A stretch of 54,689 bases of DNA from positions 1 through 54,689 of IMG/VR virus record IMGVR_UViG_3300033047_000013; one strand, written 5' to 3'. This DNA comes from a virus. Positions 1-54,689 of this stretch are shown here, piece by piece; positions within the stretch are counted from its first letter, which is position 1, and each line of letters starts with the position of its first letter. The notes beneath the pieces are model-generated. The model searched no databases. It was not told where the DNA came from and saw nothing but the letters and a program-made list of their open reading frames with translations. The translations under genes were made by a program, and so were the position numbers.

Positions 1-182
1 CTGCTGCTTATGCTGCTGATGCTGCTGCTTATGCTGCTGATGCTGCTGCTTATGCTACTGATGCTGCTGCTGCTGCTTATGCTGCTGATGCTGCTGCTTA
101 TGCTGCTGCTGCTCGTGCTGCTGCTGCTTATGCTGCTACTACTGCTGCTCGTGCTGCTGCTGCTTATGCTGCTACTGCTGCT
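1..182 (+). repeat. CTG/GCT-rich trinucleotide repeat
   Basis: Degenerate array of GCT codons interrupted by TAT, GAT, ACT and CGT, coding the Ala-rich part of the wrap-around gene. It probably broke the assembly of a circular molecule, and the true copy number may differ from what is shown. A second array of the same kind lies at 1823-2046. Confidence 0.9.
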
Positions 183-248
183 GAACGAGAATTACAGCGG
201 AAGGACTTGATTGAAGCCTTTCCACCGCTTTTAACCCCGCCAGCGTAG
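1..248 (+). CDS. Ala-rich repeat protein, 3' part (gene continues from 54378 across the origin)
   Basis: Third-frame translation gives an Ala-rich repeat (AAYAADAAAY type units, later AARAA and AATAA) followed by a non-repetitive end, AERELQRKDLIEAFPPLL, and a TAG at 246-248. The end matches that of the paralogue at 1511-2121 (AERELQRQDLMKAFPPLL), so this frame is the conserved one. Its 5' part is at 54378-54689. Joining the two needs a -1 shift at the CTC AAA / CTG junction, as in the paralogue. A Leu/Met frame is also open to 210, but it ends in less conserved sequence. Function unknown. Ala-rich AAYAA-type tails are common in phage and prophage proteins of unknown role. The stop codon lies inside a CAGCGTAG motif. 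Confidence 0.6.
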   Translation, partial: AAYAADAAAYAADAAAYATDAAAAAYAADAAAYAAAARAAAAYAATTAARAAAAYAATAAERELQRKDLIEAFPPLLTPPA

Positions 249-282
249 ACACCACCACCCCCATCAATGGAGACACTCACCA

Positions 283-807
283 ATGCAAGTAACACTTACC
301 AGAGACCAAATGCAGACGGCTTTTTGTGTGTATTCTCACGCAATGGGCGGCGCGGTCGTGTTCCTGGGTATTTGCCAGATCAGAGACGTGTATAACGCGC
401 CTGATGCGCGTAACAACACGGAATGGGTTAAGATGACCGAGAACAACGCACAAGTGACCGTGACCGTCCTACACGCATCTGAGGACGCCAACGAATGCAT
501 AAATCACCGTTACAAACTGTTCAAAGAGCAAGGGACACCACTTTGCAATCAGCGCGGCCAATTTTACGGCAGCGTGTTGACACATGTAAAATGCATAGAG
601 ACGGGCGAGATTTTTGTATCGCAAGCGGATTGTGCGCGTGTGTTAGGGCTTAATAAGTCGCAATTATGCAATCATTTAAACCGTAATGCAGGTTTTAATT
701 CAGTAAAAGGCCGCACGTTCGAGAAATGTGCAGCACCATCAAACCAAGGCGCACACCCCTTCCAGCGTAGACCGCCACAACCCCCATCAATGGAGACACT
801 CACATGA
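283..807 (+). CDS. Hypothetical protein with NUMOD1/IENR1-like DNA-binding repeat
   Basis: 174 aa. Residues about 105-150 (HVKCIETGEIF, SQADCARVLGLN, QLCNHL, GRTFE) follow the pattern of the NUMOD1/IENR1 helix-turn-helix repeat of intron-homing endonucleases: a short beta strand with ETG, then a SQ..A..LG helix and a closing K.GRTF strand. The same pattern recurs in the protein at 2121. The N-terminal 100 residues are not recognised. The last 23 residues are encoded by the junction module and are identical to the end of the next protein, so they are probably not functional sequence. The start at 283 has GGAG of a junction core 9 bases upstream. It is probably a DNA-binding accessory protein, possibly a remnant of a homing nuclease. 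Confidence 0.72.
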   Translation: MQVTLTRDQMQTAFCVYSHAMGGAVVFLGICQIRDVYNAPDARNNTEWVKMTENNAQVTVTVLHASEDANECINHRYKLFKEQGTPLCNQRGQFYGSVLTHVKCIETGEIFVSQADCARVLGLNKSQLCNHLNRNAGFNSVKGRTFEKCAAPSNQGAHPFQRRPPQPPSMETLT

Positions 808-809
808 AA
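736..809 (+). repeat. 74-base direct repeat, copy A (long form of the junction module)
   Basis: Identical to 1014-1087. It contains CACCCCTTC, the CAGCGTAGAC motif, a CCGCCACAA spacer, the junction core and the ATGAAA start of the next gene. It encodes the C-terminal tail of the upstream protein (GAHPFQRRPPQPPSMETLT) and the initiation region of the downstream one. Confidence 0.95.
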
Positions 810-1085
810 GTTCACACTATAGTAATTCGGAATAAATTGAATGGTAAATTCTTGAGTTTAACAGCAGGATATGACACATCATATGTTCGAGAAGGGGATT
901 TTATCGGAATGTTTGAATCGTTGTTGGTTGCTAATTACATTAGATCACAAATGACCAATAAGAACGATTACGAAGTTTATGCAACTGAAAGTGGTAAACC
1001 TATTCGACTAACCCCATCAAACCAAGGCGCACACCCCTTCCAGCGTAGACCGCCACAACCCCCATCAATGGAGACACTCACATGA
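804..1085 (+). CDS. Hypothetical small accessory protein
   Basis: 93 aa, of which the last 23 are the shared junction-module tail, so the protein proper is about 70 residues. It overlaps its neighbours by ATGA junctions, with GGAG 9 bases before the start. The sequence (VIRNKLNGKFLS, YEVYATESGKPIRL) has alternating hydrophobic strands and no motif I recognise. Probably an early accessory gene co-transcribed from the promoter at 54318. Confidence 0.62.
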   Translation: MKVHTIVIRNKLNGKFLSLTAGYDTSYVREGDFIGMFESLLVANYIRSQMTNKNDYEVYATESGKPIRLTPSNQGAHPFQRRPPQPPSMETLT

Positions 1086-1087
1086 AA
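1014..1087 (+). repeat. 74-base direct repeat, copy B
   Basis: Second perfect copy of 736-809. The coding sequences on either side are unrelated, so only the linker is shared. Confidence 0.95.
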
Positions 1088-1366
1088 ACCGATTCCCCTA
1101 TTTGCATTCAGTGCAGACCCGTCCAAGACGAAAAAGATTTATGCCCGTCTTGCAACCTAAGACTCGCTGCAATTCGTGCACAATCAAAACCATCTGTAAT
1201 TGAAAGTAAATTAACAGATGCAGAGAAATACCATCAGAATTGTTTACATGACCTACATGTTGAATATAGGCAAAAAGCTAAGGTTCACATAGACGCACTC
1301 AAAGAAATAGCATCATTAAGACCGCCTTTACCTGTATTTGTAGGAGTAAATCATGAGCAGAATTAA
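1082..1366 (+). CDS. Small zinc-ribbon-like protein
   Basis: 94 aa. Two CxxC pairs near the N terminus (C8-x2-C11 and C21-x2-C24, in ICIQC and CPSCN) suggest a structural zinc site. The rest is a probable helix (LTDAEKYHQNCLHDLHVEYRQ) with a short Pro-rich end. It starts in an ATGA overlap with the preceding gene, behind a junction core, and runs 14 bases into the gene at 1353. Function unknown. A nucleic-acid-binding role is inference from the cysteine pattern. Confidence 0.62.
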   Translation: MKTDSPICIQCRPVQDEKDLCPSCNLRLAAIRAQSKPSVIESKLTDAEKYHQNCLHDLHVEYRQKAKVHIDALKEIASLRPPLPVFVGVNHEQN

Positions 1367-1514
1367 AGACTATTACTGGTGCAATAGATGTGACGGTATT
1401 CATAGCCATAGCATTTCATGTGCAGACCATCAACTCGAACAAGACGCACGATATAAAGCCTTGCCAGAACCGGACACCACAACAACCCCCATCAATGGAG
1501 ACACTCAATCATGA
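1353..1514 (+). CDS. 53-aa Cys/His-rich micro-protein
   Basis: Starts ATGAGCAG behind a strong AGGAG (1342-1346) inside the end of the previous gene. It ends with the junction-encoded tail PINGDTQS, its TGA overlapping the next ATG. Cys and His residues (YYWCNRCDGIHSHSISC) could form a small zinc site. The RBS and the tight overlaps on both sides support expression. Function unknown. Confidence 0.6.
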   Translation: MSRIKDYYWCNRCDGIHSHSISCADHQLEQDARYKALPEPDTTTTPINGDTQS

Positions 1515-2121
1515 CTAAAATAACATTAAAACAAGCGATCGAAGCGGACGCATGTAAGAGCGGCATAGCTTCAATGCGTAAACATCTCAAAAGCATCAAC
1601 ATGCCGGAAACCAGTACGTTTTCGATTGGTGACGTGGCAAAAGGTTGTGATGTTTCAGATGCTTTATGGTGTTTACGGTTCGTAAAAGACCGTAGAACAA
1701 TGATCGCCGCTATCATGCCAAGCGTGATTCGCGCCAGTAAACACACGTCCGATAAGCGAGTACATGAATGCATTAAAGCCCTTCAAGCATGGCTTGCAGG
1801 TGACGACACAATAGACCTCAAACTGCTTATGCTACTGCTACTGCTTATGCTGCTGCTGCTGCTTATGCTACTGCTACTGCTGCTAATGCTGCTGCTGCTT
1901 ATGCTACTGCTACTGCTGCTAATGCTGCTGCTGCTGCTTATGCTACTGCTACTGCTGCTAATGCTGCTACTGCTGCTCGTTCTGCTGCTCGTTCTGCTGC
2001 TTATGCTGCTGCTCGTTCTGCTGCTTATGCTGCTTATGCTGCTGAACGAGAATTACAACGTCAGGACTTGATGAAAGCCTTTCCACCGCTTTTAACCCCC
2101 ATCAATGGAGACACTCACTAA
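1511..2121 (+). CDS. Ala-rich repeat protein, apparent -1 frameshift at the repeat boundary
   Basis: The first 104 codons (MTKITLKQAIEADACKSG to DDTIDLK) are near-identical to those at 54378. After AAA at 1820-1822 the same frame becomes a Leu/Met run ending at 2071. The -1 frame gives TAYATATAYAAAAAY, Ala-rich repeats and the conserved end AERELQRQDLMKAFPPLL plus the junction tail PINGDTH, with the stop at 2119-2121 overlapping the next ATG. Because both copies share this arrangement, either the family uses frameshifting or the duplication copied an existing frameshift. The short CTC AAA C sequence is not a classic slippery heptamer. The N-terminal domain looks helical and is unrecognised. 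Confidence 0.6.
1823..2046 (+). repeat. CTG/GCT-rich trinucleotide repeat, second array
   Basis: About 220 bases of GCT-type codons mixed with TAT, ACT, AAT and CGT, containing longer internal repeats (GCTGCTAATGCTGCT and similar). Same location within the gene as the array at base 1. Likely to expand or contract by slippage. Confidence 0.9.
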
Positions 2122-2447
2122 TGGAAGATTTTAACAAACGTATGAACGCTTCAATCGACCTGCTTGCTGAGATCGGCGAGACGGTACATGTCGCAACGCT
2201 TAAAGAAGCCATGAAACGACTGAACACCCCCAACAGCGTAGACGCCGACTCTAAACCTGGCGGGCTTGGTAAAGGTGTGGTGTGTGTCGAGACGGGTAAA
2301 GAGTACGAGTCGCAGCGTCAAGCATGTGTAGACCTTGGTGTGACACCTGCCGCACTATGCCACCATCTAAAAGGTCGGACAGGCTACAAAACAGTTCGCG
2401 GCTATACGTTTACACCTGTGACCCCCATCAATGGAGACACTCAGTAA
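2121..2447 (+). CDS. NUMOD1/IENR1-like DNA-binding protein
   Basis: 108 aa. An N-terminal helical segment (MEDFNKRMNASIDLLAEIGE) precedes a NUMOD1-like repeat at about residues 50-98 (GVVCVETGKEYESQ, RQACVDLGVTPAALCHHL, GYKTVRGYTF). The repeat aligns with the one at 283-807. It ends with the junction tail TPINGDTQ and overlaps the next ATG as TAATG. It sits behind a junction core with GGAG. A CAGCGTAG motif at 2234 lies inside the gene. There is no nuclease domain, so a regulator or a stand-alone DNA-binding module is more likely than an endonuclease. Confidence 0.7.
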   Translation: MEDFNKRMNASIDLLAEIGETVHVATLKEAMKRLNTPNSVDADSKPGGLGKGVVCVETGKEYESQRQACVDLGVTPAALCHHLKGRTGYKTVRGYTFTPVTPINGDTQ

Positions 2448-2701
2448 TGTTAACACTTGATAAGAAACATACAGCGCGGATTGTGCGCAATGCTCGTAAA
2501 ACGCTTGGTTGGACGCAAAAGCGGCTTGGTGAAGAATTGCACATACACCTATGTACAATATCTAAAATAGAAACACCTTCACACAAGCAAACAATACGCG
2601 CATCTGACTTCATGTGGTTAATCAACAAAGCCATGTCCCGACCTCAACCAAAACCAATATTTTATAAATACACCCCCATCAATGGAGACACTCAGATATG
2701 A
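2447..2701 (+). CDS. Xre-family helix-turn-helix regulator
   Basis: 84 aa. Residues about 10-45 (IVRNARKTLGWTQKRLGEEL, then IHLCTISKIE) are a typical Cro/C1-type HTH: the WTQ..L positions in helix 2 and the TISKIE recognition helix. I start it at 2447 rather than upstream because the junction core supplies GGAG and the homologous part begins there. It ends with the junction tail TPINGDTQI and overlaps the next gene by ATGA. Probably a small transcription regulator of the cassette or of the host. Confidence 0.8.
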   Translation: MLTLDKKHTARIVRNARKTLGWTQKRLGEELHIHLCTISKIETPSHKQTIRASDFMWLINKAMSRPQPKPIFYKYTPINGDTQI

Positions 2702-2790
2702 CCGATAAATTAAAAGACGACCTGCACAGTGGATTTTGGCTCGCAGCTTTTATCACTGTATTCCTCTGTTATATTCTGTCTGGTGTGTGA
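2698..2790 (+). CDS. 30-aa single-TM micropeptide
   Basis: MTDKLKDDLHSG followed by one hydrophobic segment of about 18 residues (FWLAAFITVFLCYILSGV). It is preceded by a junction core with GGAG and starts in an ATGA overlap. Predicted inner-membrane peptide of unknown role; very short, so moderate confidence. Confidence 0.5.
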   Translation: MTDKLKDDLHSGFWLAAFITVFLCYILSGV

Positions 2791-2843
2791 CACCCCATCA
2801 GCGTAGACCACCACAACCCCCATCAATGGAGACACTCAGTAGC

Positions 2844-3438
2844 ATGACACGTAAAGACTTTAATCAAACTGGTGCACTGTCCACAACTAATGAATGGTTG
2901 ACCCCACCGGAGTTGATAGCCGCTCTCGGTGTGTTTGACTTAGATCCGTGTGCGCCACCACCTGAACGTAGACCTTGGAACACTGCGCCGCTTATGTACG
3001 ACGAGAGAATCGATGGACTTAAAACGCCGTGGATAGGTCGTGTGTTTTTAAATCCACCATACGGACCAAATACTTTCACATGGTTAAAAATATTGTCCGA
3101 ACATTCAGGGGGGGGGGATTGCTTTGATTTTTGCTCGCACTGATACAATCGGTTTTCACGCTGAGGTATTCGCAAAAGCTTATAGTATTTTCTTTTTTAA
3201 ATCGCGTCTGAAATTCAACGGGATAATATCGCAATTGGAATTAAACACACCAACCGAAGCAGTACGAAAACGGATAAAAGGTAAGACCTTGAACCGAATT
3301 AATGCTGATTACTCATGGTTCAAAGGTGACGCTGCAAACGCTCCAAGCTGTTTAATCTCTTACACTCATGACGATTCTCAAATTATAAACGATGCTTTTA
3401 ATCGCGGTGACATCAAAGGATGTCATGTAATTTTATAA
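2844..3438 (+). CDS. dam: Phage DNA N6-adenine methyltransferase (Dam type), split by a G10 tract
   Basis: The protein begins TGALSTTNEWLTPPELIAALG, then FDLDPCAPP and VFLNPPYG. This is the start of the phage Dam family (DNA_N-6-adenine-methyltransferase), whose NPPY box is the catalytic motif. At 3109-3118 ten consecutive G give GGG GGG GGG GAT and a stop at 3143. With nine G the frame would continue IALIFARTDTIGFHAEVF to a stop at 3438, which matches the family's GIALIFART segment. The gene is thus off as read. This is either slip-strand phase variation, a homopolymer sequencing error or a mutation. It is the last gene of the rightward cassette. The target site cannot be read from the sequence, although GATC is usual for the family. 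Confidence 0.82.
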
Positions 3439-3439
3439 C

Positions 3440-3739
3440 TCACTCGTCCCACATGATTAAAACTTCCGTTTGACCGTTATAAACATCTCTTTTGGCATCG
3501 ACTTCGTTAACCGTTCTGATTTCAAACCTTACATTGTCTCCAACTAATATAGAGAAAAATCCACCATTTTCATCGACATGGTGCGTTCGTGTTTGCAACC
3601 CTAAATCTGCTAAAGCCTTTAAAATGGGTATAGCTTTTTTATTCGCAACAAACTCACCGTTCCCAAAAGTTACAATTTCATGGTCTTTTGTCAATTCGTG
3701 ATGATGATTAACATGTTTATATTTATCCGAAGCTTTCAT
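3440..3739 (-). CDS. Hypothetical 99-aa protein
   Basis: Leftward gene starting immediately before the end of the primase-helicase (spacing 0), so translated with it. Residues 1-20 are His-rich (KHVNHHHELTKDHE). The rest alternates strands and charged turns. No family recognised. It converges with the methylase at 3438. Confidence 0.6.
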   Translation of the reverse strand: MKASDKYKHVNHHHELTKDHEIVTFGNGEFVANKKAIPILKALADLGLQTRTHHVDENGGFFSILVGDNVRFEIRTVNEVDAKRDVYNGQTEVLIMWDE

Positions 3740-6130
3740 CTATTCATATCCCTGAGCACGACCGAATGCATTAATATCAGAAGTCCGGTCGATGTGATAC
3801 AACTCTGACTTTGATTCAGCACCTTCTTGAAAGTATGCACGCGGGGATCTACCGAGTGGTTTATATCCAAGGCTTTCACAAATATTACTCACTGCACGGT
3901 TTGATATGCGTTTCATTCCGAGTTCTTTGACGCGCCTATGGACGGCTAAACTGCTCACCCATCCGGCGCAGAACCCTGGTATAGCGTCTTCAACAGCATC
4001 ATATATCAATTGCTCCATTGGTGTCCGGCTAATCCTGATAGCTTCATCAGTGCTCGACGTGTGCGGTGCTCGCATAGGGATGTCACCGCGTTCAATCGGA
4101 TAATTCCATAGATAGTTGGCAATTATAGCCGTACCGTCCGCATCCATCCAATCGTATAATTCTTTGAAATATGCATCGTTCATTCCAAGTCGTATTAAAT
4201 CTTCATATGTTTGTATTTCGAGATAATATACAGCAAAACGGCGGTCATTTTTGGTCGTGGGAATGGCGTCTTTAAAGTTGGAAAAGAACCCCCAATTCGC
4301 CCAATTATCTTCAACCTCTTGGTCTTGACCCTTGGCCTGAACCTCAATTTCTTGCTCGGTTATCATTGGCTTGAGAACTTCGATCATATCGCGGCGGTCA
4401 TCGACTTTGATTTCATCTGCCAGAATGAACAATTTACCGCGCATCCAAGCATTGAATTTTGCACCACTGTCGGCCAAGTCTTTAGCGTTCGGGAAATGCG
4501 TATAAGACCTGCCAATGGAATGTCGTATAATGCGTTTGAACACACCTTTACCCGCACCCTGCTCCGATTGTAACAGCCAAGCCCAAGGAATTTTAAACCC
4601 TGGATATTTTACATTATGAGCAAGGTTGTCCAAGAAGTTTTTTTGGTCGGACTTATCCGGCATTATCAAATCTAAATGACGGTCGAATAGATAAGTGCTA
4701 CCTTCCACGCGCCGCACAATTTGCGGTTTATACGTGTTGATACCTTCCCGTCCGAGTTCATCTTTGATAATCTCACCGAAAGATTGGGACGGCATAAATC
4801 TTATATGGTCGGCCTTGGGAACCTGCCACAGCGTAGACCGCGTAGCGGCTTGCCAAGGCTCGTTGATAAGTTTACCGACCGAATCGATTATGAATTTCTT
4901 ACCGCCGAATTGTGCGTTAAATTGTGATGAATTTAAGAAGCGTACATCTTCGGTCAACATTTTACCAAGGTTGGTGACATAGGTGCATCCTTTAAACCAT
5001 TCCTTTTGTTCAAGGTCACTGAGGATTTCACCACTGCAATCCAACACAGGCGGTTTGCTCAAATCTGGTTGCTCTATGGTAACTGCACCTCGGCTGCATT
5101 GAATACCTTCCGGTGCTTCAACATCACCCATCGGCATAGCGGGAACAGATGGTGTGACAGCAGCTTTAGCTTTTTGTTCACCGAATAACATTTGAGCCTT
5201 AAGTGCGGGCGTCCGACTGACAATAGATTTCCAACCAAGTTCGGTTTCTCGTATGCTTTCCCAATGTTTCAGGTTTTCAGCAACATCATTGTCTTCATAT
5301 CCAGCGCACCACTGCGACCATAAATCATACATATATTCAGGTGTCGCCAGCGTAGACCCCGCTTGTTTGACAGCCGCCATAAGCGCAATCCACTCGCTGT
5401 GCTCTAAATTGTTCGGATCTGTGACTTGTAGAGCGTATATGAGCCATTCCAGTGACGGAGCCGCTAGGTCTGGTTCACCGAGTGGTTTACGGCTCCCTGC
5501 ACCTTCTATGACGTTCACAGCACCCAATGCTTGTTCAAGTGTGCTGACGTTATATTGGAAACCGTGTGCTGCAAGCGGGATAAACGTTACCATGTGCGGA
5601 TTGGTCGGGTCTTTTAAATGCAGTGTACCTGGAAGGCGCATGACGCGGGACGCATCTACAATGGATTTATCACCGTCGAACAGTTGACGTAATTTACGCT
5701 GTAATAATGTAAAGTATTCATTACCAGCGTAGGGTTCGACAGACCAATAAACGTGAAATTTGTTAGGGCTGGTCTGTACTGCAAAACTCGGTGCAGGTTG
5801 CCACTCGGTTGCGCGGTGATAATTCTGCAAAGCTGAGAGATTGTCCAAGTCGATATATTGTGCGCGAATACCAGAGACATTTTCAAGGCGGTAAATCGGT
5901 CTACCTCTGTCGTCTATTTTGTCACCGATCATATTTGCGTTAACAAACATGCCGTAACCTTGTTCCTGATATTGGACTATGGACGGCCAAACATCAGCGA
6001 GTAGACCGCGAAACGGTATAGCCGGAATGTCTTTTCTGACACCGTGAATAGCCCTAAAATCGACCACACTTGTTTCAGGTGGACCAACGAGCGCAGCTAT
6101 AAAAGCATATGATTGATTATAGTCTTGCAT
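3740..6130 (-). CDS. Bifunctional primase-helicase (RepB-like primase, PriCT-2-like, DUF5906/D5-like helicase)
   Basis: 796 aa. Residues about 55-175 resemble the RepB-type primase fold (GYGMFVNAN, YIDLDN with its metal-binding acidic pair, SFAVQTSPNKFHVYW, SRVMRLPGTLHLK). Residues about 226-305 resemble PriCT-2 (LEWLIYALQV, WIALMAAVKQAG, YDLWSQWC, LGWKSI). Residues about 500-640 resemble the DUF5906 helicase, with a Walker A-like SEQGAGKGV at 522-530 and a Walker B-like LFILADE at 567-573. It should prime and unwind at the phage fork together with the polymerase at 21502. It overlaps the methyltransferase start by one base. Three CAGCGTAG motifs lie within it on the opposite strand. Confidence 0.85.
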   Translation of the reverse strand: MQDYNQSYAFIAALVGPPETSVVDFRAIHGVRKDIPAIPFRGLLADVWPSIVQYQEQGYGMFVNANMIGDKIDDRGRPIYRLENVSGIRAQYIDLDNLSALQNYHRATEWQPAPSFAVQTSPNKFHVYWSVEPYAGNEYFTLLQRKLRQLFDGDKSIVDASRVMRLPGTLHLKDPTNPHMVTFIPLAAHGFQYNVSTLEQALGAVNVIEGAGSRKPLGEPDLAAPSLEWLIYALQVTDPNNLEHSEWIALMAAVKQAGSTLATPEYMYDLWSQWCAGYEDNDVAENLKHWESIRETELGWKSIVSRTPALKAQMLFGEQKAKAAVTPSVPAMPMGDVEAPEGIQCSRGAVTIEQPDLSKPPVLDCSGEILSDLEQKEWFKGCTYVTNLGKMLTEDVRFLNSSQFNAQFGGKKFIIDSVGKLINEPWQAATRSTLWQVPKADHIRFMPSQSFGEIIKDELGREGINTYKPQIVRRVEGSTYLFDRHLDLIMPDKSDQKNFLDNLAHNVKYPGFKIPWAWLLQSEQGAGKGVFKRIIRHSIGRSYTHFPNAKDLADSGAKFNAWMRGKLFILADEIKVDDRRDMIEVLKPMITEQEIEVQAKGQDQEVEDNWANWGFFSNFKDAIPTTKNDRRFAVYYLEIQTYEDLIRLGMNDAYFKELYDWMDADGTAIIANYLWNYPIERGDIPMRAPHTSSTDEAIRISRTPMEQLIYDAVEDAIPGFCAGWVSSLAVHRRVKELGMKRISNRAVSNICESLGYKPLGRSPRAYFQEGAESKSELYHIDRTSDINAFGRAQGYE

Positions 6131-6855
6131 TATTTGTGAGCGCCCACACGACCTAACGCACTATAATAATAACCCGCGTCTTTCTCTATACAAATTGACC
6201 GACGATTTGTATTGATTGCTGCAATAGCAGTTGTGCCGGAACCTGAACAATTATCAAGAACCATATCACCTTCGTTGGTGTATGTTTTGATAAGGTATTC
6301 AAACAAATCTGCTGGTTTTTGTGTTGGATGGTCGGGTTTATTTACATGGTTGAAATGCTGTACGGTTCTCGGATAGCGTAAACCTTTGTTGTCGTTTCTG
6401 TTAGACTTATATTCGCCATAATTTCTGTTATTTGATTTGCCTGGTCTGGCTTTGTACGGTTCACCTATAACCATTTGCGGATTATAAACACACTGTTTGC
6501 GATAGAATACGAGTATGTTTTCGTGCGCTTTCATGGGTTGTTTTTTGCTATTGAGATGCCCAGTAGCTTTTGGTTTCTCCCATATCCATTCATATTTCAT
6601 GTATTTAATTTGTGAAGCACCGAGAACTTTATCAAACGGTGTTTGAGCAGTCAAAACAACAGCACCATTAGGTTTTAGAACACGCCAGTAATGTTTCCAA
6701 AGTGGTTCAAACGAGATAATTACGTCCCATTTATTTTGAGTTGTTCCATATGGTAAATCACATAGAACCATGTCTACCGACCCATCGGGAATACCCACCA
6801 TAACTTCTAAACAGTCACCGAGTAACATATTTTGACCTTGGACAATCATGCTCAA
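6130..6855 (-). CDS. DNA methyltransferase (N6-adenine/N4-cytosine, beta-class order)
   Basis: 241 aa. The catalytic box DLPYG (in MVLCDLPYGTTQNKWD, residues about 30-45) comes before the AdoMet-binding DNCSGSGTTAIAA at about 203-215, the beta-class order. HPTQKP at about 177 is typical of D12/N4-N6 methylases. It lies between the HTH gene (ATGA overlap at 6852-6855) and the primase-helicase. Likely protects phage DNA from restriction. No partner endonuclease gene is adjacent. Confidence 0.88.
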   Translation of the reverse strand: MSMIVQGQNMLLGDCLEVMVGIPDGSVDMVLCDLPYGTTQNKWDVIISFEPLWKHYWRVLKPNGAVVLTAQTPFDKVLGASQIKYMKYEWIWEKPKATGHLNSKKQPMKAHENILVFYRKQCVYNPQMVIGEPYKARPGKSNNRNYGEYKSNRNDNKGLRYPRTVQHFNHVNKPDHPTQKPADLFEYLIKTYTNEGDMVLDNCSGSGTTAIAAINTNRRSICIEKDAGYYYSALGRVGAHK

Positions 6856-7028
6856 TACTCCCCTTTAATCCATGCATCTATATCGGTTTTTCGATACCTT
6901 GGTGGTTTTGAACCAGGTATTTGAAGCACCGGAAACCGTCCATCCGTCTTCATGTTATAAAGCGTCCGCTTTTTGATGTTGGTTGCAAGCGCAATTTGTG
7001 TGAGAGTCATTGTTTCAATATTTATCAT
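6852..7028 (-). CDS. Small HTH protein, excisionase/AlpA-like
   Basis: 58 aa from the ATG at 7028 (a later ATG at 7010 is possible). MTLTQIALATNIKKRTLYNMK, then GRFPVLQIPGSKPPRYRKTDIDAW, is the winged HTH of the MerR/AlpA/Xis group. An open frame extends up to a GTG at 7103, but that runs through the promoter region, so I reject it. A TTGACA at 7062-7067 with 17-base spacing to GATACC lies upstream on this strand and would put the message start close to the ATG. First gene of the leftward operon; probably its regulator. No integrase accompanies it. Confidence 0.72.
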   Translation of the reverse strand: MINIETMTLTQIALATNIKKRTLYNMKTDGRFPVLQIPGSKPPRYRKTDIDAWIKGEY

Positions 7029-7096
7029 GCAGGTGGTATCAATGTTTAATCTATTTATGTCAATAAATATTTTGCACGTTTTTGCACATTTATCAT

Positions 7097-7125
7097 TTGA
7101 CACATTGTTTGACAGGGGTTAGAGA
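7097..7125 (+). promoter_or_regulatory. Double-TTGACA promoter, rightward early genes
   Basis: TTGACACATTGTTTGACA with TTGACA at 7097 and again at 7109, 12 bases apart. With the first as -35, TAGAGA lies 17 bases on. Same layout as the sites at 36634, 44968 (minus), 46720 and 54318. The predicted start of transcription is almost at the ATG at 7132. Confidence 0.65.
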
Positions 7126-7131
7126 TGGTTT

Positions 7132-7245
7132 ATGAAAAACAATGTAACAAATAGTTTTGATACTTTAATAAGGTTTCAACTTACGGCAATGGCTGCGACG
7201 GATGACATTAATAAACAAAAAATACAGAGAGAGATTAACAAATGA
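7132..7245 (+). CDS. 37-aa hypothetical early protein
   Basis: MKNNVTNSFDTLIRFQLTAM, then a charged helix KQKIQREINK. It is the first ORF after the early promoter and its stop overlaps a 12-codon ORF (7242-7280) that in turn overlaps the next gene. This stepwise overlap suggests translational coupling. Very short; no family recognised. Confidence 0.45.
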   Translation: MKNNVTNSFDTLIRFQLTAMAATDDINKQKIQREINK

Positions 7246-7272
7246 CCATAAATGCTTCACGGAGCCTGACAA

Positions 7273-7425
7273 ATGATTAGTATATTAATTAACATAATTG
7301 GTTGCGTGTTGTGCATGTTAGGATTTATCTTAATGGGTAACAGTCGCATGGAAGCCGAACCATTTCTTGCATTTATTTTTGGGTTCATAGGTGCGATAGG
7401 ATGCATTATTTTAATATTAAACTAA
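7273..7425 (+). CDS. 50-aa membrane protein with two TM segments
   Basis: Starts ATGATTAG behind GGAG (7261-7264). Two hydrophobic segments (ISILINIIGCVLCMLGFIL and FLAFIFGFIGAIGCIILIL) flank a short polar loop, NSRMEAEP. A 12-codon ORF at 7242-7280 overlaps its start. Holin-like in size and topology, but its early position argues against a lysis role. Function unknown. Confidence 0.55.
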   Translation: MISILINIIGCVLCMLGFILMGNSRMEAEPFLAFIFGFIGAIGCIILILN

Positions 7426-7434
7426 GGATAAATC

Positions 7435-8058
7435 ATGACCACCACACTCACAAAAGACATGCCCGTCCAATTCAACAACGCGGTCAGAACAGTCACAGTC
7501 AAATCAATTCCTAAAGAGATGTTTGACGAACAGGCTGAAAAACAATGTTTCAATTGTCACGGTGTATCACTTGAAAAAACTCATGAACTCGGTGGGTTCA
7601 CCGCTGTTGAAGCAATTTGTGTTCTTTCAAATGTCATAAGTTTAAGCATGTCATATGACGAAGCACACTTAATACTGGACGGTATGATTCGTCGGTGGGA
7701 ATCGCAGCAGACGATTGTTGCTGATTACGCTGAATCACACCGATTGCAAGCAGAAGAAATCGAAGAATTGCAACACATGTTGGATCACCGAGATAAAACA
7801 CTTGACATGGTTCGGTTGGGCATTGCTAAACATGTTTTACCGAGTTTGATTGGACCACTCTCTAAAATAGCTTTTAGTGACCCGTCTAATGAGAGCGTTG
7901 CCAAAGAAGCCCTCAGATACGCAGATGCTTTAATTGAACAAGGAAAAACCAATGACCAAAAACAAAACACGTACACCAAAACCTGTCGATACTCATGTTG
8001 GATTACGCATTCGGATGCGCCGACAAATCATGAAAATGAGCCAAGAAGTGCTTGGTGA
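7435..8058 (+). CDS. Hypothetical protein with coiled-coil
   Basis: 207 aa as read. The last 35 or so residues overlap the Xre gene in another frame and are probably poorly constrained. QCFNCHGVSLEKTHELGG may be a metal-binding turn. SHRLQAEEIEELQHMLDHRDK is a probable coiled coil at about residues 100-120. No family recognised. Start chosen at the first ATG after AAGGATAAATC. Confidence 0.6.
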   Translation: MTTTLTKDMPVQFNNAVRTVTVKSIPKEMFDEQAEKQCFNCHGVSLEKTHELGGFTAVEAICVLSNVISLSMSYDEAHLILDGMIRRWESQQTIVADYAESHRLQAEEIEELQHMLDHRDKTLDMVRLGIAKHVLPSLIGPLSKIAFSDPSNESVAKEALRYADALIEQGKTNDQKQNTYTKTCRYSCWITHSDAPTNHENEPRSAW

Positions 8059-8359
8059 CATGCTTGGTATAAGTTTCCAACAGGTACAAAAATACGAGAA
8101 AGGCATGAACCGTGTCAGCGCGTCTCGTTTGTGGGAAATGTCCAAAGCTTTAAAAGTTCCGGTGCAATACTTCTATGAAGGTTTGCAATATGACGGAAAA
8201 TTAAAAACTATAGATGCCAAGTCGGACGCAACGGGTATTCTCATAGAGGAATTTATTGACAGCCATGACGGTATCAAATTTCTAACATCTGTGTCAGGTA
8301 TCAAAGACAAAGCAATCCGGCAACAGGTTTTAGACCTCGTTAGAGCGTTGTCGTTATGA
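7952..8359 (+). CDS. Xre-family repressor-like regulator
   Basis: 135 aa from the ATG at 7952, which has AAGGA 8 bases upstream. An in-frame ATG at 7934 lacks a comparable site. Residues about 17-70 (GLRIRMRRQIMKMSQEVLGDML, then GISFQQVQKYEKGMNRVSASRLWEMSKAL) form a standard Cro/C1 HTH, followed by VPVQYFYEGL as in alphaproteobacterial XRE proteins. The C-terminal half may dimerise. It overlaps 107 bases of the preceding ORF and 4 bases of the next. A phage regulator of early transcription is the natural reading. Confidence 0.85.
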   Translation: MTKNKTRTPKPVDTHVGLRIRMRRQIMKMSQEVLGDMLGISFQQVQKYEKGMNRVSASRLWEMSKALKVPVQYFYEGLQYDGKLKTIDAKSDATGILIEEFIDSHDGIKFLTSVSGIKDKAIRQQVLDLVRALSL

Positions 8360-8553
8360 CCCAATTTTACGCAGGTAAACACGGAAATCGCAAAGCAACC
8401 GTTCAACATGATAAAAATAAACAATCAGGGGAATATCCGACACCTCTCGAAGCGATTGAAAAAGCATGTGAGATGACAGATTCACAGGAAGCACATCTCT
8501 ATTTACAAGCGTGGCAATACGGTGATGAATTGTCTGATTTTGACCGTGTTTGA
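8356..8553 (+). CDS. Hypothetical 65-aa protein
   Basis: Starts in an ATGA overlap with the Xre gene. The sequence is hydrophilic with a helical C-terminal half (PTPLEAIEKACEMTDSQEAHLYLQ). It overlaps the next ORF by 32 bases. No family recognised. Confidence 0.55.
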   Translation: MTQFYAGKHGNRKATVQHDKNKQSGEYPTPLEAIEKACEMTDSQEAHLYLQAWQYGDELSDFDRV

Positions 8554-8830
8554 CCTGTTCCAAAGACTCGGATGGGGTTCCAAGGTTGAGACCGAGCGGC
8601 GTATTAGAATACGACTGAGCCTTGCTGCTCTCGCATATGAAACAGACCGACCGTTGACCATGACTGACGCCGAATTTGATGCACTGGCGCTACAGTCCGA
8701 CCCATCAGTGAGGACAGGTCGATTAGATGATTGGTGGGTAAAAGAGTTCTCACCGCATACAGGTCAATGGGTTCACACACATCCTGAATTAGATAAATTG
8801 GAGAAATGTTACAATGAATGTTATACTTAA
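8522..8830 (+). CDS. DNA ligase LigA-related phage protein
   Basis: 102 aa. From about residue 26, ERRIRIRLSLAALAYE, MTDAEFDALA, RTGRLDDWWVKEF and TGQWVHTHPELDKLE match the pattern of short phage proteins described as LigA-related, which resemble the helical N-terminal Ia region of NAD-dependent ligases. It lacks the adenylation domain and should not be an active ligase. The first 20 or so residues overlap the upstream gene, and the true start may be a GTG at 8546. Confidence 0.65.
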   Translation: MMNCLILTVFDLFQRLGWGSKVETERRIRIRLSLAALAYETDRPLTMTDAEFDALALQSDPSVRTGRLDDWWVKEFSPHTGQWVHTHPELDKLEKCYNECYT

Positions 8831-8984
8831 ACTGGTGATAGCAATACCTTTAATCGCAGCAATCTTTATAATCTGCACCTTGATTTCAATAACCTATCCA
8901 AATGTACAATCAACAGCAATGACGATTTACGGTGGAATTTTGATGTTATTATCTATATGGGTTTCTCGCACGTCAGATGATTAA
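8814..8984 (+). CDS. 56-aa membrane protein, two TM segments
   Basis: Overlaps the previous gene by 17 bases. Two hydrophobic stretches (VILKLVIAIPLIAAIFIICTL and YGGILMLLSIWV) are separated by a polar loop (YPNVQSTAM). Ends VSRTSDD. Holin-like in size. Last gene before a regulatory gap. Confidence 0.55.
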   Translation: MNVILKLVIAIPLIAAIFIICTLISITYPNVQSTAMTIYGGILMLLSIWVSRTSDD

Positions 8985-9002
8985 ATGTTATCGCTCAAGG
9001 TG

Positions 9003-9035
9003 TTGACAGACATGATGAATATAACTAACGTTAGT
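9003..9035 (+). promoter_or_regulatory. Putative promoter with palindromic operator before the spike genes
   Basis: TTGACA at 9003-9008 and a perfect 12-base palindrome ACTAACGTTAGT at 9024-9035, which would cover the -10 position (TAACGT at 17-base spacing). The layout suggests a repressible promoter for 9066-11187. The start gene has AAAGGA upstream. Confidence 0.5.
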
Positions 9036-9065
9036 GCATATTTATACCTATGTTAAAGGAATGTT

Positions 9066-9335
9066 ATGACAAATCCATATTTAACCCGCACAAAAACGCT
9101 TCGAGACCCCGCATCTGAACCAGCAGATATAACCCCTAGTAATGATGATGATTTACCCAACCCAGTTCGCGCTATTTTCCCTGGTGTTGGTGGTGATATT
9201 AAAGTTACTACGCATGCTGGTAAAACTGTCACATATCCAAATGTAATTGGTGGTCAGTGGTTTGCTGTAATGGCGGTAAAAGTGTTTGACACTGGTACAA
9301 CAGCCACCAACCTCATAGGTGAAGAAATACTATGA
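9066..9335 (+). CDS. Spike base protein, RCAP_Rcc01079-like
   Basis: 89 aa. DDLPNPVRAIFPGVGGDIKVTT, TVTYPNV and VKVFDTGTTATNLIGEE fit the small spike-base family known from the Rhodobacter capsulatus gene transfer agent and related phages, including the closing GTTAT-I pattern. It forms the base to which capsid or tail spikes attach. Coupled to the fiber gene by a 4-base overlap. AAAGGA lies upstream of the start. It lies far from the main virion operon and on the opposite strand. Confidence 0.78.
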   Translation: MTNPYLTRTKTLRDPASEPADITPSNDDDLPNPVRAIFPGVGGDIKVTTHAGKTVTYPNVIGGQWFAVMAVKVFDTGTTATNLIGEEIL

Positions 9336-10495
9336 TTAACCTTGGGATAGACATACATACTGGTGTTGGTAATGCTCGCAGGAGTTTAACAACTCTACTC
9401 GACTACAATTTTCGTGCTCGAAGTTATTGGGAAAACGGTAATATCGTCACAGAGGATGATGCGGTCACGGTTACACGCGCAACGGATAAGTTCGCAACAG
9501 CAGCAAACGGTCAACTATTCCCGTTCTCAGCGAATGAGTTGGCACGGTCTAATTTAGGTGCGTTGATTGAGTCTGCGGCTACTAATTCACTGTTACGCTC
9601 ACAAGAGTTTGATAATGTCACTTGGGTTAAAGATAATTCAGGTGCTACAACCCCCGTTGTCACAGCCAATTATGGGGCTGCACCTGACGGGACAACTACG
9701 GCAGATAGATTTCAGTTAGATAAAACGGGTGGAACGCTTTCAAGGGTATATCAACTAACTTCTATCCCTAGCGCAATCTATACCTTTTCTATATGGTTAA
9801 AAACAACAAATGGTGGAGTTTCAAATCTAGGTATTAGGGTGAGTACTACCGATAAGAATGTGGTCGTTTCTGACACATGGCAAAGGTTTTCTATAAATTT
9901 ACCTTCGGCGGAAACAAATCCTTCCGTTCAAGTTTTGCTGCTTGATAGTATTGCAGGGAATGATGAAACTGCTGATATATTAGTTTGGGGTGCACAACTT
10001 GAAACAGGCGCAGTAGCCACAAGCTACATACCAACAACGGGCAGTGCAGCGACTCGTAATTATGATTTAGTTAAATTCCATGATACGGCCTTGGCAAATA
10101 CAGGCACTATCGTATTTAAGTTCAAACCCGCAATTGGTTGGTTTGATAGAACGTCATACTATCTACGGTCTGCTAGCGGTAAAAACTCCCTGTATTCCAA
10201 CCCCTCAACCAATGGGTTGACTGCATATGATGGTGCAGTAGAACATAGTTATGGGGATGTTACGGAAGACCAAGATAATATTGTCGCTTTCGCCTTTAGT
10301 CCGTCTGGTATGACGAGTTCGTTAAATGGTGCGGCTGTTGTATCGTCCTTAACTGTTATTACATTGACGGGCGGTGATTTATTTCTAGGTTCGGCGGGTA
10401 GCAGTGCTACTACAAGTTTAGGGACAATAGAAAGTATTCAATTCCTATCGACAGAGGAAAGCGATGCAAGTCTTATCGCACTAGCAACATCATGA
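9332..10495 (+). CDS. Phage spike/fiber protein with jelly-roll and LamG-like domains
   Basis: 387 aa. Residues about 30-105 (YWENGNIVTEDDAVTVTRAT, GALIESAATNSLLRSQEF) follow the phage head-spike-fiber pattern. At about 105-235, TVTANYGAAPDGTTTADRFQL to WGAQLETGAVATSYIPT is a carbohydrate-binding jelly roll typical of such fibers. The C-terminal third (GTIVFKFKP, SSLNGAAVV, DLFLGS) resembles a concanavalin/LamG fold. Probably the receptor-binding spike held by the protein at 9066. Overlaps the membrane gene by 4 bases. Confidence 0.8.
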   Translation: MINLGIDIHTGVGNARRSLTTLLDYNFRARSYWENGNIVTEDDAVTVTRATDKFATAANGQLFPFSANELARSNLGALIESAATNSLLRSQEFDNVTWVKDNSGATTPVVTANYGAAPDGTTTADRFQLDKTGGTLSRVYQLTSIPSAIYTFSIWLKTTNGGVSNLGIRVSTTDKNVVVSDTWQRFSINLPSAETNPSVQVLLLDSIAGNDETADILVWGAQLETGAVATSYIPTTGSAATRNYDLVKFHDTALANTGTIVFKFKPAIGWFDRTSYYLRSASGKNSLYSNPSTNGLTAYDGAVEHSYGDVTEDQDNIVAFAFSPSGMTSSLNGAAVVSSLTVITLTGGDLFLGSAGSSATTSLGTIESIQFLSTEESDASLIALATS

Positions 10496-10797
10496 CCACA
10501 GCACTAATAATTATCCAAATCATCCTACAAATCACTGATGGTGTCTTGACGTATAAAGCCTTGAGTTTAAGGGGTGCGGCGGAAGGCAATCTGATAATGA
10601 AAAAAGCGTTCAACGCTATCGGGATATTACCCACATTGCTATTGCTTAAAGGTGGTATAATTGGCGCTTTGTTTTACGCCACTTCGAGAGTGCAATCAGA
10701 TAATATTCTTTTGTTGGCGCTACTCGTTGTACTCAACGCATTCTACGTTTGGGTTGTTTGGAACAACATCAATATCATCAAGAAGCTAAAGGAATAA
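10492..10797 (+). CDS. DUF5658-like membrane protein
   Basis: 101 aa with three hydrophobic segments (about 5-22, 42-66 and 72-92) and a basic C-terminal NNINIIKKLKE. QITDGVLTYKALSLRGAAEGN is the DUF5658 signature (D at a membrane edge, then A.E.NP-like). It sits next to the spike genes by ATGA overlap. Holin-like role possible but not shown. Confidence 0.6.
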   Translation: MTTALIIIQIILQITDGVLTYKALSLRGAAEGNLIMKKAFNAIGILPTLLLLKGGIIGALFYATSRVQSDNILLLALLVVLNAFYVWVVWNNINIIKKLKE

Positions 10798-10800
10798 ACC

Positions 10801-11187
10801 ATGCAAATGACAGATAGACTATTATCATTCCCGAACAAAGCTGCTGCGAAAGCTAAACTTAAGAAGTGGCGGCGTAAGAATGAGGACGGTAAATCTGTAT
10901 GGTCGAACCTAAATAAATCAGGGCTTATGGAAGTGACCGTGGTTGAAGTTGAAGCTACACATGATGCTGAGGGTGTGGAATTAACGCCGCAGGTCAATGC
11001 GTCCGGTTTTTTCTTACTTTGCGCCACACCAGCAGGTGCGACAACTGGCGGCGTTAGAGGTAAGTCATTTGTTGGTAAAACATACGCACGTAAAACGCGC
11101 ACCCGTAAAAGACGTAAGAAGAATGACCGCGCTCACCCACGGCTTGCAAACATGATTAGAATTACGCCTATATTTGCGGATATGTAA
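10801..11187 (+). CDS. Hypothetical protein with very basic C-terminal part
   Basis: 128 aa. The N-terminal half has a basic helix (KAAAKAKLKKWRRKNEDGK) and a beta-rich middle (MEVTVVEVEATHDAEGVEL). Residues about 93-107 are KTYARKTRTRKRRKK. Likely binds nucleic acid or a polyanion; family not recognised. Last gene of the rightward spike block; the next gene converges and ends one base away. Confidence 0.6.
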   Translation: MQMTDRLLSFPNKAAAKAKLKKWRRKNEDGKSVWSNLNKSGLMEVTVVEVEATHDAEGVELTPQVNASGFFLLCATPAGATTGGVRGKSFVGKTYARKTRTRKRRKKNDRAHPRLANMIRITPIFADM

Positions 11188-11463
11188 TTAAATATCAGCA
11201 AACCACTCAGCACGTTCCAACGGTTCAATGTGTAGAATAGCGGGATGATCGTCACAAATTAAAAGACGCATAACGCGCGTATCACCTGTATCAACTGCAT
11301 GTTTTGCAACGGATTCTCTAAGTGCTCCTGTTCCTGGAAAATGATGTAAAATAGCCGAGTGAGTCATGTTACATGCACCTGCAACCGATCGAGATGATAT
11401 GGTCGGCCAACAGCGTAGACCCGCATTTAATATCTTCAATTTTGTATCGTCTGACTTACTCAT
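11188..11463 (-). CDS. Short TetR-like helix-turn-helix protein
   Basis: 91 aa. KLKILNAGLRCWP, SSRSVAGACNMTHSAILHHFPGTGALRESVAKHAV is the TetR N-terminal HTH, with helix 3 and the HHFPG turn. The large TetR ligand domain is absent. As the last gene of the leftward replication operon (ATGA overlap), it is likely a small DNA-binding accessory. A CAGCGTAG motif at 11411 lies within it. Confidence 0.7.
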   Translation of the reverse strand: MSKSDDTKLKILNAGLRCWPTISSRSVAGACNMTHSAILHHFPGTGALRESVAKHAVDTGDTRVMRLLICDDHPAILHIEPLERAEWFADI

Positions 11464-11849
11464 GACATTATAATCCTCGGTATGTATTCGTTCCCTAGCA
11501 CAAAACCCGCAAATCCCCCTGCACTTTTTACAATTTCATGAAACTTGGCCTGAGCGGGTGCTCTTTTGTCGCTAGGAATCCACACCCAATTGGACGGTTT
11601 ACATTCCAGCGCAGTGAATACGCCGAGCGTTTGACCGACATGATGCGGTTGGATTAGAACAGGTGTCATACCTATGACATCAGAGGATTTTATGAGTTTA
11701 TTCGCTTGGGCGCTGACATTAGCCAGACCGTACCTAATTTGCCGTCCGGTCATATCTTGACATGCGCCAACATTATTGCGCCAAGCGTGACCACCCATTT
11801 GCGCCATATAAAGCATTGCTTGCTGTTGTACAACTGATTCACTGGTCAT
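11460..11849 (-). CDS. VRR-NUC-like PD-(D/E)XK nuclease
   Basis: 129 aa. ESVVQQQAMLYMAQMGGHAWRNNVG, then SSDVIGMTPVL and FTALECK, is the VRR-NUC arrangement: an E-x(n)-WRN helix, a catalytic D in SSD.IG and ECK. AQAKFHEIVKSAGGFAGFV closes the fold. Such small phage nucleases work in recombination or Holliday-junction resolution, fitting its position after the helicase. ATGA overlaps on both sides. Confidence 0.8.
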   Translation of the reverse strand: MTSESVVQQQAMLYMAQMGGHAWRNNVGACQDMTGRQIRYGLANVSAQANKLIKSSDVIGMTPVLIQPHHVGQTLGVFTALECKPSNWVWIPSDKRAPAQAKFHEIVKSAGGFAGFVLGNEYIPRIIMS

Positions 11850-12106
11850 CTCATGACTTCCATAGCCAAACCGTTCGCTTCATATGTTTTTGTGTTGGAA
11901 GTGAATGTATGTGTATCGGTCGAATCTTTTAGAGACATTACAGCTATCATTTTATCAGGTTTCAATTCTCCGTTATCTATCATTCGCAAAATATTTATGA
12001 GCATTTCACGCGGAGAAATATCTTCTGAATTATTAGATTTACCTGCACGTATTTCACCCAAACTAACAGGTTCTTTCGTAAAGTCTTTGTCATTTATATC
12101 ATCCAT
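11846..12106 (-). CDS. Hypothetical 86-aa protein
   Basis: Acidic, hydrophilic protein between the helicase (13-base overlap) and the nuclease (ATGA overlap). ISPREMLINILRMIDNGELKPDKMIAV suggests one helical core, with a short beta-rich end. No family recognised. Co-translated with the recombination genes. Confidence 0.6.
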   Translation of the reverse strand: MDDINDKDFTKEPVSLGEIRAGKSNNSEDISPREMLINILRMIDNGELKPDKMIAVMSLKDSTDTHTFTSNTKTYEANGLAMEVMR

Positions 12107-14823
12107 TTGTCATTCCATCCTTCTACGGTTGCTGCTAGTTTTTCCATTTCTACGCGCGATAATGTCATAGCAGTGAGGACATCGACCTGCGCTGTCAAAT
12201 AAAATCTTCTGTACGATTCTTGGTCTGCACGTCCGAGATGTTGCTGTATTCCAGCCCATTGATTGATTGCAACGGTCAAGCGTTGTTGCGCTTGGTGCTT
12301 CTCAATCTGTCGGTTTACATGACCCTTAGCGGCGTAGACCGGAACACCAGACGCCGCAATCCTCTGACCGACTGACATAGGGCTTTCCAAGATAGCCGCT
12401 TGCATCATTTGTGCGATTGTTTCCCTGTCCATAAGTACCAAATCACCATCAACATGCTCTATGGAACGCGCTGCGCCCATCGGAACAGGTTCGTGACCAC
12501 AGTAAGGGCAAACGGCGTGAAACTTCTCATACGGGCGTGAGCAGCCACGACAAGCGGTTAAAGGTATGTCTTCGGGGTCTGGTTCACGCTTCCCGCGCTT
12601 CTCGCGCCTATCAAGCGTCCAAATGTGTGCTTTGTCGGGAAATCCGTGACGTTTCCAATTGCTCACATGGTCGATAATCAGGCCGTATAGTTTACCTTCC
12701 ATGAGCCTAAGAGCACGACCGAATTGCTGCAAATAGACACCGAGAGATGCAGTAGGTCGAGCCATGATGACAACTTCAACGGCGGGGCAGTCAAATCCTT
12801 CACCGAACAGATCCACATTAACCAATATTTTGATTTTATCTTCCCTGAACTGGCGAATGTGGTGTGCTCGTGTCTCTGCTGGTGTTTTTGCAGATATGGA
12901 AACCGCATTAATTCCAGCAGCTTTAAACTGTTCAGCAATTTTACCAGATGTTTCAACATCAGTAGCGAAACATATTGCCCGTTTGCCGGATGCCAATTTG
13001 ACATATTCGTCTACCACATTTCCGACAATGTGTGATTTCTCGGACGCCATTTTCATCTTTTGACGACTGTAATCGCCCGTAGCAGTCACCGCCGAATCAT
13101 CAATTATGAAATCTGTTTCAGGTATGGCAATTTGATAATCGGACAGTGAACCCATTTCGATCAGTTGTCGCATGGTCGGACCTGTCACCATTTCGTCATA
13201 CAAACCATCGTGGTGACGACCAAGACCCTGACCGTCCGCTCTCTGTGGTGTGGCTGTCACGCCGAGACCGTTGGCGTTCTTGAACATGTTTGCAACTCGA
13301 CCCCATTTATTAGGTGTCGTATTCCATACGGTTTCAGGCGTTTGACTTATAACTGCGCCAATGGCGTGATGACCTTCATCAATTGTCCAATCATCAATCT
13401 GTTCAGCCCAATCTTTAAGTTCGGCACGTCTTGCCCAAATCGTATCGACACCGCCGACACTACAATTTGATGTAGGATCTACAAAGTTCCGACCGAACTC
13501 GCGACGATGGTCTTGTCTGATCGCGTTGATGACATTCTTTGGTGCGATAATCCGGTGCTTGATGCCGCGTTGTGCTATGTGCATTGACATTTGACTGACT
13601 AGTTCGGTTCTATGAGCAATGACACACTGCGTTGCACCGAGCATGTGTTTGTCGAGCACGATGTCAGAAATTACGACAGAGTTGTGAACAACCGTGAAAT
13701 CAGCAAGCAAGAATAAACTATCATTACCCTGTACTTCAAACCCAAAATATTCACCAACACCAACAGGTTCAACAGAGATGCCAACATTCAATACATTTTT
13801 CTTCTGTTTGCGTGGACGTGCTTTTTTACGTTCTAAAATGCAGGGTATTTTTTCTATATTTCCTGATATTACACACCTAAAGTAAGTTCCTACGACTCCG
13901 TTATTCACACAAGTTTTGGATACTTTTCTTTTATATGCGCTGAACCCAAGCGACCGAGCAACAAATATTAAATCATCTAACAGTTTTTCGGATTTCAAAC
14001 AAATGTCATAACCTTTACCAGTGTAATAACCGTCTGAATCCATTAAACCTGCAAGAAGTTGCAACCTTTGTTTTTCCGATGCTGTTTTGTAATTGTGAGG
14101 TATGTGCTTATTTCGGTATAGGTTTTCACATTTTAAAAACTTCAACAATGGATTGTTACGTGGTTGTTTTCCAATAATGTTAACTGTTTGCGCTTTATTG
14201 TTTGGCTTTCTTGCAAAGGAGCATTTCAAACCAACCTTTTCAGCATATTCGATTAAATATTCCACAATAGGAGCGTCCTTTGTGGTTACTGCTGTATTCC
14301 GCGCAGTTCCATCACCGAGCCATAAACCGAGCCAATACGGATCATATTGTAAATCTTGCGGTGTTTCAAAGTTTACACCACTGCGCCAACCTTTGTGAAC
14401 ATGTTTGAAATTTTTAGATTTATTAATATATTCTTTAACGGGAATGTTTACAATGGAACCACCTAATTTTTGACAAGGATATTTCGGTTTGCTTCTTAAA
14501 TTAGTCATCCTAAGAGATAAAACATGCTCTGAATTTACGATATAAGAAGCACCTTTTACAGGGGTAATCTCATACATTTGATCCATACCAGAATGGAGAT
14601 TAACAACTTTTCTGGTTTTACCATCTGGTCCCATGACATGTTCACCAACCGTAATTGTTTCAACGGTTTTAACAGTGCCGTCATGCATCAAAACTTCCGT
14701 ACCACGCTTGAAACACTTACCCCCACCTGTCGGGAGCACCATCAGGACGTTTTTATGACCTGCGTTCCAAGAGTTATAAATACCTTGTTTGAGATCGGCT
14801 TGATATGGTCTGAGAATTATCAT
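12094..14823 (-). CDS. SF2 helicase, RadD-like, interrupted by an intein
   Basis: 909 aa. N-terminal RPYQADLKQGIYNSW, a Walker A written LPTGGGK with the intein inserted right after K36, then S382 onwards. DEGHH at about 482-486 (motif II), VTATPQRAD at about 522-530 (motif III) and QQFGRALR at about 699-706 (motif VI) define an SF2 DExH helicase. A C4 zinc finger (CRGC and CPYC, about 758-775) is as in RadD-type helicases. The extein is about 564 aa. The gene is active only after splicing restores GGGKS. It lies in the leftward recombination operon with the nuclease and MazG-like genes. Confidence 0.92.
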   Translation of the reverse strand: MIILRPYQADLKQGIYNSWNAGHKNVLMVLPTGGGKCFKRGTEVLMHDGTVKTVETITVGEHVMGPDGKTRKVVNLHSGMDQMYEITPVKGASYIVNSEHVLSLRMTNLRSKPKYPCQKLGGSIVNIPVKEYINKSKNFKHVHKGWRSGVNFETPQDLQYDPYWLGLWLGDGTARNTAVTTKDAPIVEYLIEYAEKVGLKCSFARKPNNKAQTVNIIGKQPRNNPLLKFLKCENLYRNKHIPHNYKTASEKQRLQLLAGLMDSDGYYTGKGYDICLKSEKLLDDLIFVARSLGFSAYKRKVSKTCVNNGVVGTYFRCVISGNIEKIPCILERKKARPRKQKKNVLNVGISVEPVGVGEYFGFEVQGNDSLFLLADFTVVHNSVVISDIVLDKHMLGATQCVIAHRTELVSQMSMHIAQRGIKHRIIAPKNVINAIRQDHRREFGRNFVDPTSNCSVGGVDTIWARRAELKDWAEQIDDWTIDEGHHAIGAVISQTPETVWNTTPNKWGRVANMFKNANGLGVTATPQRADGQGLGRHHDGLYDEMVTGPTMRQLIEMGSLSDYQIAIPETDFIIDDSAVTATGDYSRQKMKMASEKSHIVGNVVDEYVKLASGKRAICFATDVETSGKIAEQFKAAGINAVSISAKTPAETRAHHIRQFREDKIKILVNVDLFGEGFDCPAVEVVIMARPTASLGVYLQQFGRALRLMEGKLYGLIIDHVSNWKRHGFPDKAHIWTLDRREKRGKREPDPEDIPLTACRGCSRPYEKFHAVCPYCGHEPVPMGAARSIEHVDGDLVLMDRETIAQMMQAAILESPMSVGQRIAASGVPVYAAKGHVNRQIEKHQAQQRLTVAINQWAGIQQHLGRADQESYRRFYLTAQVDVLTAMTLSRVEMEKLAATVEGWNDKWMI
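13681..14715 (-). other. Intein with LAGLIDADG homing endonuclease (residues 37-381 of the helicase)
   Basis: 345 aa. It starts with Cys (CFKRGTEVLMHDGTVK, block A). NSEHVL is block B. Two dodecapeptide motifs (YWLGLWLGDGT at about 163-173 and LLAGLMDSDGYY at about 256-267) form the DOD endonuclease. GEYFGFEVQGNDSLFLLAD is block F and FTVVHN|S is block G, with Ser as the first extein residue. All splicing residues (C1, H, H-N and S+1) are present, so protein splicing should work. The insertion point in the ATP-binding loop is a classic intein site because it is conserved. Confidence 0.92.
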
Positions 14824-15173
14824 ATTTTAATTTTGCAGTCGAGCCGATCACTTACTTTATTGAATTTATTTACGACACATTCTTCCAAAGACGTACCATG
14901 TTTTTGTGCAAGTAAATCTAGGTACGCCAATACATCCCCTATTTCGTCGCACAATTGGTTTTCTAAATCCTCTTTAGATTTACCCATGTTTGCAACTTCA
15001 AAACCGTCTCTGATGCGATTGAGTTTCTTTATGACATCACAAACTTCTCCGGCTTCGCCCGCCATTGCCACACCCCAATCAGATAAAGACCAAGCACTTA
15101 AAGGGTGATTAAACCCTTGTTCGCAACGTAATAAATTAATATCCGCAAATTGTTTAAATGTTAATTCAGTCAT
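14820..15173 (-). CDS. MazG-like nucleotide pyrophosphohydrolase
   Basis: 117 aa from the ATG at 15173, which overlaps the preceding TGA as ATGA. GEAGEVCDVIKKLNR and CDEIGDVLAYLDLLA are the two metal-binding helices (ExxE and ExxD) of the MazG/dUTPase-like alpha superfamily. The family hydrolyses NTPs or (p)ppGpp-related nucleotides. Phage copies are thought to adjust nucleotide pools or stress signalling. Overlaps the helicase start by 4 bases. Confidence 0.82.
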   Translation of the reverse strand: MTELTFKQFADINLLRCEQGFNHPLSAWSLSDWGVAMAGEAGEVCDVIKKLNRIRDGFEVANMGKSKEDLENQLCDEIGDVLAYLDLLAQKHGTSLEECVVNKFNKVSDRLDCKIKI

Positions 15174-15931
15174 CTCAATGTCCAATCGTTTTTAGTTGAA
15201 GATTTATAAATTTGGGTAGGTTCGTCAGGTGTTTGTGTCTCACTCCATAATCGCCCACAGGCTTTTAAATAATACGCTTCGTCTAATTCCACAGCTTTAA
15301 ATCTGCGTCCCGACCTGATAGCTGCGAGCGCCGTAGAAGCGGTTCCGGCGAACGGGTCAAATATGATGTCACCACTCTTTGTGCTTTGCTCAATGTAATG
15401 TTGCACCAATCTAACAGGTTTTTCAGTAGGGTGTGTTTTGTCACCACTGTAAACAGGTGGACAGAAATAGATTTGCGACTGACCACAATCATTTATCTTA
15501 ATGGCGGGTTTGTTATAAAACATACAGACCATTTCAGTTTCCATCATGTAGAAACGGTTCGCATTCTTACGACCTTTACCCCAAAATAACATATTCGTAA
15601 GGTGAAACTTATTGTCGTGCGCCGCGTTGAGCAATGCTCTCAAAGTGATGCGGTTGGTCATAATATAACAGTGACCACCAGGTTTCAGAACACGGCTCAA
15701 TTCAGGTAAATAATCGGACGGTTTGATGTTGTTGTGTTTGAATATTTTACCGTCATTTTTATGCAGTGAACTAGCGTCCCAACCGTATTTACGACCCGCT
15801 TGGCTCGTTACACCACCGCTTACCGTTTTATAAGGCGGGTCTGTAAAAACCATATCCACTGAATCGTCGGCCATTTCCGCCATGACTTGCAGTGCATCAC
15901 CGTTAATTATTTCACCGTTTGGAAATATCAT
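15170..15931 (-). CDS. DNA methyltransferase (beta-class order)
   Basis: 253 aa from the ATG at 15931 (ATGA overlap with the SLOG-like gene; GGGG lies upstream). DMVFTDPPYKT at about 27-37 is the catalytic box, HPTEKP at about 171-176 precedes the binding loop, and FDPFAGTASTALAA at about 191-204 binds AdoMet. Second of three methylases in the genome, and unlike the one at 6130 in its insert (GWDASSLHKN region). Likely modifies phage DNA against restriction; the target base and site cannot be told from the sequence. Confidence 0.88.
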   Translation of the reverse strand: MIFPNGEIINGDALQVMAEMADDSVDMVFTDPPYKTVSGGVTSQAGRKYGWDASSLHKNDGKIFKHNNIKPSDYLPELSRVLKPGGHCYIMTNRITLRALLNAAHDNKFHLTNMLFWGKGRKNANRFYMMETEMVCMFYNKPAIKINDCGQSQIYFCPPVYSGDKTHPTEKPVRLVQHYIEQSTKSGDIIFDPFAGTASTALAAIRSGRRFKAVELDEAYYLKACGRLWSETQTPDEPTQIYKSSTKNDWTLR

Positions 15932-16401
15932 TTCAGTTTGCCCCACAATTTATCAATATCATTAGGTCGAGCCAAGTTTAAAACTTCAATATGATTGTAA
16001 TGAGCAATACGAATTGTTTGACCTGTACCACCAATTATAGCAGCGTTTGGCGACCAACAAACAACAAAATCAGAATGTTCTGTCAATGTTGACCCAAGAA
16101 CGATAGGTACGTTTCGTGCATGAAGTTGACGTGCATATTGCCCACATTTATCCCAAGCCGGATGAAGTGCTGCGCTATAATCCATCCACCATTTTTGTTG
16201 TGTGGCATCTCCGCTCAGAACCGTGAATATTTCAGGCAATGTGCCACCATCTTTTGCTCCGTTTCCAAAAGCATCATCAGCACCAATTGCACCACCGCTT
16301 CTTAAAACATGACCTTGTTGGCTTGCTTCAAAAGCAAAAGCATACATAATATTGAGAATTTCCAAGGGCGTTTTACGTGCGCCAACACCTGAGTAAATCA
16401 T
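15928..16401 (-). CDS. SLOG/DprA-like Rossmann-fold protein
   Basis: 157 aa. MIYSGVGARKTPLEIL, then HVLRSGGAIGADDAFGNGA, is the nucleotide-binding start of the SLOG superfamily (DprA, LOG, TIR-associated sensors). The middle (WWMDYSAALHPAWDKC, ARNVPIVLGS, SDFVVCWSPNAAIIGGTGQTIRIA) matches phage versions. It may bind ssDNA, as DprA does, or a nucleotide ligand. Coupled to the methyltransferase and to 16398 by 4-base overlaps. Confidence 0.75.
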   Translation of the reverse strand: MIYSGVGARKTPLEILNIMYAFAFEASQQGHVLRSGGAIGADDAFGNGAKDGGTLPEIFTVLSGDATQQKWWMDYSAALHPAWDKCGQYARQLHARNVPIVLGSTLTEHSDFVVCWSPNAAIIGGTGQTIRIAHYNHIEVLNLARPNDIDKLWGKLK

Positions 16402-16607
16402 TCGACTAACCCCAAATCTCTCATAATCTGAACATATTCATCATATTGGTTGATAACATCTTTCATATGATTAGCTAATACAGTTAATTCCAAATCAACA
16501 TCAGCAGGTGTAATATCCATTCTGTTCTGAAAAATATCACCTAATTGTGGAGACATTTTTCGTGCCAGATTAAACACCTGTTCTCTATCTTTACCGCTAA
16601 TTCTCAT
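16398..16607 (-). CDS. Hypothetical 69-aa protein
   Basis: MRISGKDREQVFNLARKM, then a helical acidic C-terminal part. The start at 16607 overlaps the previous TGA, and GGTGG lies upstream. No family recognised. Part of the leftward operon. Confidence 0.55.
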   Translation of the reverse strand: MRISGKDREQVFNLARKMSPQLGDIFQNRMDITPADVDLELTVLANHMKDVINQYDEYVQIMRDLGLVE

Positions 16608-17014
16608 TTCAACGTCACCACCATAATAATCCAATCATCTTCAATCGGTGTTCTAAGTCTCGGAATAGTTTTAACCCATGCAGGGTCATGTGCCACTTCA
16701 CCATTTGCACAAACCACAACATGCCCGTCACCAAACATTAAATAGTGACAATCAGGAATGGCTTGACCACTTATTAGCAAAGCTTCCTCAAAATCATGCT
16801 CTTTAGGTATTGAATTAAATACGGCAGCATATCCAATGGAACTGAGATATTCTCTCAGTCGGATCATACCTTCCTCACCATCACATCCATCATGATAAAA
16901 ATGCGGAACATCCTGAGACGGTTTATCTAATATGGACGCTACACAGGCTCGCAGACAGTCACCATATGTACCGTCTTTACCGTCACCGCCAACTCTACAA
17001 ACTACGGGTATCAT
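16604..17014 (-). CDS. Papain-like cysteine-protease fold protein (tentative)
   Basis: 136 aa from the ATG at 17014 (ATGA overlap). YGDCLRACVASILD (Cys in a helix after a GDC turn), DCHYLMFGDGHVVVCANGEVAHDPAW (His strand followed by Asp) give a Cys-His-Asp order as in C39/papain-like folds. Several phage proteins with this pattern are annotated only as hypothetical. Whether it cuts peptides or amides is not known. Confidence 0.55.
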   Translation of the reverse strand: MIPVVCRVGGDGKDGTYGDCLRACVASILDKPSQDVPHFYHDGCDGEEGMIRLREYLSSIGYAAVFNSIPKEHDFEEALLISGQAIPDCHYLMFGDGHVVVCANGEVAHDPAWVKTIPRLRTPIEDDWIIMVVTLK

Positions 17015-17619
17015 CGGTTCAACCACCAAACGGGCAATTCAGCAGGTGGAACTGACCCGTCCTCAACACCTGGAACGAATACAGCAAACCAATTTTCATC
17101 GTTCATGTCTCGAATGAGGATGGGTTTCCGTTCATCTATATATTGCTCGAACACGATGCAACCGGACGGTGACGCTTTGCTCAAATTAGCGATATTGGTC
17201 GCTTCCCAAAACATCGCGCCATATGTCATAGTGTTGTGAGCGGTCGGTATTGTCTCGGCCCATCTGTCCATATGGTTCTCTTGATCGCTCCATAATGTTG
17301 CATTTTCAGGGAAATTATAACCAAATGTGGTTTTAGCACTTGCAAATTTCAACATAGGATTTACATGGATTGTTAAATCACTGTTAAATTTAGCTTCTTC
17401 GAGACATTGTTTTCGCAATACTTCACTGTTTATAATATGGATAGGTTCTGATGGATTTACATAATTTAAGCGTTCCACAATTAAAATTTGCCGATTGCTT
17501 GCAATTACATAATTTCCTTCGAGTCTTATAGAGTTAAACCATTCGTTTGCGTTTTCAGGCATATAATCTAAAACATTACATAATCTAGCGTAAGTTTCAC
17601 ACTTTAATTTATAATTCAT
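17011..17619 (-). CDS. Hypothetical protein, first gene of the leftward replication operon
   Basis: 202 aa from the ATG at 17619, which has AAAGGACG upstream; an open frame to 17667 runs into the regulatory palindrome and is rejected. MNYKLKCETYARLCNVLD, YVIASNRQILIVERLNY, then WAETIPTAHNTMTYGAMFWEATNIANLS. Mixed alpha/beta, no family recognised. Divergent from 17725. Confidence 0.6.
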   Translation of the reverse strand: MNYKLKCETYARLCNVLDYMPENANEWFNSIRLEGNYVIASNRQILIVERLNYVNPSEPIHIINSEVLRKQCLEEAKFNSDLTIHVNPMLKFASAKTTFGYNFPENATLWSDQENHMDRWAETIPTAHNTMTYGAMFWEATNIANLSKASPSGCIVFEQYIDERKPILIRDMNDENWFAVFVPGVEDGSVPPAELPVWWLNR

Positions 17620-17660
17620 GGTACGTCCTTTAAATTTATTCCAAATTGGTAAATTATTTA

Positions 17661-17687
17661 TTGACACAACGCAAGCGTTGATATAGT
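17661..17687 (+). promoter_or_regulatory. Promoter with palindromic operator before the recombination/replication genes
   Basis: TTGACA at 17661-17666 and TATAGT at 17682-17687, with a perfect palindrome CAACGCAAGCGTTG at 17667-17680 filling the 15-base spacer. A dimeric repressor bound here would block the promoter. Candidates are the Xre proteins at 7952 and 2447 or the TetR-like protein at 11188. It lies between the divergent genes at 17619 and 17725 and may serve both. Confidence 0.68.
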
Positions 17688-17724
17688 GAAAGCGAACAAA
17701 TTATTTAAAACGAGGAAATAAATT

Positions 17725-18537
17725 ATGAAATGCACATTAACAATTACCGCCAGCACAACGACATTGGCTTCACTTTTGTCGATTATCGAAAATTACGATG
17801 TAGAAGTCAAAACCGCTCCATCGGTAGATGAACCTGTAAACACTACTGTAATTGTCGAACAGACACCCATCAGCGTAGAATCAGTTATTGTTGAACAACC
17901 AATCGCTCCGGTCACACCAGTTGTCGCGCCGACACCTGCCAGCGTAGACGCAGAATTGGATGCAAACGGTATTCCTTGGGATGATCGCATTCACGCCAAA
18001 ACTAAAGCGCGTGTTAAAGATGATACATGGCGTAAAAAGCGTGGTGTTGATGATGTGATTTATGAATCCGTCGTAGCCGAACTTAAAGCTTCTGTCGCTC
18101 CGGCAATGCCAACGGGTGATGCTCCGGTGGTTCCAGTAGTTGAACAACCTGTCGCACCTGTGGTTCCAGTAACACCACCAATGCCGAACGGTGATACAGT
18201 CGTCCCAAACGCACCAGTGACGGACCCTGTCGTTTCTGTGGCTCCGACAGTTGCCCCGACCCCTGCTCCGGTAGCGGATATTGTGCAGCCAGTAGAACCT
18301 GTTACTGCACAGCCTGTGGCGGCGGGGTCTGTTGACTTCAACGGTTTCATGCAAACGCTTGGTAAAAACATGCAGACCAACCCTACCAAAGTGAATACCA
18401 TTTATCTGACCACAATTAAAGATGAAATCGGGACGGCTTTTAATACGTCATTGAGCGCAATTACCGACATCGCCGCAAATCCGGCGATGATTGATTACGC
18501 TATTCAGTTAATGCAACGCGACAACACTTGGGCATAG
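17725..18537 (+). CDS. Phage replication-block protein with Pro/Val-rich linkers
   Basis: 270 aa. A short N-terminal alpha/beta part (MKCTLTITASTTTLASLLSIIENYDV) is followed by a P/V-rich linker. Then comes LDANGIPWDDRIHAKTKARV and TWRKKRGVDD at about 75-109, a conserved phage motif (G.PWD.RIH...WR.RRGVDD) of unknown role, another P/V-rich linker and a helical end (FNGFMQTLGKNMQTNPTKV). Its location before the Cas4-like nuclease and DUF2815 genes is the usual one for this family, suggesting a DNA-recombination accessory. Two CAGCGTAG motifs (17871, 17940) sit in its first linker. Confidence 0.7.
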   Translation: MKCTLTITASTTTLASLLSIIENYDVEVKTAPSVDEPVNTTVIVEQTPISVESVIVEQPIAPVTPVVAPTPASVDAELDANGIPWDDRIHAKTKARVKDDTWRKKRGVDDVIYESVVAELKASVAPAMPTGDAPVVPVVEQPVAPVVPVTPPMPNGDTVVPNAPVTDPVVSVAPTVAPTPAPVADIVQPVEPVTAQPVAAGSVDFNGFMQTLGKNMQTNPTKVNTIYLTTIKDEIGTAFNTSLSAITDIAANPAMIDYAIQLMQRDNTWA

Positions 18538-18539
18538 AT

Positions 18540-19646
18540 ATGTTGATAACGACCGCAACAAATCTACCGCGTCTTATGGCGTGTCCAGGGTCTAGGTTGG
18601 TGGGCGGTGCTTTGCCGCCCATCGAACCTGATCCGAAAAGAAAGCTACAACGCGATGAAGGTGATGCAGCGCATTATATGGCTGAAACAGCTTTCAATGG
18701 CGAGAGCACTCTCGAAGAATTGGTAGACCAAAAAGCACCAAACGGTGTGTATATGACTGCTGACATGGCTGAACATGTTGAACTGTATTTGAACGCATTA
18801 CCTGAAAAATCACCTACGAGCGCAATGGAAGTTGAATGTAATTATCACGGTGAAGGATTTCAAGTGAATGGTCGTTCTGACCATTTGGATTGGCACGACA
18901 CCACGGGAATTTTGCACATTGGCGACCTTAAATACGGTTGGGGAATTGTCGAACCTATTCACAATTGGACGCTAGTTTCTCATGCTGTTGCTTGGTGTTT
19001 GAGTAATCCATCACTTAAACCAACGTCTATAATCATGACAATTTATCAGCCGCGACCGTTTCATAGAGACAGTAAGGTTCGTCGTTGGGTTATAAGTTAC
19101 GATCAGCTTATGGTTTTATGTGCTCAGATATTTGCACAATTGTCAAACCCGACTGATAATTTAATGACCGGACCAAATTGTTATAAATGCAAAGCACTTG
19201 CGGCTTGTCCTGCTGCACGAAAAGCAGCGCTGAACGCCGTCGATATTGCTGATATAGCACATGACGATACGGTTAGTGGTGTTGAATTGTCGCTCGAATT
19301 GGACAATCTAAAAGCGGCCGCTGCACGTATTAAAAACCGTCTCGGTGCTATTGAAGATTTAACCAAACACAATATCCGGTTGAATGCTAATTCAGCACCA
19401 GGCTATGCAGTAGAACATCAGTTCGGCAATCTCAAATGGAACGATGGAGTCAACATAGATTTTCTCAAAGTGATGACAGGGAAAACACTGTCCAAACCTA
19501 AAATATTAACGCCGAAGCAAGCAATCAAAGCGGGTGTTGACGAAGCAACTGTTAAATCATTTAGCCACGAACCATCAACCGGATTAAAACTTATCCGAAT
19601 CACATCTGACGAAAAAGCGTCAAAACTGTTCAAGAAAGGAACATAA
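18540..19646 (+). CDS. DUF2800 / Cas4-like PD-(D/E)XK exonuclease
   Basis: 368 aa from the ATG at 18540, though an upstream in-frame TTG at 18528 is possible. LMACPGSRL near the N terminus, EGDAAHYMAE, then VNGRSDHLDWH and LHIGDLKYGWG (catalytic D and D-x-K) are as in RecB/Cas4-type nucleases. C-terminal cysteines (CYKCKALAACPAAR) probably hold an iron-sulfur or zinc site. Such DUF2800 nucleases pair with DUF2815 proteins in phage recombination cassettes, as here. Confidence 0.85.
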   Translation: MLITTATNLPRLMACPGSRLVGGALPPIEPDPKRKLQRDEGDAAHYMAETAFNGESTLEELVDQKAPNGVYMTADMAEHVELYLNALPEKSPTSAMEVECNYHGEGFQVNGRSDHLDWHDTTGILHIGDLKYGWGIVEPIHNWTLVSHAVAWCLSNPSLKPTSIIMTIYQPRPFHRDSKVRRWVISYDQLMVLCAQIFAQLSNPTDNLMTGPNCYKCKALAACPAARKAALNAVDIADIAHDDTVSGVELSLELDNLKAAAARIKNRLGAIEDLTKHNIRLNANSAPGYAVEHQFGNLKWNDGVNIDFLKVMTGKTLSKPKILTPKQAIKAGVDEATVKSFSHEPSTGLKLIRITSDEKASKLFKKGT

Positions 19647-19647
19647 T

Positions 19648-20556
19648 ATGTCTAAAGAAATCTTATCACCACCAGGTCGCATCGTTTGGGGAAATCCAGG
19701 TAAAGCGAGAGCAAAAACGGACAGTAAGACAGGTCAACCAGTTTTAAAAGACGGTCAACCTGTTCAGCAATGGGTGTTCGGTCTGGCTATTCCTAAAGAG
19801 GAATTTCAAGCACACGTATGGCCCGCTATGGCTGAGGAAATCGCAACAGGTTTCCCACAAGGAACGCCACCAAACTTTTCGTTCAAGTATAAGGACGGTG
19901 ATGGGGTTGACCATAAAGGTGTGCCGTTCTCGAATCGTGAAGGTCATGCAGGTTGTATGATTTTGACGGTCGCTACCGAATCATTCGCACCACCAATTTT
20001 CAAACTAAACCCACAATCCGGTCAGTACGATCAGTGGCCTGCCGAGCAAATTAAGACAGGTGATTATGTACGGGTTTCGTTGAGTATGAAAGTTAACGTA
20101 CCGACCAACCCAACACATACACCTGGTATTTATGTAAATCCTCAAGGTGTTGAGTTCCTCGGATATGGTGAAGAAATTCACAATGGACCGGACGCTCAAG
20201 GTATGTTCGGCGGTCAAGCTGCTGCATTACCACAAGGTGCAAGTGCTACACCGTTGGCATCAACACAAGCACCAGGGATGCCAATACCTCAACCTGCTGC
20301 GGCTCCATTGGCTCCGGTTCAACCTGCTGCGGCTCCATTGGCTCCGGTTCAACCTGCTGCGGCTCCATTGGCTCCGGTTCCTGGTCAAGTAGCAATGCCC
20401 GCACCAGCGCAGAACTTTGTTCCACAACAACCTGCACCGTTGGCTCCCGTAGCACCTGTTGCTGCACCGTTGGCTCCCGTAGCACCTGTTGCTGCACCGT
20501 TGGCTCCCGTAGCACCTGTTGCTGCACCGATACCAGGAGCAATGCCCCCGCGATAG
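19648..20556 (+). CDS. DUF2815 ssDNA-binding-like protein with tandem-repeat tail
   Basis: 302 aa. Residues 1-180 (GRIVWGNPGKARA, QWVFGLAIPK, FSNREGHAGCMILTV, IKTGDYVRVSLSMKVN) fit DUF2815, thought to be an OB-fold single-strand-binding protein. Residues about 200-300 are a low-complexity tail with three exact ten-residue repeats (AAAPLAPVQP type) and three of another (APVAAPLAPV type). As in SSB, the flexible tail may recruit partners, but lacks the acidic SSB tip. Starts one base after the nuclease stop, with AAAGGA upstream. Confidence 0.82.
   Translation: MSKEILSPPGRIVWGNPGKARAKTDSKTGQPVLKDGQPVQQWVFGLAIPKEEFQAHVWPAMAEEIATGFPQGTPPNFSFKYKDGDGVDHKGVPFSNREGHAGCMILTVATESFAPPIFKLNPQSGQYDQWPAEQIKTGDYVRVSLSMKVNVPTNPTHTPGIYVNPQGVEFLGYGEEIHNGPDAQGMFGGQAAALPQGASATPLASTQAPGMPIPQPAAAPLAPVQPAAAPLAPVQPAAAPLAPVPGQVAMPAPAQNFVPQQPAPLAPVAPVAAPLAPVAPVAAPLAPVAPVAAPIPGAMPPR
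20291..20380 (+). repeat. Tandem repeat, three exact 30-base units
   Basis: Unit starts AACCTGCTGCGGCTCC and codes ten residues of the DUF2815 tail. The three copies at 20291, 20321 and 20351 are identical, which points to recent slippage or duplication. Confidence 0.95.
20431..20529 (+). repeat. Tandem repeat, three 30-base units plus a partial
   Basis: Unit CTGCACCGTTGGCTCCCG followed by TAGCACCTGTTG; copies begin at 20431, 20461 and 20491, with a partial fourth. The first differs by one base. In frame with the DUF2815 gene. Confidence 0.93.
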
Positions 20557-20650
20557 TTGCCCCGATTGCGGCGCGTTTCATGGTGAAATGTGCCGCAAAT
20601 ATGGCGCTGTCGAATATGATAGTATTTTAGGGGATTGTCTCCCGTATTGA
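20519..20650 (+). CDS. Possible zinc-ribbon micro-protein overlapping the DUF2815 end
   Basis: In the +1 frame relative to DUF2815, the sequence from about 20540 reads CPRDSCPDCGAFHGEMCRKYG and ends LGDCLPY before TGA at 20648. The spacing of cysteines looks like a zinc ribbon. No ATG opens the frame; a TTG at 20519 is the best start. A frameshifted extension of DUF2815 is another option. Listed because no other gene occupies 20557-20661. Confidence 0.35.
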   Translation: MLHRYQEQCPRDSCPDCGAFHGEMCRKYGAVEYDSILGDCLPY

Positions 20651-20661
20651 GGTAAATTGAT

Positions 20662-21093
20662 ATGATAACCGACGAACAACGCTCTGAGAGCATGGGTCAA
20701 GCGACCCGTGAAAAGCTTAAACAATATATTGCTCGCATCGAACGCTTGAACGCTGAAAAAGATGAACTTCTTGCCGATATTCGTGAAGTGTATGCAGAGT
20801 CCAAAACATTTGGATTTGACACTAAAATACTACGTACAATCATTAAAAACCGTAAGATTGAAGCGGCTGAACGTGCCGAACAAGATGCTCTTGTAGAATT
20901 ATATGAGGACGCCATAAACGGGTGTGAATCAACTCCCGATACACCTGACATAGCAGGTGTTGAAGCCATTCTCATGAATGCGGACGGGTCACGGGAAACA
21001 ATCTTGGTTGAGATGTTGATGACAAGTTTAACGCATAACAATAGATTCTACGCTCATTATACTGAAAACGCTTATAGACAGGTTGGACCATGA
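20662..21093 (+). CDS. GapR/DUF2312-like DNA-binding protein with extra C-terminal domain
   Basis: 143 aa. Residues about 15-90 (REKLKQYIARIERLNAEKDEL, ADIREVYAESKTFGFDTKILRTIIKNRK, AERAEQDALVELYEDAI) match DUF2312/GapR, an alphaproteobacterial protein that clamps overtwisted DNA ahead of replication forks. GapR is normally about 90 aa. Here about 55 residues follow (PDIAGVEAILMNADGSRETI, NNRFYAHYTENAYRQ) that I do not recognise. It sits between the ssDNA-binding and polymerase genes, which fits a fork-associated role. GAGG lies upstream of the start. Confidence 0.85.
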   Translation: MITDEQRSESMGQATREKLKQYIARIERLNAEKDELLADIREVYAESKTFGFDTKILRTIIKNRKIEAAERAEQDALVELYEDAINGCESTPDTPDIAGVEAILMNADGSRETILVEMLMTSLTHNNRFYAHYTENAYRQVGP

Positions 21094-21488
21094 AGAATGT
21101 TAAAGAGACAATCAAAGACCGCAATTCATCTTATGGTGATTACGGCGACCAATCTGAAATAGCCGAACAATTGATTATAGCTATGGAAAACACACCTGGT
21201 TGGTCAAAGCTTTGCGCTTATAAAAAACAATCAATGCGAATGATTCAGTATAAAATCGCACGATTGCTAAACGGTAATTCCAACCACGTCGATAGTTGGC
21301 ACGACATCGCCGGATATGCTGAATTGGCTAAGGAACGGTGTGTGACTGCACCCATCGACGTAGATTACGTTCCTGAAAAATGTAAATCTAAAAAGTGTCG
21401 GAACTTCGCACCTGGTTTCCATTCACCGTATTGTGAACATAATTATACTAAAGTTCGGATGTGTTGCCCCACATCATTCAAACTGTAG
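21090..21488 (+). CDS. DUF6378-like protein with C-terminal Cys cluster
   Basis: 132 aa. KDRNSSYGDYGDQSEIAEQL, YKKQSMRMIQYKIARLLNG and HVDSWHDIAGYAELA match the phage DUF6378 pattern (SYGD.. / KI.R..NG / DSW.D.AGYA). About 45 extra residues follow, with six cysteines and His (EKCKSKKCRNFAP, YCEHNY, MCCP), a likely zinc site not part of the usual family. ATGA overlap with the GapR-like gene. Confidence 0.72.
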   Translation: MKNVKETIKDRNSSYGDYGDQSEIAEQLIIAMENTPGWSKLCAYKKQSMRMIQYKIARLLNGNSNHVDSWHDIAGYAELAKERCVTAPIDVDYVPEKCKSKKCRNFAPGFHSPYCEHNYTKVRMCCPTSFKL

Positions 21489-21501
21489 CCGCACATAGAT
21501 A

Positions 21502-23541
21502 ATGACATTCACGCTCGATCACGCTGTTGTCTATGATATTGAAACCCTTCCAAATGTATTCACATTAAATGCTCAGTCCCTTTATGGTGACTTTGAATCG
21601 ACGTGGGAAATAAGTTGGTTTCGGGACGACCGTATTCAAATGCTTCAATGGTTCAATCATTTACGTCTGACGCAGGCGCCGATGATAGGGTTTAACAACC
21701 TTGGCTTCGATTATCCGGTCATTCATTTTATTATGATGCACCCGCAATGTACAATCGACCAGATATATCAAAAAGCCCAATCTATAATCACAGGTAACGA
21801 CAGATTTAGTCATATGATTTGGCCGTCCGATCGTTTCGCTCCACAAATAGATTTATTCAAAATACATCACTTCGATAACCGAGCAAAAACCACTAGTTTG
21901 AAAGCACTCCAAATCAATATGCGTTCGGAGACTGTGGTCGAATCATCTCTTGGTTTCGGTATAAATTATACAGCCGAGCAAATTGATGGTGAACTAATAC
22001 CGTACAATAAGCATGACGTTAAAGAAACCAAAGCATTTACATTCCACACGCTCAAAGCTATCAATTTCCGCATTGGTCTGATTGATGAATACGGTATAGA
22101 AGTTCTCAATTATAACGACACAAAGATTGGTTCCAAAATCCTTGAACATAGGTTGGGCGAACATGTCTGCTATGACAAATCATCTGGACGGAAACAACCC
22201 CGACAGACACCGCGTTGGCGCATCGACCTTGCTGAAATCATCTTCCCTTACATATCGTTCGATAATCCCGAATTTCAGCGTGTATTGGAATATATGAAAG
22301 CGCAAGTTCTGGTTCCTGATGACCTTACAGACCCCGAAGCAACTATCAAAACCAAAGGTGTTTTTAGCAATCTAAAAGCTAATGTAGGCGGATTAGAGTT
22401 TCACTTTGGGACAGGTGGTATTCATGGTTCAATCAGCGCACAACGCATCATGTCTGACGACGAATGGTTGATAAGAGACATTGACGTGGCAAGTCTGTAC
22501 CCGTCCATAGCTATCGTCAACAAGCTATATCCGGCGCATCTTGGTGAAGCGTTTGTACATGAGTATGAAAAGATACCGTTGGAACGCGGGAAGCACAAGA
22601 AAGGGACGATTGAGAACGCCGCTCTAAAACTTGCAGCCAACGGTACATACGGTAACAGCAACAACAAATATAGCGTGTTTTACGACCCACAATTCACCAT
22701 GACCATCACCATCAACGGACAGTTGATGCTTTGTATGTTAGCAGAGCGTTTGGCTCTCGTCCCGACTATTCAGATGGTGCAAATTAATACGGACGGCTTG
22801 ACATACAGAATACATATAGACCATGAACCACAAGCCGCTCAAATTTGTAAAGATTGGGAAGCGTTCACTTGTTTGGTGTTGGAAAGTGTGGACTATAGCC
22901 GCGTATTTATAAGGGATGTGAACAACTATATTGCCGAATATAAAGTTCCGGCCGGATCTAATCAGAAACCTAAGTTGAAACAAAAAGGTGCGTACTGGTT
23001 CCCCGACCCGCTCGACTATGCAGACTCCATTTCTAACAACTCACCCCCTGCGTGGCATAAAGACCTTGGTAACATCATTTCACAGCGAGCAGCATTAGCG
23101 GCTATGATAGACGATGTTGACCCTGAGACGTTCATCAGGGCGCATACAGACCCGTTTGACTTCATGTTACGGGCAAAGGTCAACCGTGCGTCCAAACTCA
23201 TGCTAGGAGACCAGCAGATACAGTCTACCAGTAGATATTATGTAGCGACGAACGGGCAAGAATTAATCAAGGTCAGTCCACCCGCTAAAGATTATCAGGT
23301 TGGAGCGTTTAAACGTGCAAGTAAGGTTCCTGATTCATTGTGGGCATCGGTGAACGCCGATATTCCTATTGGAAGTTGGGACGTGCGTATTCACACTAAA
23401 AACAAATCAAAATACACAATACGGCGCATGAACATGCAAGCGGGTTGGAAATGCGCGGAATGCAATGATGCAAAGACTTTCGACTTTGCAAACATTGATT
23501 ATGCGTTTTATGTGAACGAAGCTAAGAAACTTATTATTTAA
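21502..23541 (+). CDS. Phage DNA polymerase, family B-like with 3'-5' exonuclease
   Basis: 679 aa. Exonuclease motifs: YDIET (Exo I, D12/E14), GFNNLGFDYPV (Exo II, near 63-73), YNKHDVKET (Exo III, near 168-176). Polymerase motif A is RDIDVASLYPS with D328, motif B KLAANGTYGN at about 376-385, motif C QINTDGL with D431. The first Asp of the usual DTD is Asn here, while the metal-binding second Asp remains. With the primase-helicase it gives a self-contained replisome. Its stop overlaps by 4 bases the end of the convergent tailspike gene. Confidence 0.92.
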   Translation: MTFTLDHAVVYDIETLPNVFTLNAQSLYGDFESTWEISWFRDDRIQMLQWFNHLRLTQAPMIGFNNLGFDYPVIHFIMMHPQCTIDQIYQKAQSIITGNDRFSHMIWPSDRFAPQIDLFKIHHFDNRAKTTSLKALQINMRSETVVESSLGFGINYTAEQIDGELIPYNKHDVKETKAFTFHTLKAINFRIGLIDEYGIEVLNYNDTKIGSKILEHRLGEHVCYDKSSGRKQPRQTPRWRIDLAEIIFPYISFDNPEFQRVLEYMKAQVLVPDDLTDPEATIKTKGVFSNLKANVGGLEFHFGTGGIHGSISAQRIMSDDEWLIRDIDVASLYPSIAIVNKLYPAHLGEAFVHEYEKIPLERGKHKKGTIENAALKLAANGTYGNSNNKYSVFYDPQFTMTITINGQLMLCMLAERLALVPTIQMVQINTDGLTYRIHIDHEPQAAQICKDWEAFTCLVLESVDYSRVFIRDVNNYIAEYKVPAGSNQKPKLKQKGAYWFPDPLDYADSISNNSPPAWHKDLGNIISQRAALAAMIDDVDPETFIRAHTDPFDFMLRAKVNRASKLMLGDQQIQSTSRYYVATNGQELIKVSPPAKDYQVGAFKRASKVPDSLWASVNADIPIGSWDVRIHTKNKSKYTIRRMNMQAGWKCAECNDAKTFDFANIDYAFYVNEAKKLII

Positions 23542-25757
23542 GAAGTCGCTACGCTTGAATCGTCCCGATAAACGTTCGCTGTACCTGCTGTTATTTTAAA
23601 CCCGCTAAACGGAACCACTTCCAATGCTTCTGCACAACCTAGTGATATTTGTGCGCTATCTGCACACCTCAACGGTGATCCGGCACTGTTCTCTATTTTA
23701 CCGGATGTAATACGAACCCAACTGGAACCTTTTGCGTATATCGCATGAACGCTCGATCCGACATTGTTATGTTTTATGTCAGCACGATCAATGGTGACGT
23801 TGGCTTGATAAGTGCCACTGGCAACAGTCTCCAATCCCTGATTATCACCAATTAACACAGAGCAATGACCGATATGTAAATCAACATCACCATTAGTAGG
23901 TGTGATTAACGCAAGTCTTTGATAATCACCTTTGAGTGAACCAATGCTAATACGCAATTTCTTATTATTGTTCACATCCAAATTATTAATTGTGATTGCT
24001 GGTTGTGTTTCTACAGCACGTTGATAGCCGTTAATACTGGCTATAGTTAACCAATTTGTTGCAGCAAAATCACCATTACCTTCATTGAGTACAAGCAGTG
24101 TTGATCGCATCCCATTTACACATACTAATGGACCGCAATAACCGTTAACACTTTCAAACGTAGCAAAATCATCAGAACCATTACCATATTTCATGGTAGC
24201 ATTGGCTCCGGCATAATACCAATCAGTACACCCCGTATGAGTGTCCAAAACCGCATCACGATAATTTGTACCTGTGACTATGCCAACTTTAAGACCTCTA
24301 CTCACCACTGAACCTTCGGGTGCAACAGCAGAAGCCGTTCTGCCTTGGGTTATGGCATGACGACAATTATGTGCATCAATTCGTCCAACAGAACAATAAT
24401 ATTGACCAACATATGCTCGGACGTAGCCCCAACCATCTTCATTTATGTTTTCAGCATAGTCATTGCCGCCAACACATTTTATTATGTTCAATCCTTTGAA
24501 CCCGCGACGACCACCGTTGAGAAAATTAAATCCTTCATCTATGCAGTCAATAACTCTCGCAGCTTGAAACAATGAATGTTGGGACGCATCGCCGCCGCCA
24601 ATCAATCTTGTTTTACCGCGCATGATATATTTGGTGTCTTTGTCACAAATATAAACCCGTGCGGCATCAGACGTAGCGTAGACGCCTTTCAGGAACCCGT
24701 GAATCGTACAAATCCCTGTTCCTGTATCTCGACTTTCAATTTGTGCGTATTCTGTTTGTAAAGCACTGCTATTATCCCACGCACCATCAGATTTAATCAG
24801 CACCCAATCGTCATCGCTTAAAATAGCAGAATCGCCAGTAGACACTTTGAAATTGTCATCAGGTCCAGTGGCGTCAATTGTAAGGCTATACGCTGTTCCG
24901 TATTGTGCGCCGAAGCAAGCAATACCTGTTGAACCAGTGGGTAAACCAGAAAAATCAAACGCTAAATCTCTGGTTTTCGTCGTTTTACCTTCTAAGAATA
25001 CAATACCAACATTTATAGTACCAGTGCTTTCAGGGTTATCGACAGCCACAACTGTTGTAATTGGAAAAGCAATGTCCTGACCCTGGTAATATAAATCATT
25101 ATTAGCCGTCCAATCCAATGCCGCTTGACAAGCAACACGGTTATCGGCGGTATTGGTGTCAGCACCAAACCACTGTGGTAAAATATACAAACCTGAGAGT
25201 TGTCTAACCCACGCACCACTCACACCAGTAACATCACTATCGGGAGCAGCATAAACACCTTGTTGCGGATCAGCAGTCACACCCGTTGATTGATCGCCAG
25301 GAGTCCATATGAAAATACCACCACCATTATCATTTGATACACTGCGATTCGATACCCTGATGGATGAAACAATAGCATCACCTGCTGTCAATTCAGCAAG
25401 TGAACCTACTTCCAAGAATATTTCAAGATAATACGGTGAACCAAGAATTGTACCGTTACTGACCCTTGCCGTTCTATATCCTGATGCATTTTCATCAGCC
25501 AATATATAAACAATGTCATTAGCGTTTAAAGTCAATGCAGCAGCTTGTGCATAAGTTTCAGCAATCACAGTTGGGACGCTCAAATTAGCTGCTGTAATTA
25601 TATCGTCTCGTAAACTCTGTGATTCAATTAGCAACGTTTCAGCAGCAGTGACATCTGTTTCAATAGCTTCAACAGCATCCACAACCCCTTGACGGCTTGG
25701 TTTGTGTGTTGGCGATTCGGGATTTCCTAAGACTGCGTTGCGAATTGCTGAGGGCAT
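23538..25757 (-). CDS. Tailspike protein with right-handed beta-helix
   Basis: 739 aa. The N-terminal part (PTHKPSRQGVVDAVEAIETDV, then helices to about 60) is the virion-attachment region. Residues about 75-200 (YRTARVSNG, GGGIFIWTPG, SGAWVRQLSGLYILPQWFGA) are the head-domain and neck typical of phage tailspikes with pectate-lyase-like helices. The rest is rich in short beta strands and Asn turns (RGFKGLNIIKCVGGNDY, LDVNNNKKLRISIGSL). It probably degrades or binds host surface glycan. Last gene of the late operon. Confidence 0.82.
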   Translation of the reverse strand: MPSAIRNAVLGNPESPTHKPSRQGVVDAVEAIETDVTAAETLLIESQSLRDDIITAANLSVPTVIAETYAQAAALTLNANDIVYILADENASGYRTARVSNGTILGSPYYLEIFLEVGSLAELTAGDAIVSSIRVSNRSVSNDNGGGIFIWTPGDQSTGVTADPQQGVYAAPDSDVTGVSGAWVRQLSGLYILPQWFGADTNTADNRVACQAALDWTANNDLYYQGQDIAFPITTVVAVDNPESTGTINVGIVFLEGKTTKTRDLAFDFSGLPTGSTGIACFGAQYGTAYSLTIDATGPDDNFKVSTGDSAILSDDDWVLIKSDGAWDNSSALQTEYAQIESRDTGTGICTIHGFLKGVYATSDAARVYICDKDTKYIMRGKTRLIGGGDASQHSLFQAARVIDCIDEGFNFLNGGRRGFKGLNIIKCVGGNDYAENINEDGWGYVRAYVGQYYCSVGRIDAHNCRHAITQGRTASAVAPEGSVVSRGLKVGIVTGTNYRDAVLDTHTGCTDWYYAGANATMKYGNGSDDFATFESVNGYCGPLVCVNGMRSTLLVLNEGNGDFAATNWLTIASINGYQRAVETQPAITINNLDVNNNKKLRISIGSLKGDYQRLALITPTNGDVDLHIGHCSVLIGDNQGLETVASGTYQANVTIDRADIKHNNVGSSVHAIYAKGSSWVRITSGKIENSAGSPLRCADSAQISLGCAEALEVVPFSGFKITAGTANVYRDDSSVATS

Positions 25758-25773
25758 TGTTCATTTCCTTTGT

Positions 25774-27912
25774 TTAACTTATTACGATTTCAAATGTACC
25801 AAAATCGACAGTTCGACCTAACCCATCCTGCACTCTAATTAAGATGTTAGAGTATGTTGCAGCGTTGGTAGGTGTTCCCGATACTACTCCTGTTGATGGG
25901 TCTATCACTATACCATCTGGTAGTCTATTGTATAAATCACTGAAAGTGAACGGAGATGAACCACCTGTTGTAGTAACGGTAAAGCCTGTATAAGCGGTTG
26001 AAACCGTCCCTGTTGTAATAGGTGTTCCACCTAATGTAAAAGTTGCAGGTGTGGCAGTGATCGTCGTACCATGCACGACCCAATCCGAAACACTACCACC
26101 CGAAGTAACAGCACGATGTCTGATAGAATATTGAACACTGTTGTCTAATACAACACTGGTGAAGAAATTAACATCATCAACATTAGACGATAAATCAACC
26201 CACTTATCATTTGATACATCAACAGTTGCGACATACTGATATTGATTAGTAATACTTAAATTACTTTGAGCACTTGACACTATTTCAATCCGTCCGTTCA
26301 CATACGTTAAACTTGAAATAGTAGGGTTTGAGGGTATCACAACGCTTGCCGTAGATTCGCTCACAACAGGTTTAACTTTTTCCTCACCTGCTTCTAATAT
26401 CCACCGTTTATCGTCCATAGGGACGGCTGCAAACCCACAATAACTACCTGTTGAATCAATTTCCACAGTGGACACAATCTCATATTCACCAGAAATTGTG
26501 TTGTCATATATTATATTAACGAAACGTTCAGACCGCGCTCTCACACCACGCAACCCGATAGTCGGACCAATTCTTGTACCAGATTGGGAACGTTTCCCTA
26601 TAATCTTAGCAAGACGCATTGCTTGGTTGTGATTTGGGCATGTTGGTATATCTACTGTTAGAAATGAAGCACGTTCACCTTCAACATATAAATCAGGATT
26701 ATACCAAGGTGCGGACGGTTGGATTTGATAACCTGATTCAACGTCTAAATATCTGACAATTACACCTTGTTTTTGATTTTCAATGTTCGTGGAATCGATG
26801 GTTTCCATTGCAACAATATCACGACTACGAGACAGTGTGAGTGTTGGGGTTTCATAATATCCCACTTTCACCCAAGCTTTTCCGTCATCATCAAAAATCA
26901 TTATCGCGTCACAAGATGCTAGAATTTCTTGTTCGGCAAGTGACCGTTCTTTATCTTCCGGTATTGCAGTTGCACACTCGTAGCGCGGCTGACTGCCTGA
27001 AATACCTACAATTATTTCATCGCATTTATTAGCTTGCTCCGCTACTTTATCCCAATTAACTTCATTGGTTGATTTATTACGACCAAAAGGGTGCGTCCTG
27101 AACCAAGCCCATATCAGAACATTATTGCTGCTATATTTATAAGTGGTTGCATCACCTAAAGTTTGCGTAACATCGCGAGGGTCATAAACTTTCCCCCATT
27201 TCGCAGCCAATGATAACGCAGGTTCACCAAGACCGAGCGTACCGCGCCATTTATATACTTTATGTCTTTCTTCAATTTCAATAGGTTTGCATTTCAGGAC
27301 GCTGTATGTTGTACCTACAAGTTTGTGGTCAGAAGTCCACAAAGTCGGAAATGCTGCTTGCAATGCGGAAATAGCAGGTGGTGTTGGGTTTGCGTGTGAA
27401 TGAGTAGTTGTTGTGATGTTGTAATATGAAATTTTCGTACCAGTATAAGTATCATCAATTATATTACCTTTTTCAGACAATTGAAAATCCAATGTATTCA
27501 CATCACCATTTCCAGCCAATGTGACGGGAATATCATCTAAATAATACTGCACCACCGAATCCATAATACTATCACAATGTACCAAAACCACCCATAAATA
27601 ACCGGAAGAATCAAACTCAGCAAACAAAGGAGACGCACCACGTCTGATGACACCTGCAAGCATCCACCTCATAGGTTCGGTTACGCGAGTGTTCACAGGC
27701 GCTAGTTCTTGGGGTGTACCTCTACCTCTCAACTGTCCCGCTATAAACTGACCTGCAAATTGTAACGCAGTCAGAACGGCAATTTGAGCCAAAGCACTGA
27801 GACCCGCATATGCAGCAGCAGCTTGACTAAAAAGCGCAGCAGCAGCAGCAAAAAACGTAGTAACAGGTTCAAACACGCGAGGGAGTTTTGATGTTTTTGA
27901 TAGTCGTAACAT
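25774..27912 (-). CDS. Tail tip / central fiber protein (gpJ-like) with Ig-like end
   Basis: 712 aa. After a KLPRVFE-containing start come hydrophobic Ala-rich helices (residues about 20-60), then a tip-attachment region: TRVTEPMRWMLAGVIRRGASPLFAEF, FRTHPFG, CDAIMIFDDDGKAWVKVGYY. Residues about 620-712 are an Ig-like He_PIG domain (FTVTTTGGSSPFTFS, LPDGIVIDPSTGVVSGTPT). It closes the distal tail and contacts the receptor. RBS AAAGGAAATGA-type upstream region shared with the tailspike. Confidence 0.83.
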   Translation of the reverse strand: MLRLSKTSKLPRVFEPVTTFFAAAAALFSQAAAAYAGLSALAQIAVLTALQFAGQFIAGQLRGRGTPQELAPVNTRVTEPMRWMLAGVIRRGASPLFAEFDSSGYLWVVLVHCDSIMDSVVQYYLDDIPVTLAGNGDVNTLDFQLSEKGNIIDDTYTGTKISYYNITTTTHSHANPTPPAISALQAAFPTLWTSDHKLVGTTYSVLKCKPIEIEERHKVYKWRGTLGLGEPALSLAAKWGKVYDPRDVTQTLGDATTYKYSSNNVLIWAWFRTHPFGRNKSTNEVNWDKVAEQANKCDEIIVGISGSQPRYECATAIPEDKERSLAEQEILASCDAIMIFDDDGKAWVKVGYYETPTLTLSRSRDIVAMETIDSTNIENQKQGVIVRYLDVESGYQIQPSAPWYNPDLYVEGERASFLTVDIPTCPNHNQAMRLAKIIGKRSQSGTRIGPTIGLRGVRARSERFVNIIYDNTISGEYEIVSTVEIDSTGSYCGFAAVPMDDKRWILEAGEEKVKPVVSESTASVVIPSNPTISSLTYVNGRIEIVSSAQSNLSITNQYQYVATVDVSNDKWVDLSSNVDDVNFFTSVVLDNSVQYSIRHRAVTSGGSVSDWVVHGTTITATPATFTLGGTPITTGTVSTAYTGFTVTTTGGSSPFTFSDLYNRLPDGIVIDPSTGVVSGTPTNAATYSNILIRVQDGLGRTVDFGTFEIVIS

Positions 27913-27913
27913 G

Positions 27914-28294
27914 TTAAACTCTCCAAGCTTTAACGATTCGGGTCATGTTCAAATTCATCTCCATGACACCATGTAACATGCGAACAGCGATGCCTTCACC
28001 TGTATGAATACCACTCACTACACCGAACGCCGTTCTAATCAATACTATATCACCCCTTTTAGGTGTTTCGGTTTCTTTCAATTCAATGGAATCAATCAAC
28101 GATTCAAAACCATCATTATCTTCAACCAATTTCAAAGCTTCGAGTTCTGTCACATAAAACCCTCGAAACTTAACACCCATGTCCTCATAACCACATCTAA
28201 CAGCATGGTCTGCAATGCTCAACAAACAATCTTCTGTACCATATTTGAACGGTGTGGAACGCCAGTGGTTTAATGTTTTATCGACAACATCCAT
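27914..28294 (-). CDS. DUF6950/NlpC-P60-like tail protein
   Basis: 126 aa. LNHWRSTPFKYGTEDCLLSIADHAVRCG is the DUF6950 start (W..TPF.YG..DC), whose Cys corresponds to the NlpC/P60 nucleophile. PKRGDIVLIRTAFG and SGIHTGEGIAVRML (His) complete the dyad pattern. In siphoviruses it sits between the distal tail and tip genes, as here, and may cut peptidoglycan at entry. Confidence 0.82.
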   Translation of the reverse strand: MDVVDKTLNHWRSTPFKYGTEDCLLSIADHAVRCGYEDMGVKFRGFYVTELEALKLVEDNDGFESLIDSIELKETETPKRGDIVLIRTAFGVVSGIHTGEGIAVRMLHGVMEMNLNMTRIVKAWRV

Positions 28295-28935
28295 TATGGT
28301 ATCACAAATGTTCGATTGGCTAAACCGGACAGGTGTTCAGAACCCTTGTCCAAAGCTACACCCAATTGACGAGCACGTTCTTTCTGAATTGCATCTGCAT
28401 AACTACCATTTGGTCTATTCGCTCGACCGAAATTATTATCTTTTGCTGTCACGCTTGCTTTATATTGATTTACCAATACACCACTCGAATCAATGCTTGC
28501 AGATTCAGAGAATTTAACATCCAGTATTATCATTTCCTTGAAGAAACTAATTGGTGTGTCCGGACGCAATGCTTCACCTTCTTTGAAAATAGCCAAATAT
28601 ACTGTTATTTTCCGCCCTCTCGCTTTGTCTTTATCAGCTTTCAAAGCATCATACGTTGCGGGGTCAAGACCAACCAGTGACATAGTATATGATGCGCTGG
28701 AACCATCTCGACCATCCTGAATGGAAGGTGTAACATGTGCATTGATTTCCTCGGCATTTATGGTTCCCATCCATTCATTGCCGTCATCGGTAAATAACAA
28801 ACCTTTACCATCCCAAAGACGTGCAGGTGCATCAAGGAAGTCATAAAACCAAAGGTTACGCACAACAACACGAATATCTCCAAAAGCATCTTCTTGACCT
28901 AATGTTTCTTCGAGGACGGTGTTGAAATCAGTCAT
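28294..28935 (-). CDS. Distal tail assembly protein
   Basis: 213 aa with YDFLDAPARLWDGKGLLFTDDGNEWMG, SSASYTMSLVGLDPATYDALKADK and GRKITVYLAIF. These fit the small tail-tip protein found between gpM-like and NlpC-like genes in related siphoviruses. Last 50 residues are basic and helical (YADAIQKERARQLG). Overlaps both neighbours by one base. Confidence 0.68.
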   Translation of the reverse strand: MTDFNTVLEETLGQEDAFGDIRVVVRNLWFYDFLDAPARLWDGKGLLFTDDGNEWMGTINAEEINAHVTPSIQDGRDGSSASYTMSLVGLDPATYDALKADKDKARGRKITVYLAIFKEGEALRPDTPISFFKEMIILDVKFSESASIDSSGVLVNQYKASVTAKDNNFGRANRPNGSYADAIQKERARQLGVALDKGSEHLSGLANRTFVIP

Positions 28936-29624
28936 TATACAATCGCTTCTTTGAATACGATTCTAGGTGGTGCAATGTGACCGTTATTCGCAGCTTTATA
29001 CATCTGCTTGAACTCACTTCCGTTTGCAATATATCCTAAGAAATAAGGTTCTAAAACAATAGTTTCTCCATTAACCAAATCGGCTCTAAGTGGTGGTTTC
29101 ACAACAACCGTAGCAATGTTACCGCTATAACTGATTTGGTCAATTTCATGACAGCGATTGTTTAAACCAATAACATGACCTATTTTTAAATATGCATTAT
29201 CATCACCAACATCAATATCAAAAGTATTAGAACTTCTTAAATGATTACCACTTACAGTCATTTCACTAACTTCAAAATACCAAGGAACACCACCGTCCCA
29301 AGGTTGATTGTTATCCCACACCATACCGTCATAGAGTGCATTAGGTTGTCCGATAGATTTACCTGACAAAAGTTGTGGAGTCTTCTTGAGTTTTATCTTG
29401 AAAACCTCACCGTTGGTTTTGGACATCAACCAACTCACGGTTGGGTCTGCGAACTGATTTGTTTGTAGTGATAATTCTATTTCAAGCATTGCAAAACCAC
29501 CAGGTTCCGGCGATAAGATTCGAGTACCACCAACGGTAATACCACCGTCATTCGCCGCACCTGGAACATAGAAAACTTGCCCACTCACATCTAATTCAGG
29601 GAAATCAAAAATAGTTAATGCCAT
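28935..29624 (-). CDS. Distal tail protein
   Basis: 229 aa, beta-rich: TIFDFPELDVSGQVFYVPGA, PGGFAMLEIELSLQ, LRSSNTFDIDVGDD, GNIATVVVKPPLRADLVNGETIVLEPYFLGYI. It follows the tape measure directly, the usual place for the distal tail protein. Family not certain. One-base overlaps on either side. Confidence 0.65.
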   Translation of the reverse strand: MALTIFDFPELDVSGQVFYVPGAANDGGITVGGTRILSPEPGGFAMLEIELSLQTNQFADPTVSWLMSKTNGEVFKIKLKKTPQLLSGKSIGQPNALYDGMVWDNNQPWDGGVPWYFEVSEMTVSGNHLRSSNTFDIDVGDDNAYLKIGHVIGLNNRCHEIDQISYSGNIATVVVKPPLRADLVNGETIVLEPYFLGYIANGSEFKQMYKAANNGHIAPPRIVFKEAIV

Positions 29625-32431
29625 TACACAACTGCTCCGTCAATTTGCTGTTCAGCAAGCCAAACAGTCAATGAACGTTTTACTTCTTCTTTGCTCTGAT
29701 TGGCTGCTTCTTTAGTTAAGGCGAGTACGTCATTAGAACTAATAGCACCTTCGAGCGTGAACGTCTGATTGATGTTAATAGGTGCATTGATTTGTTGACC
29801 ACCTTTGCCGCCACCGCCGAACATTTGGACGCCTAGCGAACCGTCAGAACCACGTTTGAGCGGTACAATAGCTTCTGGTCCTGCTTCCCCCATCAAACCT
29901 GTTCCCTTAGCAAATTTGAACAGCGTAGGACTGTTTACAATACCATTGGTGAACGTTCCACCTTTAGCGAATTTCTTACCGCCAGCAACTTTTCCTATGT
30001 TACCGAGCAACTTACCAAAAAACCCGCCGCCGCTACTTTTACCAGTGTCACCAGATAAAAAACCATCTAGCAATTTATCAAATGCTTTATCTAGCAACTT
30101 GTCGATGATTCTATTTAAAGCACTCACCACTGAATCTGCGAATGTTTTAATAAGACTCTGACCTTGAGCAATTCCACTTTGAAGGTCTTGAAAGAATTTC
30201 TTAGTTGTTGATCTGGCAAACTCGGTCTTTTCTTTTAATTTATCGTAAGATTCTCCCAATTTGAACAACGCAGCAGCTTCTTTCTTCAATGCTTCTGTTT
30301 GTGCAGGGCTGTACGCGATGCCCCTGAACATTTCATCGTTCAGCAGTTTACGTTCAAATCGCAACGCAGCAGCCGCTTCTTTTGTTTTACCTAATGCTTC
30401 TATTTCTGTTCCAATGGTTAAAATTGATTCACGCATTGCATTTCTTTGCTCGATGAAAGATTTCAATGCCTTGTTGGTGGCGGTCTGTTTGGCTTGTTTA
30501 GCGAGTAACATATCCAACACTTTCACTTGCCCTTCTGTCAATTTAATGTCTTGTTTCTTGATTTTAGCCAATAATTCGGTTTTACCTCTCATAATGTCTA
30601 ATTCAATACCAACAAGACCAATCGCATATCTTTCAGCACTCAACGCTCTCGTAGACGCAATCAGGTCTTCATTGAATGTTTTAAACGCTTGTTCATTCTT
30701 AAGGTTCTCTTGTAATGCTGACATTTTAGTCGCTAATTCAGTCAGTTCACCTTTTTGAGCCTTGGTTAATTTTAAACCTTTTTGACGTGCTTGATTCAAC
30801 AGAGTTGTTTCATTTTTAAGCTGTCTAGCAGCTTCGGACGTGAGGTTCAGCCCTCTGATTTCAGCTTGAATAGACCGAATTTTATTACCTGCACCTGTTT
30901 TTATATCCGCAAATTTCTCAGCATCGGTCTTACCGTCCGAATCTTTTTTACCCGCCGCAATGCCTTTGGCGATACCACGCAATTTGTCAGCCGCCTTATT
31001 TGCACCGGATTTTATACCTGCTACAATACCACCGACATAATCCACACCTTGAGCCTTGCCGATTTCTTTCATGAAGTCGGTTTCACCCAATTGCTCTTTT
31101 AGAGTTTTTGAAATTGATGTTGTGTTGAACTCCATCTTAATTGGTTCTTTACCAAACTTAACACGTATTTTATTATAAATAGCGATAACGCCATTACCCA
31201 TTTCTTTAATTCTATTGAGCATTGCATTCGCAGCCATGAGACCAAGGATTCCAAATAGTTCAGGTAATTGTTTCCATTGCGTTTTAACAGCATTAAACCC
31301 ACCAACGAAGACGCCGATTATAAAATTAACAGCCTTTTTAGCAGCACCAACAATATCGAAACCTAATATATTAGTCAGTTCATCTCTGAAAACATTAGCA
31401 GCAGCCACAATAGCAAGAAATCCTGCCACCAATAAAATAGGCAACCCCAGTGTAGCGTAGATTGAGATTGCTAAAGCCCTGAAAGCCATGACAGCTTTCC
31501 AAACCATACCAGGCATCGCAATCATTCCACGAACAATAGTTGGTGCATACATTAGTGCCAGTCCAACAGCAGCAGCCGTAGCGTAGACCGCCACAGTTGG
31601 AAGTATGTTAGCAAGACCGTTCAATGTTCCTATTGCCAACTCTGACCATTTAACCATCTGGACACCTACAACAGCCAGAGCAGTCATTACGATGACCAAC
31701 AGAGACATAGGAGAGAATACAGCCCTAAAGGACGCTGCAAGTGTTTTGAGCGCGCCTGAGAGACCCAACGGTCCTAGAATAGCACTAATTTGCGTACCTT
31801 GTTGCAATGCGACCATCATTGGGTTCATACCCATAGCCGCCGTAACACCAACGTCCTGAAATTGCGCCGCTAGATTGCCAATGTTATGACGGGCTGCACC
31901 TGATTTAATACCATGAGCTTTTACGGCATTGCCATTTGCTTTAATTGCACTGATGGCCGTCAGTGCGGCTCGACGTTGACGTTTGATAGCTGCGGTCATT
32001 TCATCGACGCTAATTGCACCCGATGCATTTGCAGCGCGGATTTCACTGAGGTTCATTTTATATCTTTGAATGACAGCAAATAGCGGGTTGTGCTTTGCTC
32101 TCAGCATGTCAAGTTTTTGACCTAATGCTTCATAACCCGCACCTGCTGACATGGCCGATTTATTAGAAACACCTGTAACGCGATTTACACGCTCCATCGT
32201 TGTACCTAATCCTGTGTATGATTTGGATAAATTGTCATTTGCTGTCTTGCCTTTGGCTGCTCGACCAACACTACGTTCCATTGTAGTGATTAGGCGCTCC
32301 ATTGTATTATTCAAACGGTCTACATTACCCTCAACCTTAGCAGCAGAAGGTGCTAGTTTATCAAGTTTGATTTTAGCGTCTGAAAGGTCGGACGTGTCGG
32401 CCTTGAAGCCAATTTCAGCAATATCTGTCAC
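29624..32431 (-). CDS. Tail tape measure protein
   Basis: 935 aa. N-terminal coiled coil (KADTSDLSDAKIKLDKL, VEGNVDRLNNTMERLITTMER), GNLAAQFQDVGVTAAMGMNPM typical of prophage tape measures (residues about 185-205), several membrane-like helices at about 230-350, then long coiled coils, and a C-terminal Gly-rich FAKGGTFTNGIVNSPTLFKFAKG motif seen in lambda-type tape measures. The length sets that of the tail. It is the longest CDS in the window. Confidence 0.92.
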   Translation of the reverse strand: MTDIAEIGFKADTSDLSDAKIKLDKLAPSAAKVEGNVDRLNNTMERLITTMERSVGRAAKGKTANDNLSKSYTGLGTTMERVNRVTGVSNKSAMSAGAGYEALGQKLDMLRAKHNPLFAVIQRYKMNLSEIRAANASGAISVDEMTAAIKRQRRAALTAISAIKANGNAVKAHGIKSGAARHNIGNLAAQFQDVGVTAAMGMNPMMVALQQGTQISAILGPLGLSGALKTLAASFRAVFSPMSLLVIVMTALAVVGVQMVKWSELAIGTLNGLANILPTVAVYATAAAVGLALMYAPTIVRGMIAMPGMVWKAVMAFRALAISIYATLGLPILLVAGFLAIVAAANVFRDELTNILGFDIVGAAKKAVNFIIGVFVGGFNAVKTQWKQLPELFGILGLMAANAMLNRIKEMGNGVIAIYNKIRVKFGKEPIKMEFNTTSISKTLKEQLGETDFMKEIGKAQGVDYVGGIVAGIKSGANKAADKLRGIAKGIAAGKKDSDGKTDAEKFADIKTGAGNKIRSIQAEIRGLNLTSEAARQLKNETTLLNQARQKGLKLTKAQKGELTELATKMSALQENLKNEQAFKTFNEDLIASTRALSAERYAIGLVGIELDIMRGKTELLAKIKKQDIKLTEGQVKVLDMLLAKQAKQTATNKALKSFIEQRNAMRESILTIGTEIEALGKTKEAAAALRFERKLLNDEMFRGIAYSPAQTEALKKEAAALFKLGESYDKLKEKTEFARSTTKKFFQDLQSGIAQGQSLIKTFADSVVSALNRIIDKLLDKAFDKLLDGFLSGDTGKSSGGGFFGKLLGNIGKVAGGKKFAKGGTFTNGIVNSPTLFKFAKGTGLMGEAGPEAIVPLKRGSDGSLGVQMFGGGGKGGQQINAPININQTFTLEGAISSNDVLALTKEAANQSKEEVKRSLTVWLAEQQIDGAVV

Positions 32432-32455
32432 TTTAACAACCTTTTGTTATACGAT

Positions 32456-33228
32456 TCACTTATTGCTATCACCTTTCATACGCTCATGATAGTCCCGAAG
32501 TTCTTTATTGCATTCAGAACAATACGATTGATCCATTGCTCTAAGAATTTCATATTCTCGCATATGCATGATTGTTCCGGTGAGTTCCAACCAAGCTTTC
32601 ATTTCTGTCGGCGGTATTGGCTCACATATATCGTTCTTAACACGCTGCAAGGTATTGGATATATCAAAATACCAATCCCAAATGTCTCTTGCGAAACCTT
32701 CAATAACGATTACAGGTGGGGTTAGATGTTCTTGCCCAAAGCTTTTATTACGTTCGCGTCGAGTTTGCCCTTTTTCATTAGGTATATCGTAGCGAACGTA
32801 ATTTTTAATTGCTTCAACTAAGTCGCTTTGGATTCCCCGAAAAAAGACTTGGTTTCTCCAAGTGCTTCATCAATTTCTTCTTCAATCCAAGGAAGTTTAT
32901 CAAACACAGCGTCAACATTTTTCCTATTGAACTCTGGTATAGATCCTTCAAACGTAGTATCTTCACCTTTTTTAAGTGGATACCATTCCCATCCTGTCAT
33001 GCATGTAAAAATAAGAGTTCTTTGATTTTCTTCGAGTTCCTCTGCTTTCATATATTTACCGCGAACCTCAAGATGCTGACGGCGATTCATAAAAGCGCGT
33101 TTTAATGCTTTCGTTCGTTTATCATCAATTGAAACAAGTGTAATTCGGACGCCTAATAATTCACCCGTGTCAGGGTAATGCATTTCAACAGTCTGTTCAA
33201 TAAGTTTAATTTTAGCAATATCGGTCAT
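32456..33228 (-). CDS. Tail assembly chaperone, frameshifted long form (gpGT-like)
   Basis: About 257 aa if made by a -1 shift on T TTT TTC at 32845-32839. The zero frame encodes KSFFGESKAT and stops at 32818. The -1 frame goes on RGIQSDLVEAIKNYVRYDIP, EHLTPPVIVIEGFARDIWDWYFD, to LRDYHERMK and a stop at 32456. That frame has no convincing start codon of its own upstream of a TTG at about 32650, so it needs the shift. This matches lambda G/GT: the short form is abundant and the long form carries a tail-tube-binding T part. Located between the tail tube and tape measure, as expected. Confidence 0.85.
32818..33228 (-). CDS. Tail assembly chaperone, short form (gpG-like)
   Basis: 136 aa from the ATG at 33228. 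The open frame extends to 33273, but only through an intergenic hairpin via GTG. MTDIAKIKLIEQTVEMHYPDTGELLG, TKALKRAFMNRR and TFEGSIPEFNRKNVDAVFDKLPWIEEEIDEAL are typical of small acidic tail chaperones. Same start as the frameshifted form. Confidence 0.82.
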   Translation of the reverse strand: MTDIAKIKLIEQTVEMHYPDTGELLGVRITLVSIDDKRTKALKRAFMNRRQHLEVRGKYMKAEELEENQRTLIFTCMTGWEWYPLKKGEDTTFEGSIPEFNRKNVDAVFDKLPWIEEEIDEALGETKSFFGESKAT

Positions 33229-33252
33229 TTTGGTCGCTTTCTTTATGGGTGA

Positions 33253-33277
33253 TTGGGTGGGTTTGACGCCCACCCAA
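33253..33277 (-). terminator. Hairpin after the tail tube gene
   Basis: Stem TTGGGTGGG / CCCACCCAA, 9 bp, loop of 7. No U tract follows on either strand, so it is more likely an mRNA 3'-end stabiliser or a weak attenuator than a full terminator. It lies between the tail tube and chaperone genes. Confidence 0.55.
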
Positions 33278-33282
33278 GAGAG

Positions 33283-33831
33283 TTACGGTGCAGCAGCAGC
33301 GTCATCAACGACTTCCGCTTGAACTAGACCGAGCGTATATGTTTCCAAATCAAAATCTTCATTTCGACCATGTGCGCGAACGGGTCCGGTCACAAGACCG
33401 CGATTATATAGGATTGTATTTGAACCACCTACTTCGGGCGAATCGTTACGTTCCATTTTGAAAGCATAACTTGCGCTATTACCAACGGCTCCTGCTGTAC
33501 GCATGAGAATTTGACCAGCATCAGTCACAATACGAGCAACCTCAATTTCAGGTGAACCAGCATCGGTCATACCTTTGGCTTTCTGAATTACTGCGGTGTC
33601 CCAACTGTCGTATGTCAGAATGTTGGTATTTGAACCAGTTTCACCGTGATTACCAACATTAGAAATTAGAACCCAAGTTAAAGCTTCATATGCTACTAAA
33701 TTAAGATCAGCAGGTTGTGCAGTTGCACAAATATAAATCATTGCCCCTGCATTTGTGTTCGCGTGAGCGACAGGAAGCACTGCGAGCATCAACGCTAACG
33801 GTGCAACAGTATTTAGATAAGTATTACGCAT
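33283..33831 (-). CDS. Major tail tube protein with signal-peptide-like leader
   Basis: 182 aa. The mature-like part (ATAQPADLNLVAYEALTWV, SWDTAVIQKAKGMTDAGSPEIEVARI, NTILYNRGLVTGPVRAHGRNEDFDLETYTLGL) is a siphophage tail tube protein that normally begins near ANT. Here 24 extra residues precede it: MRNTYLNTVAPLALMLAVLPVAHA, a basic N terminus, hydrophobic core and an A-H-A site like a Sec signal peptide. AAAGGG sits 8 bases before this ATG and there is no internal start, so the leader is translated. Confidence 0.88.
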   Translation of the reverse strand: MRNTYLNTVAPLALMLAVLPVAHANTNAGAMIYICATAQPADLNLVAYEALTWVLISNVGNHGETGSNTNILTYDSWDTAVIQKAKGMTDAGSPEIEVARIVTDAGQILMRTAGAVGNSASYAFKMERNDSPEVGGSNTILYNRGLVTGPVRAHGRNEDFDLETYTLGLVQAEVVDDAAAAP

Positions 33832-33844
33832 GATAAGAACCCTT

Positions 33845-34261
33845 TCAAAAGAAACAACGATAACGTATTGTGGATGGATATAGCATTTCCGAATCTAACG
33901 CAATAGCCCCTGTGAATTTAGGTGCTTCATATATTTGGACGCGGGATGTTCCATATAATGTATTTTTTACGAAATAATCACTGATCGAAGCAAGCGCGTC
34001 CATTGGAGTATATGCACCGGAACCATTTTTAGGCCAATGTAAAACGAGTCGGAAAATTCCCTGATACACCTGTTTTCCACCGTAATATTTATCTGGCGGG
34101 TTATTAGGAATGTGAACAATCTCAAGATATTTCTGGTCATTGGGTGGAATATCCGAATTATCTACTCCAACAAACGAAATGGGTAATGTAGGCGTAGAGG
34201 ACGCTGCAACAGCAAGAATTATCTCACCTTGTATGATTTGTAAAATTTGACGCTCTATCAT
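33845..34261 (-). CDS. DUF4128-like tail terminator
   Basis: 138 aa. ILQIIQGEIILAVAA, LPISFVGVDNSDIPPNDQKYLEIVHIPNNPPDKYYGGKQVYQGIFRLVLHWPKNGSG has the DUF4128 hallmark. It caps the tail tube at the head end. Located between the gp10-like and tail tube genes; ATGA overlap with 34258. Confidence 0.8.
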   Translation of the reverse strand: MIERQILQIIQGEIILAVAASSTPTLPISFVGVDNSDIPPNDQKYLEIVHIPNNPPDKYYGGKQVYQGIFRLVLHWPKNGSGAYTPMDALASISDYFVKNTLYGTSRVQIYEAPKFTGAIALDSEMLYPSTIRYRCFF

Positions 34262-34683
34262 AATTTACTTCTCTTGCGAATTTCTTCGGTGTTTTTGGCA
34301 ACAATTTGCGACCAGTTCTGCAACGATGTTTCCAAAAACCCATCATGTAATTCACGATACTTGGCATAGTTTGCCGTCCAACCAAAGTGAAAAGTTGAAC
34401 CAATTGTCATTTCATTGATTTTAAGCGATGTCAGTGACGCTTCATATTGATATGAATTATCTTCTTTTAATTCACCGCGACTAGGGCCAGTTGGCATACC
34501 ATTTAATGAACCTTGACCGGACCACCGTAGAAATCCAGTTTTAATCCGCATCCGACCACCTTGTTTAACAGGTGTTTGTGCATCATTTACAACATCTTGA
34601 ACACTTTGCTGAATTAGAATCAGTGTGTTCTTCTTGCTCTTGGCAATAAAGTCATCAACCTGTGCTGTAAAAGATTTGGTCAT
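34258..34683 (-). CDS. HK97 gp10-like head-tail completion protein
   Basis: 141 aa. FTAQVDDFIAKSKKNTLILIQQSVQDVVNDAQTPVKQGGRMRIKTGFLRWSG and HFGWTANYAKYRELHDGF are typical of the gp10/Gp17 completion family. Works at the head-tail joint. Order between MuF-like and terminator genes fits. Confidence 0.8.
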   Translation of the reverse strand: MTKSFTAQVDDFIAKSKKNTLILIQQSVQDVVNDAQTPVKQGGRMRIKTGFLRWSGQGSLNGMPTGPSRGELKEDNSYQYEASLTSLKINEMTIGSTFHFGWTANYAKYRELHDGFLETSLQNWSQIVAKNTEEIRKRSKL

Positions 34684-34692
34684 GTGACATAA

Positions 34693-35724
34693 CTATTCCA
34701 CTTGAGCCAAGAAATCAATCACAGTTTCAAACATACAAACACAATTGGCTATTTCTTCTACGGGAGCATTTAATGATATGTCCAAAGGATGCATTAGTTT
34801 TGCGCCAGACGGTGATTCAAAGGCTTCGTTCAATCCACGTTTTTGACCTTCCATCTTACGGTGGGTATCTCTACGGTTTGACCGTCCCGATGTTCGCCAT
34901 ATTTTAGTGACATCTTGTAATCGGGCGGCTCCTAATTCCACCGCTTGCGACACAGCTTCCCAACTGGACCTATTCATTGCTTGACCAACTTCTGTTCGAG
35001 CAACGGTTTCTGCTCGGTATTTTAATGCCTTGGTTTTATAACTACCCACTAACCGTTCAACATCGGAAGCACGTAAAGGTTTACCACTCTCGATCGCACG
35101 TCGAACAACACTATCAAACCGCTTGTCTCTAAGCGTTCTAGTGAAATATCTATCATCAAGGTTCTCAAGGTCACGCCTGACATTTGCAACCCAACCCTCT
35201 TGTCGTTGATTCAATCCAATCACACCACCAGTTCTATGACCTGTCAGTGGATCTATTCGACCAACCAAATCCAAGGCTATACTTCTAGGGTTCCTACCAT
35301 CAATCATACCGCGCTGAATCACCGCTTGTGTGTTCAAACGCGCTTCCTCGGTTAGATTGGATACAAGAGATGCCGATTTGTCCCTCAACCACACCTCAGC
35401 GCGACTGTTGCGTACATCAAAGCGGAATACTGCCCGACCATCGGACGTATTTATGTATTTAGGGAAGGTATCGCCTTTCATTTTACCACCTTGCTCAAAC
35501 GTGCGCTCAATGGATGCAGTCAACGGGCGCATCGCAGCAGGTGTAAAACCAAGAGTGTGAAAAGCATCTTGAATGCGTCCATCTGAAATATTACGAATCA
35601 GCCGACCAATCAGAGTGTTATCAACAACATCTTGGATTGCGAATAGAAATGCATTGGAAACTTCCGGCTCAAACAGAGACAGGTAAGCTTCTATAATTTG
35701 GGTTTGTGTCGGTTTACGAGCCAT
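34693..35724 (-). CDS. MuF/SPP1 gp7-like minor head protein
   Basis: 343 aa. Helical N-terminal half (FEQGGKMKGDTFPKYI). Residues about 150-330 (GRNPRSIALDLVGRIDP, GLNQRQEGWVANVRR, YRAETVARTEVGQAMNRSSWEAV, KIWRTSGRSNRRDTHRKMEGQ) are the phage head morphogenesis (MuF) domain. Usually follows the portal; here it is after the connector genes. Probably packaged with, or ejected from, the head. Confidence 0.82.
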   Translation of the reverse strand: MARKPTQTQIIEAYLSLFEPEVSNAFLFAIQDVVDNTLIGRLIRNISDGRIQDAFHTLGFTPAAMRPLTASIERTFEQGGKMKGDTFPKYINTSDGRAVFRFDVRNSRAEVWLRDKSASLVSNLTEEARLNTQAVIQRGMIDGRNPRSIALDLVGRIDPLTGHRTGGVIGLNQRQEGWVANVRRDLENLDDRYFTRTLRDKRFDSVVRRAIESGKPLRASDVERLVGSYKTKALKYRAETVARTEVGQAMNRSSWEAVSQAVELGAARLQDVTKIWRTSGRSNRRDTHRKMEGQKRGLNEAFESPSGAKLMHPLDISLNAPVEEIANCVCMFETVIDFLAQVE

Positions 35725-35727
35725 GAT

Positions 35728-36249
35728 TTATTTAACAGTAATTTTACGATATGCCTTTTGGACGGCGCGGGCTTGTGCCAGAGCATCGTCAAAAGCATAA
35801 TGTTTCACCATGCTTTTTTCAAACTCAGACCGAACACCTGCGATGTCATAGATTGTACGAGTATCACGAATATCCCAAAACTTCCAAGGTGCTTCTAATT
35901 TATAATGGTCTAAGTAAAACTGCCAAATCGGAACATCAAATCCAGCACCATGCGACCACACGTATTTAATACCATGTTTAATGCAAAAGGCGTTAAATGA
36001 TTCGAGAGTTACCATCGGGTCGAATTGTTTATCTTCGAGCAATGCTTTTGCTTCATCACCTTGCTTGCTCCACCATTTTTTAGTGCTATCATCTTCATGG
36101 AACGCTGTTGAAATCGGTCTAAGCATGTTTGCATAATATCCAGCACCAATATCAAGACTGTGTGGGTCGAACACAACTGCACCGACAGAGCGCACGACAC
36201 AACCAGGTCGTTGACCCCAAGTTTCCAAATCAAGCATTAAATGTTTCAT
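35728..36249 (-). CDS. DEDDh 3'-5' exoribonuclease (RNase AS / DnaQ-like)
   Basis: 173 aa. MKHLMLDLETWG (DxE), WSHGAGFDVPIWQFYLDH (GFD) and KHYAFDDALAQARAVQKAY (H-x4-D) give the DEDDh set. Close in style to the RNase AS/3'-5' exoribonuclease found in many phages. Its position among head-tail genes is unusual for a nucleic-acid enzyme; it may act on RNA during late infection. Confidence 0.85.
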   Translation of the reverse strand: MKHLMLDLETWGQRPGCVVRSVGAVVFDPHSLDIGAGYYANMLRPISTAFHEDDSTKKWWSKQGDEAKALLEDKQFDPMVTLESFNAFCIKHGIKYVWSHGAGFDVPIWQFYLDHYKLEAPWKFWDIRDTRTIYDIAGVRSEFEKSMVKHYAFDDALAQARAVQKAYRKITVK

Positions 36250-36252
36250 ATC

Positions 36253-36615
36253 TTATCGCCTTACAATTAATATGTGAGCAACAGTTGTACCTGCTGCCGG
36301 AATGTTCATAGGTTCGATGATTTTATACCGTACTCCGTCAATGAGAACGAAATCACCAATAGCAGGAGTCACACCGCTTTGGACGGCATGGTTTACCTGA
36401 ATGTCAGTTGTGAAGATTACAGTACCGTCAACATATTTAAAACTGACCGTTCGTGCTGTTGCTCCAACGAGCGTAGTTTCAACTTCCGTAGGTTCACCAG
36501 GATTGTCAACAGGTCCACCAGCAGCAGTTAATGCTACATATTTGATAACACCCTGATTGAACTCGGTCATTACATCAACCACTACATCTTTTATTTCGTC
36601 GTAAAATCCTACCAT
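36253..36615 (-). CDS. Head-tail connector / stopper protein
   Basis: 120 aa from the ATG at 36615, which has AGGAG upstream; the longer frame to 36663 runs into a promoter. MVGFYDEIKDVVVDVMTEFNQGVIKYVAL, beta-rich centre (TARTVSFKYVDGTVIFTT) and FVLIDGVRYKIIEPMNIPAAGTTVAHILIVRR resemble phage head-tail stopper proteins. Confidence 0.7.
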   Translation of the reverse strand: MVGFYDEIKDVVVDVMTEFNQGVIKYVALTAAGGPVDNPGEPTEVETTLVGATARTVSFKYVDGTVIFTTDIQVNHAVQSGVTPAIGDFVLIDGVRYKIIEPMNIPAAGTTVAHILIVRR

Positions 36616-36633
36616 TTTATTCTTGACTCCTAT

Positions 36634-36662
36634 TTGACACATTGTTAGACATATGTTATACA
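36634..36662 (+). promoter_or_regulatory. Double-TTGACA type promoter, rightward
   Basis: TTGACACATTGTTAGACATA: TTGACA at 36634-36639, 17 bases, TATACA at 36657-36662. The second half-repeat reads TAGACA. It serves the two small plus-strand genes that interrupt the leftward late operon. Confidence 0.72.
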
Positions 36663-36688
36663 TTTAGCAATATAAAAATGATGGAACA

Positions 36689-36949
36689 ATGAATAGCCCA
36701 AAAACAACACCAGTGACAAGTAAAGTTTCACCCGCTAAAAAAAAGCGCGGTCCGAAACTGGTGTATGATTTTAGCGCATTGATAAAACCTAAAATGTCTT
36801 TCGGTGTTAAAGGTCGTAAAGCAAGACAACTTCGCACCACAATTAGTAACGCCAACAGAGACTACCACCCTAAATCATTCTATGCAGTTGACGTAGACCC
36901 TGAAACAGATCCCGATAACGCAGACGTTAGAATTGTGAGAGAAAAATGA
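36689..36949 (+). CDS. Small basic protein on the opposite strand within the late operon
   Basis: 86 aa. Basic N terminus (SKVSPAKKKRGPKL), then SALIKPKMSFGVKGRKARQLRTTI and an acidic end (DVDPETDPDNADVRIVREK). Probably binds nucleic acid; family not recognised. It has its own promoter (36634) and interrupts the order of head-tail genes, so it behaves as a moron-like insertion. ATGA overlap with the next. Confidence 0.65.
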   Translation: MNSPKTTPVTSKVSPAKKKRGPKLVYDFSALIKPKMSFGVKGRKARQLRTTISNANRDYHPKSFYAVDVDPETDPDNADVRIVREK

Positions 36950-37041
36950 GAATTGTATTTATGCACGGTCAGAAACCTTCATTCACACTTGTAATTGACC
37001 ACTGCGCTCAAGTCATATCGTTTGACGAGAGAACGCCTTAA
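36946..37041 (+). CDS. 31-aa micropeptide
   Basis: MRIVFMHGQKPSFTLVIDHC to RTP; ATGA overlap with the basic protein. The stop overlaps by 4 bases the end of the convergent gene at 37038. Short, unrecognised. Confidence 0.45.
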   Translation: MRIVFMHGQKPSFTLVIDHCAQVISFDERTP

Positions 37042-37541
37042 ACTCGCGCAACACGACCGCTCAGTGAGGACAGGTTGCTTGTACCGGATAACAGCACCGA
37101 TAAGATGTGGTCGATGATATTAAATCTGGTTTGTGTATCAGATGCTTCCGCAAACGTCCTGTATTCAACAGAAACAGCACCGTCAACCGAAACTCTATTA
37201 TATTTATTAGGCGTCCAATCCAACGTTAAAGAACCTGCTGTCGTAGCTTGGCGAAGTGCTGCTTCATATGTGGCACGTTCCACTTCGGCAGGAACCGTTG
37301 TGTAATCAATTATATCATTGTTCACATCATAAGCACTTGACCTCGGCCAATCTCTTATTTGATCGCGTTGACCAACTTTCTCACCAGACCACATATTGCG
37401 ATAAACATTATCAACCCATTCGGACGCTACCAGAAGTGACCTTGTAATGTCATCATCTGCAATGCCTGAAATACTCGTCGCGTTACCGCGTTCAGTATGA
37501 TATGTTTTGAATGCGGCTATTGTTCCGTATGTTTCGGTCAT
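37038..37541 (-). CDS. Head-tail connector, DnaT-like family
   Basis: 167 aa. TYGTIAAFKTYHTERGN, ITRSLLVASEWVDNVYRNMWSGEKVGQRDQIRDWPRSSAYD and VPAEVERATYEAALRQ match the phage family labelled DnaT-like ssDNA-binding, which by gene position and length is a head-tail adaptor. Starts after the terminator at 37557. Confidence 0.78.
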   Translation of the reverse strand: MTETYGTIAAFKTYHTERGNATSISGIADDDITRSLLVASEWVDNVYRNMWSGEKVGQRDQIRDWPRSSAYDVNNDIIDYTTVPAEVERATYEAALRQATTAGSLTLDWTPNKYNRVSVDGAVSVEYRTFAEASDTQTRFNIIDHILSVLLSGTSNLSSLSGRVARV

Positions 37542-37556
37542 GGTTGTTTCTCCAAT

Positions 37557-37591
37557 AAAAAAGCCGTCACAGGTTATCCATAACGGCTTTT
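37557..37591 (-). terminator. Rho-independent terminator
   Basis: On the minus strand GCCGTTA ... TGACGGC with flanking A and T runs (AAAAGCC and GGCTTTTTT) and an 11-base loop. Ends the message after 37613. The opposite strand also has a short U run, so it may work both ways. Confidence 0.78.
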
Positions 37592-37612
37592 ACAATATCT
37601 TTTGCGGTAATA

Positions 37613-38014
37613 CTAGCCTTGAAGTACCAATAATGCGATAGCACCATTTGCTTCTTCTTCGGTTGCATAACCGTCTGCATTTATAGTATCGGAAACGATT
37701 GCAACATCGTCTTTATCAACAACAAAGAATTTGTCATCACGTTTGGCGACCAATGGCTGTGGTGGGTCAAGTGCCAGAATACGTGCTTGAATTTCATCAA
37801 CCGTACCTTTTGATGAAACACCAACACTTTTAGCGTGTGCAACCAGTTCAGGTTTCTTCATTTTTGAAAGTGGGGTTGGTTCGGATTTAGCGGCAGATAT
37901 GGCTTCGGTAACTTGCTCAACCAACTCATGTTCATCTGGTTTATAATCAGTTAGATTAATGACTACGGGACCGTTCTCGGTTTTAATTGTGACGGTGGGG
38001 GTCGTTTGGGGCAT
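37613..38014 (-). CDS. HeH/SAP-domain protein of the head module
   Basis: 133 aa. PTPLSKMKKPELVAHAKSVGVSSKGTVDEIQARILAL at about 46-82 is a HeH/LEM-type helix-extended-helix. It is flanked by beta-rich termini. Proteins of this type follow the coat gene in P22-like capsid modules and may help in head assembly or DNA contact. It lies between two terminators. Confidence 0.72.
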   Translation of the reverse strand: MPQTTPTVTIKTENGPVVINLTDYKPDEHELVEQVTEAISAAKSEPTPLSKMKKPELVAHAKSVGVSSKGTVDEIQARILALDPPQPLVAKRDDKFFVVDKDDVAIVSDTINADGYATEEEANGAIALLVLQG

Positions 38015-38037
38015 GGCATTTCCTTTGTTTGTTATAA

Positions 38038-38064
38038 AGAGGGAGCGGGTTTTCCGCTCCCTCT
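38038..38064 (-). terminator. Strong terminator after the coat gene
   Basis: Perfect 11-bp stem AGAGGGAGCGG / CCGCTCCCTCT with a 5-base loop, followed by TTTAT on the minus strand. It would cap coat mRNA and limit read-through to connector genes. Confidence 0.85.
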
Positions 38065-38085
38065 ATACTTTATATACTATTTAAC

Positions 38086-39315
38086 TTAACCAAGCAACAC
38101 AGCAATATGTTCCGGTTTAACGGCTTTGACACCCCAAGCTGCGGAAACTTCTGCTCGGATTTTACGATACCCTGCATAAAGAGCAATTTCAAAAGCCATA
38201 CCCGAACGTGGGTCTGTAAGCATCATACGGTCAATTGCTGCATCACCTTCAACCGGAAGGGCTGGTGCTCGCATTGCAAGTTGCATGGCGCTACGAACAA
38301 AACCAACATTAGCTTCATAAGTCGCACCAATTGTAATCGCTGTGGTGGATGTGGCAATTGCCACACGAAGACCAGGTTCAGCGAGTGTGATTGTACCACC
38401 GTTTGAAACATCGGAATCACCAGAAGCGATCATATATTTGTTTGTGTCTCCGGCAAAAGTCACTGCATCACCTGCTAAGACAGTACCAGTACCAGCAGAA
38501 GCCAGTGTGATGACGGTAGCACCGACAGCATAACCAGCATTATCAGTCGTAGCAGATGAACCTGTACCTTTTGTATGCGTGACAGATTGACCACTTTCTT
38601 TAATTGAGAAACCTGCAAGATTAAGTATCTCACCTTGGCGAAGCGTCATGTTCGTACCAGCTTCATTAGCTTTGGTTAACTGTCCTAATGTGCGAAGGGC
38701 TGCACCTGCTGTTGTATTGATGACTTGTGAGCGATCGGACGGAGCCGCGCCATTATCATCAAGGATTTTACGCAATTGAGCGGCGTCACCAACGGTAGAA
38801 GCATACGGCGTAGTGCCAGCAGTACCAGTAGCACGACATGCATTTGCAGTAATTTCCACAGCAACATCAAGTTCAATTTCATTTGTTAAGGTTCGTAGAC
38901 CTTGTGCAAAATTATCAGCCTGAATAGAGAGATAACCAGGCCCGTTGTTTAGACCTTTTTGTTCCTCACCTGTCCAACCAAAAGCAACACCTCTTGATTT
39001 GGTGATTGTCATTGTACCATTTCCGATAGTTTGATCTGCTGGTTCGGGGATTGCCATTGCTGGAGTAATGTTAAAGGCGGCGGCTGCTGGTACAACAGGC
39101 CATACGATTGATTCACCAACCGATGCACGTTCAGCAGTTGAATCGCGAGCCACGGACGGGATGAACCCTACGAGTTCGCGGGAGATTACATCAAGACCTG
39201 CATATAAATCAGGAATCAGACGTGTAAGAGTATTTGCGTAGACAGAGTTGTGAATGATCGCTGGTGCAGCGCTCAGAGCCAACATTGCCATTAGTTTTTG
39301 ATTGAGTTGGGACAT
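38086..39315 (-). CDS. Major capsid protein, P22 coat-like, with signal-peptide-like leader
   Basis: 409 aa. From about residue 27, ANTLTRLIPDLYAGLDVISRELVGFIPSV, AAAFNITPAMAIPEPADQTI, MTITKSRGVAFGWTGEEQ and IELDVAVEI match P22 gp5-type coat proteins, which usually start with MANTLT. Here 26 extra residues precede (MSQLNQKLMAMLALSAAP and IIHNSVY). AAAGG at good spacing precedes this ATG, and no start codon occurs next to ANT. Leader processing in the virion is an open question. Confidence 0.9.
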   Translation of the reverse strand: MSQLNQKLMAMLALSAAPAIIHNSVYANTLTRLIPDLYAGLDVISRELVGFIPSVARDSTAERASVGESIVWPVVPAAAAFNITPAMAIPEPADQTIGNGTMTITKSRGVAFGWTGEEQKGLNNGPGYLSIQADNFAQGLRTLTNEIELDVAVEITANACRATGTAGTTPYASTVGDAAQLRKILDDNGAAPSDRSQVINTTAGAALRTLGQLTKANEAGTNMTLRQGEILNLAGFSIKESGQSVTHTKGTGSSATTDNAGYAVGATVITLASAGTGTVLAGDAVTFAGDTNKYMIASGDSDVSNGGTITLAEPGLRVAIATSTTAITIGATYEANVGFVRSAMQLAMRAPALPVEGDAAIDRMMLTDPRSGMAFEIALYAGYRKIRAEVSAAWGVKAVKPEHIAVLLG

Positions 39316-39454
39316 TTTGATGACCTTTTGCTAAATTGAAATAAGGGATAGGTCATCCAACCTTAGCACCGCTAATGGTAATTAAAGCGACAAACAAGAG
39401 ATAACCGATAATTATGGGTCACGTCAAGTCTATATTTTATGTAATTGTAAATGC

Positions 39455-39490
39455 AAAAAACCCACCACGAACGACCGAACATGATGGGTT
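39455..39490 (-). terminator. Terminator after the scaffold gene
   Basis: On the minus strand AACCCA ... TGGGTT with partly paired inner bases and a TTTTTT tail (plus-strand A run at 39455-39460). It separates scaffold and coat transcripts. Confidence 0.68.
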
Positions 39491-39517
39491 AAGAGATGTA
39501 CTGACGAATCAGACACA

Positions 39518-40345
39518 TTAGTCGGTGATTGTTATTTCACCTTTCATAGCAATTTCAGCTTGTTGCACTGGCCCTAATTTATCAAAATCAGAACGACTTA
39601 TATGAACACCACCACCACGTTGACCGCCTTGACCGCCGTTGCCGGAACCTGAATGTGCAGCATCTTTGAGAATTTGGTCTTTGGACGGGTAGTTGCCAAC
39701 AATGATTTCAACAGCTTCATCGAAACCAGCGAGTTGACCCATGTTTTTCTGACTGTAAATCTTATTACCGCTCGAATCATATGCGACAATATTTCCGTCT
39801 TCGGTCTTGAAGTTATCGCCGAAGGTTTTACGGAACATGTCTTGCGGTATCGCAATACGGTCTTTAACAAACTGTGAACCACTAAAAGCAATATCCAGCT
39901 TCAAACTGTCATTTGTAGAAGTAAGAGATTTATTCGTTTCATTGGCTGTTGTCATTTGTTCCGTAAACGTAGCGGTCACTTCTTGTGTAATTTCGGTACG
40001 AAGTTTCTCAACATCGGCTGATTTCACAAGGTCACCAGCATCTAAATTTGCAACAGTCTTTAACGCTTCACGCGCTTTAGCCGGATCAATGCCGTCAAAC
40101 TCTTTAACACGCGCTTCGGCTTTCTCTTTAGCTTCGCGATGGTTTTTCGATTCACCGTTCAAAGTGCTAATGGTTGTTTCGTTCACAGTGAGTTCAGCAC
40201 CTTGACCGTCAATGTAAACAGGATTTCCGTCTACGAGAGCCAAATTTCCATCGTCATCTTTCTTCCAACCCTTGTTAGGGTCGAATACAACAGGGAGCGC
40301 AATCATTGCGACAGAGGACATCAGTAGGAGTTTTCTTAAGTTCAT
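39518..40345 (-). CDS. Capsid scaffolding protein
   Basis: 275 aa. MNLRKLLLMSSVAMIALPVVFDP is a hydrophobic N-terminal extension. WKKDDDGNLALVDGNPVYIDGQGAEL, a coiled-coil core of about 90 residues (ESKNHREAKEKAEARVKEFDG onwards) and a Gly-rich hinge (SGSGNGGQGGQRGGG) before a short basic C terminus follow. This is the DUF6651-like scaffold pattern. AAAGGA precedes the start. It guides coat assembly and then leaves the head. Confidence 0.82.
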   Translation of the reverse strand: MNLRKLLLMSSVAMIALPVVFDPNKGWKKDDDGNLALVDGNPVYIDGQGAELTVNETTISTLNGESKNHREAKEKAEARVKEFDGIDPAKAREALKTVANLDAGDLVKSADVEKLRTEITQEVTATFTEQMTTANETNKSLTSTNDSLKLDIAFSGSQFVKDRIAIPQDMFRKTFGDNFKTEDGNIVAYDSSGNKIYSQKNMGQLAGFDEAVEIIVGNYPSKDQILKDAAHSGSGNGGQGGQRGGGVHISRSDFDKLGPVQQAEIAMKGEITITD

Positions 40346-40360
40346 GGTCGTTTCCTTTGG

Positions 40361-41872
40361 TTATTCTGGTGCGGGGTCGTCATCATTGACATCTGTGTCA
40401 CCAGGTAGTTCTTTCATTAATCGTTCTACTTCAATAGCAGGGTCAAATTCATCTGACAATACGTTTCGACGTTTCATTTCATGCCAGAACGTTGCTTGAC
40501 TGATTTCTCTGTTCTCGCGCATCTTAATCAACGATTCAAGGTCTGCACCTTCAATGAATGTGTCAAAATCTTTATAAACTTCCACAACAGGTTCATAACC
40601 TGCATCTTCACCCAACCACATACAAGTGATTCGCAGAGCGTGTTCAAGAGCATCTTTTAGGGTCAAAGCCCATGACGCCACAGCAGAGCGAGCCTTATTA
40701 GCGGCTACTTGTGTTGTCACAACTGTTAAATTATCTGACTGAGCCGTTAACGGTTGGCGACCAAGTTCACGCAATTGCTGTTTGGTTTGTTCAATGTCTG
40801 ACGCTAGGAACTTGAGTGATTCAGCAGAAGGTTCAATAAACTCCCACCGACCAGAAGGGCCACCAGCTATATTTTGGCCTGTATATAATACTGTACCTGG
40901 ACCAATCGCTAATTTCTTAGGTGTCTTACCGTTTGCTTCTTTCGGCGGGTTGACACCATTACCTGAGAGCATTGGATATGCGGTTAGATTTTTAGCGTAT
41001 TTTAAACCGCTTTCTTCTAAGTATAATTCGATCTGCAAATCAGCAGCATCACGCATAGCCGGATAAATCTTAAACGTCCGACCATCGCGGCGTCCGACCA
41101 TAAACGGAACCAGTGGAATGACTGATATTGTAAGATCGCCACCATCTATTTTTTTAAAGCTGGTCTTATTTTCAAGAACTGGCTTTTTCATCTTTTGCCA
41201 CAGTTCCCAAAAAACACCACCATCATCAGAGCGACCAAAAATACGGATATGGTCAGGCGCACCAGGTTCTAATATACGAATATAGGTTAGTGTTTCAGTA
41301 CCGTCGATAACTTCACTTTTGGCTTCTAAAACATTGCGACCGAGCACATGAGACCACCACGGACGAATACCTTTTGCCTTGACATCAGCAACAGTCTTCA
41401 CTTGGTCAGGGTTTTCATCTGTTGGATAATCAATGAATATCCAATCAATCGCAGAGTTGATACCATTAAAAAACGATTGAGAACCAAACGCTGTAAGATT
41501 GTTACCAGCACCATCAACGTCTTTGACAAAATCTGCAATATGCTGAGGTGTAGGGTTTTTATCATTGTCGATTAAAGAAATCTGTTTCTCGAATGGTTTT
41601 GCAGAAAGTGATTCGATAATGTCACGATAAACATTCGTGAACTTGGTTAACTGTTTGCGGAAGTCATAGCCCTTTTGGTCTTCATCAGGGAACCTGGGGA
41701 GATATTTCTCACCAGCTTCACGGATAGCAGCAGTTCCGTCGATCAATGTGTCAGTGAGATCCCAATACTCAACCATAGAAGCAATGTCTTTTGCTCGCTT
41801 GAGCATAACATCACCATCAGCAATTGACGGGTGGTTTTCAAATACGCGAGGAAGTTTTGATATATTTAACAT
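40361..41872 (-). CDS. Portal protein, DUF4055-like
   Basis: 503 aa. DIASMVEYWDLTDTLIDGTAAIREAGEKYLPRFPDE, QLTKFTNVYRDIIESLSAKPF, GINSAIDWIFIDYPT, and SRWEFIEPSAESLKFLASDIEQTKQQLRELGRQPL are typical of DUF4055 portals. Forms the dodecameric DNA gate. The start shares the KLPRVFE peptide with the tail tip protein. Confidence 0.88.
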   Translation of the reverse strand: MLNISKLPRVFENHPSIADGDVMLKRAKDIASMVEYWDLTDTLIDGTAAIREAGEKYLPRFPDEDQKGYDFRKQLTKFTNVYRDIIESLSAKPFEKQISLIDNDKNPTPQHIADFVKDVDGAGNNLTAFGSQSFFNGINSAIDWIFIDYPTDENPDQVKTVADVKAKGIRPWWSHVLGRNVLEAKSEVIDGTETLTYIRILEPGAPDHIRIFGRSDDGGVFWELWQKMKKPVLENKTSFKKIDGGDLTISVIPLVPFMVGRRDGRTFKIYPAMRDAADLQIELYLEESGLKYAKNLTAYPMLSGNGVNPPKEANGKTPKKLAIGPGTVLYTGQNIAGGPSGRWEFIEPSAESLKFLASDIEQTKQQLRELGRQPLTAQSDNLTVVTTQVAANKARSAVASWALTLKDALEHALRITCMWLGEDAGYEPVVEVYKDFDTFIEGADLESLIKMRENREISQATFWHEMKRRNVLSDEFDPAIEVERLMKELPGDTDVNDDDPAPE

Positions 41873-41916
41873 AATGTGACTATTAAACGCTCCATTAAAA
41901 ATGTCAATTAGCGTCT

Positions 41917-42282
41917 TTACGGTTTTTTATACCCCGATGCTGAAACAACTCCACCAATCCAACCCTTGAGTAACAGGTTCTTATCCCTGCAAGCATTAGC
42001 TGTCTTTCCCCAAGCGGCGGCTGTTCGGACGGCATCAATTCCGTCGATGTCAGGGCCGTCAGGAATATATTCACCTGTGAGCGTACCGCAATCTTCTGTA
42101 ACCTTGCTGTCCGGCGGAGTAATGACAACGTTCACGACTTCACCAGCAAGTGTCTCAATCTTTGTGATTATCTTTGTATCTGTGACTTCAACATCAGGCT
42201 TATCTTTTCCGCCTATTCCTAACGTCCCGCAAGAGGTCAGCGCCACCGCGCACAACAGAGTTACCATTTTCATCGCATACAT
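41917..42282 (-). CDS. Outer-membrane spanin (Rz1-like lipoprotein)
   Basis: 121 aa. MYAMKMVTLLCAVALTSCG has a lipobox (LTSC, with G after it), so it should be lipidated at Cys18. The rest is periplasmic (KPDVEVTDTKIITKIETLAG). It begins within the end of the i-spanin gene (83-base overlap), the classical Rz/Rz1 nesting. At lysis it links to the inner-membrane spanin and fuses the membranes. Confidence 0.78.
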   Translation of the reverse strand: MYAMKMVTLLCAVALTSCGTLGIGGKDKPDVEVTDTKIITKIETLAGEVVNVVITPPDSKVTEDCGTLTGEYIPDGPDIDGIDAVRTAAAWGKTANACRDKNLLLKGWIGGVVSASGYKKP

Positions 42283-42718
42283 TTGTCAATCCCTTTAATC
42301 GTTCCTCAAGACCAGCGTAGAACGCCTTATCTGCTGCACTGTTTCGATTAGCCGATGCAAGCGCAGTTGCATTGTTTTCTTGTGTTTTTAGTAATGTTTC
42401 AGATGCCAGTTTAGCGGCATCTGCATTTTGTTTCATGTGTGCCGCAACTTGACCTTTAGCCGTATCTCGATCCGTCTGACACGATTCAAGTAAAGCTTTC
42501 TTTTCCTTAGCATCTGATAAAGCAAGACCAAGGTCGGTTTCAAGCGTGTTGATATAAACAGCTTTGGATGCGACCCCTTTATTGAAGTTTGATACTGCAT
42601 GATATTTTATTACACCAAGCAAAGCGACCATAATGAGCAATCCACCAATACCTTTAGCAGCTAAAGCTTGTGGTCCGGAAAGACCCTTCATCAAAGCACC
42701 TGCAAATTTAAACATCAT
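42200..42718 (-). CDS. Inner-membrane spanin (Rz-like)
   Basis: 172 aa from the ATG at 42718 (GAGGA just upstream). One TM segment (GIGGLLIMVALLGVIKYH, residues about 23-41), then a periplasmic coiled coil (NTLETDLGLALSDAKEKKALLE, AAKLASETLLKTQENN). Overlap with the lipoprotein gene supports a spanin pair. A CAGCGTAG motif at 42313 falls in the coding sequence. Confidence 0.75.
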   Translation of the reverse strand: MMFKFAGALMKGLSGPQALAAKGIGGLLIMVALLGVIKYHAVSNFNKGVASKAVYINTLETDLGLALSDAKEKKALLESCQTDRDTAKGQVAAHMKQNADAAKLASETLLKTQENNATALASANRNSAADKAFYAGLEERLKGLTNVCDENGNSVVRGGADLLRDVRNRRKR

Positions 42719-43286
42719 TATCCTCGAATCTAATTGTGACTTTTTCACCGCGATTAATTGCAGCTATTATCAATTTATAGAGTTTCCAATAATTCGGTCG
42801 GGACGGGGAGACTGTTTCGCCGCCGCTCCAATGACCAGGGAGTAAGCAACCTGATGTGTCGTTGTGGGTGTTTCCAGGGTGAATTAATATCCAAGTGAAA
42901 CCTTTAACGTCTAAAATATGGAGCATTCCCTTGGCGTGTTCGTTGCCAAATGCTCGCAGCATCGAAGCCATGAAACGAGATTTAGGGTGTAAACCTATTT
43001 CATATTCACCAACCCATATACGTGTCTTATGTTTGATTTTTACTTCGCGACCTGCATCTTCAAGACCGTGACAGATAAACTCACCATCAACAGATATGCG
43101 AGAGATTGTCGTTGTCGGAGTTTTTAATATAGGGTCCCAACCGACTTGTTTGAAACGGTCTACAACAACTAACATTCCGTCATTCTCCAATTCCATCGGG
43201 ATAATTTCTTTTACAAATCTACCCGTTTCAAAATCTCGATGTCTACTGACCAGTTCACAATAATAAGTTGGTCGGTTAACTCGCAT
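42708..43286 (-). CDS. DUF5675 protein near lysis genes
   Basis: 192 aa from the ATG at 43286; an open frame upstream overlaps the previous gene. ISRISVDGEFICHGLEDAGREVK, RIWVGEYEIGLHPKSRF, GMLHILDVKGFTWILIHPGNTHNDTSGCLLPG are the DUF5675 core, with conserved His and Asp/Cys residues (HPGN..D..GC). Its fold is like L,D-transpeptidases but its activity is not established. The setting, next to spanins, makes a role in lysis possible. Confidence 0.78.
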   Translation of the reverse strand: MRVNRPTYYCELVSRHRDFETGRFVKEIIPMELENDGMLVVVDRFKQVGWDPILKTPTTTISRISVDGEFICHGLEDAGREVKIKHKTRIWVGEYEIGLHPKSRFMASMLRAFGNEHAKGMLHILDVKGFTWILIHPGNTHNDTSGCLLPGHWSGGETVSPSRPNYWKLYKLIIAAINRGEKVTIRFEDNDV

Positions 43287-43671
43287 CTGCTTCTTTTTTA
43301 CGTTCGGTTTCTGCAATTTCTTCTGCTTCATCAGTTGCAGGTTCCAACTCTGAAACACCATCACCATCTTCATCAGTTGCAGTGTCGAGAATAGCATCGT
43401 AACCTTTACGGTTCAAACGGTCCATCACTAAAACGGTTCGGACGGTCGTATCTGTGGCACGTTCCACTTTGAAATACGTGTCATTGGTGTTGGGAGATGG
43501 GTCGGGATAATTGATGTCATTCATACGAAGCACGTCTATGATGACGCTCGCATTCATAGTCTGGTCGCCGTTCCAAGATGCTTTCACATGCTTCTTGGTT
43601 TCACTGAACTTAGTCGGTTTAGGAATACCAGCAGCAGCCAATGCAATATCAAATTTCTGTTTATTGTTCAT
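43276..43671 (-). CDS. Hypothetical protein with acidic C terminus
   Basis: 131 aa. ALAAAGIPKPTKFSETKKHVKASWNGDQTMNASVIIDVLRMNDINYP, then FKVERATDTTVRTVLVMDRL and an acidic tail (ATDEDGDGVSELEPATDEAEE). No family recognised. Overlaps the DUF5675 gene by 11 bases. Follows the tRNA. Confidence 0.6.
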   Translation of the reverse strand: MNNKQKFDIALAAAGIPKPTKFSETKKHVKASWNGDQTMNASVIIDVLRMNDINYPDPSPNTNDTYFKVERATDTTVRTVLVMDRLNRKGYDAILDTATDEDGDGVSELEPATDEAEEIAETERKKEADAS

Positions 43672-43690
43672 ATTCGTCTCCGATGTTTGT

Positions 43691-43765
43691 CAGCGTAGGT
43701 TGGATTCGAACCAACGCCATCGCAACTAAATGAGTCACGCAATCTGACCACTGATATACTACGCT
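43691..43765 (-). tRNA. tRNA-like gene with unusual anticodon arm
   Basis: On the minus strand: acceptor stem AGCGTAG / CTACGCT (7 perfect bp), D arm TATC-AGTGGTCA-GATT, T arm GTTGG-TTCGAAT-CCAAC perfect. The anticodon arm pairs CGTGA with TTGCG (two wobbles) and leaves a nine-base loop CTCATTTAG. Closing an inner C-G gives a seven-base loop TCATTTA with ATT at the anticodon but no U33. Reading CAT after U33 needs the nine-base loop. No CCA is encoded. Identity therefore unclear: Met/Ile-CAT, a decayed gene or a decoding variant. The 3' acceptor strand contains the genome-wide CAGCGTAG motif. Confidence 0.72.
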
Positions 43766-43784
43766 ATAATTTGGTTGTGGTTAT

Positions 43785-44009
43785 TTATCGTTTTTTCTTT
43801 TTACAAGACGCTCGTCTAACATTTCCTGCAAGGTTTCTTGGTGGGTTTTTAATTGCACCACTTTTGATACCGCTAATTGTTGAAGGGCTTCGATGTGCTG
43901 CGGTAGCAATTGATTTAATTGTAGCACCGCATTTCAATTTTGCTCTTATAGCTTTACGTGCTGTTCCACCGGTTCTTTTACCAGCAACCCCTTTTCTAGG
44001 ATGTTTCAT
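43785..44009 (-). CDS. Small basic HTH-like protein
   Basis: 74 aa, very basic at both ends (MKHPRKGVAGKRTGGTARKA, SCKKKKR). IKSIATAAHRSPSTISGIKSG is a likely HTH (helix, turn, recognition helix). May bind DNA of the cos/pac or promoter region; no family recognised. Confidence 0.6.
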   Translation of the reverse strand: MKHPRKGVAGKRTGGTARKAIRAKLKCGATIKSIATAAHRSPSTISGIKSGAIKNPPRNLAGNVRRASCKKKKR

Positions 44010-44065
44010 AATATTCCTTTATGTTTCAAATGAGATTGCCATTAAACACCTTGTCACGTTATATG

Positions 44066-44899
44066 TCAATCTGTAAAACAACCGCAACCACCCATATCAA
44101 AAGGGTCAATTTCCCAACCAGATTCAACACCTATTCTAAACTGTTTTAAAGTTAAATATTTTAATTCACCATTTATAGTTTTTCGTAAAAACGGTCGGGC
44201 TTTCGGATTTTTCAATATTGTACGTTCCATCCGCTCCTCATGTCGAGCGTAAGTTTCAGGAATCTTTTCCAATAATAGTTTGAATTGTCCTTGACCTGCT
44301 TTCACACAAAATCCACCGCAATTGTTATGCGTAAACCCCATGTCATAGAGCCTTGCTTGTTTCAGGTCATATTTAGCAAACAGTTCCGCCCATTTCGGTC
44401 GCCAGAACTTATAATCATTTATGAACGATCTCACAGGAATCGACCATCTTTTTTGTGCTCGTTCAAGTCTGTCCAACTCGGAAAAATCCATACCTAAAAT
44501 CATAACATCATTTTCTGTACCGTTTTCCTCCAACCACTTCGCAATTTGACTGGTTTTAAGTTGTTCGCTACAATGTGCTGTTCTAGTGTTTCCGATATAT
44601 TTTACATCATCAAAAACTTCCCAAGGTGTCCGACCATCACACACCTTAATTATTTCTTTACCTAGTATGTTTTGAAGGTCGTTGTTGAAACGGTATAAAT
44701 CCCAATCTTCAATCAACGTATCAGCAAAAATTGGGACGTAATTTAAGCCGTGTTCCATAGCTAACAGTGCTGAAACAGCACTTCCATTTCCACCCGATAC
44801 AGAAATGATAAACCTTGGTTCAGGTGTTTTATCAAACGCTTTCAGAACCTTTAACAGTTGTTCTGGTGAACCTTCAATTTCTAAGGATGTTTCATTCAT
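44066..44899 (-). CDS. PAPS-reductase/ATP-PPase family protein
   Basis: 277 aa from the ATG at 44899. FIISVSGGNGSAVSALLAMEHG is the PP-loop that binds ATP pyrophosphate. HCSEQLKTSQIAKWL and three cysteine groups (HNNCGGFCVKAGQ, GGCGCF) are like those of phage PAPS-reductase-type proteins, some of which modify DNA or tRNA with sulfur or nucleobase changes. The reaction here cannot be told. It is the first gene behind a double-TTGACA promoter inside the late operon, so it may be expressed early. Confidence 0.78.
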   Translation of the reverse strand: MNETSLEIEGSPEQLLKVLKAFDKTPEPRFIISVSGGNGSAVSALLAMEHGLNYVPIFADTLIEDWDLYRFNNDLQNILGKEIIKVCDGRTPWEVFDDVKYIGNTRTAHCSEQLKTSQIAKWLEENGTENDVMILGMDFSELDRLERAQKRWSIPVRSFINDYKFWRPKWAELFAKYDLKQARLYDMGFTHNNCGGFCVKAGQGQFKLLLEKIPETYARHEERMERTILKNPKARPFLRKTINGELKYLTLKQFRIGVESGWEIDPFDMGGCGCFTD

Positions 44900-44941
44900 A
44901 ACATTTATTCTCACTCACTCACAATATACATGAAACCCATA

Positions 44942-44968
44942 ACTATACCATGTCAAATAATGTGTCAA
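44942..44968 (-). promoter_or_regulatory. Double-TTGACA type promoter, leftward
   Basis: TGTCAA at 44963-44968 and 44951-44956 (TTGACACATTATTTGACA on the minus strand), with TATAGT at 44947-44942 (15 bases) or TAGTTA (17 bases). Drives the PAPS-reductase-like gene. Confidence 0.72.
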
Positions 44969-44971
44969 TTA

Positions 44972-46708
44972 TTAATATCTACCTGTGTACGCTTGACCGG
45001 AATCTTCTGGCATTGGGAAGAATGCCATAATACCGCTATCTGCCAAATCTGGTGATTTCGTTCCATCCGGTTTCTTTTCAATGATTGTACGCAAGCCCGT
45101 TGAACTTCCGCGCGTTGGTTGTGCCAGTTCCTTCATAAGCTGCATCAGGAGCGGCATTGTACCGTCAAGTGATATGAGTTCCTCTGGCTTATAAACAATA
45201 CCCTCTGTAACCGCCTTGTGTGTCTTATAGAAACGGGTTCGGACGCTCCACCATGCTTGGGCTTTCATGTTGCCGAACATATCTTTGTTAAGCAGACTTT
45301 CATCATCATCTTCAACGATACGCGCGAACGGATTGATGACCTTACCACCCGCATTCCAAGGTATCATGCGAATACCGTTCAACTCGACCTCGGAATCATC
45401 AACCAAACGATTGAACTCGGCTTTCACAGTCGCGCCGATGCTGACAACATCATATTGGATTTTAAGGTCTCTGATATGACGACAGGTATCTATTGCGCGG
45501 CGAGTGGTGACACCAACATCACGCGACCCCCATTCCTCTACACTGCGCCATATAATCCACTGGCGTAGAGTCAGAGCGTTCCGGTCAATACCTTCGTCTG
45601 CCAAATCAAGACCAGCACCCCAATTATTAGGTATCTCGGATGGGTGACAGCGTAGATATGGAATCTTCAAATGAGCATCAACAGCCGCTTGAATCCATTC
45701 ATATTTAATCAACGTGTTCTGAACCGATGCACTGTAATTACGCTCAACCTCTTGCGCGAAGATGTGTTGCATCCCTTCGCGCTCTGATTTGGCTTTCCGT
45801 TTGTCATACCATTCTTGGTTTTTCTCAGGATGGTGCGACCAATCAATTATGAACACCCTCGTAAAACCCGATTCAATCGGTTCGCTGTCCGGAGACCATT
45901 CAATCCCAGCTTCACGCTTACGGTGGAACACATTACCCAATCCGTTAACTGATGAAATATCAACCTGGCAATTGGTGTTGTCACCGAGCGCCGCTTCAAT
46001 CAATTCCGGTCGTTCATAATGCGCCGCTTCATCTTTAAAATACAAAGCAGTACGACCACCACGTCCAATCGCATCGCCTGTTTCACCTGTAATGGACGAA
46101 CCGTTTTCAGGATTGATGAACTTCATAAACGTTGCATGTTTGCGAGCGCTGAAATTGTCCGGCATCCATATATCAGGTAAACGTTCTATGATCTTACGCA
46201 TTTTCTCAAAGATACTGGACGTATCGCCAATCTTGTCCACCAACTCTTGCTTTCGCGAACCCCAACCAATTGCATCGTCATCAATGAACAACCATGACCA
46301 TATGGAATACCCACATGCGAGCCATGTCGCACCAGCATCACGACATTTCTCAATCAGACCACTTTCGCCGTGCTCACGCAATTCATGCAGGAAGTCGATA
46401 AATTCTAACTGTCGTGTGAAAAATACGAACGGCATCCACTTGTTATCGGCTTTACGCGGGTTATAAGTGTCCATCCAATGCATAATGAACTCGGCTGGAC
46501 GGGTTTTATAATATGTGTGAGCCGACCCCATCATCACAGGGTCTTGGCGTAACTTCTGCAATGTCTGAATACGCCATGTGTAGACACCTTTATAATCAGG
46601 TGGCCAATCGGAATGGTTCAAAGCGTGAGGTTTCCAAGGGGTTACAGCACCAAACGCTTTCAGGCGTTCTTGCCAACCGAACAAATCTGCTTGTTGCTGA
46701 AAAAACAT
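44972..46708 (-). CDS. terL: Terminase large subunit
   Basis: 578 aa. Walker A-like KCRDAGATWLACGYSIWSWLF at about 108-128, Walker B-like RTALYFKDEAAHYE at about 210-223, and the nuclease domain starting WGAGLDLADEGIDRNALT at about 365-382 with its catalytic Asp. The gene packages DNA into proheads. The final GSSTGLRTIIEKKPDGTKSPDLAD fits the C-terminal nuclease end. A CAGCGTAG motif at 45648 lies in the gene. Confidence 0.9.
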   Translation of the reverse strand: MFFQQQADLFGWQERLKAFGAVTPWKPHALNHSDWPPDYKGVYTWRIQTLQKLRQDPVMMGSAHTYYKTRPAEFIMHWMDTYNPRKADNKWMPFVFFTRQLEFIDFLHELREHGESGLIEKCRDAGATWLACGYSIWSWLFIDDDAIGWGSRKQELVDKIGDTSSIFEKMRKIIERLPDIWMPDNFSARKHATFMKFINPENGSSITGETGDAIGRGGRTALYFKDEAAHYERPELIEAALGDNTNCQVDISSVNGLGNVFHRKREAGIEWSPDSEPIESGFTRVFIIDWSHHPEKNQEWYDKRKAKSEREGMQHIFAQEVERNYSASVQNTLIKYEWIQAAVDAHLKIPYLRCHPSEIPNNWGAGLDLADEGIDRNALTLRQWIIWRSVEEWGSRDVGVTTRRAIDTCRHIRDLKIQYDVVSIGATVKAEFNRLVDDSEVELNGIRMIPWNAGGKVINPFARIVEDDDESLLNKDMFGNMKAQAWWSVRTRFYKTHKAVTEGIVYKPEELISLDGTMPLLMQLMKELAQPTRGSSTGLRTIIEKKPDGTKSPDLADSGIMAFFPMPEDSGQAYTGRY

Positions 46709-46719
46709 TTAATAATTAT

Positions 46720-46748
46720 TTGACACATTATTTGACATATGCTAGATA
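46720..46748 (+). promoter_or_regulatory. Double-TTGACA type promoter, rightward
   Basis: TTGACACATTATTTGACA; TTGACA at 46720-46725, 17 bases, TAGATA at 46743-46748. Drives the small plus-strand genes 46881-47497. Confidence 0.73.
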
Positions 46749-46880
46749 ATGGATGAAATCAAATGAAAGTCAAATATTATGTCAGATAAATTAAGGTGGA
46801 TTCCAGTTACACCCATTATCCCACTATACGACCTTAAATCAAGTAAGACCACCGATCACATAACTTACAAAGGAATTAAA

Positions 46881-47069
46881 ATGAACCGCCAACAATGGAG
46901 AGCAATACGGACGGCTAAATATGGTGCGATAGCTGTGGCGTTTTTTACATTGGGTGGGTTTGCAGGTTGGTATTCACACCAAGAACCTGAATTGAGTAAA
47001 AGAGAATTAGAAACTATCCGCGTAGCATCACAATTTGATAGTGCATGTGGATTAATTGAGAGGAAGTGA
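46881..47069 (+). CDS. 62-aa membrane protein
   Basis: MNRQQWRAIRTAKYGAIAVA, one TM segment (about 14-33), then a helical soluble part (SKRELETIRVASQFDSACGLI). The ATG at 46881 has AAGGA 8 bases upstream. The frame is open from 46779 (34 more residues), which would start close to the promoter with a weaker RBS. First of a four-gene rightward island opposite to the late genes. Confidence 0.6.
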   Translation: MNRQQWRAIRTAKYGAIAVAFFTLGGFAGWYSHQEPELSKRELETIRVASQFDSACGLIERK

Positions 47070-47070
47070 A

Positions 47071-47157
47071 ATGATATATTTTATCACATTGCTATTAATT
47101 ACACCTGTTTGTTTTGGGGTGTTGGTTATTAAATACATAGGGTGGATGAACTCATGA
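47071..47157 (+). CDS. 28-aa TM micropeptide
   Basis: MIYFITLLLITPVCFGVLVI, then KYIGWMNS; strong GAGAGGAAG before the start; ATGA overlap with the next gene. Function unknown. Confidence 0.55.
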   Translation: MIYFITLLLITPVCFGVLVIKYIGWMNS

Positions 47158-47291
47158 CCTTCGCCAGATATTGTAAGCACAAATGGGTGTATAGTGATGA
47201 CCGGAAAATACGCAGATGTAGAATTTGTGGCGTCCGGCAAAAGGAGCATCTATCGCTCGTAACTAAGAAAATACAATGGAGACCGATGTGA
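47154..47291 (+). CDS. 45-aa Cys/His micro-protein
   Basis: RYCKHKW and RRCRICGVRQKEH give Cys/His pairs (C7, H9, C22, C25, H32) of a possible zinc finger. Coupled by ATGA upstream, and by ATGTGA if the next gene starts at GTG 47288. Confidence 0.55.
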   Translation: MTFARYCKHKWVYSDDRKIRRCRICGVRQKEHLSLVTKKIQWRPM

Positions 47292-47497
47292 CCGATAAAT
47301 ACAAACATAGATTTCACGCAGATGGAGCGTATGAAAAAGTTAAATGGAATTGTCCACCACCAGAAAATGCGGGGATGCAGTGTTTTATTTCCACTGACCT
47401 TCATAAAATAGAGTTAATTGATTTCACTATAAAACAGGCACTTGCATGGGCTGTTCACAACGGTCCAATTCCACTAGACGGGTCGGACGAGGATTAG
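47288..47497 (+). CDS. Hypothetical 69-aa protein
   Basis: I start it at GTG 47288, which has GGAG six bases upstream (47279-47282) and overlaps the preceding stop; an ATG at 47276 adds four residues. DKYKHRFHADGAYEKVKWNC, LHKIELIDFTIKQALAWAVHNGP. No family recognised. It converges with 47494. Confidence 0.58.
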   Translation: MTDKYKHRFHADGAYEKVKWNCPPPENAGMQCFISTDLHKIELIDFTIKQALAWAVHNGPIPLDGSDED

Positions 47498-47655
47498 TGA
47501 TCTATGCCGTTGAGCCAACTCTCATATCTTGCTCGAACACACCGGACGATCATTTTGGTTAGTTTGATGATACTCTGAACGGCAAGACATAACCAAACCA
47601 GTTTTACGATTGATTGACCATGTTCCTTAAGAATAAACCCAGCTATTTCCAACAT
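47494..47655 (-). CDS. 53-aa membrane-associated protein
   Basis: MLEIAGFILKEHGQSIVKLV, then a hydrophobic helix (VWLCLAVQSIIKL) and a basic end. AAGGA precedes the ATG at 47655. Overlaps the end of 47627-48061 by 29 bases. Small holin-like or antiholin-like gene is possible. Confidence 0.5.
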   Translation of the reverse strand: MLEIAGFILKEHGQSIVKLVWLCLAVQSIIKLTKMIVRCVRARYESWLNGIDH

Positions 47656-48061
47656 GACGCTTCCTTATGAGAGGATGACAGAGAGCCGCCAAACTTAGAA
47701 AAAATAGTCCGTAAGTCGTGTTTTGATATATTGACCTCACACTTTTCGACACAATGCTTACTTCCGTATAAGTTGCATACCACAAATCATTGCACGTAGA
47801 CAACACCATAAATATAGAAATCCACAAAGGCCACATCGTTCTGGTTTTAGCCGCAAACCGGACGGCTACAAAACCGACCAAGAGAGCCATGAACATGTTA
47901 GGGTAGGGAATGGAGTTGTTGAACGTGATGTCCTGTATAATTCCGCCGACCATCCAGTAAGCGATTAGAGCGAACCACAATAAAGCATGAGACCTGTCTC
48001 GTCGCCAAATGAGAACGAACCCACCAGCAACCAACATCAATATATCATCTAAAAGTGGCAA
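47627..48061 (-). CDS. Four-TM membrane protein
   Basis: 144 aa with hydrophobic segments at about 7-20 (LMLVAGGFVLIWR), 26-44 (ALLWFALIAYWMVGGII), 55-68 (NMFMALLVGFVAVRF) and 110-128 (YGLFFLSLAALCHPLI). Directly follows 48062. Possibly a phage holin or host-membrane protein; no family recognised. Confidence 0.6.
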   Translation of the reverse strand: MPLLDDILMLVAGGFVLIWRRDRSHALLWFALIAYWMVGGIIQDITFNNSIPYPNMFMALLVGFVAVRFAAKTRTMWPLWISIFMVLSTCNDLWYATYTEVSIVSKSVRSIYQNTTYGLFFLSLAALCHPLIRKRHVGNSWVYS

Positions 48062-48364
48062 TTAGTCTTTGTCTCGACCGATACCGTCATCATCGTCGCC
48101 AGACGGGGAGAGGGCTTTGTTCTTAAGCGCATTTTCAAGTCGAGCAGCCGCGTCATGCGATTTAATCATGTTCTCAGCCGCATCACCGAGATTCCCGATG
48201 GTTTTTAACATGGGAGCCATGTCACGTACAATCTGATAATCGCTTGCACCCATCGTAGACGCCAATTTAATACCGTCAATTACGAGTTTGCATTGTTGTC
48301 TAGCAAGCAGTACCAGCGTAGATTCTTGTACTACCATAGTGCCTTTAATATGATCAGGGTTCAT
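48062..48364 (-). CDS. Hypothetical 100-aa protein
   Basis: From the ATG at 48364 (AAGGAAAAAACA upstream; ATGA overlap with the holin-like gene). Helical: ESTLVLLARQQCKLVIDGIKLASTMG, LKTIGNLGDAAENMIKSHDAA, ending in an acidic tail (GDDDDGIGRDKD). A CAGCGTAG motif at 48314 falls inside. Function unknown. Confidence 0.58.
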   Translation of the reverse strand: MNPDHIKGTMVVQESTLVLLARQQCKLVIDGIKLASTMGASDYQIVRDMAPMLKTIGNLGDAAENMIKSHDAAARLENALKNKALSPSGDDDDGIGRDKD

Positions 48365-48747
48365 TGTTTTTTCCTTGTGATTACTGATACGATCCAATCT
48401 CCGAGTGCTTCAATGTTGAAACCCGTTATGAAATAAAGAACCAAGCGCCCACCCATTAGAGAGAATATGTAAACGGGGAGCAATTCGGACATGTCACTGG
48501 TCAACCCCATGATGTCCGCGACAGCCCTGCCTATCAAATAACCAGCAGTGAACCCCGCAATAAAAGCCCAAGCCATGTGACCCCATCCTTTGAGCGAGCC
48601 ATTTCTAAACCGTGCAGATGCCGCTTGAATAGATCCAACCGTTGCAGCAGCTATAACAACCAATTCATGTGGTATTTCAGGAATAACCATTCCCATCGCC
48701 GCAATCGCTACAAGTGCTGCCGCACCAATTGTCTGAGCATCGAACAT
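48361..48747 (-). CDS. Holin-candidate membrane protein
   Basis: 128 aa with two to three membrane segments (IGAAALVAIAAMGMVI at about 7-22, HMAWAFIAGFTAGYLIGRAV at about 57-76, LLPVYIFSLMGGRLVLYFITG at about 89-109) and a basic C terminus (VITRKKQ). Such a layout between terminase genes fits a holin family of alphaproteobacterial phages. No endolysin lies next to it. Confidence 0.6.
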   Translation of the reverse strand: MFDAQTIGAAALVAIAAMGMVIPEIPHELVVIAAATVGSIQAASARFRNGSLKGWGHMAWAFIAGFTAGYLIGRAVADIMGLTSDMSELLPVYIFSLMGGRLVLYFITGFNIEALGDWIVSVITRKKQ

Positions 48748-48779
48748 ATTACATCCCTATCATCTGATTTATGCAGACG

Positions 48780-49085
48780 CTACTTGGTGGTGCTCGCCGC
48801 GTCAAGGGATTTAACAAATGGTAACTCCGGCTCCGCGCGAGACGCTCGACCGTCAAATTTAACCAGTGCTGTACCGCTCAAATGAATAGGTGGATGGGTT
48901 TGACCGACCGCCATAAACCAGACGACTCCGGTCCGAGCAATCTCCGCCATTTCATCCTTGGACAGACGCCAACACGATACAGTCGATTCACCATCGCTAA
49001 AACACTCCAAATCCCTGCAATTGTCGTCTCCTGGTGGCGCTTGTAATATTTTATTTGCACCCTCAAACCCTACTGGTCGTGCCAT
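48780..49085 (-). CDS. Conserved phage hypothetical protein
   Basis: 101 aa. MARPVGFEGANKILQAPPGDDNCRDLECFSDGESTVSCWRLSKDEMAEIARTGVVWFMAVGQTHPPIHLSG shows a repeated phage pattern (RPVGF.GAN..L.APPGD, then CW.LS.DE...I..TG..W). It is a small beta-rich protein of unknown role, often near terminase genes. Confidence 0.7.
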   Translation of the reverse strand: MARPVGFEGANKILQAPPGDDNCRDLECFSDGESTVSCWRLSKDEMAEIARTGVVWFMAVGQTHPPIHLSGTALVKFDGRASRAEPELPFVKSLDAASTTK

Positions 49086-49094
49086 GTCGTGCTC

Positions 49095-49799
49095 CTATCC
49101 AAGTAAAGCAGCATACGCATCGGCTGCGTCCGCTACGCTTGATTTATCTGTTATAGCGGTTGGACGGCGCTGTGATTGATCAAAATGTAGATTCTCAGGC
49201 TCTACGATACCCATATATTTAGCCAACATCTCAATCGCCTTCAATTTATCATGCGTCACAATCTTAACCCGCCGACCCTTTTTTACATCCTCTATATGCT
49301 CCCACGACTTAAGAGCCGCCAGTTGCTCCGGCGTACACGCTGTAAAATCATACTCAGGAATACCCCATTCATTAATCTTAAAGTAGTCCGACAAATTAGA
49401 AAACGCTATGGTCGTCAACTCCTTAATAACCCTCTGTACCGACAACTCAGCATTCGCCGCCAACTCATTGACTCGCTCGGTTATAGCAGCCTTCACCATC
49501 GGACGCTCAAGAAGCCCTCTCGACTGTTCCATGACAGAGCGGGAGATGGGTCGATACAATGCATTGGAAATCCGGTCATTGCGCTTATGAGCATCACGCT
49601 CAAGATGCGTCACATACCCGTCCACAAACGACCTCTCGGACGGGGTGAGTTGTTTATAGGCACTCAGCAGCGCGAGAGTGTTGGACGGGGTGAGTTGTTT
49701 ATAGGCACTCAGCAGCGCGAGAGTGTTGGACGGGGTGGTCGCTCCGTTGAGGGTGGTCGGTGCGGGTGATGCTTCCGTATGTGTCAATGAATTGGTCAT
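49095..49799 (-). CDS. terS: Terminase small subunit
   Basis: 234 aa. After a short tandem duplication (TPSNTLALLSAYKQL twice), TPSERSFVDGYVTHLERDAHKRNDRISNALYRPISRSVMEQSRGLLERPMVKAAITERVNEL is the TerS HTH and oligomer core, and IAFSNLSDYFKINEWGIPEYDFTACTPEQLAALKSWEH follows as in many phage TerS. First gene of the leftward late operon. Recognises pac/cos and recruits the large subunit. Confidence 0.85.
   Translation of the reverse strand: MTNSLTHTEASPAPTTLNGATTPSNTLALLSAYKQLTPSNTLALLSAYKQLTPSERSFVDGYVTHLERDAHKRNDRISNALYRPISRSVMEQSRGLLERPMVKAAITERVNELAANAELSVQRVIKELTTIAFSNLSDYFKINEWGIPEYDFTACTPEQLAALKSWEHIEDVKKGRRVKIVTHDKLKAIEMLAKYMGIVEPENLHFDQSQRRPTAITDKSSVADAADAYAALLG
49641..49730 (-). 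repeat. Two tandem 45-base units in terS
   Basis: The plus-strand unit starts CGGGGTGAGTTGTTTATAGG; copies at 49641-49685 and 49686-49730 are identical. They encode 15 residues each at the N terminus of the small terminase. In frame, so it does not break the gene. Confidence 0.93.
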
Positions 49800-50537
49800 A
49801 TATTAAATGATATAACGGGACGGGTCATTGATTGTAAAGCGATTTATATCGGTCGTTACATCAGGTGGGTGTTAGTGACCACTCAGGCGCAGCAGTAGGT
49901 GTCGAACCGTGAAAAAATAAATATATATTTTTATGGGAGTGATTATGAGGGGAATGACCCACATCTGTCGTACTGTATAAATGGGTCGCAACCACCAGAA
50001 TTAAGGGGTTCCGAATTGCGACCCAAGAGCGTATCGCATGATATGGGTACGACACCTCTGTACACATATTACATGAGGTTGGTGATGTCAATTACATATA
50101 AATCGGATGTGAGCACATACATGTTAGATTTTTCCAAATCTAAACCTGTAGTATGAGCGCACAGGAAAGCAGTAGCGTTTAAGCATTTGCACCTCGCAAT
50201 AAAATTACACCTTGATTCGGTCGCTTCTATATGCAAGAATCCAATTGAAGTGACGTGGATAGCATACTGGCAAACCAAATGGTAGGTCGGGCTTATCTAC
50301 CGAACCAAAGGCCGCGTAGTCCTATTGCTGTAGGGTTTATCGCGGTCTTTTTGGTTACGGGTCAACATGGCGGTTCTCTTGACCATGCCAGACCTATGTG
50401 CATCACATTGGCTTTCCCCTTATGTGATGCCGCGTTTTTGCTGAAATTACATAATTATATATTTTTTACACATAAAACGGTTTTGCTGAAATTTGGAATT
50501 GCTCGGAATTGACCCATTCGGCCACAACCTAGGGGTG
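49800..50537. other. Gene-poor stretch between terS and the AT-rich region
   Basis: I see no convincing gene in these 738 bases. Several short open frames exist in both directions, but none has a good RBS, coding-like composition or recognisable sequence. Just upstream of terS, TTTACA and TATATC at 18-base spacing on the minus strand (about 49809-49838) could be a late promoter. The remainder may hold pac/cos or other cis sites. Confidence 0.45.
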
Positions 50538-50600
50538 TGGGGGGATGTTATGTTATAACATTATGTAATTATGAATTGTTATAATGTAACATCTACCCCC
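50538..50600. repeat. Long imperfect hairpin in the AT-rich region
   Basis: GATGTTATGTTATAAC at 50544-50559 pairs with GTTATAATGTAACATC at 50578-50593 with two mismatches, flanked by a G run (50539-50544) and a C run (50596-50600) that can extend the stem. The loop contains a TATGTAAT unit. Could be part of an origin or an RNA structure. Confidence 0.6.
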
Positions 50601-50650
50601 GTCGTAGAATACCCCTATGTTATAACATAACATTTTATAGTTATAGACAT

Positions 50651-50674
50651 AAAAAAAACACCCTTGCGAGTGCT
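50651..50674 (-). terminator. Rho-independent terminator after the 58-aa gene
   Basis: Minus strand: GCACTC-GCAA-GGGTGT (GNRA tetraloop) followed by eight T. It ends the small leftward transcript from 50885. Confidence 0.8.
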
Positions 50675-50708
50675 TGAGTTAATTTATGTAATTTATGGGA
50701 TTATGTAA

Positions 50709-50885
50709 TTATATAGATACGTTGCCGTATGTAGCTAATCCGTCATTACTGTTAAAGCCTTTAAAATAACCTTGTTTTGGTTTAACAGTATGAAGCTTGG
50801 CTAATTCGTTACGTACTTTAAAATATGATCCACCTATCATTTTATGGTGATATTTTACTAATTTATTAAATTCTGTAATTGTCAT
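50709..50885 (-). CDS. 58-aa hypothetical protein in the AT-rich region
   Basis: MTITEFNKLVKYHHKMIGGS, YFKVRNELAKLHTVKPKQGY, ending ATYGNVSI. AAGGG lies 7-8 bases before the ATG and a good terminator follows. Basic; contains a helix that could bind DNA. No family recognised. It overlaps one TATGTAAT unit at its end. Confidence 0.58.
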   Translation of the reverse strand: MTITEFNKLVKYHHKMIGGSYFKVRNELAKLHTVKPKQGYFKGFNSNDGLATYGNVSI

Positions 50886-51382
50886 TTTATAACCCTTTTG
50901 TTTCTATAACCATAATATTCCATAAAATAGGTATATTGTCAAGCGTATAATTTATGTAATTCTTATAATGTTTATGGACTATCATAATTTATGTAATTAG
51001 GCGTTAAATTATGTAATTAAAACACTCTCGAATCTGAACTGCTAGTCTGAGCGTTTACTATAATCCTTATAACGACATATAACATACTATATAGAATCTG
51101 CTGGCTATTCGATTATGAAACTAACTTATTGAGAAAAGTAAGAAAAACACCATTGAAATCATTACACTTTTTAATTACATAATATTACATAATATTATGT
51201 AATAAACCGACAATTTACTATAATTTACTATAATTAAAACCCACTAGAATGTGCCTTAATTCAAATTGCTATAATTACATAATATTACATAAATTACATA
51301 AACCCGTCGCCTATTACATAATTCCTCACATATTTACATAATAAACGCTTGCACCTATTCTATATTTATGTAATATTATGGC

Positions 51383-51487
51383 ATGGATAAAGGACGTAAT
51401 ATAATTATAGTAATATGGTTAATTGCCGCAATACTAAGCGCATTAACGTCCCATGTTTACAGTAAATTAAAAAGGATTATAAAATGA
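51383..51487 (+). CDS. 34-aa single-TM peptide
   Basis: MDKGRNIIIVIWLIAAILSA, then a basic end (HVYSKLKRIIK). Its stop overlaps the next start (ATGA). No clear RBS, but the TATGTAAT-rich leader is close. First of a rightward four-gene set. Confidence 0.45.
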   Translation: MDKGRNIIIVIWLIAAILSALTSHVYSKLKRIIK

Positions 51488-51600
51488 CTACTGTTAAAAA
51501 CGACTATCAACTGAATCAATACGCAGCAAGCATTGCTCAGGATATAATAGACAACACAACGAATCCAACAAGCGACTCAGACTACCAGGGCGCAATCTAA
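51484..51600 (+). CDS. 38-aa acidic peptide
   Basis: MTTVKNDYQLNQYAASIAQD, then IIDNTTNPTSDSDYQGAI. AAGGAT precedes the start; TAATG overlap with the next gene. Function unknown. Confidence 0.5.
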   Translation: MTTVKNDYQLNQYAASIAQDIIDNTTNPTSDSDYQGAI

Positions 51601-51914
51601 TGACATATAACAAACAAATAGGACGCAATGCCGCAAAGCTGGCAAGCAAAACCGTCGGCGTTGCCGTGACTTTTGTCGAGTTTGACGGGACGCGATATCA
51701 TTTTTGCGCGCAATGGCATAGGCTATATAAAATTATAGGCTTAGGTGGTAAAACAGAGCGGGAATCGTCCTTAAGTAAAACCTGGCAAGCGGGCAATGAA
51801 TACGCCTATTTTAACACGGCTTGCTATCCTGAGCAATTAGTCAACGGCGATCTGGAATTTATGATTGAACGCCATATGACACAAGAAATTCACGAGAGAT
51901 TCAAGAGGGTATAG
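51600..51914 (+). CDS. Hypothetical 104-aa protein
   Basis: NAAKLASKTVGVAVTFVEFDGTRYHFCAQWHRLYKIIGLGG, ESSLSKTWQAGNEYAYFNTACYPEQLVNGDLEFMIERHMTQEIHERF. Mixed alpha/beta. Coupled to the preceding and following ORFs. GC-richer than its surroundings. No family recognised. Confidence 0.58.
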   Translation: MTYNKQIGRNAAKLASKTVGVAVTFVEFDGTRYHFCAQWHRLYKIIGLGGKTERESSLSKTWQAGNEYAYFNTACYPEQLVNGDLEFMIERHMTQEIHERFKRV

Positions 51915-51915
51915 A

Positions 51916-52098
51916 ATGACGTTATTCAATATAAAAACAACTGATAAAACCTTGCAATCTTTAACGGGATTCCAGGTTTTGAATCACTATAAAGAATCGC
52001 CTGTTTACAAGCGGGTTTTTGGGAATTATATACTTGACTTCCGTTTCTTGGGTTTTTCCTTTTCCAAGCGCGGTTTACGGGCACCCTTTGGGTTGTAG
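51916..52098 (+). pseudogene. Gene cut by the IS element
   Basis: MTLFNIKTTDKTLQSLTGFQ to about KRVFG (residue 36) is phage sequence. From GNYILDF on, the frame reads through the left terminal repeat (52021) and stops by chance at 52098. The original 3' end is probably lost or lies to the right of the element. Confidence 0.6.
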
Positions 52099-52147
52099 TT
52101 AAACACAGTTTTCGAGACCTTATCCAAAACCGCTATTATTTTTTTTG

Positions 52148-53067
52148 TCATGATGTGAGCCTTTTGTAAGTTATTCGTTTTCCATCGCTCATTTGCAACA
52201 ATGAGTCCATTCGTGCGAGTGTGTGTCTTTTAACGTCACCCTCATTCAACCTAAAAGTAAATTCGTTTATATATCTGCCCAAGTGTTTTGGGCTGGCGTG
52301 GTGGTAAACCCCGTGAAGCCCACGCTTCATAACGGCGAAAACGCTTTCAATACCATTTGTTGTAACATTGTCGCGAACATATTCACCTGCACTATGATTG
52401 ATGCTCTCATGCGTGTAAAACAACCCTCCAATCGGATTGTAAATAGGGCTTTCGTCTGTAAAAATGGTTGTGTTGGGTTTGATGTGTTTCAAAGCAAAAC
52501 CTAAAGCGTTTCGGCCGGTGACAGGTTGAATTACCTCTGCTTTTACTCGACCCCCGCGTTGGCGAGCGGCAATGACGGGTGTTTTTCCGATCGTTCCGCG
52601 ACCTCTTTTTTGTTTTTTACTTTGTGTTTTGCTCCCTCTTTGCCGCCAATGTAAACTTCATCAATTTCTACAATTCCGGACAACTGGTGTGGATCATCAC
52701 CACATGCCTCACGCAATCTTTGCAACATAAACCACGCGGTTTTTTGTGTGACACCTAATTGTTTTGATAACTGAACACTGCTTATCCCCTTTCGGGCAGT
52801 GACAAAAAGATACATTGCATAGAGCCATTTATGCAATCCAACCTTACTTCTCTCAAAAACTGTATTTGTTCTAACGGTAAATACTTTTAAATCTGCATTG
52901 CATTTATAATACCCCTCGCCTCGGGAATATATCCGTTCTTTTTCTCCACAATGCGGACAGACCACCCCGTCCGGCCAGCGGCGATCTTCCATGTATAACC
53001 GTGCAGTTTCTTGGTCAGGAAACATCTCGAAAAGTTCAAATGTTGATATAGTAGATTTACTCATCAC
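52148..53067 (-). pseudogene. IS1595-family transposase, frameshifted
   Basis: N-terminal zinc ribbon (VVCPHCGEKERI, YYKCNADLKVFTV), HTH (SVQLSKQLGVTQKTAWFMLQRL), DDE motif parts DEVYIGG (first Asp), TDESPIYN (second Asp), GIESVFAVMKRGLHGVYHH (Glu). The frame changes by -1 at a run of six A (about 52606-52611 on the plus strand as a T run): the zero frame ends KNKKEVAERSEK..., the -1 frame continues KKRGRGTIGKTPVIAARQRG to the stop at 52148. Family members are single ORFs, so it is either a mutation or slippage. About 305 aa in all. Confidence 0.85.
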
Positions 53068-53383
53068 AAATCACCCGCAACAAAGCCATTGCGCCGGCAA
53101 TTTCTGCGGCACCTTTGGGTAATGGGTCGTACTGGTCAAATGTGGCCTCAAGATTACTCCACGCGGCGTGGCGAATGCCGTCCAAATCCATTATATGCTC
53201 TGCGTATTCCGCTGCATCTTCGATTTGGACGAACCTATCTGCTAACATCTCCCACACGCCTTGTGGTGCTTCTTGTTTATTTTGGAACCATCGCTTTACT
53301 GTGTCCGGGTTAACTCCGAAAAACTCTGCAGCCCCAGTTTTTGTGAGGCCACAGATGAAACATGCAGTTTGAAATGTGCTCAT
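53057..53383 (-). CDS. IS passenger: HTH regulator
   Basis: 108 aa. FICGLTKTGAAEFFGVNPDTVKRWFQNKQEAPQGVWEML is an HTH of the type in YdaS/DUF1870-like proteins; ADRFVQIEDAAEYAEHI follows. Ends overlapping the transposase start by 11 bases and directly abuts the other passenger. May regulate the element. Confidence 0.7.
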   Translation of the reverse strand: MSTFQTACFICGLTKTGAAEFFGVNPDTVKRWFQNKQEAPQGVWEMLADRFVQIEDAAEYAEHIMDLDGIRHAAWSNLEATFDQYDPLPKGAAEIAGAMALLRVICDE

Positions 53384-53868
53384 TATATATAACCCTCCAA
53401 ATCTTCACCAATAATATTAATTACGGCTGATAGGTCTTGACCTTCCCAAACAAAATCAACATCCGCCCCACCCGTTTGAGCGCGACCCGTCCAATCTGAA
53501 CCTAGGTGGTGGTCAGAAATTCTAACAACAATGTCATTAAATCTTATGTACAGACTGGTATTTTCATTGTGCGTAATCTTCCAGCCCAATTTCTTAGACA
53601 GCCGACGCACCGCCCGCATAATCCTTAGATAATTTGCATCGGCGTTAAGCATTTTCAACGCATTTGTCGCAACACCGCAATGATCGTCATATCCGCAATT
53701 AACTACAAATTCGATAGCTTCGTTTTCGGTCAAGTTACGAACAGGCACGTGGTCACAGCAGTCATCACCGCCCTCACAATCATCTTCGTGGTATAAATAG
53801 TCATTGTCTGTCAGAAAAACGCAGTTGCTGCCAGCCGACCATATTGTATATGTTATGGATTTTGTCAT
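53383..53868 (-). CDS. IS passenger: Cys-rich hypothetical protein
   Basis: 161 aa from the ATG at 53868 (AGAGAG upstream; a start at 53904 would leave less leader). YLYHEDDCEGGDDCCDHVPV and VVNCGYDDHCGVA are cysteine-rich; ITHNENTSLYIRFNDIVVRISDHHLGSDW and VDFVWEGQDLSAVINIIG show beta strands. Not a known IS gene type to me. Confidence 0.6.
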   Translation of the reverse strand: MTKSITYTIWSAGSNCVFLTDNDYLYHEDDCEGGDDCCDHVPVRNLTENEAIEFVVNCGYDDHCGVATNALKMLNADANYLRIMRAVRRLSKKLGWKITHNENTSLYIRFNDIVVRISDHHLGSDWTGRAQTGGADVDFVWEGQDLSAVINIIGEDLEGYI

Positions 53869-53923
53869 TTTAAAACTCTCTTTTAGTTTTGTGCGGTGAG
53901 CCAATCTCTCCGTCTATAACTAT

Positions 53924-53952
53924 TGTATACGCTTTCTAAATTCGAAAGTCAA
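53924..53952 (-). promoter_or_regulatory. Promoter of the IS operon
   Basis: Minus strand TTGACT at 53952-53947, 17 bases, TATACA at 53929-53924. The spacer contains CTTTC and GAAAG half-sites around GAATTTA. The -35 lies in the right terminal repeat. Confidence 0.75.
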
Positions 53953-54001
53953 GTATATAATTCCCTAAATTTAACCACTGAGCAAATAGAGAGGACTCGC
54001 A

Positions 54002-54193
54002 ATGACTAACGAACAAAACAAAACACTAACTAAATTGAATGTTATATGTGACTTTGTGCAAAATAATAAACCAAATGAATCGGACAAAGCGCGCTGGCAA
54101 CATTATATAAATGTTAAAACCCTTTTGACGGATATGCGCACAAATTTATTTAGTCAAATAAAACCAGAAGCGGGTTTATTGGATTTAATGTAA
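54002..54193 (+). CDS. Hypothetical 63-aa protein
   Basis: MTNEQNKTLTKLNVICDFVQ, ARWQHYINVKTLLTDMRTNL, helical throughout. AGAGAGGA lies about 8 bases before the start. Located just right of the IS. The trailing ATTATAACATAACAT also occurs at 50619, pointing to shared AT-rich sequence on both sides of the element. Confidence 0.58.
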   Translation: MTNEQNKTLTKLNVICDFVQNNKPNESDKARWQHYINVKTLLTDMRTNLFSQIKPEAGLLDLM

Positions 54194-54317
54194 TATTATA
54201 ACATAACATCTGATTTGCAACCGAAAATTGCAAAAATGACCGATTCAGCCCAAAATTGCACACCCCTTCGGCGTAGACGCCGGAACCCCTTCCAGCGTAG
54301 ACCCCCACATTTAATAC

Positions 54318-54345
54318 TTGACACATTATTTGACTATGTTATGAT
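54318..54345 (+). promoter_or_regulatory. Double-TTGACA type promoter of the left cassette
   Basis: TTGACA at 54318-54323, 16 bases, TATGAT at 54340-54345; TTTGAC half-repeat between. Two CAGCGTAG-like motifs (54269 with one change, 54293 exact) lie just before it and a junction core just after. It should drive the genes from 54378 across the origin to 3438. Confidence 0.75.
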
Positions 54346-54377
54346 AATTTAACCCCCATCAATGGAGACACTCAACT

Positions 54378-54689
54378 ATGACTAAAATAACATTAAAACA
54401 AGCGATCGAAGCGGACGCATGTGAAAGCGGTATAGCTTCAATGCGTAAATATCTCAAAAGCATCAACATGCCGGAAACCAGTACGTTTTCGATTGGTGAC
54501 GTGGCAAAAGGTTGTGATGTTTCAGATGCTTTATGGTGTTTACGGTTCGTAAAAGACCGTAGAACAATGATCGCCGCTATCATGCCAAGCGTGATTCGCG
54601 CCAGTAAACACACGTCCGATAAGCGAGTACATGAATGCATTAAAGCCCTTCAAGCATGGCTTGCAGGTGACGACACAATAGACCTCAAA
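54378..54689 (+). CDS. Ala-rich repeat protein, 5' part (continues at base 1)
   Basis: 104 codons, MTKITLKQAIEADACESGIA through DDTIDLK, differing from the 1511 copy at only two residues (E for K and Y for H). At the window end the sequence stops on the AAA that precedes the repeat, and base 1 continues CTGCTGCTTATG as in the paralogue. Start behind the junction core at 54353. Confidence 0.85.
   Translation, partial: MTKITLKQAIEADACESGIASMRKYLKSINMPETSTFSIGDVAKGCDVSDALWCLRFVKDRRTMIAAIMPSVIRASKHTSDKRVHECIKALQAWLAGDDTIDLK

Follow-up and report, generated by a model that had tools for sequence, protein, structure and literature searches.

A perfectly conserved 22-mer precedes nine start codons in one early operon

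The early operon of this siphovirus carries, all on the plus strand and without a single mismatch, nine copies of the 22-mer CCCCCATCAATGGAGACACTCA, hereafter the linker, which probably acts as a translation-initiation module resembling the start-associated sequences (SAS) of other phages and may also have provided homology for the duplication of gene cassettes. The window, i.e., the whole stretch of DNA that was analyzed, is an entire IMG/VR record classed as linear, with a length of 54,689 bp and 42.7% GC. Its gene content (portal, major head, tape measure, terminase, polymerase, and primase) is that of a siphovirus, and the closest named relatives are the Rhizobium phages P106B and RHph_X2_24 of the genus Rigallicvirus, to which the polymerase is 59% and the terminase 61 to 63% identical. 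The linker operon spans positions 54353 to 54689 and continues, through the contig ends, to position 3438. Positions 54378 to 54689 code for MTKITLK...DTIDLK, the start of the protein encoded at 1511, and positions 1 to 238 hold a CTG/GCT repeat tract together with the end of a 1511-type gene. Since the two contig ends thus interrupt genes of one kind, the contig probably represents a circular or circularly permuted molecule whose break falls in the CTG/GCT repeat, and the linker array is split by contig ends that are probably joined.

Every copy of the linker lies 1 to 5 nt ahead of an ATG (9/9), in line with the initial annotation of this DNA, which had placed each just before a start codon, and the sequence is absent elsewhere in the phage. 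The first copy in the operon (positions 54353 to 54374) comes right after the promoter and precedes the ATG at 54378. It is followed by the copies at 258 to 279 (3 nt before the ATG at 283), 781 to 802 and 1059 to 1080 (each 1 nt before an ATG, at 804 and 1082, respectively), 1486 to 1507 (ATG at 1511), 2096 to 2117 (ATG at 2121), 2422 to 2443 (ATG at 2447), 2673 to 2694 (ATG at 2698), and 2817 to 2838 (5 nt before the ATG at 2844). The shorter stretch CATCAATGGAGACACTCA within the 22-mer likewise occurs in nine exact copies. When up to 3 mismatches were allowed, an 18-nt core returned only the same nine matches in the 54.7 kb, compared with a mean of 0.07 in shuffled sequences, and the chance expectation for the linker copies is about zero.

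As proposed before, the linker supplies an RBS, with GGAG placed 8, 10, or 12 nt from the ATG in all copies. The identity reaches well past this SD: GGAG and 18 more bases are invariant, with CCCCCATCAAT on the 5′ side and ACACTCA on the 3′ side constant in the nine copies. The edges are abrupt, as the bases 5′ of CCCCC and 3′ of CTCA differ among copies; no change was seen over the 9 × 22 linker positions, and the flanking bases have wholly diverged. About 60 other gene starts of the phage are preceded by ordinary, differing upstream sequences. The linker is stop-free in all frames and contains an imperfect dyad, CCAT-CA-ATGG. Its RNA folded no better than shuffled sequences in any of the contexts folded (z-scores of about −1 to +1.4), and a riboswitch or other RNA structure was rejected on this ground. 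No 9- to 14-nt stretch complementary to the linker was found on the plus strand of the phage. A leader peptide starting at the ATG within the linker (METL...) was considered as well; its length and frame vary by copy, and it is in frame with the gene only at 2826.

One promoter and no internal terminators in the linker operon

At the head of the operon lies a strong promoter sequence, TTGACA-16-TATGAT (11 of 12), at positions 54318 to 54345 on the plus strand, variants of which recur at 7095, 36632, and 46718 and, on the minus strand, at 44952. Promoter-like hits inside positions 1 to 4000 were at the level of shuffled sequences, and the sole plus-strand terminator-like site in that interval (positions 3407 to 3426) is located at the end of the last operon gene. 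The linker joints showed no terminators, and the operon has one promoter. The linker as a promoter was considered and rejected; the promoter is a separate element.

A second motif, module A (ACCCCTTCCAGCGTAGACCGCCACA; positions 755 to 779, directly 5′ of the linker), recurs on the plus strand at positions 233 to 257, 1033 to 1057, and 2791 to 2815 and also, 5′ of the promoter, at 54285 to 54309. It stands 5′ of 4 of the 9 linkers, those before the ATGs at 283 and 2844 included, and consists of one motif that lacks promoter hexamers. The motif CAGCGTAG is polar, with 17 copies genome-wide on the plus strand and none on the minus strand; one copy at 54293 and a variant at 54270 are near the promoter and the first linker. 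Promoter, linker, and this motif had been described as a set. They do stand together at positions 54270 to 54374, but CAGCGTAG is a genome-wide motif, separate from the linker and not junction-specific, and nothing was found that ties it to Chi, for whose use a check had been suggested.

Upstream reading frames and linker-encoded tails

The operon is a run of small nonstructural genes beside the primase gene, in which the linker precedes 9 of the 10 cistrons; the exception is gene 1353 (genes are named here by their first position), which overlaps gene 1082. The genes between linkers are mostly orphans and mostly unrelated to one another; one gene is present twice.

Five intact upstream ORFs run through the linker and end on the next start, resulting in stop/start overlaps at five joints. 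Gene 283 (positions 283 to 807), which has a NUMOD-like end, and the orphan gene 804 (positions 804 to 1085) end in PSMETLT-TGA via the linker, with an ATGA overlap; the C-terminal tail of the former, APSNQGAHPFQRRPPQPPSMETLT, comes from the extended linker, and the linker-derived tail of the latter, PSNQGAHPFQRRPPQPPSMETLT, is the same as in gene 283. Genes 1353, 2121, and 2447 read the linker as PINGDT, with their stops on the next ATG. The 53-aa gene 1353 (positions 1353 to 1514) ends in TPINGDTQS inside the next linker, the I-HmuI NUMOD-like protein (positions 2121 to 2447) ends in TPINGDTQ with a stop TAA that overlaps the next ATG, and the HTH (XRE-like) protein (positions 2447 to 2701) ends in TPINGDTQI, again with a stop overlapping the next ATG. 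The small cysteine-containing orphan gene 1082 (positions 1082 to 1366) and the 30-aa hydrophobic ORF at positions 2698 to 2790 end short of the linker, and the DNA methyltransferase-like gene at positions 2844 to 3438 has its frame broken at a 10-G run (approximately positions 3108 to 3117). All of these genes are on the plus strand. A sixth upstream protein had been counted among those reading into the linker, namely, that of gene 1511, which has a CTG-rich tract. However, translation from its ATG meets a stop at 2071, ahead of the linker, and it would therefore read into the linker only after a frameshift, in the AAY-repeat frame.

The homologues of gene 283 in RHph_X2_24 and P106B end in KGRTY[K/I]RTVK, approximately 20 to 25 aa short of the window's protein, whose extra residues are encoded by the extended linker; the tail is therefore a linker-derived addition. 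Together with the PSMETLT and PINGDT ends, this comparison supports the earlier proposal that the linker adds tails to upstream proteins.

A gene duplication bounded by linkers

Of the two copies of the linker-gene unit, the first lies at positions 54351 to 54689 and would continue at positions 1 to 238 if the contig is circular; the second, also on the plus strand, lies at positions 1484 to 2120, with the linkers at 1486 to 1507 and 2096 to 2117 as its left and right ends. When the contig ends were joined and the resulting gene was compared with positions 1484 to 2140, the first 300 nt were 98% identical, which indicates a recent duplication. The homology runs exactly from AACCCCCATCAATGG up to the following linker, and the flanks are unrelated on both sides. 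In one copy of the unit, a 23-nt GCCAGCGTAGACACCACCACCCC (module A), flanked by CCCC, stands between gene and linker. The reported extension of two linkers to 74 identical bases was also confirmed, positions 736 to 809 being identical to positions 1014 to 1087 (the forms before the ATGs at 804 and 1082); this identity takes in two gene tails, from unrelated genes, together with module A, the linker, and ATGAAA. Overall, these observations support a role of the linker as a joint at which at least one whole gene was copied.

A check for a recombinase had been recommended. It revealed, on the plus strand, a phage exonuclease (phrog_69; positions 18528 to 19646), which is a candidate recombination partner, and in the adjacent gene a Gp2.5-like ssDNA-binding/annealing protein (phrog_7011; positions 19648 to 20556), but no integrase or other site-specific recombinase was recognized among the proteins scanned, which were a subset of the ORFs. 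Since the phage encodes these two proteins, annealing between short repeats is plausible.

Searches in relatives and other genomes

With up to 3 mismatches allowed, the linker was not found in 21 related records except for one match in a single relative (G018), which has 3 mismatches, is isolated, and lacks GGAG; these relatives are distant, with polymerase identities of at most 65%. The core-sequence search suggested for finding other carriers gave no 20-base match in the IMG/VR and GTDB contigs, from which records very near the window were possibly omitted. A 17-mer returned five contigs, four of which represent one conserved sequence and none of which has it at a start, and a degenerate 15-base pattern gave 33 hits, each single and unrelated. 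Module A had no match elsewhere, BLASTN against phages and plasmids gave nothing relevant, and the viral contigs yielded no close relative of the proteins encoded at 1511 and 283. The initial annotation had held that relatives with the same genes and no linkers would speak against its proposal; this was observed in part, since in six related phages the homologues of gene 283 are not preceded by a linker. Two relatives showed repeats of their own that differ from the linker. In G017, a whole promoter-leader-RBS unit is repeated before about eight genes, and in G009, TGTACCATCACAC..AAGGAGCAAA is repeated before several early genes, suggesting that lineage-specific start elements may recur in the group.

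Comparison with SAS and other repeated elements

The linker resembles the SAS of cluster K mycobacteriophages (Pope et al. 2011, PMC3203893), short asymmetric repeats found in the RBS position at many nonstructural genes and beside unrelated genes. As in cluster K, the conservation extends past the SD core, all or nearly all copies share one orientation, about half have a second upstream motif, and some upstream stops fall within the repeat. The differences concern the consensus, the >50-bp gap, conservation in relatives, and the inverted repeats and promoter of the extended SAS (ESAS). The cluster K SAS is the 13-bp GGGATAGGAGCCC, to which the 22-bp linker is unrelated in sequence, suggesting an independent, SAS-like variant rather than a homologue. 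Published SAS usually lie in intergenic gaps of >50 bp, and SAS genes are mostly that far from the upstream gene, whereas here five upstream ORFs overlap the linker and the start. SAS are conserved among related phages, whereas the linker was not found in the 21 distant relatives, and the ESAS have 17-bp inverted repeats and a promoter 5′ of about half of the SAS, whereas module A has neither. Perfect identity, confinement to one operon, and a gene duplication bounded by the repeat further distinguish the linker from the cluster K SAS. Microbacterium cluster EF phages carry ten copies of a 13-bp motif in the RBS position with an associated upstream motif, and their genomes are little similar to those of cluster K, i.e., independent lineages have their own versions (PMC7302621). 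The role of the SAS is still called unclear (PMC11373665; PMC12699233). The cluster EF SAS differ from the linker in sequence (GGGAAAGGACCCC), in the one mismatch allowed, in their intergenic location, and in their Gram-positive hosts.

Arbiol in 2010 and Comeau in 2014 reportedly described mobile regulatory cassettes, the PeSL, in T4-type phages. As far as a paper citing that work portrays them (PMC4503421), the PeSL are the nearest concept for shuffling, in that a regulatory element repeated between small genes offers homology for modular shuffling. A PeSL consists of a promoter and a stem-loop terminator at each joint, whereas the linker is neither, with one operon promoter and no joint terminators. 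Lambdoid boundary sequences, which are short and conserved, lie at gene joints and have been proposed to be points of recombination. They vary by joint, with the same joint shared across phages, whereas the linker is one sequence at nine joints of one phage.

Proposed role of the linker

If the linker is an SAS-like initiation module, the single promoter at 54318 would drive transcription of the operon, and most cistrons would receive the same unstructured 22-nt leader, with the SD (GGAG) 8 to 12 nt before the ATG. Because the linker is stop-free in all frames, ribosomes finishing the upstream gene would continue across it and in many cases terminate on the next start; such a stop (ATGA or TAATG) may couple the translation of neighbors and would leave a tail encoded by the linker. 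Being a long repeat that is identical at each joint, the linker could also act as recombination homology, probably for single-strand annealing by the phage exonuclease and the Gp2.5-like protein. Recombination at linkers would have copied at least one linker-gene unit and could keep the copies identical, with either gene conversion or selection through a bound regulator maintaining this identity. Counting against this reading are the overlaps seen here, compared with the usual SAS gaps of >50 bp, the failure of the searches to reveal a linker-bearing relative, and the lack of a linker at gene 1353.

It is somewhat unlikely that the 22-mer is primarily the target of a regulator, i.e., that an RNA-binding protein of phage or host, an sRNA, or a DNA-binding protein recognizes it and switches the cistrons together, with recombination as a by-product. 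The identity far past GGAG, the abrupt edges, the nine copies beside unrelated genes, the imperfect dyad, and the HTH and two NUMOD-like proteins encoded in the operon would all fit such a target, and Pope et al. (PMC3203893) argued alike for the SAS from conservation beyond the SD. On the other hand, no regulator or sRNA was identified, the RNA has no stable structure, and the plus strand of the phage holds no 9- to 14-nt complement. The further idea of a standardized, self-propagating operon joint, kept identical by the phage for gene expression on delivery, seems distinctly unlikely to us; if true, a gene that annealing recombination of the phage inserts between two linkers would be expressed at once, since the joint carries its own RBS and stop/start coupling.

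Dedicated cassette shuffling, with linkers maintained for swapping small accessory genes with relatives in the manner of PeSL or lambdoid boundary sequences, appears quite improbable. The original interpretation was a shuffling system likened to integron attC or lambdoid boundary sequences. Recombination at the joints is retained from it, given the linker-to-linker duplication and the 74-bp copy, and the mostly orphan genes and the recombination genes would agree with dedicated shuffling as well. Nevertheless, an evolved shuffling function is unsupported: relatives have homologues of one cassette gene without the linker, the searches found no second linker-bearing phage, the proteins scanned included no recognizable site-specific recombinase, and the duplication concerns just one whole gene in one genome. 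That the leader spread recently through duplication or annealing errors and has no present function beyond its SD is very improbable; the SD and the recent 74-bp and 300-nt duplicates would fit, yet the linkers are unchanged beside mostly unrelated genes and fully diverged flanks. The analogy to integron attC sites used by an integrase can practically be dismissed, as it shares a cassette-like layout and nothing more: the linker and its joints have no fold beyond that of shuffled sequences and no attC-type hairpin, and no integrase was recognized among the proteins scanned.

SAS, whose function is unproven, have been recognized in phages of Gram-positive hosts since 2011. As an SAS-like module, the linker would place a version of this element in an unrelated siphovirus with phages of Rhizobium and Sinorhizobium as its nearest named relatives, suggesting the repeated evolution of one start element for an early-gene set. 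The linker-to-linker gene copy adds the idea that such start elements may also act as joints where genes are gained and duplicated.

Repeated elements at gene starts and putative promoters

The start-associated repeats found in two related phages, G017 and G009, are different ones from the linker studied here. As seen in G017 (L113-L115, positions 23530-36588), the repeat is a promoter-leader-RBS unit, and the repeats of G009 (L098, 14381-15861) are TGTACCATCACAC-type units. The window also harbors a recurrent promoter-like sequence, TTGACACATTRTTTGACA...TAT, at positions 7095, 36632, 46718, and 54316 of the plus strand and at 44952 of the minus strand, which probably represents the phage's own promoter class.

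Disrupted and possibly composite reading frames

Within the linker operon, a run of 10 G residues (3108-3117) breaks the frame of the methyltransferase-like gene, and this run is either a sequencing error or a phase-variable tract. CTG/GCT repeat tracts were also observed at 1815-2071 and 1-210, within two copies of one gene. The frame that is open from the ATG encodes poly-Leu through these tracts, and the frame that reaches the conserved end encodes Ala-Ala-Tyr repeats; the frame appears to shift at an identical point in both copies.

Elsewhere, an IS1595-like transposase fragment, comprising a zinc ribbon and the start of the DDE domain, was located at 52543-53067. A helicase open reading frame of 909 amino acids spans from 12094 to 14823; its first 400 residues also match terminase profiles, and approximately 525 of its residues are covered by homology to the helicases of relatives. 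This protein may be a fusion or may carry an insertion.

A polar octamer

The top over-represented polar 8-mer of the window is CAGCGTAG, with 17 copies on the plus strand (241, 763, 1041, 2234, 2799, 4829, 5348, 5725, 11411, 17871, 17940, 29921, 42313, 43691, 45648, 48314, and 54293) and none on the minus strand, against an expected count below 1 under a third-order Markov model. Outside the linker array, the split is 11:0, and the octamer is rare in related phages. A tRNA-Asn(att) gene (43689-43766) contains the motif within its acceptor stem. Since CAGCGTAG occurs in all three codon phases and within genes of both orientations, it looks like a polar motif acting at the DNA level, conceivably as a Chi-like, priming, or packaging signal.
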